Positions 1 to 64,000 of a stretch of DNA of 64,000 bases are shown here, piece by piece. Origin of the DNA: Escallonia rubra. Lineage: Eukaryota > Streptophyta > Magnoliopsida > Escalloniales > Escalloniaceae. Positions within the stretch are counted from its first letter, which is position 1. Each line of letters starts with the position of its first letter. The notes beneath the pieces are model-generated. The model ran no database searches. It saw only the letters and a program-made list of their open reading frames with translations, and had not been told where the DNA came from. The DNA lies in the NCBI GenBank assembly GCA_033065855.1, contig JAVXUO010000670.1, forward strand, positions 26,111 to 90,110, read 5' to 3'. A program made the position numbers and the translations under genes.

Positions 1-1364
1 CACACTGGGGAAGAAGGGGTAGGGAAATTACAAATTTGTCCATGCCAAAATGGCATGTGCACCGCACGATCACTTAACGTCCAAAATTGGACGGACGTCC
101 AATTTTGGAGCTCTTTGCAACGGTTTTGTCAACCTCGAGGGACATTATTGCAAAAGTTGTAAACACGGGGGGCAAAGTGCAAAAACGTGTAAACCTCATG
201 GGACAATTTTGTATTTAACCCTTTTCAAAAACATATATGTTGTGCTACAAAGAATTCAAAAGCCTCATAATTTAACACCTAATAAGTCCACACAATATAG
301 AACAAAGTTACATATTTACTCTGGCACAAGCTAAGCATAATGCTATGAAGTGGGAATTTAAAAATTAAAAGGAGCTTTATGTAAATTGAAACTGATGTGA
401 ATTTATAAATTATCTACATTAACAGTTCTCATCCATTCTGCCTTTTCTAAGACCTGTCTCATAAGTAAGCTTCAGGGATCATATGTCGTCAAATGAGCAA
501 AATTTTCATAGTTCGTGGTAACCTCACCTTGTGCATTAGATCGTGCTTTTCTTCTTATTTTTATTTTTACTTGTCAATGAATATTAATATTAGTATACAT
601 TTTTGAATGTACGGTTTTGTCTTTTTCAGTAGGGTGAAAGTATGACACAAATTAACATTAAAAGGACAGCCGAGTTATGCCATATCAAGTTTCATCCATA
701 TTGCCACCTCTGATATTCTGTATGCATGCAGGCATATGGTATACTCGTAGACTTGGAGATCCATCCTTTTTAAAAGAAAATAAAGCTTGTAGGAATGACT
801 AAACGAGGCAAGGAATTAATGGAGAGAGGAAGTCAAAACACTATTGACTGTAAAAAAAAAAATTGATGTTATTGTGCTAAGAGGGATAAAGAAAGGTTAA
901 GAGAAATAACCGTAGATTGAAAAAAGAAATAAAATCATTAATTGACCTTATATGTTCAATAAATGTATTACAATAGTGTTATTGTTATGTTTCCATATAT
1001 AAGTTATGAATAAATGGGACTGGATGGAAATACTTAAGAGTGTTTAAGTCCGGTGAATGTTTTAGACCGATCCTCAGTTTTATAAACAATGTTGCTATAG
1101 ATTTAGATCGAAATAAGCAGATACTTTGGAAAAAAGAACTATGCATCTAGCATTTGACAATGAACGTGGGTCATGAATCTAGCATTAAGAGATAAAAAGT
1201 CTTTCAAGGGCATACCATTAATTCAGCAAAGTTAACAATCAAGGATCGATGATATTACCAAAAGTTTGAAGGGTATTTGTATCCAAAAAATAATTTACAT
1301 TCATCCACACTTTTAGAAGTAGTATAAATTAATGTATTGAGGGCATTAGAAACACCATTAATGA
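1..1364. other. AT-rich non-coding stretch, no gene recognised
   Basis: No open frame here resembles a known protein. Positions 80-109 form an inverted repeat with 13-base arms (tccaaaattggac and its complement) around a 4-base loop. The text from about 120 to 225 (repeated 'cctcgaggga' and 'gtaaacacgggg' style phrases) looks like the degenerate end of an old DNA transposon, but I cannot assign it. No CACTACAAGAAAA terminus is found, so the 5' end of the CACTA element that follows is not in this stretch in intact form. Confidence 0.5.
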
Positions 1365-4316
1365 TGGCCCAGGTGGATCGGGAAGAAGAAAAACATTGCA
1401 TGGAAGATATTGCGATATTTCCCGGTCACACCACGGCTTCAGAGAATGTACTACTCCTCCAGTACGGCTGAACATATGAGGGCTCACCGTGAGACTCGCA
1501 GCAACGATGCCGATGTGCTGACCCACCCAGCTGATGGAGAGGCGTGGAAGGAGTTTGACCGCAGGCATCCAGTTTTTGCTCAGGAAGTTCGGAATGTTAG
1601 ACTTGGTCTGGCAACCGATGGGTTCAACCCTTTCGGTCAGTCTACCACGCCTTACTCCTGTTGGCCTGTTATTATTGTCCCTTACAACCTTCCACCAGGC
1701 ATGTGCATGAAGAAGCCGTATATGTTCTTGTCGTTGCTTATTCCGGGGCCGAAGAGTCCCGGTAAGGACATAGATGTGTATTTAAGGCCGTTGATTGATG
1801 AGTTAAAACAATTATGGAATCATGGAGTCGAAACATATGATGCATCCCTTAAACAAAATTTTCAGATGAGGGCTGCTTTGATGTGGACTATACATGATTT
1901 CCCCGCATTGGGAATGACGTGTGGCTGGAGCACACATGGGAAGCTAGCATGCCCTGCTTGTATGGGCGTGAACCCCGGTCATACGTTAAAGCACGGCGGA
2001 AAGGCCTCGTGGTTCGGATGTCACCGTAAGCTTTTGCCACCGGGCCATCAGTTTCGTAGGCAGAAGGATAAATTTGACGGGACAATCGAGCGTGAGGTTG
2101 TCACGCTGGACTACCCATCTGGTGAAGAAGTACTCTCACACCTGGAGGCACTTGATACTGACATACCACACGGTAAGGGTGTGCCGGATCAGAAGATTGC
2201 AGGGTTCGGGAAAGAGCACAACTGGAGAAAATTTTGTATCTTCTGGGAGTTAGCCTACTGGAGGACGCTCGTTATCCGAAACAACATGGATGTGATGCAT
2301 ATTGAGAAGAACGTTTTTGATAATGTGTTCAACACAGTGATGAATTTCAAGGGCAAATCGAAAGATCACCTTAAAGCGAGAAGGGATCTACAACAGTTGG
2401 GTGTACGCCGTGAATTGCATCCTCGGACAGTCAGTGGGAGGACCATACTTCCGAAAGCACCTTACTGTCTAGACAAGAAACAAGTGGAGAAGGTCTGTCA
2501 GTGGGTTAAGAATTTGAAGCTTCCGGATGGGTTTGCGTCCAACATATCTCGTTGTTGCAATGTTTCGGAATGCAAGTTCCAAGGGATGAAGAGTCACGAC
2601 TGCCACGTATTCATGGAGAGATTCATTCCTATTGCCTTCCGGGGACTGTTGCCACGGGTTGTTTGCGAGACTTTGACTGAATTATCTCATTTCTTTCGAG
2701 ATATATGCTCTTCTACGATCCGGGTGAGTAACATGGAAGTGCTTGAGAAGAACATTGTGGTGACGATTTGCAAGCTGGAGAAAATCTTCCCACCTTCGTT
2801 CTTTGATTCAATGGAGCATCTGCCTGTTCACTTGGCATATGAAGCTAAAATGGGTGGACCCGTGCAATATCGGTGGATGTATCCCTTCGAGAGGTAATCC
2901 TTAAATTGTTACAGTTGTTCGTTTACACTTAATGCGACATCTGTTATCATTGATATTCCACCTAACTCGATTCCCTAAACTTCTAGGTTCATGTTCCATT
3001 TAAAGAAAAAAGTCCGTAATAAGGCTCGGGTTGAGGGCTCAATTGCGGAGGCTTACGTAATGGAAGAACTTGTAAACTTTTGTAGTCAATATTTCGGTTC
3101 GGATGTTGGTACAAGGTTAAATCAACTAGGCCGAAATGATCCCGGAGCAAGCACAAATTTGGAAGGGCAATTGTCAATATTCAAGCAGTCAGGTAGTCCG
3201 TTCGGCCGAACGTATACTCGATGGCTAACAGATGAAGAGTACAGTGCTGCAACAATATATGCCCTTCTAAATTGCGATGAAGTTTCGGCATTCGTTGAGT
3301 AAGTTAAAGTCTTAATTCACTTACATTGATGTACATAATTGAAAGTGTGTTAAGCGAGTTAGATGCATATTGGTTTGCAGTGAGTTCGATGCGGAATCTT
3401 TAATCACTGATCCCGCTGGACTTGAATCTCACCGGAAGTCACAATTTGTACAGTGGTTCAAAAATCGTGTAAGATTATTTAACGAAATTATATTATGTGT
3501 TATATACAGTTCTGTGGCCAATTAGTATACTGATTTATCCTTAATGTTTACCGTCATCTACAATAGGTTCAGTCAATGGATAGACCAGTGGCCTCCTGCT
3601 TGAAATTACTAGCCGAAGGCCCTAACAAACAAACATCCTGTTACGGAGGTTATATCATCAACGGGTTTAGGTTTAACGTAAAAGATGATGACCGAACAAA
3701 ACAAACCCAAAACAGTGGAGTCTTGGTCAACGGCGACTGTTATGCCGAGAATTGCATGGATTTTTACGGAGAGTTAGATGAGATTGTTGAGCTAACATAT
3801 CTGGGTTCCCAAAACCGCCTGGTAATGTTCAAGTGTACGTGGTTCGATGTCACATGCAGCAGAGGAATCCGTGTTAGCTCTCAAGGGATTGTAGATGTCA
3901 ATGTCAAGTCAAGACTTGCATCAGACGAGCCATTTGTGTTTGCTAGTCAAGCTGTACAAGTCTTTTACGCGGAGGACGTCGCCAATCCCAAATCTCATTG
4001 GTATACAACTATCAAGTCCAAGAAATTGCCCGTGACATATGACAGTGAGCTAGACTCCTTTCAAGCCGACCAACCACGTGTCTTGTTCCCTGTTGAGGTC
4101 AACAACGAGGAGGACGATCTTCCTCTTCCAACAACACTTCTTGTGGGAGAAGAAGTCGTAGATGATGACGCGGAAGATGTTGAAAGTGTTGGAGATGATG
4201 TGACCGAGTCTACTGATGAAGAGGATGAATTAGAAGATGAAGAGGACGACGAGTCCCACGAAGAAGAGGGCGACGAGGATAGTGATGAAGATGATTCGCA
4301 AACTGAAAATGATTGA
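1365..4316 (+). pseudogene. TNP2-type CACTA transposase, four exons, 5'-truncated
   Basis: Cut-and-paste transposase of the En/Spm superfamily (Pfam transposase_21/tnp2, then DUF4218 and DUF4216-like regions). Exons I infer: 1365-2893, 2987-3298, 3381-3468 and 3567-4316. All junctions are GT-AG and the phases agree (AG|G arginine at the first, GA|T aspartate at the second, phase 0 at the third). Recognisable blocks are YFPVTPRLQRMY, LGLATDGFNPFG and SLLIPGPKSPGKDIDVYL for tnp2, NMDVMHIEKNVFDNV at the DUF4218 start, and a later DUF4216-like block around VLVNGDCYAENCMDFYGE. The tail is extremely acidic (Asp/Glu runs, about 4100-4310). The N-terminal zinc-finger region normally ahead of KKKNIAWKILRYFP is absent: an in-frame TGA stands at 1362-1364 and nothing upstream matches. 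The first ATG (1410) is inside the domain, so I treat the gene as broken. Confidence 0.88.
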
Positions 4317-4480
4317 CTTGTAATGTTGTAACATCACGGGAAAAATGTAGTAACATTTTAGAACTTGGTGTTTATTGATGTGTTTTTGCACATTTGTTTA
4401 TATATATATATATAGTGCCGATGATGATTTATGCCTAAATTATTGTTTTTCACGTGTTAATGTCTTTGTATATAATCTAT

Positions 4481-6121
4481 ATGAAGTCAGATATGGATAG
4501 GATACGGGCTATTCGTGGCCGGGCTGGACGCCGAGCTGCTTCCTCCCCGATTAGTCCCACCTCGGCATTGCCTACTGATGACGGGGCACAGAGTGATCGC
4601 GGACAGCCATCGGGGGCCCAGCCCCAGCTGTCGCCGTCACCGTCGCCCCAGCCATCGCCGTCGCCCCAGCCATCGCCGTCGCCCCAGCCATCGCCGTCGC
4701 CCCAGCCGTCTCCATCTTCCGTGGGTTCTACCTCAGGTATAGTTGATAACGGTGTTTCCTACATTTTCGCTAGCCTTATATTTGAACTGTATTAATGTCT
4801 GTGTTTTGTAGGATCTCGACGAGGCCGTGGTCCGACACGCGGGGTACGCATCGACCCCCAGCGTAAACAGAGAGTTACGCTCACGCAGGAGGGCCTGTAA
4901 GTACTAAAAATATCACCTCATGCCTTATGCCTAAAAATTTTGGGTGTTAATTTATATTTGAACTGTATTAATTAATTTAATTACTTATTTGGCAGGATCC
5001 TGGAGAATATGGCGAGGACGAAGATCGGCGTTCTTGTGAAGGGCCGATTCTTCGAGCCACGCCTGTACTGGAAGGAATGGGATGCCGCTGCGAGGGAGGC
5101 CCTATGGGAGGAGTGGCTGGTACGGTGAAGTATTTTTTTCAGCGTTAGTAAATGTTAAATTACAGTTTGTTTTATGTTGTTAATTTGTGTTATTGAATGC
5201 ATTACAGGAGGGGTTCACGTTTGATACGCCTGAGCAGCAGGGACTGGGGCAGCAGGCTTTCTTTAATTACATCGGCAAGAATTACCGCCGATGGCTCCAC
5301 GATGCACGGGACCGGGCGAAGAGGGCGCTGCCCGCGGGTGCCCCGATGACGGACATGACGAAATATCCCCCACATTGGATATCTCACCGTGTATGGGGGG
5401 AGATGATAGATCGGTGGGCTGCGGATCCAGGTTGGGACGCCAAGAGTAAGAGCGGGGCTCAGAACAGACAGAACAGAGATCCGACGCACACGGGGGGGTC
5501 GGTGCCACACGACATCGTCCGACATATGAACGCGGTCGAGCACCCGGATCTAGAGGAGGATGAGGTCATAGCTCTGACCTATACTCAGACGCACGTGCGG
5601 AAGAAGGACAAGGACGAGACGCACCAGGCGGGCGACTATATTTCAGATATTGCCCGGCGGATCGATGTGAGTCAATTTATTTAAGTTAATCTGTTTCTTT
5701 CTATCCTCGATGTCTGTTTCGTTAATTAATGCCATAACATATCGTTAAACCACTATTTTTGCAGGCCTCGTATGAACAGCTAAGGGGGTCCGAGCAGCAG
5801 TCCGGAGAGCCATCAGCGTCCACTAGTACGGCTGCGAGTACTGGGGGGTTGAAGCGATGGCTGGATACGCCGGAGGTCGTGAATCGGCCGAAAGGCCGCA
5901 TACGCGGCCTGCCTAGCACGACTCCTCGTGCCGTGATAGGAGCGTCCTCACCCCCTGCTGCCCCTCCACAGACACCGGCTCCTCGGCCTCATTTGCACGA
6001 GGAGGATATCCAGCGCATTGCTACAGTGGTGTGCCGGATGATGAGGGAGCAGGGCACTGCTGGACCAGCCGCCCCGGCCCCGGTTCAGCAGGATCCAGAT
6101 CCGGGACTCGGGAACCCCTGA
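4481..6121 (+). CDS. Second CACTA gene, Ptta/En/Spm plant transposase family
   Basis: Five exons join cleanly: 4481-4736, 4812-4896, 4996-5119, 5208-5666 and 5765-6121, giving 426 aa. The start is the ATG at 4481; 4493 is an alternative. After an Arg-rich N-terminus comes a low-complexity Ser-Pro-Gln segment. Then there is a basic linker, VKGRFFEPRLYWKEWD, and the conserved core with YRRWLHDARDRAKR, YPPHWISHRVWGEMIDRW and the SGAQNRQNR...THTGGSVPH block typical of Pfam transposase_24 (PF03004). A Pro/Ala-rich C-terminus ends ...GLGNP. In En/Spm the second product binds subterminal repeats; by analogy this protein may bind the TTAGCGACGGA array just downstream, which is inference. No stop or frameshift is seen, so it may still be expressible. 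Confidence 0.82.
4630..4712 (+). repeat. 18-bp coding tandem repeat (Ser-Pro-Gln-Pro)
   Basis: About four to five copies of the 18-base unit gccccagccatcgccgtc lie in frame in exon 1 of the second CACTA gene and encode a repeated SPSPQP peptide. The repeat is also open in the +1 frame, which produces a spurious Arg/His-rich ORF. Confidence 0.85.
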
Positions 6122-6378
6122 TGAGCCCCTTCCCGTGCCCGTTCCAAGCTTCCCCCCCCCCCCGCGCCCGGGTTGTACTCTTCTCCCCTCTCCTATCCGG
6201 CTATCTCCGGTTCCCGGCTTGTACATGTATTAGTTTCTTTTATAATAAATATTTTTTCTAATTGATTATATATTTTTTATCTGTATTTCGCTTATTGCGC
6301 GTTGTTGTTGAGAATTGTATTTCTGTACAGGTTTAGGTAATTGAAAAATTAAAAAAAAAATTTTAAAAAAAATATTGA
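6122..6378 (+). other. 3' flank of second CACTA gene
   Basis: This stretch is non-coding. It contains a C-run at about 6150-6165 and a possible polyadenylation signal (aataaa at 6243-6248) after the stop codon, then an A/T-rich stretch leading into the subterminal repeats. Confidence 0.5.
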
Positions 6379-6730
6379 CTTTTGGCGACGGATTTATTCC
6401 GTCGCTAAAATATTCCTTTCAATTAAATATTTAGCGACGCTATTTAGCGACGGAATATTCCGTCGCTAAATATTTAATCCGTCGCTAATTGGACGAAAAA
6501 GAAAATAAATTAAAATTTTAAAAATATAATTAGCGACGGACATTCCGTCGCTAATGAATAATAAATCCGTCGGTAAAAATCACATATTTAGCGACGGATT
6601 TAAAAATTCCGTCGCTAAACTTTTAGTGACGGGCTTTTATACGAGGGATTTTTAGCGACGGTGAATCCGTCGCTAATTCCTTTAGCGACGGATTTTGGGC
6701 TTTTAGCGACGGATTTACCCGTCGCTAAAA
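6379..6730. repeat. CACTA subterminal palindrome array (TTAGCGACGGA)
   Basis: GCGACGG or its complement CCGTCGC occurs more than a dozen times in 350 bases. Copies are often paired head-to-head as TTTAGCGACGGA...TCCGTCGCTAAA, with 2 to 12 bases between arms. Clustered short subterminal repeats next to the TIR are a hallmark of CACTA elements, where the element's DNA-binding protein docks. No equivalent cluster occurs at the left side of the window. Confidence 0.9.
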
Positions 6731-6732
6731 GT

Positions 6733-6748
6733 CTGTTTTCTTGTAGTG
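6733..6748. repeat. CACTA 3' terminal inverted repeat
   Basis: CTGTTTTCTTGTAGTG; its complement begins CACTACAAGAAAACAG, the canonical CACTA terminus. Confidence 0.9.
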
Positions 6749-8904
6749 AAAGAGAAACACTACTTAAGTTCACTAGCTCGCTTGCCTCTAGTCCAATTTT
6801 ACGCTGGTTACTACCTGCAGAAAGGAAGTTAAAGGGGAGTGAGCTTTTGAGAGCTCAGTAAGGTAGCTCAAACGAAGAAATTTCGAAATAATTTACAATT
6901 GCAAAACAATATAATGATGGTTTTGTTCAAAGAAACAATTCGATGATGATTTCCAGAATTTTCACAATGAATACAACTAATTCGATCAGATATCAGTATG
7001 ACTTTTGGATACGATGCAAACAATCACTTATGCTATTGAACATGAGCAATTGTAAAGCCACACAGGTAGTGCAGGGTAATCACTTAGCAAAGCCACAAAG
7101 GCGATGCTCACTATCGCTTTACACCGGCTAGTCCATCAAGGCACTAGCCCACACCAATACACCGGCTAATCCGTCAAGGTACTAGCCCACCCAATACACC
7201 GACTAGTCCATCGAGGCACTAGCCCACACCAACACAACGGCTACTCCGTCAAGGTACTATCACACACCAATATCCTCCAATATACACCAACTCCCGCCAA
7301 ACACACCAATGCAAACTCTCATGTCAATATGCAGAATGACAACAAATCGATAAATGCAACATGTTATTCAATGCTCGATGGACAATAATAAATGAGTACC
7401 GATAAGAGTTTTAATAAACGTCTTAAGGCTCAATGAAAGGTTTATATGGCAAACAATACGACTTTACCAAAATAGTAGAATCCAAAAGAACAACGATAAC
7501 AAATCAAAAGAACATATGAAACAATTATGATGAGTTTGGTTTGGATGAAAATCCCTTAATTTTGTCCGAAGCTAGTTAATCACTCGATCAACCAAAAATC
7601 AAAAGTCTTCTGAATAACCTAAGTTGGGGCAACATAGATATCAGAACGCCATCTCAATTACATTAAAGTATGATTAATACTAACTACCTGCACTGTGCTC
7701 ATTCCTATTCTCAGAATAATCCAATCCATAACAGTTCACATAGACAGCCAAAACTAGTTAGAAACCGTAACACAATCCCAACACTTAACCACACCTCAAA
7801 ATTCCTAATAAAATCTCATAAATTACCTTTATAGCTTAAAACAGTATATAAGACCAAAATACAAAATATCTGAATTTTTGAATATTTTCTCTTTAAAAAT
7901 AATATCCTTAAATACTTGAAAAGCCCAAAAATAGCCATTAATATTTATAGGTCAAAATAAAATCCCATAATTTTCGCAATAACTTAGAAATATGTAATAA
8001 AAATATGAAAACTGAAATCGGGTCAAGAAAATCATTAAAACTATTATTAAACAATTCATTTTGCCCAAACAAAGGCAATACTGAAATCATATCAAATTAG
8101 ATCTAAAAATTCTGAAATTCAAACTGTAACATCCTAGAATCATATAAACAGTACAAAATTTTCCGAATTTAATAGTCATTTTAAGTAGTTCAAACAGATT
8201 TAGAAGTTTCAATTTGCGCGAAATCTAAAAAATACCAAACGATATTAGAAAATTCTGAAACCTTTTCAGAAATTCTAAAATTAAAATAACTTTAATACTA
8301 TAAAAACATTTGGCCGAAATATGGCCCGCGTGAACAGTACCCGTGAACAGTAACCGAAAAACAACAACCCTAATTTTCAATTTTCTCCATTTTTGATTCG
8401 TTTTTTTTCTCAATTTTCTTGCTCTAATTCGTTCCTCTAACACCCTAATACATTCTATAACAATAATATATGATCCACCATCGAATTTGCAGAGTTTTAT
8501 GCAAAGAAAACGTATAAATATATGCATATATACATGTGTATATATATACATATATACACCCAAATAAAATGAATTTTAGGGCTGATTACCTGAAGAAATT
8601 TTCCTCTGAACCACGATATTTGATTCCCCAACTCTTACTTTGATCCTATCTCTCTCTTCTCTCCCTTTCTTCCACTTTCTCTCTCTCTCTCTCTCTCTCT
8701 CTCTGCACTATCTCTTCTCTTTGCCAAATTTTCAGAAGTATATGGGAAAATAATTAGGGCCGGCTCCTCTTCAAAAGCCATATTATATATTAGTACCCTA
8801 AGTTGTCAATTTACCAAAAATCCCCTAGACTTTTTATTACAATGATGCCCAAAGTAACTATTTACGATAGAATAATGAAATTGAAAACTTTAATGGGTAT
8901 TACA
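6749..8904. mobile_element. Partial long LTR (Gypsy, same type as the solo LTR at 58134-61320)
   Basis: The phrase gtgagcttttgagagctcag near 6839 recurs almost unchanged near 58451. So do the surrounding 'cctgcagaaagga', 'aaagccacaaaggc', 'gcagggtaa' and 'gtgctcact' blocks, in the same order. It ends at 8904 in TATTACA, like the TGTTACA end of the solo LTR. The left part is cut off by the CACTA terminus at 6748, so the CACTA element probably inserted into this LTR. The rest is AT-rich with a (CT)n run at about 8678-8704. No coding sequence is seen. Confidence 0.65.
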
Positions 8905-9534
8905 AAATCCCGTTACGCTAATCGCTGCTAAAAAAATTGCTGATAATTGTATTGATGCTGTTGCAGCTAAAAACTGGATCGGGAACCACACCAAAAAAAT
9001 AGGCCTGCAAAAGAGAACACGGAGTGACCTCCGGGTGGGGTTCCGATAAGAGAACGCTTCGATGCTTAAGTCAGAGATGGCTAACAATGTAGAACTCTGA
9101 GAAGCAATAAAGACACAATGTGTATGTGTGGGAGCTTGTCCATACCTGGGGGGGATTGACCCCTTTATATAATGGTAGAAGGAGGAGCCCTAGTAGGACT
9201 GGGCTTTGACCAACTCTAATCAGAGTCTAATTAGGATCCTAGAGGATCACATGTCTATCTCTGATGATAGAGTCAGAGTCTTTTTACGAATTTATATGAT
9301 AACTGATATAGCAAGTGCCAAATCAGTACGAAGTCAGCACGGACTACGTGTCATAACTGCCATGTGTAATATGCAGATTGGAGGCGTATTTTTAGTTTTA
9401 TCATATGCCCCCTTCTTTTACCAGCGTTAATGAAGTGGGTTGAAGCACACTTTTTCCACTGGCGATAGCGAAATATGCCGAAACAGAATAAAAACTATTT
9501 TTCTGACATTTCGAATATCTAAAAACAGTTATGC

Positions 9535-10045
9535 TCGGACAAAGTTCTGTTCGGACAAGATTCTGCTCGGGCAGAGCGCTCGGATAGAATTCTGCTCGGG
9601 TAGAATTCTGTTCGGCTAAAGAGCATTCTGCTTGGGCAGAGCACTCGGAGAGAATTCTGCTCGGGCAGAATTCTGTTCGGCCAAAGGGATTCTGCTCGGA
9701 CAGAATTCTGCTTAGGCAGAATTCTGTTCGGCCAAAGGACATTCTGCTCGGGCAGAATTCTATTCGACCAAGGGGATTCTGTTCGGGCAGACTGCTCGGA
9801 CAGAATTCTATTCGGGCAGAATTCTGTTCGGCCAAAGGGATTCTGCTCGGGCCGAATTCTGTTCGGCCGAGGGCATTCTGCTCGGGCAGAGTGCTCGGAC
9901 AGAATTATGCTCGTGTAGAATTCTGTTCGGGCAGAGTGGGCAAAATTCTACTAGGGCATAATTCTGTTCGGCCAATGGGTGTTCTGCTCGGGCAGAGTGC
10001 TCGGACAAAATTCTGCTCGGGCAGAATTCTGTTCGGTTCATTTCC
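9535..10045. repeat. GAATTC-rich minisatellite
   Basis: Irregular tandem copies of a unit of about 17-35 bases built on 'ttctgctcgggcagaattc' and 'tgttcggccaaaggga'. The core TCTGCTCGGGCAGA is close to an inverted repeat (TCTGC...GCAGA), so each unit can form a small hairpin. Both strands stay open for long stretches, but the peptides are purely repeat-encoded (EFCPSRI/EQN units) and are not genes. It lies upstream of the Gypsy ORF, in the LTR/leader. Confidence 0.85.
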
Positions 10046-10304
10046 ACGTCTCTTTTGCCATAAATGCTTTGAGCAAATTTCAAACTTCTCTTCTCTTAAG
10101 CTTGTGACACGTATGGGGTAGATGAACCGTTGGGTTCCCCAAGAAACAGTTACTTGGAGTTTCTCTATAAGAGAAGTCTTTCACTTCATTTTTTCCCTAC
10201 TCGAATCATTTGGAAGCATACTACTCTTCAAGTAAGTCTCTTTTCCTCTCCTCTTTCTGTTCAGCACTTCAAGTTTTTCATAGTTTCCTAGTTTAATAGA
10301 AAAC

Positions 10305-11301
10305 ATGTCCGAAACTTCAGTGTCGATTTCTTCTTCCAAAGAGAATATAGATATAAGTAGTAGTTCATCTTTGAGTTCAGAACGAGTTCCAACTTCAGGA
10401 AGTGAAGTTGGAACTTCAAATCCACAACTTCCACAACCTTCGACTTCACAACCAATACCACCTTCATCCTCTCAACCTCCACAACCTTCACATTTTTTGC
10501 CTGCCAAGAATGCCTTAGGAGATGTAAAGGACCAATCCGACTATACGGCTAATCCTAAGCCTTGGTATACTACTGATGAGAAGTCAAATAAGATGTCTAC
10601 CGAAGATTTGTTGGAGTTGATTCGGGAATATCCACTTCCCGAAGGTTGGTATGCTCGTCTTCCTGGTTTGCAAGAACTAGCTAATTATGGAACCAAGTTT
10701 GAAACTGGGATCTACGAAGATCAGGTGAAGTCTGGGTATAGGCTTCCTCTTCACCCTTTTGCTCTTCGTTTCTTCGAGCATTATCGCATGGTTCCCGGGC
10801 AGCTTGTTCCAAATGGTTGGAGGAAGCTTGTCGGGCTTATATATTTGGTTCAGACTTCAGGCTACAAACTAGATGCAACATATTTTATGATAGTGTTCTT
10901 CAAAATCTGTTTCGTCAAAGGAGTTGCCAACTGCCCGGGATGGTATTACATTCATAGCAAGCAACGATTTCTAAAGGGCGTCCCAAAATCCAACAAGGGT
11001 TGGCATTCCAGATATTTCTTCGTTGGTTGACTCGATAAGGGGGGGTTACCCTTTGACAGAGATTGGAATCCTTTATGTAAGGATTTCGAAAACCTTGGCA
11101 AGCCTACTCCCAACAATCTGACTAAGCACATACATAGTCATATTAAGCTTCGAGGCGATCTTTCCATTGATGAGCCTCTTTCGGAGGAGCAATTGGAATG
11201 GGCGAAGATTATTCCTCGCAAGCCTTTTCCTGCTAGTCTCTCAATTCCTCCTCCTCCTCCTGCTATTCCTACCATTTCATCCGCCGAGACCGTTCCTCTA
11301 G
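10305..11301 (+). pseudogene. PF04195-type 'putative gypsy-type' protein, exon 1, broken
   Basis: The ORF starts MSETSVSISSSKENIDISSS with a Ser/Pro-rich N-terminus. It continues with a conserved block (LLELIREYPLPEGW, YRLPLHPFALRFFEHY, GQLVPNGWRKLVGLI, YYIHSKQRF) matching the plant 'putative gypsy type transposon' domain (Pfam PF04195) found in Tat-like elements. An in-frame TGA lies at 11028-11030. Beyond it the family sequence continues (PFDRDWNPLCKDFENLGKP ... EEQLEWAKIIP) to a probable donor at 11302 (ag|gtgtgc), phase 1, joining to exon 2 whose first codons read E-MASGSGKS. Function in the element is unknown to me. Confidence 0.7.
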
Positions 11302-11750
11302 GTGTGCTTCATATAAGTCATTGATTTTAATTTGGTTTCAATGTTTATTCCTGTATTGATTCCATTCTTCATTGTAGAAATGGCTAGTGGAAGTGGAAAA
11401 TCACCACAAGGAGGCTTTCTTGGTGTTCTGCAGAAAGCCAAGGGGAAGCAGAAAGAGAAGCAGCCGAGTTAGGAACTTGCCCCTGCTCCAAAGAAGACAA
11501 GAGTCACTCATCCTGAACGTTGTCCACAAATCTTTAAGTGTGCTTCATATAAGTCATTGATTTCAATTTGGTTTAAATGTTTATTCATGTATTGATTCCA
11601 TTCTTCATTGTAGAAATGGCTAGTGGAAGTGGAAAATCACCACAATGAGGATTTTTTGGTGTTCTGCAGAAAGGCAAGGGGAAGCGGAAAGAGAAGCAGC
11701 CGAGTGCAGAGTTGCCCCTTGCTCCAAAGAAGACAATAGTCATCTCTCTA
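11302..11750 (+). repeat. Two tandem copies of intron plus exon 2 of the Gypsy gene, both with stops
   Basis: The unit starting gtgtgcttcatataagtcat occurs at 11302 and again at 11539, about 237 bases apart. Each contains the exon beginning MASGSGKSP. Copy 1 (exon from 11378) has a TAG at about 11470 where the intact copy reads GCG. Copy 2 (exon from 11614) has a TGA near 11647. Copy 2 is cut at 11750 by the Copia LTR. A third, uninterrupted copy lies on the far side of the Copia block at 22604. Confidence 0.8.
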
Positions 11751-13031
11751 TGTTAACCCTACGGTTATTTAACCTAGGATTATATTTGGTTTTAATGATA
11801 ACCAACATTGATGTTTATGTTGTCTAACATGCATTGAGTTGATGAAGCAATATGAACAATCTCATACTCATGCAAACGGACTATTAGACGAGCAACACGG
11901 TCAAAGACTCTCAACGGAACGCATCAAATAAGGAATTCGTCGATTGAATTTTACAATGCTTTTATTTCCTTCTTTGTAAATTAGACATAGAGAGATGATC
12001 GTAACGATGACTGTATACCTAGAACTTGCCCATATGTTTCCCTTGCATGCATAAAAGTTTTTCATTCTTTGAAAACAAGGAAATTGCATTTTCTGGAATG
12101 CAATCGACTGCATTGGAATGCAGTCGACTGCAAGTTGGGCAGTGAGGTATTACAGTCGACTGCATTCCAATGCAGTCGACTGCAATACTTCCAGTAGCCT
12201 ATTACAGTCGACTGCATTGGATTACAGTCGACTGTAAGTTGGAAATTTTGAATTTCCCACCGCTACTTTGGGAATACAGTCGACTGCAATGGCACATTAC
12301 AGTCGATTGTATTTACCGTTTGACGTATTTAATGCTCCACCTAACTCCAAACGGTCATATTAATTCCCAACTCTATAAATACTCATCTTGGGCATGGTTT
12401 TGATTCATCAATTGCATTCAAAGCTCTCTTTTCTTTCATTTACTCAAAGATCAAAGCAATTGTTCAATCTCTTTTGTTTTACATTGATTTCTCATCCATT
12501 TCAAAAGAGCATTTATTGTGAGCTTACATTTGAGAGATATACACTTTCATAAGTCATCATACATTCATCTCTCTTGTTCTACTGCTTAAACTTGTACTCA
12601 TCTACTTCTTGAGAGTGAAATCTTATACACATTTCTTCATCTAAAGTTTCTTGTATCAAAGCTTGGGGTTGTCAAACTTTGGAGCTTTGGGATTGTCAAA
12701 GCTTGTTCTTGATGTGGGCATAGCATCAAGGGATTGTAAGAGGTTCGATCTTGACCCGTAAGGAAGATCATACTAGTGGATTCTAGGGCCTTTTAAGGGA
12801 CTTCCTTGAAGGGGAGGACGTAGGCTTGATGGTATATCAAACCGAACCATTTAAATCTCCTTGTCAAGTATCTCTAAACCCTTCTCCCTTTACATTATCG
12901 TTTTACATTTGTGTTGAGATTGGTTAGTTTGCTTATTTAAGTTATTGAGATTGAGATTTGTTGTTTGTTAATTTTTAAAGTAGTTTTAAAACCCTATTCA
13001 CCCCCTCTCTAGGGTTATCTTTTTGGTTTCA
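11751..13031 (+). repeat. Copia 5' LTR (1281 bp)
   Basis: The LTR starts TGTTAACCCT and ends TTTGGTTTCA. It is immediately followed (13034-13045) by TGGTATGAGAGC, one mismatch from the initiator-Met tRNA primer-binding site TGGTATCAGAGC. Confidence 0.92.
12095..12380 (+). promoter_or_regulatory. Copia U3: CAGTCGACTG palindrome array and TATA box
   Basis: Eight copies of the palindrome CAGTCGACTG (six exact, two with one change) occur between about 12100 and 12312, embedded in alternating tgcagtcgactgca and tacagtcgactgca contexts. A TATAAAT box follows at 12374-12380, placing the array where a retrotransposon enhancer would lie. The corresponding array in the second LTR is at about 18975-19175 with TATAAAT at 19232-19238. 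Confidence 0.8.
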
Positions 13032-13090
13032 AGTGGTATGAGAGCCTCGGCTCTTGTTATATTGGGTAACGCTAAGAGAGTTAATCGATC

Positions 13091-14864
13091 ATGGCTTACG
13101 TTGGGGGTGTGGAGGGTATTTCTACCACTAGGCCTCTATTGTTTAATGGGACCAATTATAGTGTGTGAAAAGTTAAGATGAAAATCTACTTAGAATCTCA
13201 AGACTATGAGATGTGGGATATTGTTGAGAATGGCCCATTCGTTCCGATAAAGGTGGTTGACAAGGTTGAAGAGCCTAAATCCAAATCGGAGTATAGTGAT
13301 CATGATAAGAAGATGATTTGTATGAATGCTAGAGCGAAAAATTGTCTTGTGTGTGTGCTTTAGACACTAATGAACTCAATAGAGTCATTATGTGTAATTC
13401 CGCTAAGAGTATTTGGGATACTCTTCAAGTCACTCACGAAAGGACTTCTCTTCTTAGAGATTTCAAGATGAACTTATTGTTTAGAGATTATGAGTTATTC
13501 CATATCCAAATGAATCCGTTACAGATATAAATACTCGTTTTACTAACATTGTGAACCATTTGAAGCACTTGGGTAAGGAATTCACTAATGGTGATCTAGT
13601 AAGAAAAGTGATTAGATCCTTACCAAGAGCTTGGGATGCAAAGATCACCGCCATCCAAGAATCAAATAATCTTAATATCTTTCCTCTTGATGAATTGATG
13701 TGCTCACTTATGACGTACTAAATACAACTCAAGACCTTTGATAAAAGAGACGTCAAGAAGAAGCCTACATCAATTGCTTTTAAAACTTCATCTTCAAACC
13801 TTGAGTCAAGTGATGATGATGAAGAATTTGATGAAGAGGATATTGCAATGGTTGCAAAGAACTTCAAGAAGTTCTTAAGATTTAGAAGGAATGATGGGAT
13901 AAGGCAACAAAATGCTAGCAACGAAGAGAAGCTTTGCTACAAATGCCACAAGCCGAGACACATGAAGATGGATTGTCCTATCTACAAAAGGGAGAAGAAG
14001 GAAAGAAGAGATGTATGTGAAAGAGCTAAAAGAAGACAATTCTCTAACAAAGAGAACAAGGAGAAGGAAAGAGCAATGAATGCTGAACATACTCCAACAT
14101 GGAGTGACTTTGATTCAAGTGATGAAGACAATGAGAAGAATGATCAAGCAAATGTATGCTTCATGGCAAATGATGAGGTAAGCTCATCTTCCGGTAGTGA
14201 TAGTGATAATGAAAGCTTTGAAGATGCTTATGATAGCTTATATGAGGAATCCAAGAAAATTTTCAAGAAAAATATTATTTTGTCTAAGAAATTCCTTGAA
14301 GTTAATAAGTAAATTGAGAAGTTGATAATGGAAAATAATAAGTTGCATGCCAAGAATGAATGCATTTCCAACCATTTATATGTGAAATATGTGAATAACG
14401 ATTTGGTTGAATTATTTGTTAACACTTCTAGCTCAAAACAAATCTCTTCCAAAACATTGGCTTTAGAAAAACAAAATGAAGATTTAAAAGTTGAGATTTG
14501 TGATTTGAAAAAGTGTCTTGAAAAATTTGTTGATGGTCAAAACAATTTGGATGTCATGCTTGGACGCCAAATAATTGGCCTAAACAAAGGTGGTCTTGGA
14601 TTAGATCCCATGGCCATGCCTCCTAAAATTTTGCAACAACAAGCTAGGTTGAATATTCATACAAAACGACCAAAGAACTATTGCACACCTTTTACACATT
14701 GCGGTTGGTGCAACAAGAAAGGGCATACGACTAATCATTGTCTTTGTAGAATTGTTTTTGTTAGAGGTAGAAAGAAAATGTGGATTGTGAAAAGTCAAGA
14801 ATACATATGCAAGACTAACACCCAAGGACCCAAGAAAATTTGGGTACCAAAAGTCACTACTTGA
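13091..14864 (+). pseudogene. Copia gag, copy 1 (UBN2 and CCHC zinc knuckle)
   Basis: The ATG at 13091 opens MAYVGGVEGISTTRPLLFNG and continues as a UBN2-type Copia gag, with a CCHC knuckle CYKCHKPRHMKMDC (13935-13976) and a second Cys/His cluster CGWCNKKGHTTNHC (about 14700). It is broken by a TGA at about 13167, by a 2-base GT expansion near 13345 that shifts the frame before ALDTNELNRVIMCN, and by a TAA at about 14310 after LEVNK. The gag frame closes at IWVPKVTT with TGA at 14862-14864. In the SIRE lineage gag and pol are normally split here, with pol in another frame. Confidence 0.85.
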
Positions 14865-14877
14865 TTTGTGTTTATAG

Positions 14878-17800
14878 GTATGTCTCAAAGCAAAATCTAA
14901 TAGCAAGAAGTGGATTCTTGATAGTGGATGCTCAAGACATATGACCGGCAACATATCTCTTTTCACCTCGATTGATCTTAAAGAAGGAGGAAATGTGACC
15001 TTTGGTGACAATTCTCAAGAAAAAATCAAAGGTAAATGAACTATTGGTAAGGAACCACATTCAATTGAGAATGTGTTATATGTTGAAGGATTGAAGCATA
15101 ATTTGCTAAATATTAGTCAATTTAGTGATAAATGTTTTAAAGCTATCATTGAGGTTTCCCATTGCACTATACTATCCGTAAAGAACAATGAAACTATTTT
15201 GGTAAGTAGTAGAGATAATAATGTTTACTCCATTCAATTAAATGATTTAGCTAACCAAGATGTCAAGTGTCATAGTGCTATTAGTGAAACATTTTGGCTT
15301 TGGCATCGAAGACTTGGTCACATGCACATGGAGCATTTGAAGTATATTTCAAGCAAAGAACTTGTGAGGGGTCTTCCGAAGATTAGGTTTGAGAAAGATA
15401 AAGTATGTGATGCTTGTCAAATGGGTAGGCAAAAGAAAGTCTCTCACAAACCGAAGAAAATGTTATCTACTTCTAGACCCTTGCAATTACTTCACATGGA
15501 TTTGTTTGGACTAATCCCTACTACTAGTCTTTGTGGTAAATCATATTGTTTTGTTATTGTTGATGACTATTCTCGCTATACTTGGACTTTTTTTTTGGCT
15601 ACGAAAGATGAATCTATAAATGTGTTCACTTCATTTGCAAAACGTGTTCAAAATTAAAAAGGTTATTTGATAACCAACATTCGAAGTGATCATGGTAGAG
15701 AATTTGAAAATTCAAAAATAGGAGCCTTGTGTGATGACTTTGGGATATCACATAATTTTTCGGCTCCTAGAATTCCTCAACAAAATGGTGTTGCCGAAAG
15801 AAAGAATAGGTCTTTGTAAGAAGCGGCAAGAACAATGCTTAACGAATATGGTTTACCTAAGTACTTTTGGGCGGAGGTGGTCAATTGTGCTTGTTTTGTT
15901 CTAAATAGAGTTATCTTGCGAATTTTTTTGTTAAAAACCCCTTATGAGCTTTTTAATGATAAGAAACCTAATGTGAGCTTTTTTAGAGTCTTTGGTTGCA
16001 AATGCTTTGTTTTAAATACTAAGGATCACTTTAGCAAATTTGATTCCAAAACATATGAGGGTATTTTTCTTGGTTACTCTAATAATAGTATGGCATATAG
16101 AGTTTATAATAAAAGTACTTTGGTTGTTGAAGAATCCATTAATGTTACTTTTGATGAGACTAATCCTTTTCTTCGAAGGACTAACATTGTTAATGTAGAT
16201 GATGTGGACAATGACATGAGAACTTTGAATATAAGTGAAACACTACAAGACAACCCTAAAGAAATTGTTCAAGAAGAGCAACAATCAAGCTCTCAAGAGG
16301 AATACAAGGAAGCAAGCAATGATGTTTCAAACTCGGATAACTCTCAAGCATTACCAAAAGATTGGACTTACAAAAAGGATCATCCAAGCGATCAAATCTT
16401 AGGTAATCCTTCGAGTGGGGTAATAACTCGACGCTCTCTTCAACAACATGTTAATTTAGCGTTTCTTTCCCAAATTGAACCGAAGAACTTCTCCGAAGCT
16501 CTACATCATGAATCTTGGATGCTTGCTATGCAAGAAGAGTTAGTTCAATTTGAAAGAAATCAAGTTTGGACCCTTGTGCCTAAACCTCAAAACTTTAGGA
16601 TTATAGGCACAAAATGGATCTTTAGAAACAAACTTGATGAATCCGGAGTCCTGGTTAGAAACAAGGCTAGATTAGTGGCCCAAGGTTATAACCAAGAGGA
16701 AGGAATTGATTTTGATGAGACTTATGCACCGGTAGCTAGACTTGAATCTATTAGAAGGCTATTAGCTTTTGCTTGCTATAGAGATTTTAAACTCTTTCAA
16801 ATGGATGTCAAGAGTGCTTTTCTAAATAGTTTTATTTCGGAGGAGGTTTATGTGGCTCAACCTTTCGGCTTTGAACATGAAAAATTTCCAAACCATGTTT
16901 TCAAGCTTAACAAAGCTCTTTATGGCTTAAAACAAGCTCCTAGAGCTTGGTATGAAAGGCTAAGTAGTTTTCTTTTAGAAAATAGTTTTTCAAGAGGAAA
17001 ACTTGACACCACTCTTTTTATAAAATCTAAGGGCAAAGACTTATTGTTGGTGCAAATTTATGTTGATGATATTATATTTGGTGCTACTAATGGATCCTTG
17101 TGCGAAGAGTTTGCTTCTTGTATGAGTAAAGAGTTTGAAATGAGCATGATTGGAGAACTCACCTTCTTCCTTGGATTGCAAATAAAACAAAGCAAGGATG
17201 TAATCTTTATCAACCAAGAAAAATACACCAAAGAGCTACTCAAGAGATTTGACATGGAAGCATCAAATGCTTTTGACACTCCAATGAGCTCTTCATTAAA
17301 GCTTGATAAAGATGAAAAAGGTAAGGATGTTGATATTAAACGCTATCGATGTATGATCAGATCACTCATTTACCTTACCGCAAGTAGACCCGATATAATG
17401 TTTAGTGTTTATTTATGTGCTAGATTTCAAGCTTATCCTAAGGAATCTCATTTGGTTGCCGTCAAGAGAATCCTTAGATATCTTAAGGGCACTCACGATT
17501 TAGGGTTATGGTTTCCTAGAAACACATTTTTTTTTTACCTAATTGGTTACTCCGACGCCGACTATGCTGGTTGTAAAACCGAGCGGAAAAGTACTAGTGG
17601 AGGTTGCCAATTCCTAAGTCACTCTCTTGTTTCTTGGAGTGCAAAACTCGGTTGCACTCTCTACCACCGAAGCCGAATATATGGCGGTTGGCGCTTGTTG
17701 TGCACAAATTCTTTGGATGAAACAAACCCTTTTGGATTTTGGACTCAAGTATGATCACATACCTATCTTATGCGATAATACTAGTGCCAATGACTTGAGC

Positions 17801-17998
17801 AAAAATCCCATCCAACATTCGCGCACTAAGCACATAGAAATCAAACATCATTTTATCCGTGATAATGTGCAAAAAGGTGATATTGTTCTAAATTTGGTGG
17901 ACACAAATCACCAATTAGCGGATATCTTCACTAAACCTTTAGATTCGAAGAGGTTTACCGCTCTTAGAAGAGAGCTTGGCATGTCTTCACCTATGTGA
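14878..17998 (+). pseudogene. Copia pol, copy 1 (PR-INT-RT-RH), frameshifted
   Basis: Protease: WILDSGCSRHMTG, with the DSG catalytic triplet. GAG-pre-integrase: LWHRRLGHMHMEHL...CDACQMG, carrying the HHCC residues. Integrase core: DLFG, DDYSRYTW and GVAERKN. RT: about 16550-17260, including QMDVKSAFLN and YVDDIIF (active site). RNase H: YSDADYAGC...TEAEYMA, ending DIFTKPL and a stop at 17996. Lesions are a TGA at about 15036, a TAA at 15655 after KRVQN, a TAA before EAARTM (about 15817), and a small deletion near 17645 that shifts the frame between WSAK and NSVALSTTEAEY. The element therefore cannot make its own enzymes. Many codons after the lesions remain conserved, so decay is fairly recent. 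Confidence 0.88.
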
Positions 17999-18628
17999 CT
18001 AAATGTTATATCTCGTGTGCATAATCATGCAAGTTACAATTTACATGCTTGAACATTATTCATATGCTTATAGCATGCTTTGGTTGATTTTTCTCTTTCC
18101 AAAATTATTGATTCTGTTGATATTCATTTATTCTCATTTGTCTTTATTGATTTGCACACACTTATATTTCTAAATTCTTTACACTTCTTTTTAATGTGCT
18201 ATTTTTTGTAAAAGGTGCTTGGTACACCTTTTGATGGATATTCAAGTACTTATGTTTTCTTGTTTGAATGCCCTTGCTGGCTATATTGATTATCCATGGA
18301 TGGATACATAAGTTGATCACTTTCACACACACCTTTGATCGTTTTCAATGATGTCAAAAGGGGGAGAAAATATTGTTGATTCATACTTGTGTGGATTTGA
18401 ATGAGCATATATTATTTTGAGATAGGGGGAGCTTTTTTTATATGAGCATATATCATTTTGAGATAGGGGGAGCCTATATTGTTTAAGATAGGGGGAGCTT
18501 TTTGTCATGATTTCTTCTCATGACCCCTTATGGTTTATAATTGAGATTGTCATGCTTCTTTGCGTTCATTATCTTATATATCTCATATTATTTGAATCAA
18601 CGTTTGCCATCATAAAAAAAGGGGAGAT
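17999..18628 (+). other. Copia 3' untranslated tail and polypurine tract
   Basis: Non-coding. It carries three 'gatagggggagc' style purine blocks (about 18420-18500) and ends in the polypurine tract aaaaaaaggggagat at 18614-18628, directly before the 3' LTR. Repeated purine blocks in this place are common in SIRE-like elements. Confidence 0.75.
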
Positions 18629-19885
18629 TGTTAACCCTACGGTTATTTAACCTAGGATTATATTTGGTTTTGATGATAACCAACATTGATGTTTATGTTG
18701 TCTAACATGCATTGAGTTGATAAAGCAATAGGAACAATCTCATACTCATGCAAACGGACTATTAGACGAGCAACACGGTCAAAGACTCTCAACAGAACGC
18801 ATCAAAGAAAGAATTCGTCGATTGAATTTTACAATGCTTCTATTTCCTTTTTTGTAAACTAGACATAGAGAGATGATCGTAACGATGACTGTATACCTAG
18901 AACTTGCCCATAGATTTCCCTTGCATGCATAAAAGTTTTTCATTCTTTGAAAACAAGGAAACTGCATTTTCTGGAATGCAGTCGACTGTAAGTTGGGCAG
19001 TGAGGTATTACAGTCGACTGCATTCCAATGCAGTCGACTGCAATACTTTCAGTAGCCTATTACAGTCGACTGCATTGGATTACAGTCGACTGCAAGTTGG
19101 AAATTTAGAATTTCCAACGGCTACTTTGGAAATACAGTCGACTGCAATGGCACATTACAGTCGACTGTATTTACCGTTTGGCGCATTTAATGCTCCACCT
19201 AACTCCAAACGGTCATATTAATTCCCAACTCTATAAATACTCATCTTGGGCATAGTTTTGATTCATCAATTGCATTCAAAGCTCTCTTATCTTTCATTTA
19301 CTCAAAGATCAAAACAATTGTTCAATCTCTCTTGTTTTTCATTGATTTCTCATCTATTTCAAAAGAGCATTTATTGTGAGCTTACATTTGAGAGATATAC
19401 ACTTTCATAAGTCATCATACACTCATCTATCTTGTTCTAGTGCTTAAACTTGTACTCATCTACTTCTTGAGAGTGAAATCTTATATACATTTCTTCATCT
19501 AAAGTTTCTTGTATCAAAGCTTGGGGTTGTCAAGCTTTGGAGCTTTGGGATTGTCAAAGCTTGTTCTTGATGTGGGCATAGCATCAACGGATTGTAAGAG
19601 GTTCGATCTTGACCCATAAGGAAGATCATACTAGTGGATTCTAGGGCCTTTCAAGGGACTTCCTTGAAGGGTGGACATAGGCTTGAGGGTAAATCAAGCC
19701 GAACCATTTAAATCTCCTTGTCAAGTATCTTTAAACCCTTCTCTCTTTACATTATCATTTTACATTTGTGTTGAGATTGGTTAGTTTGCTTATTTAAGTT
19801 ATTGAGATTGAGATTTGTTGTTTGTTAATTTTAAAGTAGTCTTAAAACCCTATTCACCCCCTCTAGGGTTATCTTTTTGGTTTCA
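18629..19885 (+). repeat. Second Copia LTR (1257 bp), shared by both units
   Basis: Same termini as the first LTR and close identity throughout, with a handful of substitutions and small indels seen by eye. It has seven CAGTCGACTG-type palindromes and the TATA box. It is followed at once by a primer-binding-like TGGTATTAGAGC (19888-19899) and another gag, showing that it serves as 3' LTR of unit 1 and 5' LTR of unit 2. Confidence 0.92.
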
Positions 19886-19944
19886 AGTGGTATTAGAGCC
19901 TCGGCTCTTGTTATATTGGGTAACGCCAAGAGAGTTAATCGATC

Positions 19945-22285
19945 ATGGCTTACGTTGGGGGTGTGGAGGGTATTTCTACCACTAGGCCTCCATTGTTTAC
20001 TCGGACCAATTATAGTGTGTGGAAAGTTAAGATCAAAATCTACTTAGAATCTTAAGACTATGAGATGTGGGATATTGTTGAGAATGGCCCATTTGTTCCG
20101 ATAAAGGTGGTTGACAAGGTTGAAGAGCCTAAATCCAAATCAGAGTATAGTGATCAAGATAAGAAGATGATTTGTATGAATGTTAGAGCGAAAAATTGTC
20201 TTGTGTGTGTGCTTTAGACACTAATGAACTCAATAGAGTCATTATGTGTAATTCCGCTAAGAGTATTTGGGATACTCTTCAAGTCACTCATGAATGGACT
20301 TCTCTTCTTAGAGATTCCAAGATTAACTTATTGTTTAGAGATTATGAGTTATTCTATATGCTTCCAAATGAATCCGTTACGGATATGAATACTCGTTTTA
20401 CTAACATTGTGAACCCTTTGAAGCAATTGGGCAAGAAATTCACTAATGGTGATCTAGTAAGAAAAGTGATTAGGTCCTTACCAAGAGCTTGAGATGCAAA
20501 GATCACCGCCATCCAAGAATCAAAGAATCTTAATATCTTTCCTTTTGATGAATTGATGTGCTCACTTATGACGTACAAAATGCAACTCAAGACCTTTGAT
20601 CAAGATGACGTCAAGAAGAAGCCTACATCAATTGCTCTTAAAGCTTCATCTTCAGACCTTGAGTCAAGTGATGATGATGAAGAATTTGATGAAGAGGATA
20701 TTGCAATGGTTGCAAAGAACTTCAAGAAGTTCTTAAGATTTAGAAGGAATGATGGGAGAAGGCAACAAAATGCTAGCAACGAAGAGAAGCTTTGCTACAA
20801 ATGCCACAAGCCGAGACACATGAAGATGGATTGTCCTATCTACAAAAGGGAGAAGAAGGAAAGAAGAGATGTATGGGAAAGAGCTAAAAGAAGACAATTC
20901 TCTAACAAAGAAAACAAAGAGAAGGAAAGAGCAATGAATGCCGAACATACTCCAACATGGAGTGACTTTGATTCAAGTGATGAAGACAATGAGAAGAATG
21001 ATCAAACAAATGTATGCTTCATGGCAAATGATGAGGTAAGCTCATCTTCCGGTAGTGATAGTGATAATGAAAGCTTTGAAGATGCTTATGATAGCTTATA
21101 TGAGGAATCCAAGAAAATTTTCAAGAAAAATATTATTTTGTCTAAGAAATTCCTTGAAGTTAATAAGTAAATTGAGAAGTTGATAATGAAAAATAATAAG
21201 TTGCATGCCAAGAATGAATGCATTTCCAACCATTTATATGTGAAATATGTGAATAACGATTTGGTTGAATTATTTGTTAACACTCCTAGCTCAAAACAAA
21301 TCTCTTCCCAAACATTGGCTTTAGAAAAACAAAATGAAGATTTAAAAGTTGAGATTTGTGATTTGAAAAAGTGTCTTGAAAAATTTGTTGATGGTCAAAA
21401 CAATTTGGATGTCATGCTTGGACGCCAAATAATTGGCCTAAACAAAGGTGGTCTTGGATTAGATCCCATGGCCATGCCTCCTAAAATTTTGCAACAACAA
21501 GCTAGGTTGAATATTCATACAAAACGACCAAAGAACTATTGCACACCTTTTACACATTGCGGTTGGTGCAACAAGAAAGGGCATACGACTAATCATTGTC
21601 TTTGTAGAATTGTTTTTGTTAGAGGTAGAAAGAAAATGTGGATTGTGAAAAGTCAAGAATACATATGCAAGACTAACACCCAAGGACCCAAGAAAATTTG
21701 GGTACCAAAAGTCACTACTTGATTTGTGTTTATAGGTATGTCTCAAAGCAAAATCTAGTAGCAAGAAGTGGATTCTTGATAGTGGATGCTCAAGACATAT
21801 GACCGGCAACATATCTCTTTTCACCTCGATTGATCTTAAAGAAGGAGGAAATGTGACCTTCGGTGACAATTCTCAAGAAAAAATCAAAGGTAAAGGAACT
21901 ATTCGTAAGGAACCACATTCAATTGAGAATGTGTTATATGTTGAAGGATTGAAGCATAATTTGCTAAGTATTAGTCAATTTAGTGATAAAGGTTTTAAAG
22001 TTATCTTTGTGCTTCCCATTGCACTATGCTATCCGTAAAGAACAATGAAACTATTTTGGTAAGTAGTAGAGATAATAATGTTTACGTACTCCATTCAATT
22101 AAATGATTTAGCTAACCAAGATGTCAAGTGTCTTAGTGCTATTAGTGAAACATCTTGGCTTTGGCATCGAAGACTTGGTCACATGCACATGGAGCATTTG
22201 AAGGATATTTCAAGCAAAGAACTTGTGAGCGGTCTACCGAAGATTAGGTTTGAGAAAGATAAAGTATGTGATGCTTGTCAAATGG
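19945..22285 (+). pseudogene. Copia gag-pol, copy 2, truncated in GAG-pre-integrase
   Basis: Parallel to 13091-15430 of unit 1 at very high identity. It shares the GT expansion frameshift before ALDTNELNRV and the TAA after LEVNK, so the two units descend from one already damaged ancestor. It has its own lesions: TAA in IYLES*DYEMWD, TGA after SLPRA (about 20490), and a frameshift near 22015. It keeps codons that unit 1 lost (GKGTI near 21893). Sequence stops at CDACQMG (about 22285), where it joins LTR sequence. Confidence 0.85.
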
Positions 22286-22559
22286 GTAAGGAAGATCATA
22301 CTAGTGGATTCTAGGGCCTTTCAAAGGACTTCCTTGAAGGGGTGGACGTAGTCTTGAGGGTATATCAAGCCGAACCATTTAAATCTCCTTGTCAAGTATC
22401 TCTAAACCCTTCTCTCTTTAAATTATATTTTTACATTTGTGTTGAGATTGGTTACTTTGCTTATTTAAGTTATTGAGATTGATGTTTGTTGTTTGTTAAT
22501 TTTTAAAGTAGTCTTAAAACCCTATTCACCCCCTCTCTAGGGTTATCTTTTTGGTTTCA
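22286..22559 (+). repeat. Third Copia LTR, 3' end only
   Basis: From gtaaggaagatcatactagt to TTTGGTTTCA this matches the last part of the other two LTRs (from about 12759 and 19616). It is joined to integrase sequence at aaatgggtaaggaag. The overlap of atgggtagg (internal) and cgtaaggaag (LTR) is a few bases of microhomology, suggesting an illegitimate-recombination deletion. Confidence 0.85.
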
Positions 22560-22816
22560 GGTTTCAATGTTTATTCCTGTATTGATTCCATTCTTCATTG
22601 TAGAAATGGCTAGTGGAAGTGGAAAATCACCACAAGGAAGCTTTCTTGGTGTTTTGCAGAAAGCCAAGGGGAAGCGAAAAGAGAAGCAGCCAAGTGCGGA
22701 GTTGCCCCCTGCTCCAAAGAAGACAAGAGTCACTCCTCCTGAACGTTCTCTCCACAAATCCTTGAGCGAGTGTCCATTGATCATGATCCCATCTTCCGAC
22801 CGGGATGGACACTTAG

Positions 22817-22823
<7 letters not shown>
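22560..22823 (+). pseudogene. Gypsy gene exon 2, third and best-preserved copy
   Basis: Starts part-way in the intron (ggtttcaatgtttattcctg), with the acceptor before the exon MASGSGKSPQGSFLGVLQKA. The exon has no stop and ends at SSDRDGHLG, where a possible donor (gtgtgtgta) runs straight into a TA microsatellite. The peptide is basic (KAKGKRKEKQ, PPAPKKTRVTPPER). It is the continuation of the PF04195-type gene at 10305. The downstream part is replaced by the (TA)n tract and the inserted MULEs. Confidence 0.65.

Positions 22824-22889
<66 letters not shown>
22824..22889. repeat. (TA)n microsatellite, left flank of MULE element 1
   Basis: About 32 uninterrupted TA units after a short GT run. 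It abuts the left end of the element beginning at 22890. Confidence 0.95.
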
Positions 22890-22892
<3 letters not shown>

Positions 22893-23632
22893 GAGAGCGC
22901 TAGTAAACTGGGTTAAGTTGCTAGCGCGATCTGGCCGTCCACGTGCGATCTATGGACGGCCCAAATCTTTTTTTTGCGTTTTTTTAAGTCTGTCTGCCAC
23001 ATTATGTAGCGGACGGTATTTTTGACAAAAATACCATCTTTTCCATCCGCTATATTATGTAGCGGACAGAGGCAGTACTTTTTTCTGACTCTTTCTCTCT
23101 CCTTTGTCTGATTAATTTTCTGACATGTTTGATGTCCGCTACATTATGTAGCGGACGATTTTTTGACAAAAATACCCTCTTTTCCATCCGCTATATCATG
23201 TAGCGGACATAGGCAGTACGAGATATTCTGACCTTCTTTTCTCTTTCTCTCTCCTTTTGTCATCATTTTTCTGTCACCTTTCTGACTTTAGTCTCTTTCT
23301 CTGGCCTTTCTCTCCAATTTTCTAAGTTGTTTCTCTCTCCTTTTGTCATCATTTTTCTGTCACCTTTTGACTTTACTCTCTTTCCTTTCCGGACATGTGA
23401 TCCTAGCTCAGAGAAACTGGCTTTCTCTATTTTGATGGAACCATATATTACTACTAAGAATTTCTCAGATTTCACCATAAAATAAGAATAAGAGCTTGCT
23501 GGATGAGAGCAGAGCAGACAGATGAATTGAAGCTTTATTCCATTAAGGTGGTCTCCCTGTTAAAGAAGAAAGAACTGGAGAAGTAGTCATTTTGGGAGTC
23601 TCAGGGAAAAGAAATTCTCTCCAATTTTCTAA

Positions 23633-23680
<48 letters not shown>

Positions 23681-25132
23681 CTCGTAATATAAACTATGGA
23701 ATCAAATCTCCTTTCTATCGTAAAATTTCTAATAGTTTATATTAGAAAATTATGTGATAAAGATAACCCTCAAGTTTTGTAATCTGGGTTATCTATATAA
23801 GTTCAAGATTTGATTCCATACGGCTGTTGGGTTTGTGGAGAGGGAAATGAAACACATGATCTGAAGGTTGTTATTAATGGAACTGAAGTTGTTTGATGCC
23901 AAGTTGGTGTTTTTCTCCAAAAAATAAGTAATACAGTTGTCCGCTACATTATGTAGCGGACAAGAGTAACGGAAATATTAATCGAACACAGCCTATTCCA
24001 AGGTTTAGACTTTTGCGTTTACTAGTTCAAGATTCAGACTATTTATGTCTATGCACACTTCCTGAAACCCATCTCAATCTTCCTCTTCAACTCCAAGGAC
24101 GGAAAATTGGATGAGTCATCTTCCCAAGAAGAACCTCCATATATCTGCTCGATCGGCACAAATTTTTCATACCCGTCTTTTTGTTTTAGCTATGGAAAAC
24201 TACATCTCTTGCACTCTTTCAGCATCAGCAGGCAATCACTCGAGAGCAGTGAACTGGTAAAGGAGCTCAAGCTATTGATCTTGAGCCGCTTGGAAGTCGG
24301 CCTTAGGAATCACCGCCATGTGCCTTCCCATTGCGCATTCCGCATCAATTGGACAAAAATGAGAGAAAAAAACACAGAGAAAGCACAAACATCGGTGACT
24401 CCAAACATGGATTGACACCATTGACTCTCTTCCTCGCCGGTTAACATGGAATCCCTGTCGCCGAGATCCCCGCCGGAGTCCTTCCTGTTGGAATATTTTG
24501 GCCAGAAGGTTGACCTGACACACCGGATACGGGAAGTGCTGTCCAACTACCCCGAGGGAACCACCGTCTTGAAGGAGCTCATCCAGAACGCCAACGACGC
24601 CGGCGCCACCACGGTTTGGTTTGTGCCTCGATCGCCACTCGCACGCTCACAAGGGAGAGAGAGAAGATGATAGATGAGGGGGAAAGATGACTGTGCCCTC
24701 GATCGCCGGACACGGGAGGTGCTGTCCAACTACCTCGAGGGAACCACCGTCTTGAAGTACTCATCCAGAAGAGAAAAGATGAGAGATGAGGGGGAAAGTG
24801 AAAATAAAAGTTGGTTGTCTCTTTTCCAGAGTTGACAACACGGATGTCTCTTTTCGAGAAAGTAAAATAGTCTGCTACATAATGTAGCGGACATATGTAA
24901 TTGGGATTGAGGGGTATATTTTTCAAAAATACAGTCCGCTACATAATGTGGCGGACAAATGTAATTGGGATTGAGGGGTATATTTGTCAAAAATACCGTC
25001 CGCTACATAATGTGGCGGACAGACTTAAAAAAAATGCAAAAAAAAGTTCTGGGCCGTCCACATATCGCACGTGGACGGCCAGATCGCGCTAGCAACTTAA
25101 CCCAGTTTGCTAGCGCTCTCAACGGATCAGCT

Positions 25133-25135
<3 letters not shown>
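22890..25135. mobile_element. Non-autonomous MULE 1, carrying a sacsin/NOV-like gene fragment
   Basis: Inverted termini of about 140-150 bases: left 22890-23029, right 24984-25135. Both contain gctagcgcgatctggccgtc and the dyad GTCCGC...GCGGAC with TAC/GTA inner arms. The right end finishes ...ggatcagctccc and is flanked by (TA)n. The left end starts at ttgagagcgc and lacks about 12 terminal bases (ggagctgatccg) present on the right, so it may no longer be mobile. Further dyads occur at about 23045, 23140, 23190 and 23940. A 69-base tandem duplication lies at 24885-25020. Interior pieces between 23060 and 24420, with CT-rich runs, are not identified. Confidence 0.85.
24446..24660 (+). pseudogene. 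Captured fragment of a sacsin/NOV-like gene (first-exon ATPase region)
   Basis: The ATG at 24446 opens MESLSPRSPPESFLLEYFGQ and continues KVDLTHRIREVLSNYPEG, TTVLKELIQNANDAGATTV. This is the N-terminal histidine-kinase-like ATPase motif of plant sacsin-like proteins, where the family reads KELIQNADDAGA. After GATTV the frame is shifted by one base: the family-like CLDRHSH is readable in the next frame near 24626. About 60 codons survive. A shorter second copy (24700-24770, from 'cgccggacacgggaggtgct' to 'cttgaagtactcatccagaa') lies just downstream with the same purine-rich filler, so the captured piece was duplicated inside the element. The parent gene is not in the window. Confidence 0.75.
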
Positions 25136-25169
<34 letters not shown>

Positions 25170-25191
25170 TATGTATATATATATATATATA
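25136..25191. repeat. (TA)n tract shared between MULE 1 and MULE 2
   Basis: TA-repeat with two GTACATATG interruptions. It is the only sequence between the two elements. Confidence 0.95.
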
Positions 25192-27253
25192 GGGAGCTGA
25201 TCCCTTGACAGCGCTTGCAAAATAGGATATCTTGCCAGCGCGATCTGGCCGTCCATCCCGAAGGGATGGACGGCCCAGATCACTTTTTTTTGCGGCGCTG
25301 TCAGTCGTCCGCTACATAGTGTAGCAGACGGACTTTTTTACCTTTTTGCCCCTCCGACCCGTCCGCTATACTATATCGCGGACGGTCCAAATATTTTTTT
25401 TACTTTTTTTTAAGTTCGTCCGCTACATAATGTAGCGGACGATTTTTTGACAAAAATATCCTCATGTTCCATCCGCTACATTATGTAGCGGAGGAGTAGG
25501 CAGGCATTATTTTTTTGTTCTGTCCTTTCTCTAATTGTTCTTCTGACATCTCTCTCTCGTTTCTCTCAATGTCCTTTCTCTTTCTCTGTCCTTCCTCAAC
25601 CACAGCAACAGGATGAAGAAGAAGTGGAAGGTTCAATTTCTCGTTTAAAACCTTGACAGCCCTCTTGCTCTTCTTCCCCCCATGGCAGCAGTTGTTTATT
25701 CAGTCTGCTTTAATCGATATGTATTGCAAGTGTGGGGATATGGGTTCGGGGAGGAAGGTTTTCTATGGCTCGATGGAAAGGAATGCTATTTCTTGGACTG
25801 CTCTGATGTCGGGTTATGTCTCAAATGGGAGGCTTGAACAGGCTTTAAGATCGTCCGAGCAGCTCCTCCTCCTCCTCTCCTTTTTCTCCGCCAAAGCTGA
25901 TTTGTCACAACAAGAAGATGTCACCATTTAGCAAAACCCGAAACAATCGGACATGAAACCGTTACAAGTAGAGATATCGAAGAATCAAGCCCGGTTCATA
26001 GCTTACCGTTTATCGTATAATCCGAATGAAACTCATCTGCACCACTTTTTATATTCAACCATTTCCCCACGACCACTTTCGGCCATGACTGCAAAAAGTA
26101 TACAGTTTCAGCTTTCTCAGTCCCAAAAACAGAGTCCCTTTTAAGGAACCCCGCGTGTGTTTGTGTGTGAGAGAGAGAGAGACTGAGAGAGAGAAAGAGA
26201 GAGAGGTAGCATACCTTGGAGTGTTTTATACGCACCGTCTTCATTGCTGTGATTTACGGATCAAAATGGTGCAACTGAAGCTGAAAGAAGAGAGAGCCAG
26301 TTTCTGTTAGAGAGAGAGGGGTATGGAGCCAATGGGGATGTGTAGAAAGATTTATGTGAGAAATGATTGGATTTGAATATGGAAGTAAATGCAAGAGCGA
26401 ACAAAATGGGTGTTTAATCAAATACGTGAAACTGGGTTTCAATTTAATATGCAGGGTTTCTAATTGTTTAAGCATGGTGGGAAGGGTCTTAAATTAAGTT
26501 TGTAAAAGAAAAAATCTTCAACCATAGGGATTTAAAAAGACCCAAGTTGCAGGGGAAATGGAGACAGCTTCTGAGGAACGATCGTAGACGGAAAGGAAAC
26601 ACCATAAAAATGAAAGAACACAAATTTGTTGGTATTCATGTACTTAAACAAACTTACAATATTACCAGAGAGAGAGAGAGAGAGAGAGAGAGGGAAAGAA
26701 AGGCAGGCCAGACAGTTACTTTTGCTTGACGATAACATGGAGCAATAAGAAAGCTTGGAAATGGGCTTTACAGAGAGGAGAACAGAGTGTGTGAGGGAGA
26801 AATGAACAAAGGGAGAAGAAGAGCCACTGCCGTGAGGCAGTAGCACTGTTACTTGAATGTCTTTTCTTCGAGCCTGAACGCGAAGTCTCCAATGTCGGCG
26901 CATAATTTTAACGAGAGAAAGGACAGAACAAAAAAATAATGCATGCCTACTCCTCCGCTACATAATGTAGCGGATGGAACATGAGGATATTTTTGTCAAA
27001 AAATCGTCTGCTACATTATGTAGCGGACGAACTTAAAAAAAAAAGTAAAAAAAATATTTGGACCGTCCGCGATATAGTATAGCGGACGGGTCAGAGGGGC
27101 AAAAAGGTAAAAAAGTCCGTCCGCTACACTATGTAGCGGACGACTGACAGCGCCGCAAAAAAAAATGATCTGGGCCGTCCATCCCTTCGGGATGGACGGC
27201 CAGATCGCGCTGGCAAGATATCCTATTTTGCCAGCGCTGTCAAGGGATCAGCT

Positions 27254-27256
<3 letters not shown>
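25192..27256. mobile_element. Non-autonomous MULE 2, carrying a PPR gene fragment
   Basis: Long TIRs, 25192-25532 and 26914-27256 (about 340 bases each), match with only a few substitutions by eye. Both start gggagctgatcccttgacag, contain the hairpin ccatcccgaagggatgg, and carry four to five GTCCGC...GCGGAC dyads. The element lies between two TA tracts, so its 9-bp target duplication is hidden in TA. The interior (25533-26913) holds a PPR fragment and several unrelated-looking stretches with (GA)n runs at about 26165-26200 and 26668-26695; these look like pieces of captured untranslated sequence, not identified. No transposase is present. Confidence 0.9.
25690..25860 (+). pseudogene. Captured pentatricopeptide-repeat (PPR) gene fragment
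   Basis: Reads LFIQSALIDMYCKCGDMGSG, RKVFYGSMERNAISWTALMS, GYVSNGRLEQALRS. This is one and a half PPR motifs of the PLS type (SALIDMYCKCGD and RNAISWTALMSGY are diagnostic). Upstream and downstream codons do not continue the PPR family: after LRS the sequence turns into a Leu/Ser run. It is therefore a fragment of about 57 codons, typical of Pack-MULE capture. It resembles a chloroplast-type PPR of the At1g71460 group from memory, which needs a search. Confidence 0.75.
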
Positions 27257-27292
<36 letters not shown>

Positions 27293-27376
27293 TATACATA
27301 TACATATATATATATATATACATATGTATATGTATATATACATATGTATATCTGTATATATATATGTATATATATA

Positions 27377-27427
<51 letters not shown>

Positions 27428-27428
27428 G

Positions 27429-27474
<46 letters not shown>

Positions 27475-27495
27475 GACACACACACACACACACTC
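27257..27495. repeat. Long compound TA/GT/CA microsatellite
   Basis: About 240 bases of (TA)n with interspersed TACATA, then (TG)n and (CA)n. Open frames through it (Tyr/Ile or Cys/Val repeats) are artefacts. It is the right flank of MULE 2. Confidence 0.95.
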
Positions 27496-28947
27496 TACAA
27501 GAGTGCTGGTTGGTTTGGACTTTGCATTTTGGCTGGTAGGTAAACGTCCCTTCTATTTATAATTGGCACAAAATACAACTTGATGTCCTGCATGCCGCTG
27601 TTCTGATGGTTGTGCTTTTTTTTTTGTCAAATTAAATTGGTATTATGGGGCCAACGAATAGGCTTAATTATATTATAATCCTGCGGGGAAGAGACCGGTA
27701 GTTCTGATTTTAGAATTATGCATTCCCGAGTGACCTTAATAAGTGGTTTAAACTGAAGTTATCTAGCTTGTTTTCCCTTTTTCTTTTTCTCATAAATATA
27801 ACGATGAAAGTCCTTAAAAAGATGGAAACCTTCTTTAATTTGGTGTTATTCTTGAGTCTACTTGGTTGAGTATTAGTTGTAAGGATCCACAGAATTTTGG
27901 TGTTTGAGGGTCGAGTATATTTTCCAAGAAGAAAAATGATTGCATTGGAATAGATCTTTGGTAGTATTTTCCCTATTTGTTCGTTTTTCTTTTGTTTTTC
28001 TATAGCTACGTTAGGAAATCCAACACCCACGCTACTAGCTAGATCAATTAAAATCAATTGTCTAGCGGATATGAACTATTTTATCGAGCAAGACCCTTAG
28101 CGAAAGCAAAAGAGAGAGTCTAAGAAAATAAAGGGGGGGGGGGGGGGGGGGCGGCAGCTAGGGTTTTGTGTTGGGAAAGGGATACAAATAGAGGGTAGGA
28201 TGGTCATTTGGTGTTTATTCAAAATATAAACCTTAAACATTTTCCGTTTATTTAGCATGTGCGCCACGCTCGCATAAGTTACAACTCAAACATAACCAAA
28301 GGGGTCGATTGCAAAAATTGAGATGACAATTGCATAGCTCAGAAGTGGCTCTTGCAATTTATCTTGATTTTTATGTAGTACTCCAATGTACGTCAATGAG
28401 ACGAGATGATCAAATGTATATATCTGCAAATTTGTTAGTTGATCCATCCTTCAACTTGGAAAAACTTTTTTTTTAGCTAGATCCATATACCAGGTTGTGC
28501 TTTTCCAACGATAAGACTAAAAAGATGCATCACAAGGTAGAATGAAAACCGCTTGTGATAAAGTCAGAAATGTCTCTCTTATAACTAGTCAGCTGCAGTG
28601 GATCTCATCCATGCAATCCAGCTAAATTTTGTTTATAAACTTTATTGTAACCTCCTAAATATTTAATATGGTTGTAATTACTTCTTAACCTTGTGTCATT
28701 CGGCGAAAGTAGCTTGACTACTCTCGTAATTTGATTCGCATTCTAGTAAATTTTTTAAAATTTTTGTAGGACAAAAAAGACTTGGAAAACTCTAGCATCG
28801 TTTGATGAGACGAGATTGTTATCGTTAATACAAGAAGTATGCAGATACAAGATATTGAAGGTTAGGTAAGTGCATTGTTGGTGGAGCTAGTCCAGTACTG
28901 GCGCTAGATAACAACAAGTTCCTCTGTAGCATGCATGCAACACATTC
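27496..28947. other. Intergenic stretch upstream of the FLS-like gene
   Basis: No coding similarity is recognised. It holds a run of 21 Gs at about 28131-28151 and short AT-rich segments. Presumably it includes the promoter region of the gene at 29036; gcatgcatgca at 28929-28939 contains overlapping RY (CATGCA) elements, bound by B3-class factors in other plant promoters. Confidence 0.5.
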
Positions 28948-28954
28948 TATAAAT
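28948..28954 (+). promoter_or_regulatory. Probable TATA box of the FLS-like gene
   Basis: TATAAAT at 28948-28954, 82 bases before the ATG at 29036. This leaves room for a short leader if transcription starts near 28980. Confidence 0.5.
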
Positions 28955-29035
28955 TAATAGAGCAGTTACTCTGGATCTCCATTGCCTTCAGTTTCCTAAA
29001 CTTTTACACCCCCGGAACGGAAAGGGAAAAAATAT

Positions 29036-32000
29036 ATGGAGGTGGAGAGAGTCCAGGCCCTCGCCCAATACGGAAACCTCCACGAGCTGCCGGAAAAATT
29101 CATCCGTCCAGCCCACGAGAGGCCGGAGAATACCAGGGCGATCGAGGGTGTCACGGTGCCGGTGATCTCGTTGTTGCTACCCCACGACAATCTCGTCGAC
29201 GAGATATCGAAAGCATGCAGTGAATGGGGATTTTTCCTCATCACAGATCACAGCATTTCGGCGGCGTTGATCCAAGGTGTACAGGGGGTTGGAAAGGAGT
29301 TCTTCGAGCTCCCTCAGGGGGAAAAAGAAAGGTATGCAAATGATCCTTCAACTGGGAAGTTTGAAGGGTATGGAACAAAGATGACCAAAAACGCTGAAGC
29401 AAAGGTGGAATGGATTGATTACTACTTTCATGTTATTTCACCGGCCTCCAAGGTCAACTATGAGATATGGCCCAACACCCCTCCTTCCTACAGGTATCCC
29501 TCTGTGTGTGTGTGTGTGTGTGCCCGCGCGCCGGAGTGTGTGTGAGCTTTAACTCGCTCTTCAAAATTTGATTTATCACCAGAATAGAATGAAAATATAA
29601 ATGTTATTGGACTGTTAACCTAATGTTTGCTGCCAAAAGCATATAACACAGTTTTATTTTGCCAATATTTTGATGGCGCTGGAGGTGGATTTTAGGCTTT
29701 TCTTTATACAACCTTTCTATTTTTAGCTGTCTCAAGATAGCTATCCACTCTAAAAAATCAGCACCCATTAATGTTAGTTTTTCAAATATACATCTATTTT
29801 GTTATGCATTAATTACTGGTATATACACAAAGTTATCATAACTGTTACTGTTGATCTGGAACCATAACTTCAAAAGATGACCTGCAAAACTGAAAAGAGT
29901 GACCTCCTGGTGGGAGTTTGGCGGGAGAACCCTCCAATGATTAAGTTAGAGAACACCTACATGATAGAACTTAAAAAAAACATGAAATATGGTGTTCATG
30001 CGTAAATGGTCGCCTAAGTACTTGGGGGAGACACCTACGTATAGGCATAGGTAGAGTAGGAGTGACAGATCGGCCTTGGGGATGATCCTTGGGGATCATG
30101 TTAGAGTTCTTTCAATACAGTAACTTTTAATGTCAAAGTTGACTCAATTTTACGGGTTAATTTTACGCTACACCCTGTACTTAGGGGTCAGCTGCACCCA
30201 GGACCCCAGGGTTTTAAAATTAGCACCCAACACCAAATATTTAAAAAACTTGACTTTCATCACCAAATAACGGTCAAAATGACCTTTGACCAGATGCCCG
30301 TTAAAATTTTAAGGGCAAAATGGTATGTTAAGCCATGGAATCCACCTGCCATCCTAGTCACCAACTATCCACACCAATATCCTCCACGTCATTTTTCCTC
30401 AATAACCATAATTATCTTCTCTTCTCTCTCTCTCTCCCCCCCTTCTCCCTTCCTCCCCTCGGTCATCAATTAACCCATTTTCCCAGTTTATCACCATAGC
30501 CAACCACTGTATCCCGTCACCACCTACCACCGCAAACCACCACCAATCTCTGCCCTTCCACCTTACCCCCTACCATAACCATCCACCATCTCCCCTCTTC
30601 CCACCACTGCCACCCACTACAAATCGGCCCACCGAAGACTTTATAGGAGTGGAATTTGGGCACCGACGGAGAGACTCAGCAGTTGAGTGGCGGCATATCT
30701 TGGATCGTCGATCTGGTAGCGACAAGGCAGTGTCGAGGTGGTTGACCGGTGAAGAGAAGAAAAGAGACCCAGTGGCTGGTTGATTAGCAGATGACCGGTG
30801 GTCCACGGATCTGGCGACGGAGGAAGTAAAGGGTTGGTGGTTGGATTGTAAGAAACTTCAACCACACAAAGTTCATCTCTTGTCGTCACAATCATCACCA
30901 CAATAACATCATCTGATCCTCCAAACGGGTTGTTTGTAAAAGAAATTGGGGGCAAAGATTTTGAAAGTGAAGCTTTAAATCAATGGCTGCTCCGGCGGCA
31001 TAGCGACAGATCTGGTGGTTGCAAAATCTGGCAGCGGAGTCGACAGCACAGTGGCATGACAGCACAACACCGTCCTTGGTGGTCGATTGGCTATTGGTGC
31101 CCCCATTACCGGTTGCAGTTGGTGCCCCTCGCCGACGACTGGCTGTTAGTGCTGTTGCCCTATTTGTTTTCTCTTCTGCTTCATTTCTTTTTCTGCTGTT
31201 AGAGAGAAATGATGACGTGGAGAGCCCAATTGGGCCATGTGTAGGTGACTTGGATGACATGTATGCTTTAATGGGCAATCAGACCATTTTACCCTTAAAA
31301 ATTTAACGGACATCTGGTCAAAGGTCATTTTGACCGTCATTTGGTGATGGAAGTCAAGTTTTTTGAATATTTGGTGTTGGGTGCCAATTTTAAAATCCTG
31401 GGGTGTTGGGTGCAACTGACCCCTAAGTACAGGGTGTAGCGTAAAATTAACCCCAATTTTACAGAGAACACAAGATGTCATCCATTATTAGGAGTTTATT
31501 TTTGGTTCTATCAATAACAAACATCATTAATAGGAGCAACAATAGAATATAATTATGCAAAAGCAACAGTCGTGTAATGCAGTCAAATCATTCTCGATAA
31601 AGTGTGTGTCAAGTCAAAGGAGAAATTATTTAAAGGCAGGACGAGTAACTTTTTTCATGTTCCTAGACCGACTTCACCCCTCGTAGTTACTCTTTTTTCT
31701 GACCAAATTGGCGGTTGGGTTCCCATTTGTTCATAACCTATTCGGACCGCACCCCAGGGCCCGCTAAGGGACCTCTATTGCACGACACGTCACCCGCTTG
31801 TCAGTCAAAATTGCTCAACATCGTTAGTCGGTCAAAGCGCTCCGTGCCTCAAGCATCAGGACGTCGATCAAACTCAAAGTGCAGATTCCCCCCGAGGGGT
31901 CGGCCACCCCCTTAAGAAAGGGGTCGGCCACCCTCTTGAGAAGGGGGTCGGCCACACCCTTGAGAAGGGGTCGGCCAAACCCCTGAGAAAGGGGTCGACC

Positions 32001-35000
32001 AAACCCCTGAGAAAGGGGTCGACCATCCTCCTTAGAAGGGGGTCGGCCACCCCTGTCTTTGGGGGAGGGAACCTGCTTACCGCTGCTATCATCTCACTCA
32101 ACGCATTCTGCAATGCTCACTCATCACCAGTGGTCACGTGATGCCCGTTGTCGCCCGCACATCGTTGCCGCAACAACCGTCACGCACGGAAGGGCATTGG
32201 CATCTTGGTACCATTCTGTGACACTCGTCATGGCTCCGGGCCTCGCGGCGGGATGGGCTCACAACCCTAAGGCCCTCACCGGCACACTCAACCGGGGGTT
32301 CCGGCCCTCGCCAGCACAATCAACCGACGGGCTCCGGCCCTCGCCGACACACTCAACCGGGGTCTCGGGCCCTCGCCAGCACAATCAACCGACGAGCTCT
32401 GGCCCTCGCGGGCACAATCAACCGGAGGCTCCGGCCTTCGCAACGAGGATGAGCTCACAACCCTAAGGCCATCGCCGGTACAATCACCTGACGGACTCAC
32501 GGGGGGCTCTGCTCGTAGTGCTCCGGCACGAAGACCTCTTGCCATGGACTCTGAGCATTGAGCTATGAGCATGGCCGCTCATGTTACCATTGATCATCGA
32601 CACCGCCAGGGCAATGACCCCCGGGTCACTCCGGGACGGGAGCAGGTCCTCGGAGGGCATCGCGCCTAGCCCGCCTGACAGTTGGCTACTGGGGCAACCC
32701 TCACCGCTGTCAGGATCTCCGCGCGTCTCTTGACGCATCTCGTGGGATTCAGTAAGGGCTTGGACTGGAGGCTGGGGCAACGGGCTACTCTAACCATGCT
32801 ACCGCGGTATGGCCAGTCTCCTCAGACAGGCAGAAGGATGCTGCAAGGGCAGGACAACACGAACTCGGGGACCGACAGTCCAACGGAGAATCGGTACTTT
32901 AGGCCCCTTGGTGACGTGTCACTCCCAGGGGATGACACATGTCAGCTGATGACACATGCACACTTTTCCCTATAAATAGTGGACTTCGAAGCTTATTTGA
33001 GGAGTTATCTCTCATTTCAACATTTCACTTTCTCTCTCTAAAACTTATTCTCTCTGGATTTCTAGTGAGAGAAATACATTTGGACTTCTGACATTTGACC
33101 CTTGACGCTGCACCCTTGACTCGGACTGTCGACTGCCGGCCCTTTTCGTCGTCACCCTGCCTGCGCGGCGCTGCCAGCCCTCGTGACCTGTTTGGGGAGC
33201 CTTGCTCTCAGCCCTTACTCCATCTTTGATGTCTCTCACTTTGGCCATCTGGAAACTGACTCAGACTGCATCCTTTGTGGCACCTCTACGTGGCGACGGA
33301 CCCTCTTTCCTCGGCAACACCATTTTCGATTTACAGTTGATATAAAATGTCAACTTGAATTGTTTTGGCAAGAATCATTCATTCATAGTAGTAATCTTCT
33401 TTTAGTAAAATCGTGGAAAAATCGCACCTTCTATTTTCGCAACAACTTTTAATACCCAAGCTTTTAATATCAAATACTAGAAAATGAATGACCTTACCAC
33501 ACACGGGAAGATCATTCAAATGATTTGGTAAGATGCTTTTGATATGCCATTCCTCACCACCATCCACCCCCCGTTTACAAAACATAATATCTCGGCCGGT
33601 AAATAATTTTCGACCGGTATATCACCTGTACCGGCCGATACAACTGATAGAGAGTGATATTTCGACTATGCAAAGAGATATACGGTATTGATAATGATGC
33701 TCCCGTTCCCTTATTATGAGTTTAGAATTACGAAATGTAAAGAGATCTGGGCTAATCTATTGATTAAAGGGCTATTTTTGTTGCTAATCTGCTTACATGG
33801 CAAGCTTAGACGTTAACACTTCACCAGTCATATACCTCATGCTGAAAATGACTGAAAACAGGGAAGTGACAGAGAAATACAATGTGGAATTGCTGGAAGT
33901 AACTGAGAAGCTAGTGCAATTGATCTCAGAGGGATTGGGTTTGGAAGGGAAGGTTCTGAGGTCTAGTTTAGGTGGTGAAGAGATAGAAATGGAGATGAAG
34001 ATAAACATGTACCCGCCATGCCCACAGCCCGAACTGGCACTTGGAGTTGAACCTCATACTGACATGTCGGCACTCACCATACTTGTCCCAAATGAAGTCC
34101 CCGGCCTTCAAGTTTGGAAAGATGGTAATTGGGTTGCTGTCAATTATTTGCCTAATGCACTTTTTGTCCATGTTGGTGATCAGATTGAGGTAATGTAACT
34201 CATCCCTTCTTTTCTTTTTTCGTTTTCTTACCTAACTTAAATGTTGCAAAGGCATGGAAGGAATTGTGTTGGAATAAGAAACTTACACACATAGCATAAA
34301 AACCGGCTAGGCGATTTTTATTGTTCGATTCAGCAAAAACCATCTATGACAAAAACATAATTACCTTGAACCATTCGACAACATAATATCACTTTAGGAG
34401 CTAAGTTGGCCTCTAAATTAAGTTACCCTGCATACAATTCCACATGCTAGCTATCCAAGTTACAAATTGATTTGGCTCCTGGCAATGGACTTGTAGAGTC
34501 TTGCCAGAGAGACCAATGAACGCATATTTTTGGATTGGCTCATTGTCTATGTATATCCCTCCATCAGATTACGAACATTTGACTACGTTCTCAATAATAA
34601 GAGAACCATATTTGGCTATGATTGTTAGTTCCAGCAAACTATAAGTATTTGCAGGGACAAAGGATATGTTCAAGAATTGAGGATGTTCTCCATCCGGAGA
34701 AGTTTGAGGATTATGTCACTTTCCGTTAATGGCACTCCCTGTAGAAGCACTTACTGCACAAGGTCCACAGATCATGGCAACAGGAGGATTCTCACTTACC
34801 AAACATTATGAGGCTTCGCTATCTTATGCTCTTTGAACTTTAAATTTTATTTTCAGAACTTCAATTCTTATTTTCAGAACTTCAGTTTGTGTGTGTGTTG
34901 ATTCAGATACTGCCTCATACACTGTTATACGCAACGTGCAAGAATAGGTTTTTGAACTTATGCTGGTTTTCAGGTACTTAGCAACGGGAAATACAAGAGT

Positions 35001-35186
35001 GTACTTCACAGGAGCTTGGTGAACAAGGAAAGCACTCGAATGTCGTGGGCCGTCTTCTGCGCGCCTCCTCATGAGGCCATCATCGGCCCCCTTCCTCAGC
35101 TTGTGGACGACGGAAACCCAGCCAAGTACTCAACCAAGACTTTTGCAGAGTTCCGGCACCGCAAGTTCAATGGAATCCCACAGTAA
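29036..35186 (+). CDS. Flavonol-synthase-like 2-oxoglutarate/Fe(II) dioxygenase
   Basis: Three exons: 29036-29493, 33862-34189 and 34974-35186. They join in frame (AG|G arginine, then phase 0) to 332 aa, close to the usual 335 for FLS. The N-terminus MEVERVQALAQ and KFIRPAHERPEN resemble the FLS N-terminal region. The DIOX_N domain includes SEWGFFLITDHSI and GYGTKMTKN. The C-terminal Fe-2OG domain has MYPPCPQPELALGVEPHTD (first Fe ligands H and D of HTD), SALTILVPNEVPGLQVWKDG, VLHRSLV (third Fe ligand H) and RMSWAVF (R-x-S for 2-oxoglutarate). Expected role: cytosolic oxidation of dihydroflavonols to flavonols; a related flavanone or anthocyanidin dioxygenase cannot be excluded. No stop or frameshift is seen. 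Intron 1 is 4.4 kb because of transposon insertions; intron 2 is 784 bp. Confidence 0.88.
30154..31453. mobile_element. Non-autonomous MULE with perfect 9-bp target duplication
   Basis: TIRs of about 175 bases (30154-30328 and 31279-31453) start gggttaattttacgctacac. The direct repeat caattttac flanks it on both sides (30145-30153 and 31454-31462); 9 bp is the Mutator signature. The 950-base interior is C-rich on the left ('caccaccacc' style) and carries no recognisable gene. The TIRs do not share the GTCCGC dyad of the other MULEs, so this is a different family. Confidence 0.9.
31880..32055. repeat. 30-bp tandem repeat 'ggggtcggccacccccttgagaa'-type
   Basis: About six units of 28-31 bases, each with GGGGTCGGCC or GGGGTCGACC followed by a C-run and GAGAA, in intron 1 of the FLS-like gene, inside the LTR remnant. 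Confidence 0.85.
32270..32450. repeat. Second GC-rich tandem repeat, 'ctccggccctcgccggcaca' type
   Basis: Five irregular copies of a unit of 36-40 bases containing caatcaaccg and ccggccctcgc, also within the LTR remnant. Open frames over it on both strands (30-130 codons) are composition artefacts. Confidence 0.8.
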
Positions 35187-35275
35187 GATTGCGGCTCCAT
35201 GTCAGCTGAAATTAAATTAGCTGAGTGGTACCGCGAGCTCAATAAGCTCCCACAATAAGATCGCAGTTTCGTGTC
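35135..35275 (+). repeat. Duplicated 3' end of the FLS-like gene
   Basis: The last codons and stop (about 35155-35204, FRHRKFNGIPQ then TAA) are followed by a diverged copy (about 35227-35275) that reads WYRELNKLPQ and TAA, with similar trailing bases ('agattgcggctccatgtcag' versus 'agatcgcagtttcgtgtcac'). The second copy lies in the 3' UTR. Confidence 0.65.
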
Positions 35276-35699
35276 ACCAAGACATTACGAAAGTGATTAT
35301 GATTGTTTCGAAGTTGAAGAATGCAGCGTTAAGACTTTCTTTGAAAAGTTTGTATTTGAATTTATTGTGATGAGTGGGGATCTTTGAAGCATTTTCTATA
35401 AGACCATCTTACTTCCTTTCTGTGAAAATTTTCGTCCCTTGTGCTTTTTACCTCTTTTTTGTCACTTAAAATGCATATTATGTTGACCTTTAGAGATAAA
35501 TAAGGAGAAAAATTAACATGTTAGAGAAGAAATAGCCTCCCCTATTTACGCTATTTATGCTTTCAACTTCTTATTTGTCATTAAAAAGAGTATTAGCACA
35601 AATACCTTCTCTTACAACAAAGCATAATGTGAACCACGTGCCATACAGTGCTTTAGTGTGAAACCCGTCACTAAAAGTAATCTTTGGGATGAGATTGGA

Positions 35700-35713
35700 A
35701 TTGTCAGCTTTTG

Positions 35714-35761
<48 letters not shown>

Positions 35762-35864
35762 ATAGAAGGATATATTGTAAGTTCTCACCTCTAAAAACCT
35801 CACAAAAAGACATATTTTATAAACTGGATTTAGTAATTTCTTAGATATATATTGTCAGCTTTTG

Positions 35865-35916
<52 letters not shown>

Positions 35917-36008
35917 ATAGAAGGATATATTGTAAGTTCTCACCTCTAAAAACCTCACTAAAAGACATTTTATAAACTGGATTTAGTAATTTCTTAGATA
36001 TATCCTTC

Positions 36009-36010
<2 letters not shown>
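35700..36010. repeat. Two tandem copies of a 155-bp unit with CA/TA microsatellites
   Basis: Units beginning 'attgtcagcttttgttcaca' at about 35699 and 35851 each contain (CA)n(TA)n, 'atagaaggatatattgtaag' and 'ttctcacctctaaaaacctc'. A third copy of the second half lies at 45738-45830, on the other side of the MITE and the 9.4-kb MULE. Those elements therefore split a former three-copy array. Confidence 0.85.

Positions 36011-36050
<40 letters not shown>
36011..36050. repeat. (TA)n tract left of the MITE
   Basis: About 19 TA units directly next to the gggagc terminus at 36051. Confidence 0.95.
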
Positions 36051-36052
<2 letters not shown>

Positions 36053-36270
36053 GAGCCGATCCGTTGCCCGCGCTAGCAACTTAACCCAAATTGCTAGCGC
36101 GATCTGATCGTCCACGATCGAGAATGGACTGCCAGATCGCGCGCCACGCCCATTATTTTTTTCACCCGTCCGCTACATAATATAGCGGACGACGAAAAAC
36201 CGTCCACTACATAATGTAGCGGACGGCCAAACAGCGCTAGCAACTTGCTTGCGCTATCAACGGATCAGCT

Positions 36271-36273
<3 letters not shown>
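36051..36273. mobile_element. 223-bp MITE of the GTCCGC-dyad MULE family
   Basis: Ends are gggagccgatccgttg and caacggatcagctccc. The interior has 'gctagcgcgatctg', a hairpin on 'gtccacgatcga' and two dyads (about 36166-36190 and 36202-36222). It is closest to the right end of MULE 1. It has no coding capacity and is flanked on both sides by TA repeats. Confidence 0.88.

Positions 36274-36328
<55 letters not shown>
36274..36328. repeat. (TA)n tract between the MITE and the 9.4-kb MULE
   Basis: TA repeat with one TGTATA interruption; it is the only sequence between the two elements. Confidence 0.95.
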
Positions 36329-36585
36329 GGGAGCTGATCCCTTGACAGCGTAGGCAAAATAGGATATCTTGCCAGCGCGATCTGGCCGTCCATCCCTTCG
36401 GGATGGACGGTCCAGATCACTTTTTTTTGCGGCGCTGTCAGTCGTCCGCTACACTGTGTAGCGGACGACTCTTTTTACCATCTTGCCCTCGCTCACCCGT
36501 CCGCTAGACTGTCTAGCGGACGACATTCTTGGGCCCACATCCTCCGACAAAAAGTAGTCCGCTACACTGTCCAGCGGACGACTGT
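36329..36585 (+). repeat. Left TIR of the 9.4-kb MULE
   Basis: Contains the hairpin ccatcccttcgggatgg and three dyads at about 36443, 36498 and 36557. A fourth lies just inside at about 36654. Successive dyads have inner arms TACAC/GTGTA and TAGAC/GTCTA, both perfectly symmetric. Confidence 0.92.
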
Positions 36586-37262
36586 CACAACTGCACAATT
36601 CTGACACAATTATGACTTGTCTGACACAAGTGTGACTTGATGTCGGCAATTCTGTCCGCTACACAGTCTAGCGGACAGTATTGCCCATCCCCACTACTCA
36701 ATTTTCTTTCAGCACAATTTTCTTCTACTCAATTCTTTCAGCACAATTTTCTTCTCCTTCGGACTCGCTTCCATTTTCAGCTGCCTTCAAGCCTACTCAA
36801 TTTTCTTTGAGCACAATTTTCTTCTCCTTCGGACTCGCTTCCATTTTCAGCTGCCTTCAAGCTTCGAGTAACACTTGCTTCAAGCTTCGCTCAAGCAAGG
36901 TAAGTTTGCTTCAAGTTTTCTTGATGTTCTAGAAATTTGTCACTGTATTCATCAATTTGTGATTTTATACTCTAGATTTTTTGTGATGTTCTAGACATGA
37001 TGTTCATCATAAAGGTATAATTTGTTAACTTTATATTTAATTCATTATAGTTTAATTCGATTTTTTGGCATGATGAATTCGTCTATTTATCTTACTAATT
37101 TAAATTTGTTATGTTCAATAAATTAATAATTGTTAATTTGGAGACACTTTTGAGATTATGCATACCGTATGTTTGTCATCCTAATTTTTAGGTAATATTT
37201 TCAGTTAGAAATGCCATTTGATTGTTAAGCGTAGTCTATTTCTACACAGCTCTTGTTTCACA
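36586..37262 (+). promoter_or_regulatory. Leader and probable 5'-UTR intron of the MULE transposase
   Basis: A 66-70-base segment ('gcacaattttcttctccttc ... cagctgccttcaagc') is tandemly duplicated at about 36725-36863. A good splice donor (caag|gtaagttt at 36900) and acceptor (attttcag ending 37204) bracket an AT-rich stretch, suggesting an intron in the leader. The first ATG of the long frame is 37263. Confidence 0.55.
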
Positions 37263-39560
37263 ATGTCTGATTTCGTGTCGAGCTCCAACGTCCCCGTAGA
37301 TGCTAGTGATCCGTATCTAGGACGAACATTTGCTACGTTGGAAGAAGCTGAAGAATGTTTTCGAGCGTATTCATTGAGGGTTGGTTTTGGCATTAGAATA
37401 AAGACTTCAAGAACGAGCACCATAACGAGAAAGATATGCTCTCGCTTATACGAGTGCCATAGGAGCAGAAACCCAGTGCAAAATGAGACACGCGTAGGCA
37501 ATGATGACAGTGATGACGAAATAGGATATCCGCGTAGAAGACGGGACTGCTTTGAGCGCACAAATTGCCAGGTCAAGATGTTCGTAAGCTACAAACCCAA
37601 ACAAGACCATTGGCTTATTACCAGCCTGGAACTGGCACACAATCACCCGTTAGTAACCCCTTCTAAGGTGAGTGAGATGCATCAACACAAGAAGATGGGT
37701 AAGGTCGCAAGGAGCCTGATTCAGACAATGAGCAATGCGCGACTAGGACCTACCGACATGATTAATGTTCTTGCTGAACAGGCTGGGGGAATTCAAAATT
37801 TGACCTTTAACACGACAGACGTTCGTAACGCGGTCCGAACCCATAGACGAGCCGCGTATGACCTCAATGATGCTCAAGCCACAATGAGCCTATTGAAACG
37901 GATGCAGATGGAGGACCCGCAGTTGACCTTCGATTATAAACTTGACGACGAGCATCGAGTTAGCACAATTTTTTGGGTCGACGGTCGTTCGAGGCTTGCT
38001 TATAAGCATTTTGGGGATGTCGTGACGTTCGACACCACATACCGTACCAACAAGTACTCGATGCCGTTCGCCCCTTTCACGGGGGTCAATCATCATTATC
38101 ACTCCATCCTGTTCGGGTTCGCCTTGTTAAGGGACGAGACCGAGAGTTCTTTTGAATGGTTGTTTAGGACGTGGCTGGAAGCAATGAACTTCAAAGCACC
38201 CAAAGTGATCATCACCGATCAAGATTTGGCAATGAAGAAGGCTATTGCGACCGTCTTCCCAGACACTCGGCACAACTTGTGCACCTGGCACATAAGCAAC
38301 AAATACCCGGAACGGCTGCATCACGTGTACGCAAAGTATGAAGACTTTAAACAGGATTTTGACAAGTGCGTCCTCAAGTCGTTAACGATTGAGGAATTCG
38401 AGGAGAGGTGGGAAAAGCTTGTTCGGGATTACTCATTGCAAGACAACGAGTGGCTCCAGCACTTGTACGAGCGCAAAGAGCAATGGATTGGCGTTTACAC
38501 GAGGAGGTATTTTTCAGCGGGCATGAAAACGACGGGCAGGAGTGAATCCATGAATGCCACGTTCGATAGTTATGTGGGTACAGCTACCAATTTGAAGACT
38601 TTCGTTGCATCCGCACAAAAAGCGGTAGCTTCGTTGTTCGTAAAAGAAAGGGCTGCCGACTTTGCAACAACGTACAAACAAAGGAGAACGTTGCTCGAGA
38701 CCCCGCTGGAGATGAACGGTGCCAAAGTCTATACGAAGGAGATCTTCTTGCTATACCAAGTAGAGCTGCGAAAATCCGGACGATACAGTATAAACAAGGT
38801 GGCAGAAATGTCTACGCGTGAGTACAAGGTTTATTCGCTCGTGAATGACCTCGTCCCTGAGAAGCTGCGCAGAATGTATACGGTGAGCCACGACACATTG
38901 ACGGACTCGGTGACATGTGTTTGCAAGAAGTTTGAGTTCCATGGCATCCTGTGTAGACACGTTCTGCGGTTTTTCACCCAGAAGAATATCAGGACAATCC
39001 CCGATAAATACGTCTTGCCACGGTGGACAAAAGGTGCAAACAGGTTGCACGGTACCATTTCCTTTCCGGAGCACCCGTATACTGACTTTGAAGAATCAGA
39101 GACGTTGCGGTATAATCATCTGGTGACGATGTTCACCCGTTTGTCCGTAAAGGGTGCTGCTACAATGGTCGGTTATAAACATCTCCTCGAGGTAGCTCAG
39201 CAACAAGAGCCCATCGTCGACCAGTTGGAAGCAGCTTCAGTCACCAATGCGATTGACACCGAGCCTACGACGGGGGTATCAGAAGATGACGAGCCGGAGG
39301 AGGAAGACGACAATGATATCCGTTTGTTGGATCCAATTATATCGCAAACGAAAGGCCGCAAGAGATCTACGCGGATGAAAAGCTCTATTGAAACGGCAAC
39401 TCAACCTAAAAAGCTGCGAAGGTGTGCATTGTGCAACAAAATGACCGACCACGACAAGCGGAACCATTACAAGGCACTGGGGATAAGTTCAGGGGGTTTG
39501 CAAGACGGGGAAGAAGGTGACGCCGAAGATGAGGACGAACAAGCTGCAGTGGACCTTTAA
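37263..39560 (+). CDS. MULE transposase, FAR1/FHY3 type (765 aa)
   Basis: Start chosen at MSDFVSSSNV; the frame is open further upstream but without ATG. Domains: a FAR1-type DNA-binding region (about 25-140) with FATLEEAEECFRAYSLRVGF, Cys at ECHRSR and TNCQVKM, and His at ELAHNHPL (WRKY-GCM1-like CCHH finger). The MULE DDE domain (about 225-430) has DVVTFDTTYRTNKYSMPFAP (first Asp), KVIITDQDLAMKKAI (second Asp), CTWH (the C-x2-H motif) and a candidate catalytic Glu in GRSESMNATFD. The SWIM zinc finger (about 555-590) is CVCKKFEFHGILCRH. The acidic C-terminus ends near a CALC...H...H cluster. A domesticated FAR1-related host gene would look similar, but this gene lies within matched TIRs of a young MULE, so it is most likely the active transposase of this element and of the dyad-bearing derivatives nearby. 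Confidence 0.92.
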   Translation: MSDFVSSSNVPVDASDPYLGRTFATLEEAEECFRAYSLRVGFGIRIKTSRTSTITRKICSRLYECHRSRNPVQNETRVGNDDSDDEIGYPRRRRDCFERTNCQVKMFVSYKPKQDHWLITSLELAHNHPLVTPSKVSEMHQHKKMGKVARSLIQTMSNARLGPTDMINVLAEQAGGIQNLTFNTTDVRNAVRTHRRAAYDLNDAQATMSLLKRMQMEDPQLTFDYKLDDEHRVSTIFWVDGRSRLAYKHFGDVVTFDTTYRTNKYSMPFAPFTGVNHHYHSILFGFALLRDETESSFEWLFRTWLEAMNFKAPKVIITDQDLAMKKAIATVFPDTRHNLCTWHISNKYPERLHHVYAKYEDFKQDFDKCVLKSLTIEEFEERWEKLVRDYSLQDNEWLQHLYERKEQWIGVYTRRYFSAGMKTTGRSESMNATFDSYVGTATNLKTFVASAQKAVASLFVKERAADFATTYKQRRTLLETPLEMNGAKVYTKEIFLLYQVELRKSGRYSINKVAEMSTREYKVYSLVNDLVPEKLRRMYTVSHDTLTDSVTCVCKKFEFHGILCRHVLRFFTQKNIRTIPDKYVLPRWTKGANRLHGTISFPEHPYTDFEESETLRYNHLVTMFTRLSVKGAATMVGYKHLLEVAQQQEPIVDQLEAASVTNAIDTEPTTGVSEDDEPEEEDDNDIRLLDPIISQTKGRKRSTRMKSSIETATQPKKLRRCALCNKMTDHDKRNHYKALGISSGGLQDGEEGDAEDEDEQAAVDL

Positions 39561-39710
39561 TTTTTTGTACAACTTTATGACATTTGTAATAATTTTCGGA
39601 GGGATAATTTTTCGACCGGGTACTGGAATTTTTTTAAAATGGACCTATGAGAGGCCATCGAATCAAATCTAAAGTCTTTATTTCAAGTTTTTTTTTTTTT
39701 TTTGTAAGTC
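39561..39710 (+). other. 3' flank of transposase gene
   Basis: AT-rich, with a T-run at about 39690-39705. No separate feature is seen. Confidence 0.4.
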
Positions 39711-39950
39711 TCGTCCGCTATACAATGTAGCGGACGTCATCGACTTTTGGTCTTTTACGTCCGCTATATTGTATAGCGGAGAGGTGGCATCGAAGTAAAA
39801 AACTTTTGGTCTTTTTACGTCCGCTATACAATGTAGCGGACGTCAGAGCAGGCAAACTTTTGGTCTTCTTTAATGTCCGCGATACAATGTAGCGGACGTA
39901 AAACTTTTGGTCTTTTACGTCCGCTATACAATGTAGCGGATAAGTCTATA
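39711..39950. repeat. First internal dyad cluster (five copies)
   Basis: Five copies of GTCCGC(T/G)ATACAATGTAG-type dyads (about 39713, 39759, 39818, 39873, 39919) are separated by 'cttttggtcttttac' linkers, between the transposase stop and the B3 gene. Confidence 0.9.
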
Positions 39951-40118
39951 TGATATATATTAATCATATCGGGCAATCGGCTGTTATCAGTCCAATCTGG
40001 AGGGCACTCTCTCTGTCTGGAACATCTAGCCCAGGCCACTACTCCATCTCCGGCGACCCACATCTCCGGTGACCCACAACTCCGGCGATAAACCGTCCCC
40101 CCCTCAACGCCGACCTCG

Positions 40119-40582
40119 ATGGCTTCTGGATCGGAGACCACCTACGATTTTATTGGCAACTTGCACCTGGCAGGCAAACACTTTTTCAAAGTCATGATGC
40201 CGGGGTTTGAGAATGAACTTGTATGCCATCCCTCTATCTCTGTATTTTCGTGTGTTAAATCTTTTGGTTAAAAACTAACCTATTTTTTGTGTATTGTGTT
40301 TGTTAGGACATACCGGAAGCCTTCACCAATCAATTTACAACAATTCATGACAGTGCAAGATTATATAGCCGCAAGGGGGCATGGCAGGTTGAAATCAAGC
40401 TGAAGCTCGGCCGACCCCAAAAAAAGCAATTCGCAGAGGGTTGGAACGTCTTCGTGCGCCAGCATGGCCTCGAACTCGGGGACTTTGTAGTGTTTGAACA
40501 CCTTGGGTGGTGGGATTTTCAAGTTGTAATCTTTGATCGGAGCACTTGTGAAAAAATTTCTTTCCCCCAATGTGAACCCTAA
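40119..40582 (+). CDS. Small single-B3-domain protein encoded in the MULE (125 aa)
   Basis: Two exons, 40119-40220 and 40307-40582 (donor ctt|gtatgc, acceptor gttag|gac, phase 0), give MASGSETTYDFIGNLHLAGK...FPQCEP. Recognisable B3 (REM-like) landmarks in order: HFFKVMMPGFENEL, DIPEAFTNQF, a positively charged strand KGAWQVEIKLKLGRPQKKQ, FAEGWNVFVRQHGLELGDFV, VFEHLGWWDFQVVIFDRSTC. The whole protein is one B3 fold with no other domain. B3 domains bind DNA in plants as transcription or chromatin regulators. Dyad arrays stand on both sides of the gene (39711-39950 and 40718-41640). I infer the protein may recognise the element's own dyads, but target sequence cannot be read from the protein. It could also be a captured host REM gene. 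Confidence 0.8.
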
Positions 40583-40717
40583 TTTATTGTTAATAAAATA
40601 ATTTGTGTTCTTGTTGATTGTGTTTCGAAATTTTTCCTCGCTTAATTGTGTCGTTTGAGATTCCCTCGATATATTGAGATCGTTGATAGTGAATCGTAGG
40701 TTAATTGCAGAAACTGA

Positions 40718-41640
40718 TTTTACGTCCGCGATACAATGTAGCGGACGGCGCAGCAGAAACTCCACCCATCCACACTTAGAAAATTTTGGTCTTCATTTTA
40801 CGTCCGCGATACAATGTAGCGGACGGCGCAGCACACTTAGAAAAATTTGATAGTCATTTTACGTCCGCGAGAAGATGTAGCGGACGGCACAGCACACTTA
40901 GAGAAATTTGGTCTTCATTTTACGTCCGCGATACAATTTAGCGGACGGCGCAGCAGGAACTCCACCCCCACACTTAGAAAATTTTGGTCTTCATTTTACG
41001 TCCGCGATACAATGTAGCGGACGGCGCAGCAGAAACTCCACCCATCCACACTTAGAAAATTTTGGTCTTCATTTTACGTCCGCGATACAATGTAGCGGAC
41101 GGCGCAGCAGAAACTCCACCCCCACACTTAGAAAAATTTGGTCTTCATTTTACGTCCGCGATACAATGTAGCGGACGGCGCAGCAGAAACTCCACCCATC
41201 CACACTTAGAAAAAATTGGTCTTTATTTCACGTCCGCGATACCATGTAGCGGACGGCGCAGCAGAAACTCCCCCATCCACACTTAGAAAATTTTGGTCTT
41301 TATTTCACGTCCGCGATACCATGTAGCGGACGGCGCAGCAGAAACTCCACCCATCCACACTTAGAAAAATTTGGTCCTCATTTAACGTCCGCGATACAAT
41401 GTAGCGGACGGCGCAGCAGAAACTCCCCCATCCACACTTAGAAAATTTTGGTCTTTATTTTACGTCCGCGATACAATGTAGCGGACGGCGCAGCAGAAAC
41501 TCCACCCCCACACTTAGAGAAATTTGGTCTTCATTTTACGTCCGCGATACAATGTAGCGGACGGCGCAGCAGAAACTCCACCCATCAACACTTAGAAAAA
41601 TGAAATCTACCTACATTTGTCCGCTACATTGTATAGCGGA
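40718..41640. repeat. Tandem array of about 12 units of 60-78 bp, each carrying one dyad
   Basis: Each unit has cgtccgcgatacaatgtag then cggacggcgcagc, followed by 'agaaactccacccatcc' and 'acacttagaaaattttggtc'. Starts are near 40722, 40800, 40861, 40921, 40998, 41076, 41152, 41230, 41308, 41386, 41462 and 41538. A thirteenth, diverged dyad (tgtccgctacattgtatagc) is at about 41618. Two units are shortened to about 60 bases by loss of the 'aactccaccc' segment. The array separates the 3' ends of the convergent B3 and PMD-Ulp1 genes. Confidence 0.93.
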
Positions 41641-41806
41641 CGGCACAGCTGTGTATCCTAAACTTCACTACTTAGAAAATTTTGCACCATTTCGTTTTCC
41701 ACATTTCAATCATTCCCAATGAGGCCAAAAAACCAACAACGTTCATCAATCAATCAGTAATCGAATGGCGTACGGTTTATGTAAAAAATACTGTTATGAT
41801 ACAATT

Positions 41807-44800
41807 TCAACTGGGGTCCGCATGTTGGGGCGGATTCTCGGCATAAGCCGGATTTTCTATAAACCTAACCGCTCTAGGCCGGCCTTTCATAATTTGCCAA
41901 GCTATTCTATATCTATAGGCTTCAACTTCTGCTTGGCTCCAGACGGCCGCCTTGAGGCTCTCAGAGCGACAAATGAAATCCATTTACATGCAAAGGAAAA
42001 CGCCGCAGTCCGAAGTGTTACGTTGCTTGGGCCTCCTCTTCTTCAATCGCCTATTGAGATTTGGCCGCGCCGGTACGGGGACATTACGGACACGATTGAC
42101 CATTGCACACAAAATATTCTGCGAGAAACAGAAAATGGCGTAAGACACGAGTTAAAATTTATGGCAAGATAGAATCAGAGCATTATACAGCGATCGTAAT
42201 ATTACCAATGAGTCCAACTGGGCTCTGTACATGTGCAGCACAGGCATATGATGAGTATCGTCGTGGAGACTGTCGATCACCGATACGACTTTACTTGTTG
42301 GGGAGTAGCAAACCAAGTACCAGTGGCTTTGCCCTAGAAATGGGATTAGAAAGACATCGGCAACACTTGCGCTCACCGGACTATCCCTATTAAGATACGC
42401 TCGTAGGTTAACGGACGGTCTCCACTGGGCCAACTTTTTCTTCCCCCTATTTTCGACCCACTCCTGCCATTCAGACACTAGGATGCCATGAAAAAAGGCA
42501 TCGAACAAAAAAACGGCCGGATAGGTCGGCTGCTGCCGACACCTTTCCTTCAGAATCTCCACGTAGGTGGAGACGACACCGTTGTCTAACCAACTCCCCG
42601 GAGCCAGGGAGGCCAGTTCTCCCCACGAGCAACTGTAATCCATGCCCTCCGGATGATCCACACTATACAACGCTTGGTCATGCGGGTAGCCGCTAAAATA
42701 ACGCTCTCTGATTATCTGGCATTTATGCGGCTTTAGGGGCTTCAACGGATGCCCTTTGCGATATTGCCCTTGGGGGTCGACCGGGGGGTATTGCACTCCT
42801 TCGGGGGGGTCGACGGGGGGATATTGCACTCCTTCGGGGGGGTCGACGGGGGGGTATTGCCCGCCTTCGGCATTAGATGGTCCTGCCCACGTGACAATGG
42901 GCAGACTGATATTTCCGCAACCCCAGTCTTGCGTGACTTGACTCTGAGAGAGGGGTTGGGGTTCCGAATCCAATAGTAAAGAGAAGGAGGGCGCACTGTA
43001 ATCTTCCCACGGCGCTTGAGCCTGGCCCATGGTGCTTGGCGGTCCCCAATCACCACCCATCTCCGGTACAGAGGGAAAACCATATCCCTGGCTCACTCCC
43101 GAAGTCTGTCCCGAGGGATCGGTGCATCCCTCGGGAACAAACGGCCGCTGCCACCCCGGATAACCCATTCCCGGGTTTGGCTGTCCCGATGCTTGCCGCA
43201 AAAAATTCCCGCAGCCAAGCGCCAACGCTTCAGCCTGTTGGCGAAGCTCCTCGCCCATGGCATCCACCAAATCCTTCCGCTCGCTCAACTTCTGGAAGAA
43301 GGCGAACGAGGCATTAACCTACATCCAGAGAGATAATAAATAAGTAACTTCGTACACACTTAGAATGATCAAGTTCAATTAGAAGCACTGGTTGGGCAAC
43401 TTACCAGATTGTATGCCATGTGCTCATCGATCTGACCCCTAGGGTGGTACTTCTCCCCGCGTTCAAACCTTACTGGAGCTACTCTCCTCCGGGTGATGCG
43501 GTAGTACCACTCATTGTACTGTTCGATGCTGATGACGGGTTCAGGCTCCGACACAATGGCCACCAGCGTGTCCTGCCAGGAATTCCAGACCTCAATTTCA
43601 CGCGCGCACAACTCGTGCGCATTCGCCCTGCCAAACAGTCCGACACCCGGTGGGTTCCTGTTAAGCCTCATATCTGGCGCGCCGGCTGGCAACCCCTGCA
43701 GGCAGTCAAAATGGCGCATAGCGCGATCTGGCAGCTGCCACTCTGCGACCTCGAAGTGGATCAGGGGTGTGCGTTGCAACCCGGAGAGCGTGAAGACGAA
43801 CGACTCTCCCACCCGTCGCGCCAAACGTTTGTACGGTGCCCATCGCATCTGGCCAGGAGATAACGAGTCGAGCTCCCCCCGATAGTATGAAATGTTGTGA
43901 TGGGGATCGTCTCTCCTCTCGTAGTGGGTTTCCTTCCGGCTGTACTCCCAGGCGCACAACCGAGGCCACACATTATCTGTTCCGTCCCTACGCCTGGGTG
44001 CGCCGGTAGCAAGGTGTTCATAAGACCACACCTGAGAGCAAAGACATTAAAAAAAGTATCGTCAACATTTATTGTCCATTCAACAAAAAAAAAAACAACA
44101 AAGAGCACGTAATGAAGAATTGTATGATATACCTGCAATAGCGAGAGACATGCACATATCGCTTTGGAGTCGGGCCTCGTTGCCTTGTGCAATGCTCGGT
44201 ACAGGTATGCAAGAGTTGCTGCACCCCAGGCATAATCCCCAACCTCAGCCAGGTTACGCAAAAACGGTAAATATTTGACGCTGACCGTGTTCTTCGACGT
44301 CGTTGGGAATAATATTGCCCCCATCACCCACCAGAGGAAGGCTTGTGTGTACAGCACAAGGTCATGGCCCGTATAGTTTTCTGGCAAAACCCCGTAGGTA
44401 TCTACCAACCACTTCAACTTGATACCACCACTGCTAAATCCATCCTGGGGTATCGAAGTAAAGAAGTCCCTAGCGGTCCTCTTATTCGTTGCTTCGGACG
44501 GATGAGCTATTACCGGCCGCCCCGTCACCGGTAACCCTAAGATGAACCCTACATCTTCTAGGGTAATTGTCATCTCTCCGATAGGGAAGTGAAACGTATT
44601 CGTTTCACTTCTCCACCTTTCAACAAGGGCACCTATTAAGTGCCGGTCAAGTTGTTGAAAGATCTGCCCATGCGTGAAAATCCCAAACCCAATCCCACGC
44701 AGTAATCTTTTCTGGGTTCTGTTCAATTTCCAGGCGTTGAAATTATCGCTTACTTCTACCGTGTTGACAAGTGCTCTTTCCTACGAATTAATAAATATTA

Positions 44801-44970
44801 TTTAAGCAAAATAAACGATATACAACGTTCGCAACTGAAATACGTAAGCAAAATAAACGATATAAACGATAAAATAAGTATCTTACTCCACCATCCCATA
44901 TGAGCGTACTGATATGGGATGCTTGGTCGTATAATACGGACGAATCTTCTGGTCCAGGGTTGAAATCCAT
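41807..44970 (-). CDS. Plant mobile domain fused to Ulp1-type cysteine protease
   Basis: Five exons on the minus strand: 44970-44887, 44780-44133, 44031-43405, 43318-42206 and 42118-41807, all GT-AG and phase 0. Exon 1 reads MDFNPGPEDSSVLYDQ...LIWDGG, the usual start of PMD proteins. Exons 2-3 form the plant mobile domain (PF10536): FHFPIGEMTITLEDVGFILG, LPVTGRPV, LYRALHKATRPDSK. Exon 4 has a Pro/Gly-rich linker with three YPPVDPPEGVQ repeats, then a C48/Ulp1 protease domain: PGSWLDNGVV, SHWYLVCYS (His), SVIDSLHDD (Asp). Exon 5 supplies TSDCGVFLC (catalytic Cys codon 42005-42007). Two codons past LC an in-frame TAA (41984-41986) occurs, yet similarity continues (MDFICRSESLKAAVWSQAEV) to a TGA at 41807. 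The C-terminal 58 residues are therefore lost, giving 868 instead of 927 aa. PMD proteins act in silencing of transposons; Ulp1 proteases remove SUMO. The role here is inferred only. Confidence 0.88.
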
Positions 44971-45451
44971 TTTTTGCAACTGAAATAATGGAAAGAGGGC
45001 AAGGTTGGAAGCGTAAACATTCCCAAACATACAACGCTAGCATATTCAGCGCTAGCATGTGATTAGATAATACGCAATACACATATATAATATATATGTA
45101 TATACATTGACAAACGCTAGCATAGTGCCGATCTACTTGCCAACGCCGCAAGATGAACTCTAGATTATGAACAAAGAAAGGATTAGTTTGTGAACTTACG
45201 TGATTGATGAGACGATTAAAGGATTTCTTGCAAAGAAATTGCGCCGATCTACTCGCCAACGCCGCTGGTTTGATCGTGAGAAGAAGGAATAGTTTGATTG
45301 TGAGAAGAAGGAATGAATAGAAGTTTAGAAGGTGACGAATACTTGCCAACGTCCGCTACACTGTGTTGCGGACGCTGGGATAACGACAAAGTAACAGTCG
45401 TGCATCGACAGATGTGACAACTGTCAGGGGGAAGTGGCTGGTTTGACGGAA
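44971..45451. other. Upstream region of the PMD-Ulp1 gene
   Basis: Contains no further ORF I recognise. A dyad-like site (tccgctacactgtgttgcgg) is at about 45353. It presumably holds the promoter of the minus-strand gene. Confidence 0.45.
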
Positions 45452-45697
45452 ACAGTCGTCCGCTAGACAATGTAGCGGACTACTTTTTGTTGGCCCAAGA
45501 ATGTCGTCCGCTAAACAGTCTAGCGGACGGTGAGCGAGGGCAAGATGGTAAAAAGAGTCGTCCGCTACACAGTGTAGCGGACGACTGACAGCGCCGCAAA
45601 AAAAAGTGATCTGGACCGTCCATCCCGAAGGGATGGACGGCCAGATCGCGCTGGCAAGATATCCTATTTTGCCTACGCTGTCAAGGGATCAGCTCCC
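45452..45697 (-). repeat. Right TIR of the 9.4-kb MULE
   Basis: Inverted copy of the left TIR, ending ...gggatcagctccc at 45697. Dyads are at about 45458, 45506 and 45559; one has lost symmetry in a single arm base (CTAAACAGTCTAG). Confidence 0.92.
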
Positions 45698-45733
<36 letters not shown>

Positions 45734-45830
45734 GTGACAAATTGTAAGTTCTCACCTCTAAAAACCTCACTAAAAGACATATTTTACAAACTGGATTTAG
45801 TAATTTCTTAGATATATCATTCTATTACAT
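45698..45830. repeat. (TA)n and third copy of the 155-bp unit
   Basis: The TA tract (45698-45724) is followed by 'attgtaagttctcacctcta' ... 'ggatttagtaatttcttaga', the same sequence as 35926-36005. This shows the target of the MITE and the MULE was the microsatellite of the third unit. Confidence 0.85.
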
Positions 45831-45954
45831 CGCAATGTGTGTCTTCATTGGTATATTGTAGACCACTATATTTCTCATGGCAGTAAAACTTCCTTTTAAA
45901 CCGGTTGTGCAGATAATTATGTCTCCACAAAAAGGCCATCAATGTAGTACGGAA

Positions 45955-48900
45955 TTCCACAGAAAGATTAAGGGGATCTGGCATAAACAATAGGGAAGTG
46001 GAGGAATTTAATAGCTGCATATTTCAAATGCACCTTCAAGATATGTATGGCTACTACATGAGTATTCTGCACTTGGTGTAACAAAAGAGATATTGACATG
46101 ATCATGAGCAGGATTGATAGAGTACCCCAGAATGAAGCATGGCTTACCTATTACGTAACTCACAAGTGGAAGCACACCTATCTGGAATATCTGATCACTC
46201 TCTTCTAACCATCCAAATTCATCAGGTCAGAAGCAATGGTAATAGAGCTTTTAAATTTTTTAACTTTTGGATGCTTCATGCTACTTTCAAACCTATAGTG
46301 GAAAGGGTATGGTTGGATACATATGATGAAGATGCTGGCCATCAATTGTATTTCAAACTCAAGAGACTCAAGCCATAGTTGAAGAAGCTAAATCATGCAC
46401 TCTTTAGCAATATCTCTCAAAGAGTAACAGATAAAGCTCTTAAATTAAAACAAGTTCAAGAGAGGATTTTCTTAAGGCATGACAACAGTGGAATACCCAT
46501 GGAAAAGGAGTTACAAGTGCAATATTATCAATTAGCCCAGGCAGAGGAGGCTTTCTATCATAAAAAAAGCTAGAGTCCAGAATCTTAAGCTTGGTGACGT
46601 CAACACTACTTATTTTCATAAAAAGGTGAAGATATAGAGCACACAACATAGTCTTATCCATCAGCACAATAAATGGAGATATTATCAGAGGGGAGAAGGA
46701 AGTGCACCAACATGCAATCCAATACTTTGAGGAATTCCTTGGTACTCCAGTTCCAAGCCAACATAACACCAAGGAAAGACTACAACAAATGTTAAAAAAA
46801 CATCTCACCATCCAAGATCAAATGATGTTAGCTGAACCTGTGATTGCACAAGAAATCAAGGAAGCTATGTTCTCATTAAAGCCAAACAAAGCACTAGGCC
46901 CTGATGGATACAATACTGAGTTTTTTTACAAAAAACTGGGACCTGGTAGGCAAAGATGTGGAAAAGGCTATTGTGGAATTCTTCAACAAAGGTAAGGGCA
47001 TCAAGCTATTCAATAACATGGGGATTACTTTAATTCCTAAGAATCCATGCCCTACTACCATGAAAGACTTCAGGCCAATTGCATGTTGCAATGTTATATA
47101 CAAGTGCATAGCTAAAATCATGTGTACAAGGATTCAAGCTGTACTACCAAAGCTCATAAACAAGAGACAATCAACTTTTGTGGCTAACAGATAGATTGCT
47201 TATAATATCCTTCTTATGCAAGAGCTATGCAAAAACTATCATAGGCAAGATGGAGCTGCTAGATGTGTCCTTAAGATTGATATACAGAAGGCTTATGATT
47301 CTGTGGGGTGGGAGTTATTGAGAAGCATTATGGAGGTATGCCAGTTTCCTGCTAAATATATTGAGTGGACCATGCTATGTATTACTACAGCAAAGTTCTC
47401 TATAAATCTCAATGGATCAATGTAAGGTTATTTCTCTAGTGCTTAGGGGCTAAGACAAGGAGATCCAATGTCTCCCTATCTATTTTTACTGGTCATGGAG
47501 GCTTTCTCTGGGATTATTGATGATTACACAGCCAAATCTGACTTTAAGTTTCACCCAAAATGTAAGGAATTGCATGCTAATCACCCATGCTTTACTGATG
47601 ACCTGTTTATACTATTAGCAGCTGATCTGAATTCAATCACAAGGATAAAACAAGTTGTCACTGAGTTTGGTTTGTTATCTGGCCTAAGGCCTAACCTATA
47701 AAAGAGTTCTATTTTTATGGCTGGAGTATAGGAAAGCATAGCTGCTCAAATACTTCAGATCATTGAAATTCCAAGCGGACAGCTCTCAGTTACCTATCTA
47801 GGGGTTCCCCTAATCTATACCAAGTTACAGATTAAGGATTGTCAGGTCTTAATTGAAAGGCTTACCAAGAGGATTAATTGCTCGTTCACAAGACATCTTT
47901 CTTATGCTGGCAGAATCCAATTGGCAATGTTAGTTCTCTTGAGCATGCAAATCTATTGGTGCTCCATCTTTATCCTACCTAAAAGCATCATTCATGAGAT
48001 TGAAGCTAAAATTTGAGCTTTCATTTGGCATGGTAAGGATGTTAAATGTACTAGAGCTAAAGTTTCTTGGAAGGAGATATGTCTTCCTAAATCTGAAAGA
48101 GGTTTAAGATTGAAAAGACTTGAAGAATGAAATAAGGCAGCTATATGTAAGCACATTTGGGATATAGCCAGTAAAAAATACACCTTATGGGTAAAATGGT
48201 GTCATACATATATCATAAAACATAATCATTTTTGGACTTTTAAGGCCCCCGCAAATCTGTCATGGACTTGGTGCAAAATCTTGAAGATCGGAACTAGTAT
48301 GAAAGCTCATATCTCTAACAAAATTGGAGATGGAACAAGTACATGGTGGTGGCTAGATGCTTGGATGTCAGGAGGTCCCTTATTGGAAAATTTTGGACAT
48401 GGAATCATCTATGATTCAAGGCTGCCTCAAGACAGTAAAGTGGCAACTATCATTAAGAATGGCTATTAGCATTTACCTACTGTAAGATCACAGACAATCA
48501 GGAAATGGAATGAGGAAATGATAAAAATTGCTCCCCCTCAGATGGATTCTGAAGATAAAGCATGGTGGAACTTATAGAAAATTGTAAGTTTACAATCAAA
48601 TCTGCTTGGGAAACATTTAGAAGTAGAAATGTCAATAGGCCGGGCTTGGGCCGGCCCAGCCCGGGCCCAGCAGACCTCACATGAAACGGGTCGGGCTAGG
48701 CCAGAGGGGTGGAAAATGGGCCGGGCCGGGCCGGGCCAGATTTCTGGGATATATAGGCCCAATCTAAGCCCTAGCCCTAGGCCCAATATTTAGGGCCGGG
48801 CCCGGGCCCCTTTTTTTTTTCTTCCCAACTTGTTGTTATTCACTTGCGTCGATGGCCAACAAGAATACATCAAATTAAGGTTGAGATTGATACATGTTAA

Positions 48901-50831
48901 TTTGGTGTAATATTGATAGGCCTTTTTTGGCCTACTAGCATTATAAGTAGCATTTTTCGGAAGTTTGGTAAATAGAAAATGACGATTACATCTATCAAAT
49001 TGCTTAATAGAATAACTCTTTAAATTTTCGCAAATGTTTGCATGGTATTTGTCTTTTTTGCTACATTTGGAGTATTTGGATGGAGTAGAACTTCATTACC
49101 ATGTACGCAGTTCATCTTTAATTTGATGTTTGGATAACAATGACTTTCAGATTAACAGATAACACCTTCTTCTTTCTTTTCTTTCTTTTTTTTTCTCTAG
49201 TAAACATCTGTTGAAGTCATATGCACAAACTTTTTACTTTTTACCTTTTGTCTTTTTTTTTTGTTTTGGTTTTTCATTATTTTAATCTTCTTTTGTAGTA
49301 TTCTTATGTGAATCTTCCGTTCAAGATAGATATAAAACATACGGAGTATAGATTTTAATCTAACGTAATCTGATAACAGACTATAATTTTAAGACAACAT
49401 GGCTAAAACTAAGGAACTTGCTTTAACATTTTTATTGACCTAAACATAAACGCATCTAAACAATGTGTTGTTAACTTTAGGTACTACTGAATGTAAAGAA
49501 AAAAATGGGGAATACCCTCATGTTTGAGAAAAAAGAAAAAAATATGATTTTGTGGAACAAAGAATCAGGGATATGATCACTAATGTATCCCACTAGAGAA
49601 GTTGAAATGGAAATGGCTCTTAGTTTGGACCAAGTATGATGTATGCTTTATTAAAAAGAAGCAACCACATATATATGCCAAATCTCATATGATTTGTCTC
49701 TATGTCACCCATTAGTTTCCAAGAACATTCCTCGTGTCAAGTCGGCCTTTCATTTCTTCCTTTTTAACTCTTTTTGGATCTCCGAGCCATTGCATCCACG
49801 GTCCACCATGCAATTCACCAAACACCCCAATTTCATCGTGAAGTTATGAAGTCAAAATTTGTTCTTTCATGCTTTCTATTTACTTATACTGCACAAGGTT
49901 TGTATTCTTGGTAACAAGCCATCGATGCAAGTTATATTCTTGTTGGGTTTATTATTGCAAGTGAATAACATGGCAAGTTATATTCTTGTTGGGTTTATTA
50001 TTGCAAGTTAAAGGGGAGGGAAATTTGTTTTGAAAATCCGTAGGGCCAGCCCACTTTTGGGTCAGAAAAGGGCCACAAAACCAGGCCAAAAGAGGGCCGC
50101 AGCCCGGGCCAGCCTGTTTTGGCGGGCCTGACTCGGGCTTTTTTCTGGAATTCTTTGGCTTGGTCCAAGCCCAGGTCCAAAGCCCTAAAAAAATGGGCCG
50201 CTACTGTTCACCACAGGACTGGGCAAAAAACGAGCCTGGTCGGGCCAACCCGCAAGCTGCCCGACCCTTTTGACAACTCTATTTAGAAATAAGGCAAGCA
50301 AAGTCAGTTGGTGGAAAATTGTGTGGTTCCCTGGACATATTCCCAGATGTACAATGATTCTCTGGAAACTATGCAAAAATGGTATGAGGAAAAAGGATAA
50401 GCTTAAGGTGTGGAATAGAACCATAGAAGATACATGTTTTTTTATGCAATGCTGAATTGGAAAATGTGAATCACTTGTTCGTACAGTGCAATTTTGTTAA
50501 TCGCATTTGGAGAAATGTCTTCCAAAGATTACAAGTTGAGATACATATGCAAACCTGGCATCATCTAATTACTCAGGTTACAAAGAAGTTAAGGGGGAAA
50601 AGTTTTCATGCAAGGCTATGTAAACTAGCTTTGGCAGTTACAGTGTACTATATATGGAATGAAAGAAACATAAGAATATTTCAACAAGACCAAAGATCAG
50701 AAGAAGAATGTATTCAAGGGGTCCAACAATTGATAAAGCACAGGGTGCTCAGCTGGAAGAAGGCTCCAAGGAATAATATAAACAAGCAATTATGCCATGC
50801 TTGGGAGATACCAGACAATATACTAGCTTAG
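45955..50831 (+). pseudogene. LINE ORF2 remnant (EN-RT-zf-RVT)
   Basis: Recognisable pieces: REVEEFNSCIFQM and EAHLSGISDHSLL (end of endonuclease); FSLKPNKALGPDGYNTEFF (RT start); FRPIACCNVIYKCIAKIM; GLRQGDPMSPYLFLLVMEAF; FTDDLFI (active site, family FADD); LSVTYLGVPL; KVSWKEICLPKSERGLRL; GDGTSTWWWLDAW. After the hAT insertion come VSWWKIVWFPGHIPRCTMIL (zf-RVT) and ENVNHLFVQCNFVNRIW. At least a dozen stops and several frameshifts break it. The hAT insertion (48623-50280) separates ...AWETFR and NKASKVSWWK. Confidence 0.85.
48623..50280. mobile_element. Non-autonomous hAT element with 8-bp target duplication
   Basis: The direct repeat atttagaa flanks it (48615-48622 and 50281-50288). The ends are inverted repeats: left gtagaaatgtcaataggccg, right complement agagttgtcaaaagggtcgg. 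Both are followed by GGGCC-rich subterminal sequence, as seen in many plant hAT elements with 'GTCAA...GGGC' ends. The 1.6-kb interior is AT-rich with no transposase similarity; 'ttatattcttgttgggttta' is tandemly repeated near 49930-50010. Confidence 0.85.
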
Positions 50832-50947
50832 GCTGTGATTAGTAGATGTTAGTCGTTATCTGAAAAGAGGGAAGCTTGAATGTAACAGTGTAAAGATTTT
50901 CGGTTTGAGCTTACATGAATAAAATGGACATTTTTACCAAAAAAAAT

Positions 50948-52775
50948 AATATTGTTTTCTGACCATGCGCAAGATGTTGTCACATATTTGTAACTGGGCC
51001 TCGACGGAGTCCTCTAAGTCTTGAATGTGTTGTGTGAGTTTATTCTGGTTGTGCCTCTACGCAATGGACTAGTCATTATGAATTTGTAGTACTATTTAGG
51101 TGATGTTGGTGCTTGAACAAAAGGAAAAAAATTAAAATCTTGGATATGATTGCGATAGCATCAATCGTTCAGGCAGGTGATAATCGACCCATAAGAGGTT
51201 ATCACTCGGTGGAACTTTTAAGGACAATACAATAAGAAAGACCTATTTATTGTAGGCTATTTCTAAAGCCGTGATTACAATGATGCAACTTGACTCTCAC
51301 CAAATTTAGACACGGTATACCAAGACAGAACTGGATTGATGTTGCACGTAAGCATTGATAGTTTTGGTTGTTTAAGCTCATTCAAAAATTTCTTGCCCTA
51401 ATAAGATGAGCACCTATAAGAGTTAAATATGTAACTTTCATAATGATTAATTACGTACATGCAAGTTTTGTTGAGACTTGGTTTCGGAATTTTTCCATGA
51501 AAACCTTGTGTTTGTAGGTACGTGTACACATAGAGGCTTTGGGCCTTTCGCATTTTGACAATCTACGCCGTATTATCCATAATCATTAACATGTTACATA
51601 AAGTGTCTCTTTTGGTACGCCACAAATTATAGTTTTTGGTTAAATATTTAATTACATGATAAATTTTTTTTGGTGAAATAAAAATAAAAATATATACTAT
51701 GAAAAAGATTGTGACACAACAGACTGACATGATAATAAAACATCCTATCGGGACAGGCCCATCCACTTTTACAAACCAAAGCACAAACCTAACTAGATAC
51801 AAAGCAAGCAAACCCACTATCAAATGCCACAGAGGAAATACAATCTTGTACTAGCAAAATACAGGTTAACGCAACAGCATCCCGTACCAAACAAATCATT
51901 GCTGCTGTAAACTACCACTTGAATGACTAAGCTAGTGCAGATGGTAGAACCAAAATATTGTCATTTCCCCAGGAAATATGTACAGAGTGGAATTCACTGG
52001 CTATAGCTAGCAAACTAGGTAGAGTGCCATCCATATGTACTTCTCAAACCCTATCGAGTCATCTTGTCAGGAAATCAGAGCGAGGAAGTAGAAATATAAC
52101 ATGGAAGTAACATAGAAAGTGTAACCAATTTGATTGGCTTAAAATAAATGTTGCTCCGTAGCTGGCAAGAAATTGTCAGTCATGCAAAATATAATTAAAT
52201 ATATTAAAGATTCCGAGAACGAACTTGGAAGAGGTTCTTGCACTAAATAGCTTGCTTGGTGGAATTGTTCACGATTCCAATTTTCTTGATCTATTACTGC
52301 TTGATCTTTGATGTCTACTATATATTCCTCGTGAATGTGTTACAACGAATCTAGATGTAGAAATATCTTTCTTACAAGATCCTGGAAAAATTCTTATCGA
52401 AATATATACAAGATCCTGCAAAATTCTTATCGAAATATCTTTCTTACAAGATCCTGAAATGAATGTTTTGGTTAATTTCAAAGCAGTTCTTTAATCTGTT
52501 TAACTTGTGTATTTCTTGTAAAAGTTCATTGTAAGAGTGAAAAATCCTAATTTTGCAAGGTGATACTATGATATACTTCGTATTAAATATTCTTTTTGAA
52601 AACTATCTCTTGCTTTGAACTATGGTTTTTGGGAATCAAAAGAACATGTTTTGTTTTCAATTTAAAGACTACCTATATCTACTCTTATGTCATATACAAA
52701 CATTAGTATGTGATTTGAATTGTTTGACTTCTCATTAATGACTAATTAAGATAGTAATATGACTTGTAGGTTAAT
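50948..52775. other. Non-coding stretch, nothing recognised
   Basis: I see no gene or named element. A 34-50-base unit ('tttcttacaagatcctg', 'aaattcttatcgaaatat') is repeated three times at about 52365-52460. Confidence 0.5.
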
Positions 52776-54849
52776 TTTCACGCCCCCCGGAAGGGGCGTA
52801 ATGCTAAACATGCTAGTTAACACATATACCTCAAGGATAAACAGAGCTTTACTACAACCTCAAAAGAAACAGCGGAAGCATACTTAAATGTTACAGTCTT
52901 CCATTAGTGGAAAGACTGAACATAACATTATATTACAGACCACCTCTCTTCTATACAAGTACTACACTCCAAAATTAAAGAAGAACAACTAAAACGTTGC
53001 TCACCCAGCGTAATACTCTTGAGTCTCCCCGAGGTAATCCTCTTCGTCCCTTGGCAAATACTCCGACTCCTAACCTAGAAAAAAAATTATCGGGAATGGG
53101 TAAGCCTAATGGCTCAGTAGGGTATCCGGTGCTTTTAAGTCCAAACATGACTTGATCATATTATGTATAGTTAGTATGAACGTGCAAGTCACTTGAACAG
53201 ATGATACCTACGTACTTAAGAATAATTTAACATATCGAGTAACACATGCAAGTATCTGTTCACACTTGCCTTCAAAAGAAACGAGAATAACATATCGAGC
53301 AAGATTTGAAATCTTGTAGAACATACACGAGAATGACAAGCAAGACCTAAATATTAACTTGATCTCGCCAAGAATAACCAAACAGTACAAAAAGTTCAAG
53401 GCAAATATAAGCCAAGTACGAGAATATCAATATGCAAATATGCCCCTCATGCACGAGCCAACCTTCCCTGAGTGCGAGAGACTTTTCGTATCGCAACCAA
53501 CTGATGTAGCGGGTTCGATAGAAGAAGTCCAACGTCATCACAGGCACGCCAATAATTCCTTTCGAGAATTAGTACGCATAGCTAGTGCGCACTATCAAGA
53601 CATGAACGAGAACCCTGGCCGGATAACTTCCAACCCCGGCAAATAACACCCTCAACTCACTTTTTTCCTCCTCCTTCACGTGATATGCATAATCATGTAC
53701 ATACGTCAACATGAATGTCATCAAGTACTTCAAAAGAGGTTTAATCCCCTGTCGAGTCATATTTACCGTATTATCAACAATACATGCCAAACATGTAACC
53801 TAATCTGCCCAGTATTTCAAATGGCAGCAGGAGTAGTCTGTACTCCGAAAATCATAACAATTTAATTACAACGATTCTACAGTTAAACTATATATTTGTG
53901 AAAACTATACTTAAAGATCTACATCCCAGTATTTTACTTGACACGAAAATATTGTTTTAAGATCATATTAAGCCCTTTAAAAAGACAAACTTCAGAATCT
54001 GCCTAGCAACAGTTTCACAAGATAGGTTCCAAGCCACGAATTTTAAAACATAGCAATAGTACTTGAAATAATCTTAAATTTGGTATGTATACTCTATACA
54101 TGTACTAGTGTAACATATAAAATAAACAAGTTCATATCTTAACTAAAAGTATACATTTCTAAGCATCAAAAGTACTCTAATTCCATGACTGTTTTGTAGT
54201 TTTCAGCATACATGAACACACATCTCCTTGAATCATTTCAGGCAAATATGTATAAATATTTTACTACTACTCATAATAATTCTCATACATGTTTTGAAAA
54301 CTTAAAGAAAACACAAGATAACCTACCTTAAAGAATTTTAGGCCAAGCCAATTCCAGAAGATTCTCTCCTTTGTTCTTCCTTTTCTTCTTCTCTTCTTCT
54401 CTTCCTCCCTTTCCCTCCTTTCTTTTCTTTCTCCTTATTTCTCTCTTTTTCTTCTCTTTGTTCTATTTTGACCGAGAGTTGGTCTTCTACCTCCAGCTTC
54501 TCTTTTGTTTCTAAATTACCCACTTCGGCTTCTTTCTATTTTTTTATTAGTTTCTTTTGCTTACTCACCACCAAATAATAGGTGGCAAATCCTCCAACAA
54601 TTAATTCAAGAGCAACACATGGCATGCCACTAATACCAACTTTTCATATTTGCATATTGGGCCCAAGGTTTTGCATAATTACTTTTTAACCCCCAAAGTT
54701 TTACATAATTATATTTTTGGCCCACAACTTAATTTCAATATTCATTTTATGTAGACAACTATATAACACGATCATATTATTTCAATCAAAATTAAATATG
54801 TTTAATCTTAATAAAATGATTAGAAGCTAATTAAGATCGGGGCCTCACA
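52776..54849 (-). repeat. 3' LTR of the chromovirus (2074 bp)
   Basis: Read on the minus strand it begins TGTGAGGCCCCGATC and ends CCTTCCGGGGGGCGTGA followed by AA, where the other LTR has CA. The terminal TG..CA is therefore damaged by one base here. A C/T-rich stretch at 54355-54520 is the complement of an A/G-rich U3/leader segment. Confidence 0.9.
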
Positions 54850-54862
54850 CTCTCCCCTCCTT
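54850..54862 (-). promoter_or_regulatory. Polypurine tract
   Basis: AAGGAGGGGAGAG on the minus strand, directly before the 3' LTR, as expected for plus-strand priming. Confidence 0.8.
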
Positions 54863-54893
54863 AAAAGAATTTAGTCCCTAAATTCATACCTGA

Positions 54894-57800
54894 TCAGGTG
54901 AATAAGTGCGGATACTTTGACCTAATCTCATCTTCACTCTCCCAGGTAGCTTCTTCAATATCATGGTATTGCCATTTGACCTTAACCAATGTAATGACCT
55001 TATTCCTCAATACCTAATCCCGACGATCCAAAATTTCCACCGGCTGCTCAACGTAAGACATATCTGCTTCTACGTGAACTGGCTGATCGTGCAACACATG
55101 TGATGGATCTGGCTGATATTTACGCAACATAGATACATGAAAGACATTGTGTACTCCAGACAATGAAGGCGGCAAAGCGACCCGATACACTAGATTACCA
55201 ACCCGTTCCAAAATCTCACAAGGCCCAACAAACTTCGGAGATAGCTTACCTTTCTTACCAAATCTCATGACTCCTTTCGTTGGAGAAATTTTAATAAAAA
55301 CAAAGTCTTCCACCGTAAATTCCAAACCGCGTTGATGAGTGTCGGCGTAGCTTTTTTGTCTACTCTGTGCTGTACGAATACGTTGTTGAATTACTTGTAT
55401 CTTATTAGTGGTTTCACGAATAATATCAGATTTGATAAGCTTACCTTCCCCAACCTCTGACCAACAAACTGGAGATCTATATTTTTTTCCATATAACGCC
55501 TCATAAGGAGCCATATCGATACTAGAATGGTAGCTGTTATTATAAGAGAATTCAATAAGTGGTAAATGTGAATCCCAACTACCTTTCAAGTCTATCACAC
55601 AAGCTCGTAACATATCCTCCAAGGTTTGTATAGTACGCTCACTCTGACCATCTGTCTGAGGGTGAAAGGCTGTACTCAAGGCTAACTGTGTACCCATAGC
55701 TTTCTGAAAAGCTTGCCAAAATCGAGAAGTAAAATGTGGATCCCTGTCGGAAACAATACTAACAGGAACTCCATGCAAACGAACTATCTCATCGATATAT
55801 AACTTAGCTAGTTTTTCCATGGAATATTTCATATTCAGAGTAAGGAAATGTGCAGACTTAGTAAGACGGTCTACTATTACCCAAATTGCATCATTTCCGT
55901 CTCGAGTCCGCGGTAAACCTGTCACAAAATCCATAGTTATGTGCTCCCATTTCCACTCAGGAATAGATAGAGGTTGTAAATAACCACCCGGCTTTTGATG
56001 TTCTACCTTTACCAGCTGACATGTTAGGCACTTGGAAACAAATTTGGCTATATCACCTTTCATACCATTCCACCAATAATGTGATTTCAAATCTCTGTAC
56101 ATTTTAGTGCCACCCGGATGAATACTGTACTTACTCTGATGCGCTTCTTTCAAAATCTCCTGTTTAACCTCGGCATCATTTGGTACACAAACACGATCTC
56201 TAAATCTCAATATATCTTCCGAAGATAATGAAAATTCAGGTTGCAACCCTTTCTCCACCTTCGTTCTAATTTTCTGCAACTCTGGGTCCTTTCCCTGAGC
56301 TTCCCGTATCAATTGCATTAATGCTGGCCAGACTTTAATATTAGCAAATAGAAATCCCGTCCTAGTGGCGCGCGGCCTCCAATCACACACATCAATTAAC
56401 ATATGCCATTCCTTAAGCATTAAACTAGCAATCATATTCTTTCGGCTTAAGGCATCAGCAACCACATTAGCGTTACCTAGGTGATATGAAATAGAACAAC
56501 TGTAATCGTTTAATAATTCCATCCATCTACGTTGTCTCATATTCAATTCCTTCTGTGAAAATAAATATTTCAAACTCTTATGATCGGTGTAGACCTCAAA
56601 TACTGCTCCATACAGATAATGTCTCCACTTATGTAAGGCAAAAACAATAGCTGCTAATTCTAGATCACGAGTAGGATAATTCTCTTCATACGACTTCAGT
56701 TTACGTGATGCATAAGCAATTACCTTACCTTTTTGCATAAGCACACACCCCAAACCTTTGTGAGATGCATCACTGTATATTACAAAATCATCATTCCCGT
56801 TAGGCAGAACCAAGATTTATAGGTGCACTGACCAATCTATGTTTCAACTCCTGAAAACTATTCTCACATTTATCATCCCAAATAAAAGTTACTTTCTTCT
56901 GAGTCAAACGGGATAATGGACCAGCAATTTTAGAAAATCCCTTAACAAATCTACGGTAATATCCGGCTAACCCCAAAAAACTACATACCTCCGATACTGT
57001 TGAAGGTGTTTTTCAACTTTGTATAGCCTCAATCTTAGCCGGATCCACTGATATTCCTGCACCTGATATTATATGACCCAGAAAAGCAACTTGTTCCAAC
57101 CAAAACATACACTTTTCAAATTTGGCATACAACTTTTTATCCCGTAAGGTTTGCAAGACAAGTCTGAGATGCTGAGCATGTTGTTGGGTATCCCGAGAAT
57201 AAACCAAAATATCATCGATAAAGACTACCACAAAACTATCCAAGTATGGTTTGAATATGCGATTCATCAAATCCATAAACGCTGCGGGTGCATTAGTAAC
57301 CCCAAATGGCATAACTAAAAATTCGTAATGACCATACCTAGTCCTGAAAGCAGTCTTAGGGACATCCTCTTCCCTCACCTTTAACTGATGATAACCTGAC
57401 CTCAAATCCAACTTGGAAAATATCTTAGCTCCTTGCAATTGATCAAACAAATCCTCGATATGGGGTAATGGATATTTATTCTTTATGGTTACCTGATTTA
57501 ACTGTCTGTAGTCGATACATAAACGTAAGGTACCATCCTTTTTCTTAACAAATAAGACAGGCGAACCCCAAGGTGAAGTACTTGGTCTAATAAAACCTTT
57601 ATCAAGTAAATCTTGTAATTGCACCTTTAACTCTTTCAACTCAGCAGGAGCCATTCTGTAGGGAGCTTTAGATATAGGTGCAGTGCCTGGAATAAGTTCA
57701 ATAACAAATTCTATCTCCCTATCAGGTGGTAGAGTAATCAAGTCCTGAGAAAATACATCCGAATATTCTTGAACAATAGGGATGTCCTCCAGCCTAGTCA

Positions 57801-58128
57801 CTGTCTTCGAACAGTCAATATCATACACAATATATCCCACACAACCCTTATCAAGTAACTTTTGAGCACGTAAGGCAGAAATAATAGGGACAACAGTTGG
57901 ACTTTTATCACCCATGTACATGAATACCGACTGATCAGGCAAAGTAAACGTAACAGTCTTGGCAAAACAGTCAACACTAGCATGATTGTGGGATAACCAA
58001 TCCATACCCAAAATAACATCCAACTCCCGCATAGGCAGTGCAATCAAATTAGCATGCAGTACATGGTTATTCATGTTAATCTCACAGGCTTTGTACACTC
58101 TATCTGTATATAAAGAATCACCCACAGG
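54894..58128 (-). pseudogene. Chromovirus pol: RT, RNase H, integrase, chromodomain; broken
   Basis: RT has [37 protein letters not shown], and [15 protein letters not shown] with the DD active site. RNase H has [18 protein letters not shown]. Integrase has [11 protein letters not shown]...CLTCQLVK (HHCC), then [32 protein letters not shown] and [11 protein letters not shown] (DDE). Near the C-terminus, [16 protein letters not shown] leads into [37 protein letters not shown] and KYPHLF, a chromodomain-type tail. Lesions are TGA at 57013 replacing the Trp of IQSWKTP, a frameshift near 56815 (SAPI / ILVLPNG), and TAG at 55014 inside DRRD-VLRN, just before the chromodomain. The final stop is at 54894. 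Confidence 0.9.
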
Positions 58129-58133
58129 GGTAC

Positions 58134-61100
58134 TGTAACAACCCGAAATTCTCGAATCGTTAACCGATCAATCCATCGAATCTCAACTATTCAATTTATT
58201 CATTACCACTAAAGGTACCTAATAACATTCATATCAGAGCACTATAATCCATCAATTGTCTAGCTCAACAGACCATTCCTATCACAAAACAATTGTAAAG
58301 TACTTAATTTATTAGATTACATAACAGTTCCCTAGTAAGGCTTGATTAAACAAATAATGGGAACCATCAACTATTCTGAAAATTCAGGCTCGATCGTCCT
58401 GAAATCTTACTGACGGTTATTTCCTGCAGAAAGGAACAGAAAAGGGAGTGAGCTTTTGAGAGCTCAGTAAGGTCGCTCAAAATTCAACGAAGAGTACAAA
58501 CGATTATTTTTGGGAAAATTTTATATCAGTGACAAAATGGAGAAAAGTATTCTCAATTCAAAATTCAATATTCAATAGATACACTTTCAATCACACTGAA
58601 GCAATGCGGAAAATATTGAACATGAGTATAATGCAAAGCCACAAAGGCAGTGCAGGGTAACACTTAGCAAAGCCACACAGGCAGTGCTCACTAACAATAA
58701 GGTTGCATATGCATATGAACACTAGCTAGACCCTTAGGGTACTAGCATCTCCTGACAATAACAGACCATCCTTATATCACCCCCGATACAGACCATCCTT
58801 ATAACTCCTCAATACACTAACTCATGTCAATATTTAGAGTGCAATAATCGATAAAACAATGATAAATTCGATGCATAATGAGAAATAAATACACAGCATC
58901 GAAAAGAATTTCAATAAACATATAAGGCTCAAAGCGGGGTATTAATGGCAATCGATGCGATATCATCACAAATATAAGTGAGTCCAATGAAAACGTCATT
59001 AACAATCTGGAAAGAATATTATGATATCAATAGATGAAATAGGGTTTCGAAAGAAATCCTTTACCTCGATCCAAGTTGTTGAAGCTAAAAAAAATGCTCT
59101 CGATCAAATCCTTGGAGTTAACCTAGGTCGACACAGTTATTTATCAGAACATCATCTGTACCACTTAATTATAAACCTAATAATATAACTATCCACAACG
59201 TACTTATTTCTCTACCCAGAACGATAAAATTCGGAATGGGTTTCACACACGGCCAACCTACCCCAAGATTCGTTACACTCCTGGAGACTTAGAAATATCC
59301 CAAAAATATCCTAATCGTTCATTAAACATTATTTATGGCTTAATATAGCATATGGAATAAAAATATAATTTTTGAATATTTTTGATTAATTTCGAATTAA
59401 AAATAATTTTCTTAAATACACTAAAACCAATAAATTGCCATAATTTCTTCTAGTTGGAAATAAAGGCTTATAATTTTTGTAACAGATTTAGAGGACTTAT
59501 AAAAATTATAAAAATTGAAATCAGAAAATAAAAGGCATGAAAACTATTTTCACAAGTTTCATTTTGTTAAATTCAATGCGATAGAGAAATGATAGTAAAC
59601 GAACTCTAAAAATCACCAAATTTACACTGAGTCTTTATTATGCTATAAAATCATTACTATAATTTTTCCTAGAACATTATAGTAATGATTAAAGGCTATA
59701 AAATTTACACTGAGTTTAAAGGCTTTAAATGAATTTTACCATTTTAAGCTTACAGAAAATATTAAAAATACATATGATCTCAGAAAATTATGAAATTTTA
59801 CCAGTAATTCTAGCATAGTCTCAGGTACTATAATATAAATTTTCACCTTCTAATATTCACTATACGTTATCCAAAGTTTGTGCTAAGCCTAACGTTAAAC
59901 TACACACACACACACATCACAGCACTGCACTTGTACACTAAACTCACACAGCTACTGCCTATCTTTGTTCCAACACACACTGCACTCACGGATACCCACA
60001 CATATATACCCATATACGCACTTCATCACACTCCACTACACGGCTGCAGTCTATGGTTCCCATCTCTCTCTCTCTCTAAACTTAAAACCCATTCCATGTC
60101 CCATCTTACACACACAAACAGCTTGTATATAATCACATACCCATGCCCACTTCACACACAGTAACACTCACGCACGCACCACACACTTCTTTCAGGCTCA
60201 CCAATCTACATAAATCCCAGAACATACAAAACCAACAGACACTCTCACTACACTCACAGCAACCATTACCTCACGGCCAATCACCAAACACTTCAGCCCC
60301 CTCTCTATACACCTGCAAAACATACACTACAGTCGCTTCTTCCTTCCACTCAAACACTCACATAACCCACCAAATCTCACGCAAAACTCTAACCCTCGGC
60401 AGCAGTTATATGCACAATACCTGATTCTCATGCATCTCAAATACACACAAAACCCATTGAAATATCCTCATCTCGGTTGGATACGGCAGCAATGGCTGTC
60501 CCTTATTCTCTATCTATTACATCCATAATAACCCACGATCTCACGGTTTCCCCACCTAAGATCACCCCATTTACAGTTATTCACGAAACATAGTCGAGAC
60601 CCATTTATGTATATCATGGTTACTTGGGTACGAATGTATACATATATAAACATCACCCTGCTGAAATTTAAGACTTCTTCGTTACTCTGTAAATCACGGC
60701 GTTCTCTCTCTCACCCACGCAAACATGGCTGCATACCCAGCCCCTTGATCCCGTAATAAACTGAAAAAGGTTGAGAGAAAAAGGAGTAAACTTACCGGAA
60801 ACACCAACTCGATCGCCGGAGGGAAACTTCTCAATCCCTTCTGTGAAGATCTCTCTCTCTCGGCAGCTCTCTCTCTCTTGCCGCAGCTCTGAAACGCACC
60901 AGAAGATAGGAGAATATGTGTTGACGGCTGCCCTAGATAATGCTTTATATTTATACGCAAACCCTTCTCATCCTTTTGTCGCTAAAACCCTTCTCCTCCT
61001 TTATGTCGCTAAAATTTATTAACCATATTTATTACCTCGAAAATTTGTCCTACAATAAATCTTTATGATAATTTATGTGTTAAGAAAATTCATCAGCCAG

Positions 61101-61320
61101 TTATTATGATACCTCGTTTGACAAAAAATGTCGCTAATAAGTACACCGCTACTAAAAGTTTAGTTGTCACTAAAAAGTATTTCACTGCAAAAATTTAATT
61201 CGTCGTTAAAATACACATCGACGTTAAATAATAAAATATATCGTCACTAAAGGTCCGATAGAGGATTAGTTGGGATTTTCATCATAATTTCAGTTTCAGA
61301 TTTTTTTTTGGGATGTTACA
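58134..61320. mobile_element. Solo LTR (3187 bp) inserted in the chromovirus with 5-bp target duplication
   Basis: Starts TGTAACAACCC, ends GGGATGTTACA, and is flanked by ggtac on both sides (58129-58133 and 61321-61325). Removing it and one ggtac restores the minus-strand reading frame across [17 protein letters not shown], so it interrupts the protease/RT linker. There is no internal coding region. Its TGTAACA...TGTTACA ends and length fit Tekay/Del-type LTRs. It shares blocks with the partial LTR at 6749-8904. CA-rich and CT-rich stretches lie at 59900-60420 and 60690-60900. Open frames in it (Thr/His or Leu-rich) are compositional. Confidence 0.9.
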
Positions 61321-61325
61321 GGTAC

Positions 61326-62688
61326 TGACTTTGACCACAAAAGGTAAAGACTCTGACATCATAGGCAAATAATGTAAGAAATGTGATGCGACATATGAAT
61401 GCGTAGAGCCAGGACCAATCAATACTCTAGCCAAAGTACCAGAAATTAGAACAGTACCTCCAACAACTGCAGGCGATCCCTGTACTTCATCCTGTCCCAG
61501 TGCAAATGCTCTAGCCTTTATCGTCGGTTTATTCACCCTTTTACAGGTACCAATACCAGTACCAGATGCGTCCCCAGCAGTAATAGCCACATATCCTTTA
61601 TTCTTAGGACAATCCCTCATATGATGCCCATGTGTCCCACATGCAAAACATGTCCCCTTTCTCTTCCGACAAACCTCTTCTGTATGCCCAGTCATACCAC
61701 AAAATGTGCAATATCGGCTAACTGCTTGTACAAGCTACTGTTGAGGTGGTATATACTGAGTAGGCCTCACTCCAGGCCTAGGCTGAGGTCGTGGTTCGGT
61801 TATAAAGGGTCGGGGCATAAATCCCTGTGTCTGAGGTCTAGGTGTATACGCCATACTCCTCATATCTGTTCTTAGAAATTTCCTATCACCAGATGTTGAA
61901 GGAAATCTTCCTGCCTGCCACTGTGGCACCGGGGGCCTAGATAAACTCATATGTGCCCTCTTTGCCCGTGTAAACCTCAAAGTCCTCTCAATATTAAGTG
62001 CCCGATCTACAATCTCGTGATAATCAGAGATATTAAGAGGTGCTATAGCTTCATGTATGTCAGGATTCAAGCCAGTCTCAAACTTTCTAGCTTTCCTATC
62101 ACCACTCTCAACCAAATAGGAAGCATGTCGAGCTAAAGCTGTGAATTCTTTTTCATATTCTTGTACAGTCTTGTTTTTCTGTTCAAGTTGTAGGAAAGCC
62201 AATTCTCTATCTCTTCTAACACTTGCCGGAATATACTTGTTATTAAACTCAGTAATAAACAAATCCCAAGTTCTTATCACATTACCGGCTGTCCACTTCG
62301 CATCAATCGTCTTCCACCAAAACCCCGCATCCTCACTCAAATAAAAAGTAGCCAAAGAAACTTTCTGTGAAGGAGTTAATTGCATTCTCTCAAATAATTT
62401 CTCCTTATTGCTTATCCATTCCTCTGCCTCATCTGAATTAGCGCCATCCTCGAATACAGTAGGCTTAAGCTTAACAAATCTTTCAAGTAAGGTCAGATCA
62501 TCAGTAGCTATAGCGTACCTCACCTGAGAACTCTCGCCAACCTGACTGTGCTGCTGATTATTTTGTGAAGATTCTAGGGCATTAGCTATACGTCCAACTA
62601 ATCCAATTATCTCCCGTAAATTAGGATCAGTTCCTTGTGTACCCTGCCCCACAGTACTTTCATCTATCTGGCCCGCCTTATATAACAC
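61326..62688 (-). pseudogene. Chromovirus gag and protease, broken by one stop
   Basis: Starts MLYKAGQIDESTVGQGTQGT. The retrotrans_gag core has FEDGANSDEAEEWISNKEKL, LATFYLSEDAGFWWKTI, TWDLFITEFNNKYIPASV and EYEKEFTALARH. An in-frame TAG at 61735 (after QYIPPQQ) is the only break: the same frame continues to two CCHC zinc knuckles, CTFCGMTGHTEEVC and CFACGTHGHHMRDC. In the protease (about 61430-61326) the active-site region reads LIGPGSTHSYV, where the family has a catalytic Asp in place of the Gly. The protease is therefore probably dead. The solo LTR then cuts the frame at 61321. Confidence 0.9.
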
Positions 62689-62785
62689 CTGAACAGGTGA
62701 AAAAATATGTTTAGGCCATACCGAATTTCAAATTAAAGAAACTAATCAATTCTGAAGATCTTAGCCTGGCTTCCAAGCAACTACA

Positions 62786-62797
62786 GCTCTGATACCA
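62786..62797 (-). promoter_or_regulatory. Primer-binding site, initiator-Met tRNA
   Basis: TGGTATCAGAGC on the minus strand, five bases inside the 5' LTR end at 62803. It exactly matches the tRNA-iMet 3' end complement used by most plant LTR elements. Confidence 0.9.
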
Positions 62798-62802
62798 CTA
62801 AA

Positions 62803-64000
62803 TGTCACGCCCCCCGGAAGGGGCGCAACGCTAAACAGGCTAGTTAACACATATACCTCAAGGATAAACAGAGCTTTACTACAACCTCAAAAGAAACAGC
62901 GGAAGCATACTTAAATGTTACAGTCTTCCATTAGTGGAAAGACTGAACATAACATTATATTACAGACCACCTCTCTTCTATACAAGTACTACACTCCAAA
63001 ATTAAAGAAGAACAACTAAAACGTTGCTCGCCCAGCGTAATACTCTTGAGTCTCCCCGAGGTAATCCTTTTCGTCCCTTGGCAAACACTCCAACCCCCAC
63101 CCTAGAAAAAAAAGTATCGGGAATGGGTCAGCCTAATGGCTCAGTAAGGTATCCGGTGCTTTTAAGTCCAAACATGACTTGATCATATTATGTATAGTTA
63201 GTATGAACGTGCAAGTCACTTGAACAGATGATACCTACGTACTTAAGAATAATTTAACATATCGAGTAACACATGCAAGTATCTGCTCACACTTGCCTTC
63301 AAAAGAAACGAGAATAACATATCGAGCAAGATTTGAAATCTTGTAGAACATATACGAGAATGACAAGCAAGACCTAAATATTAACTTGATCTCGCCAAGA
63401 ATAACCAAACAGTACAAAAAGTTCAAGGCAAATATAAGCCAAGTACGAGAATATCAATATGCAAATATGCCCCTCATGCACGAGCCAACCTTCCCTGAGT
63501 GCGAGAGACTCTCGTATCGCAACCAACTGATGTAGCGGGTTCGATAGAAGAAGTCCAACGTCATCACAGGCACGCCAATAATTCCTTTCGAGAATTAGTA
63601 CGCATAGCTAGTGCGCACTATCAAGACATGAACGAGAACCCTGGCCGGATAACTTCCAACCCCGGCAAATAACACCCTCAACTCACTTTTTTCCTCCTCC
63701 TTCACGTGATATGCATAATCATGTACATACATCAACATGAATGTCATCAAGTACTTCAAAAGAGGTTTAATCCCCTGTCGAGTCATATTTACCGTATTAT
63801 CAACAATACATGCCAAACATGTAACCTAATCTGCCCAGTATTTCAAATGGCAGCAGGAGTAGTCTGTACTCCGAAAATCATAACAATTTAATTACAACGA
63901 TTCTACAGTTAAACTATATATTTGTGAAAACTATACTTAAAGATCTACATCCCAGTATTTTACTTGACACGAAAATATTGTTTTAAGATCATATTAAGCC
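62803..64000 (-). repeat. 5' LTR of the chromovirus, truncated by window edge
   Basis: On the minus strand it ends ...CCGGGGGGCGTGACA. The visible 1198 bases align with 52776-53973 with about 20 differences by eye, including a 1-base deletion near 63511 and G62804 versus T52777 at the terminus. Confidence 0.92.

Follow-up and report, generated by a model that had tools for sequence, protein, structure and literature searches.

The precedent for element-encoded anti-silencing among Mutator-like elements (MULEs) is VANC of the VANDAL elements of Arabidopsis (PMC5735166, PMC10398659, available excerpts). As described there, VANDAL21 and VANDAL6 carry accessory genes, encode an accessory protein less conserved than their transposase, and hold a short motif densely repeated in one orientation within non-coding tandem arrays subject to expansion and contraction, and the element reported here resembles them in these respects. 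It differs in that VANC has DUF1985 and DUF287 where our element has B3, that the VANC motif YAGTATTAY is not a dyad, and that terminal inverted repeats (TIRs) are degenerate in VANDAL and long here; moreover, anti-silencing has been demonstrated for VANC and is a prediction for our element.

Other parts of the element also have described counterparts, again as given in available excerpts of the sources. KAONASHI/KIU and ULP1-bearing MULEs of melon, rice and grapevine carry an Ulp1-type gene antisense to the transposase, as our element does, and Ulp1 has also been reported in Jittery-like MULEs; here, in contrast, Ulp1 is fused to a PMD and accompanied by a B3 gene and dyads (PMC2528002, PMC13317346). 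PMD-bearing MULE groups likewise have a PMD accessory gene that is often antisense to the transposase (PMC6446971, PMC5418596). Anti-silencing by a captured PMD has already been speculated upon, and MAIN and MAIL1, host relatives of PMD, act in silencing (PMC5418596). Among the rows listed in the survey of these groups, those of plant Jittery elements differ from our element in having one ORF and FAR1 without PMD, and B3 appears in none (PMC6446971). Insertion into (TA)n microsatellites is shared with MuTAnT of Medicago and SaTar of guayule and rice (PMC4486113, PMC5907723); MuTAnT further shares the Jittery-like transposase, although AutoMuTAnT has a single transposase ORF (PMC4486113), and SaTar shares the non-nested rows with small relatives (PMC5907723). 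Thus PMD in MULEs, Ulp1 in antisense in MULEs, the targeting of TA and anti-silencing of the VANC type have all been described before. The literature matches listed, which cover openly licensed literature, show no B3 gene within either MULEs or CACTA elements.

Results

Within the window, by which we mean the whole 64,000-nt stretch of Escallonia rubra DNA analysed, positions 36329-45697 are a MULE inside a (TA)n microsatellite, which flanks it on the left (36274..36328) and right (45698..45732). The B3 and PMD matches of the element point to Escallonia as a relative of the plant. The 5′ TIR (36329..36588, plus strand) and the 3′ TIR (45438..45697, minus strand) each hold three dyads and a GTCCA-N11-TGGAC palindrome (at 36388 and 45618, respectively). 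Such long TIRs are characteristic of the MULE superfamily: inward from both ends, 169 nt were 100% complementary in a repeat search, and alignment gave identical columns at 198/200 and 243/260, in agreement with the matched repeats of about 250 bp reported in the initial annotation. The 8-11 bp target site duplication expected of a MULE is hidden because the element sits in (TA)n. Its ends abut the microsatellite as in MuTAnT and SaTar, and TA repeats precede all 12 of the 12 element ends that fitted the end pattern. At L003, a few other bases separate the element end from (TA)n. The CpG observed/expected ratio, for which age and base composition are confounders, was 1.05 for the window element, 0.94-1.04 for old copies, 0.46 for a neighbouring copia and 0.68 for a gypsy element; that of the B3 gene itself (0.67) was close to the rest of the window (0.66).

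The transposase gene (37263..39560, plus strand) is an open frame of 765 aa with Pfam matches to MULE (PF10551, 3.9e-33), FAR1 (4.1e-13) and SWIM (5.4e-5). The N-terminal FAR1 and C-terminal SWIM domains are those of Jittery/FAR1 MULEs, its named matches are mostly FAR1-RELATED SEQUENCE 5-like, and the frame is open in 5/5 young copies. The B3 gene has two exons (40119..40220 and 40307..40582, plus strand) and encodes 125 aa, in which Pfam finds the B3 domain alone (1e-10; 41.9 bits against a curated cut-off of 30.1), with weak matches to chains of VRN1 (E 0.009) and At1g16640 (E 0.028). Both the intact FAR1-type transposase and the 125-aa B3 protein had been proposed beforehand, and both stand.

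The third gene, PMD-Ulp1, lies on the minus strand, antisense to the transposase, and has five exons separated by GT/AG introns, all in phase 0. Exon 1 (44887..44970) has the same boundary in the annotated Escallonia rubra protein P0002; exons 2 and 3 (44133..44780 and 43405..44031) encode the PMD, exon 4 (42206..43318) the linker with the Ulp1 His and Asp, and exon 5 (41984..42118) the Ulp1 Gln and Cys. The spliced product matched PMD (1.1e-73) and Peptidase_C48 (1.1e-9) in Pfam, with DUF7745 below the cut-off; DUF1985 and DUF287, the domains of VANC, were absent among its matches up to E 10. One unspliced ORF of the element gave DUF1985 at 0.15. An antisense Ulp1-type domain with catalytic residues is the arrangement of KIU/ULP MULEs, here in a copy truncated by an in-frame stop that ends exon 5 five codons past the catalytic Cys, which corrects the initial description of the PMD-Ulp1 fusion gene. 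The frame is open in 1/5 young copies, and the His, Asp, Gln and Cys are retained in 8/8 copies, the window copy included. The AlphaFold2 model of the PMD (P0003, 25 sequences) had a mean pLDDT of 46.7 and was not used for a fold search.

The dyad spans 23 bp, with a consensus, read by eye, of roughly GTCCGCKAYAY-W-RTRTMGCGGAC. With at most one mismatch over the twelve arm positions, 26 dyads were counted in the element, matching the annotated figure of about 25, and all lie outside the three genes (0 within genes, introns included). Eighteen of the 26 are internal, between genes: five between the transposase and B3 genes (39713..39941), and an array of 13 (40724..41641), repeating roughly every 78 bp, in the stretch that separates B3 from the 3′ end of PMD-Ulp1, so that the B3 gene has dyads both upstream and downstream. 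Dense motif arrays in non-coding DNA are also a feature of VANDAL/VANC. Across the whole window, arm pairs with at most one mismatch numbered 42 at spacing 11, and every other spacing in the range 5-19 yielded 0-2, a concentration that argues against chance. Sixteen of the window's dyads (18 when two mismatches are allowed) lie beyond the element, in three smaller related elements.

These relatives are non-autonomous. E1 (22890..25135) has lost its left tip and carries dyads and a sacsin-type gene fragment; E2 (25192..27256), whose TIR is nearly that of the window element, has dyads near both ends and a PPR gene fragment, with none of the transposase, B3 and PMD-Ulp1 genes; and E3 (36051..36273; 223 bp) has two dyads and shares a (TA)n stretch with the window element. 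All three retain dyads and are gene-less. Neither these small relatives nor the position of the element in TA microsatellites was noted in the initial annotation. The GTCCA-N11-TGGAC palindrome, which is separate from the dyads, occurs once per end in the window element, E1, E2, L039 and L042, whereas L041 and L048-L050, of which L048 and L050 are cut pieces, yielded none.

Elsewhere in the genome, the set of transposase, B3 and PMD-Ulp1, in the same order and with dyads, recurs in 7/7 further full or near-full copies (L039-L042 and L048-L050). Three of them are diverged (B3 57-65% in L048; PMD-Ulp1 63-66% in L048-L050), with synonymous distances of up to 0.2-0.5. At least 19 of the 41 TIR matches listed have a B3 in the same orientation 3-5 kb inward, and B3 occurs at no fewer than 150 genomic places, being stop-free in 134/150 of the matches listed (rows counted by hand). 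The element represents a MULE with many copies and several subfamilies that sits in (TA)n and carries three genes and dyads. The suggestion of a self-contained unit gains support from this recurrence, and chance insertion of B3 and PMD-Ulp1, an alternative named beforehand, is ruled out because the set recurs in seven copies and B3 is present in high copy number.

Between subfamilies, dyad arms are conserved and spacers altered. Relative to three old copies, 12, 11 and 12 of 12 arm positions were kept, together with 36, 30 and 30 of 55 spacer positions, and 57 unique array units gave a conservation of 0.99 for arms and 0.89 for spacers (p 9e-6). CpGs of dyad arms were kept at 31/40 and 39/42, counts that may be too high if array units were aligned to other units, as compared with 42/94 and 55/124 in other non-coding DNA and 202/339 and 185/285 in coding DNA. 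Dyad number per copy was 26, 24, 39 and 21 (L040 is a piece without its 3′ side, and L041 stands outside the count). An RNA or hairpin structure was rejected, since 88 distinct centres showed no covariation between the two halves of the dyad. The dyads look like protein-binding sites under selection.

The genes evolve at different rates. From the window copy to L048/L049, dN/dS was 0.27/0.34 for the transposase, 0.33/0.31 for PMD, 0.49/0.48 for Ulp1 plus linker, and 0.88/0.81 for B3, the fastest-changing of these between subfamilies; the bootstrap interval, available for B3 alone, was 0.54-1.53 to L048. A ratio near 1 could reflect relaxed constraint, and for B3 to lack stops by chance is only moderately improbable (0.02). 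Changes were denser in one B3 loop, which we take to be the C-arm of the domain (8/11 vs 33/94 and 25/94; p 0.019 and 0.004, in an after-the-fact test with two comparisons).

TnpA of Spm/En binds CACTA subterminal repeats and, to our knowledge, contains no B3. The B3 gene is not restricted to the MULE family of the window element: a 58%-identical B3 gene lies inside a CACTA transposon (L051:762-5010) with CACTA ends CACTACAAG...CTTGTAGTG, a 3-bp target site duplication (TTC/TTC) and different, subterminal dyads, reminiscent of those repeats. Dyads of this type are also present in the CACTA element that the window itself contains, where B3 was not found. MULE and CACTA half-sites (GTCCGCTA and GTCGCTA) look alike by eye, a likeness given no weight because the CACTA dyads are present with and without B3.

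Discussion

The dyads are most likely the predicted sites of an element-encoded protein, with B3 as first candidate, and PMD-Ulp1 most likely has a role like that of VANC or KIU. Each dyad would offer two independent half-sites to a dimeric or paired DNA-binding protein, most likely B3, which, spread across the ends and intergenic arrays, may keep the element open to transcription and its ends accessible in cis, and would act likewise on gene-less dyad-bearing relatives such as E1-E3. PMD-Ulp1 would act in trans on host chromatin or SUMO conjugates, and the two together may work like VANC of VANDAL elements, from other parts. To this whole proposal, a self-encoded counter to silencing, we give slightly less than an even chance. 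Against a simple form of it stand the truncated Ulp1 and the rarity of an open PMD-Ulp1 frame among young copies. A simple pairing of B3 with dyads is further opposed by the chimeric copy L050, which joins a young-type B3 to an old-type downstream array, and by the CACTA element with B3, whose dyads are shared by one without it.

The transposase, having a DNA-binding domain of its own, could instead be the reader. On this account the dyads would be sites of its FAR1 zinc finger, or end or promoter parts read by host proteins, with B3 and PMD-Ulp1 otherwise used. The three dyads per TIR fit such a role, as does their retention in E1-E3, which depend on an outside transposase, and the transposase ranks with the best-conserved genes, the arms being conserved too. 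Most dyads, however, are internal, and the GTCCA-N11-TGGAC palindrome, one per end in several copies, lies where a transposase site would more usually be expected; we regard this account as rather unlikely. Dyads on both sides of the B3 gene, and a product with a B3 domain alone, would also suit a protein that activates or represses the genes of its own element, yet such autoregulation leaves the dyads of gene-less relatives unexplained and the arrays exceed what promoters seem to need, which makes it an unlikely explanation in our judgement. That B3 and PMD-Ulp1 are passengers, host genes which the element captured and multiplied along with itself while constraint on them was weak, appears improbable: MULEs do capture genes, as the fragments in E1 and E2 illustrate, the B3 ratio is near 1, B3 also sits within a CACTA element and PMD-Ulp1 is often broken, but both genes are in place in all seven further copies despite the synonymous distances of three of them, PMD dN/dS is about 0.3, the Ulp1 catalytic residues persist, and B3 is stop-free in most listed matches.

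Returning to B3 as the reader of the dyads, a broader version may be put forward, which we consider rather doubtful: transposon-borne B3 would be a transferable factor for anti-silencing or activation with sequence specificity, one that evolved independently of VANC and TnpA, co-diverged with MULE dyad arrays and passed between MULE and CACTA elements, with PMD-Ulp1 as a separate trans arm directed at host chromatin. TnpA resembles it as an element protein linked to demethylation, and differs in belonging to another transposon superfamily (PMC10398659, available excerpts). The excerpted literature names few anti-silencing proteins that elements encode: VANC, TnpA and MURA. If B3 reads the dyads, a plant transcription-factor fold would have been recruited for anti-silencing, and its copies in several subfamilies of one genome would make protein-site co-divergence testable; PMD joined to a SUMO-protease-type domain would offer another point for testing. 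Occurring as it does in both MULE and CACTA elements, B3 would show that transposon superfamilies can exchange factors of this kind.

Structure and setting of the element

The MULE proposed in the initial annotation at 36329–45697 proved to be real, with both ends present; these read GGGAGCTGATCCCTTGACAGCG and are placed in (TA)n. Its TIRs, described as a pair of about 250 bp, were identical at 198/200 and 243/260 columns when the two ends were aligned. The predicted FAR1-type transposase was indeed intact (open, 765 aa, with FAR1, MULE, and SWIM domains), and the 125-aa B3 protein was likewise present, encoded by two exons. The PMD-Ulp1 fusion was recovered as a five-exon gene on the opposite strand, with exon 1–4 junctions matching those annotated for P0002 of Escallonia rubra (96% identity, 58% of query), but the window copy stops five codons past the catalytic Cys. 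A second palindrome, GTCCA-N11-TGGAC, occurs at 36388 and 45618, one near each end, and also in the smaller relatives E1 and E2; it is a possible candidate for a transposase site.

The element and three gene-less relatives, E1 (22890–25135), E2 (25192–27256), and E3 (36051–36273), form two non-nested rows linked by (TA)n. The same kind of row has been described for SaTar MULEs, and location in TA microsatellites is common to the window element, E1–E3, and MuTAnT (PMC4486113, PMC5907723). E1 holds a sacsin-type fragment and E2 a PPR fragment, both being Pack-MULE-like with dyads. Dyads are retained in E1–E3 but B3 and PMD-Ulp1 are missing, the pattern to be expected of gene-less derivatives. 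Elsewhere in the window, we found two closely similar copia-type pieces (13722–17754 and 20493–21722; CpG o/e 0.46 across the copia region, 13.7–21.7 kb), an N-terminal piece (DIOX_N) of a non-haem dioxygenase-type gene (29000–29545), and, on the minus strand at 55014–62727, retrotransposon ORFs whose domains include aspartyl protease and RVT_1.

A family of three-gene MULEs

Searching the 566-Mb assembly with the TIR returned at least 41 matches of full or near-full length (best 40 of 2,077 candidates scored), and the B3 search returned at least 150 places at 88–100% identity (best 150 of 2,133), with 134 of the 150 matches listed being stop-free by hand count. At least 189 exon matches were obtained for PMD-Ulp1 (51 of 6,516 candidates scored). 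A B3 match lay 3–5 kb inward in the same orientation for at least 19 of the 41 TIR matches listed, and a convergent one within 1.5–9 kb for at least 16 of the 49 PMD exon-2 matches compared; both counts are lower bounds, and some of the remaining 22 and 33 may be without B3. Transposase, B3, antisense PMD-Ulp1, and dyads were found together, in the gene order that the initial annotation had suggested searching for, in all seven further copies inspected, namely the young copies L039–L042 and the copies with diverged parts, L048–L050 (the sequences of L040, L048, and L050 being cut pieces, and the transposase of L049 being partly lost). TIR relatives without B3 and PMD-Ulp1, named beforehand as counter-evidence, do exist to the letter in E1–E3, whereas all longer copies examined carry the genes. 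The three-gene MULE is a family, not an accident.

Counting the window element, there were five young copies; transposase and B3 were open in 5/5 each and PMD-Ulp1 in one (L042). The catalytic residues of Ulp1 (His, Asp, Gln, and Cys) were retained in 8/8 copies, while the Gly following the Cys was altered in L041 and L048. In protein searches, the sole B3 match was P0001 from E. herrerae and the top two PMD matches, P0002 and P0003, were both from E. rubra; no Escallonia-named protein appeared among the 120 transposase matches listed. P0122 (FAR1-type transposase, 46% identical) and P0004 (PMD protein, 41%) each lie on a 7311-base contig, and probably represent one related element on the same contig in another plant.

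Dyads as probable paired half-sites

Against the approximately 25 dyads first reported, we counted 26: four at the 5′ side, five between transposase and B3, 13 between B3 and PMD-Ulp1, four at the 3′ side, and none inside genes. L039, L040, and L042 carry 24, 39, and 21, respectively. The dyad arms are spaced by 11, and the centre took 88 forms across the sequences compared, without covariation between its halves. The dyad therefore looks less like a stem than like two half-sites, each read separately. Across 57 distinct spacer-anchored array units, conservation was 0.99 in arms versus 0.89 in the spacer (p = 9e-6); against L048, L049, and L050, 12, 11, and 12 of 12 arm positions were kept, versus 36, 30, and 30 of 55 in the spacer. 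CpG survival was higher in dyad arms (31/40 and 39/42) than in the remaining non-coding DNA (42/94 and 55/124) or in coding DNA (202/339 and 185/285).

Divergence of B3 and its occurrence in a CACTA element

Relative to L048, L049, and L050, dN/dS of the window element was 0.27, 0.34, and 0.23 for the transposase, 0.33, 0.31, and 0.28 for PMD, and 0.49, 0.48, and 0.52 for the linker plus Ulp1. For B3 it was 0.88 (bootstrap 0.54–1.53) and 0.81 against L048 and L049, and 0.25 at dS 0.027 against L050. The probability that the B3 frame would stay stop-free in both lines without constraint was 0.02. Together, these values suggest that B3 evolves fast, yet probably under some constraint.

The L048-type B3 query found at least 150 further places (best 150 of 2,437 candidates scored), none overlapping the first B3 list when the matches listed were compared by eye; about 70 of those listed were at 69–73% identity. 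Two B3 loci outside the MULE were examined out of these approximately 70, and one was a proven CACTA: L051:762–5010 has CACTA ends and a TTC/TTC target duplication. Its B3 gene shares the intron position of the MULE B3, is 58% identical to the window's in exon 2, and gave dN/dS of 0.57 (bootstrap 0.34–0.91) against the window and 0.74 (0.42–1.50) against L048. Neither the MULE transposase nor PMD-Ulp1 had a match in this element, and GTCCGC dyads were absent; its subterminal zones carry another palindrome, TTAGCGACGG-n-CCGTCGCTAA. The second locus, L052, shares the B3 and 3′ zone of L051 (97% over 1070 bp), but a CACTA end could not be located on either side. A CACTA-type element in the window (1365–6748; tnp2 at 1365–2897, a DUF4216 ORF, 3′ end at 6748, 5′ end not located) bears the TTAGCGACGG/CCGTCGCTAA palindromes subterminally at its 3′ end, in a zone 82% identical to that of L051/L052 over 312 bp. 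No B3 was found in it, and the CACTA dyads are thus independent of B3. From these comparisons, B3 was probably acquired by a CACTA and then multiplied, with transfer into the CACTA as the putative direction.

Candidate readers of the dyads

VANC elements (PMC5735166, PMC10398659) combine a transposon with an extra protein and dense short motifs in non-coding DNA. The window element repeats this anatomy, although the component parts differ. In orientation and content, PMD-Ulp1 resembles the genes of PMD and KIU/Ulp1 type carried by other MULEs, and the VANC-like role could therefore belong to it and not to B3; neither DUF1985 nor DUF287 was found in it. The transposase is a serious rival as dyad reader. 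The chimeric copy L050, which joins young-type transposase and B3 to old-type PMD-Ulp1 and downstream array, disfavours strict matching of B3 and array types. On sequence grounds, B3 is our preferred candidate for the reader, given that it consists of a plain DNA-binding domain, is sited between dyad clusters, diverges fastest, and has changed most in the loop predicted to contact DNA.
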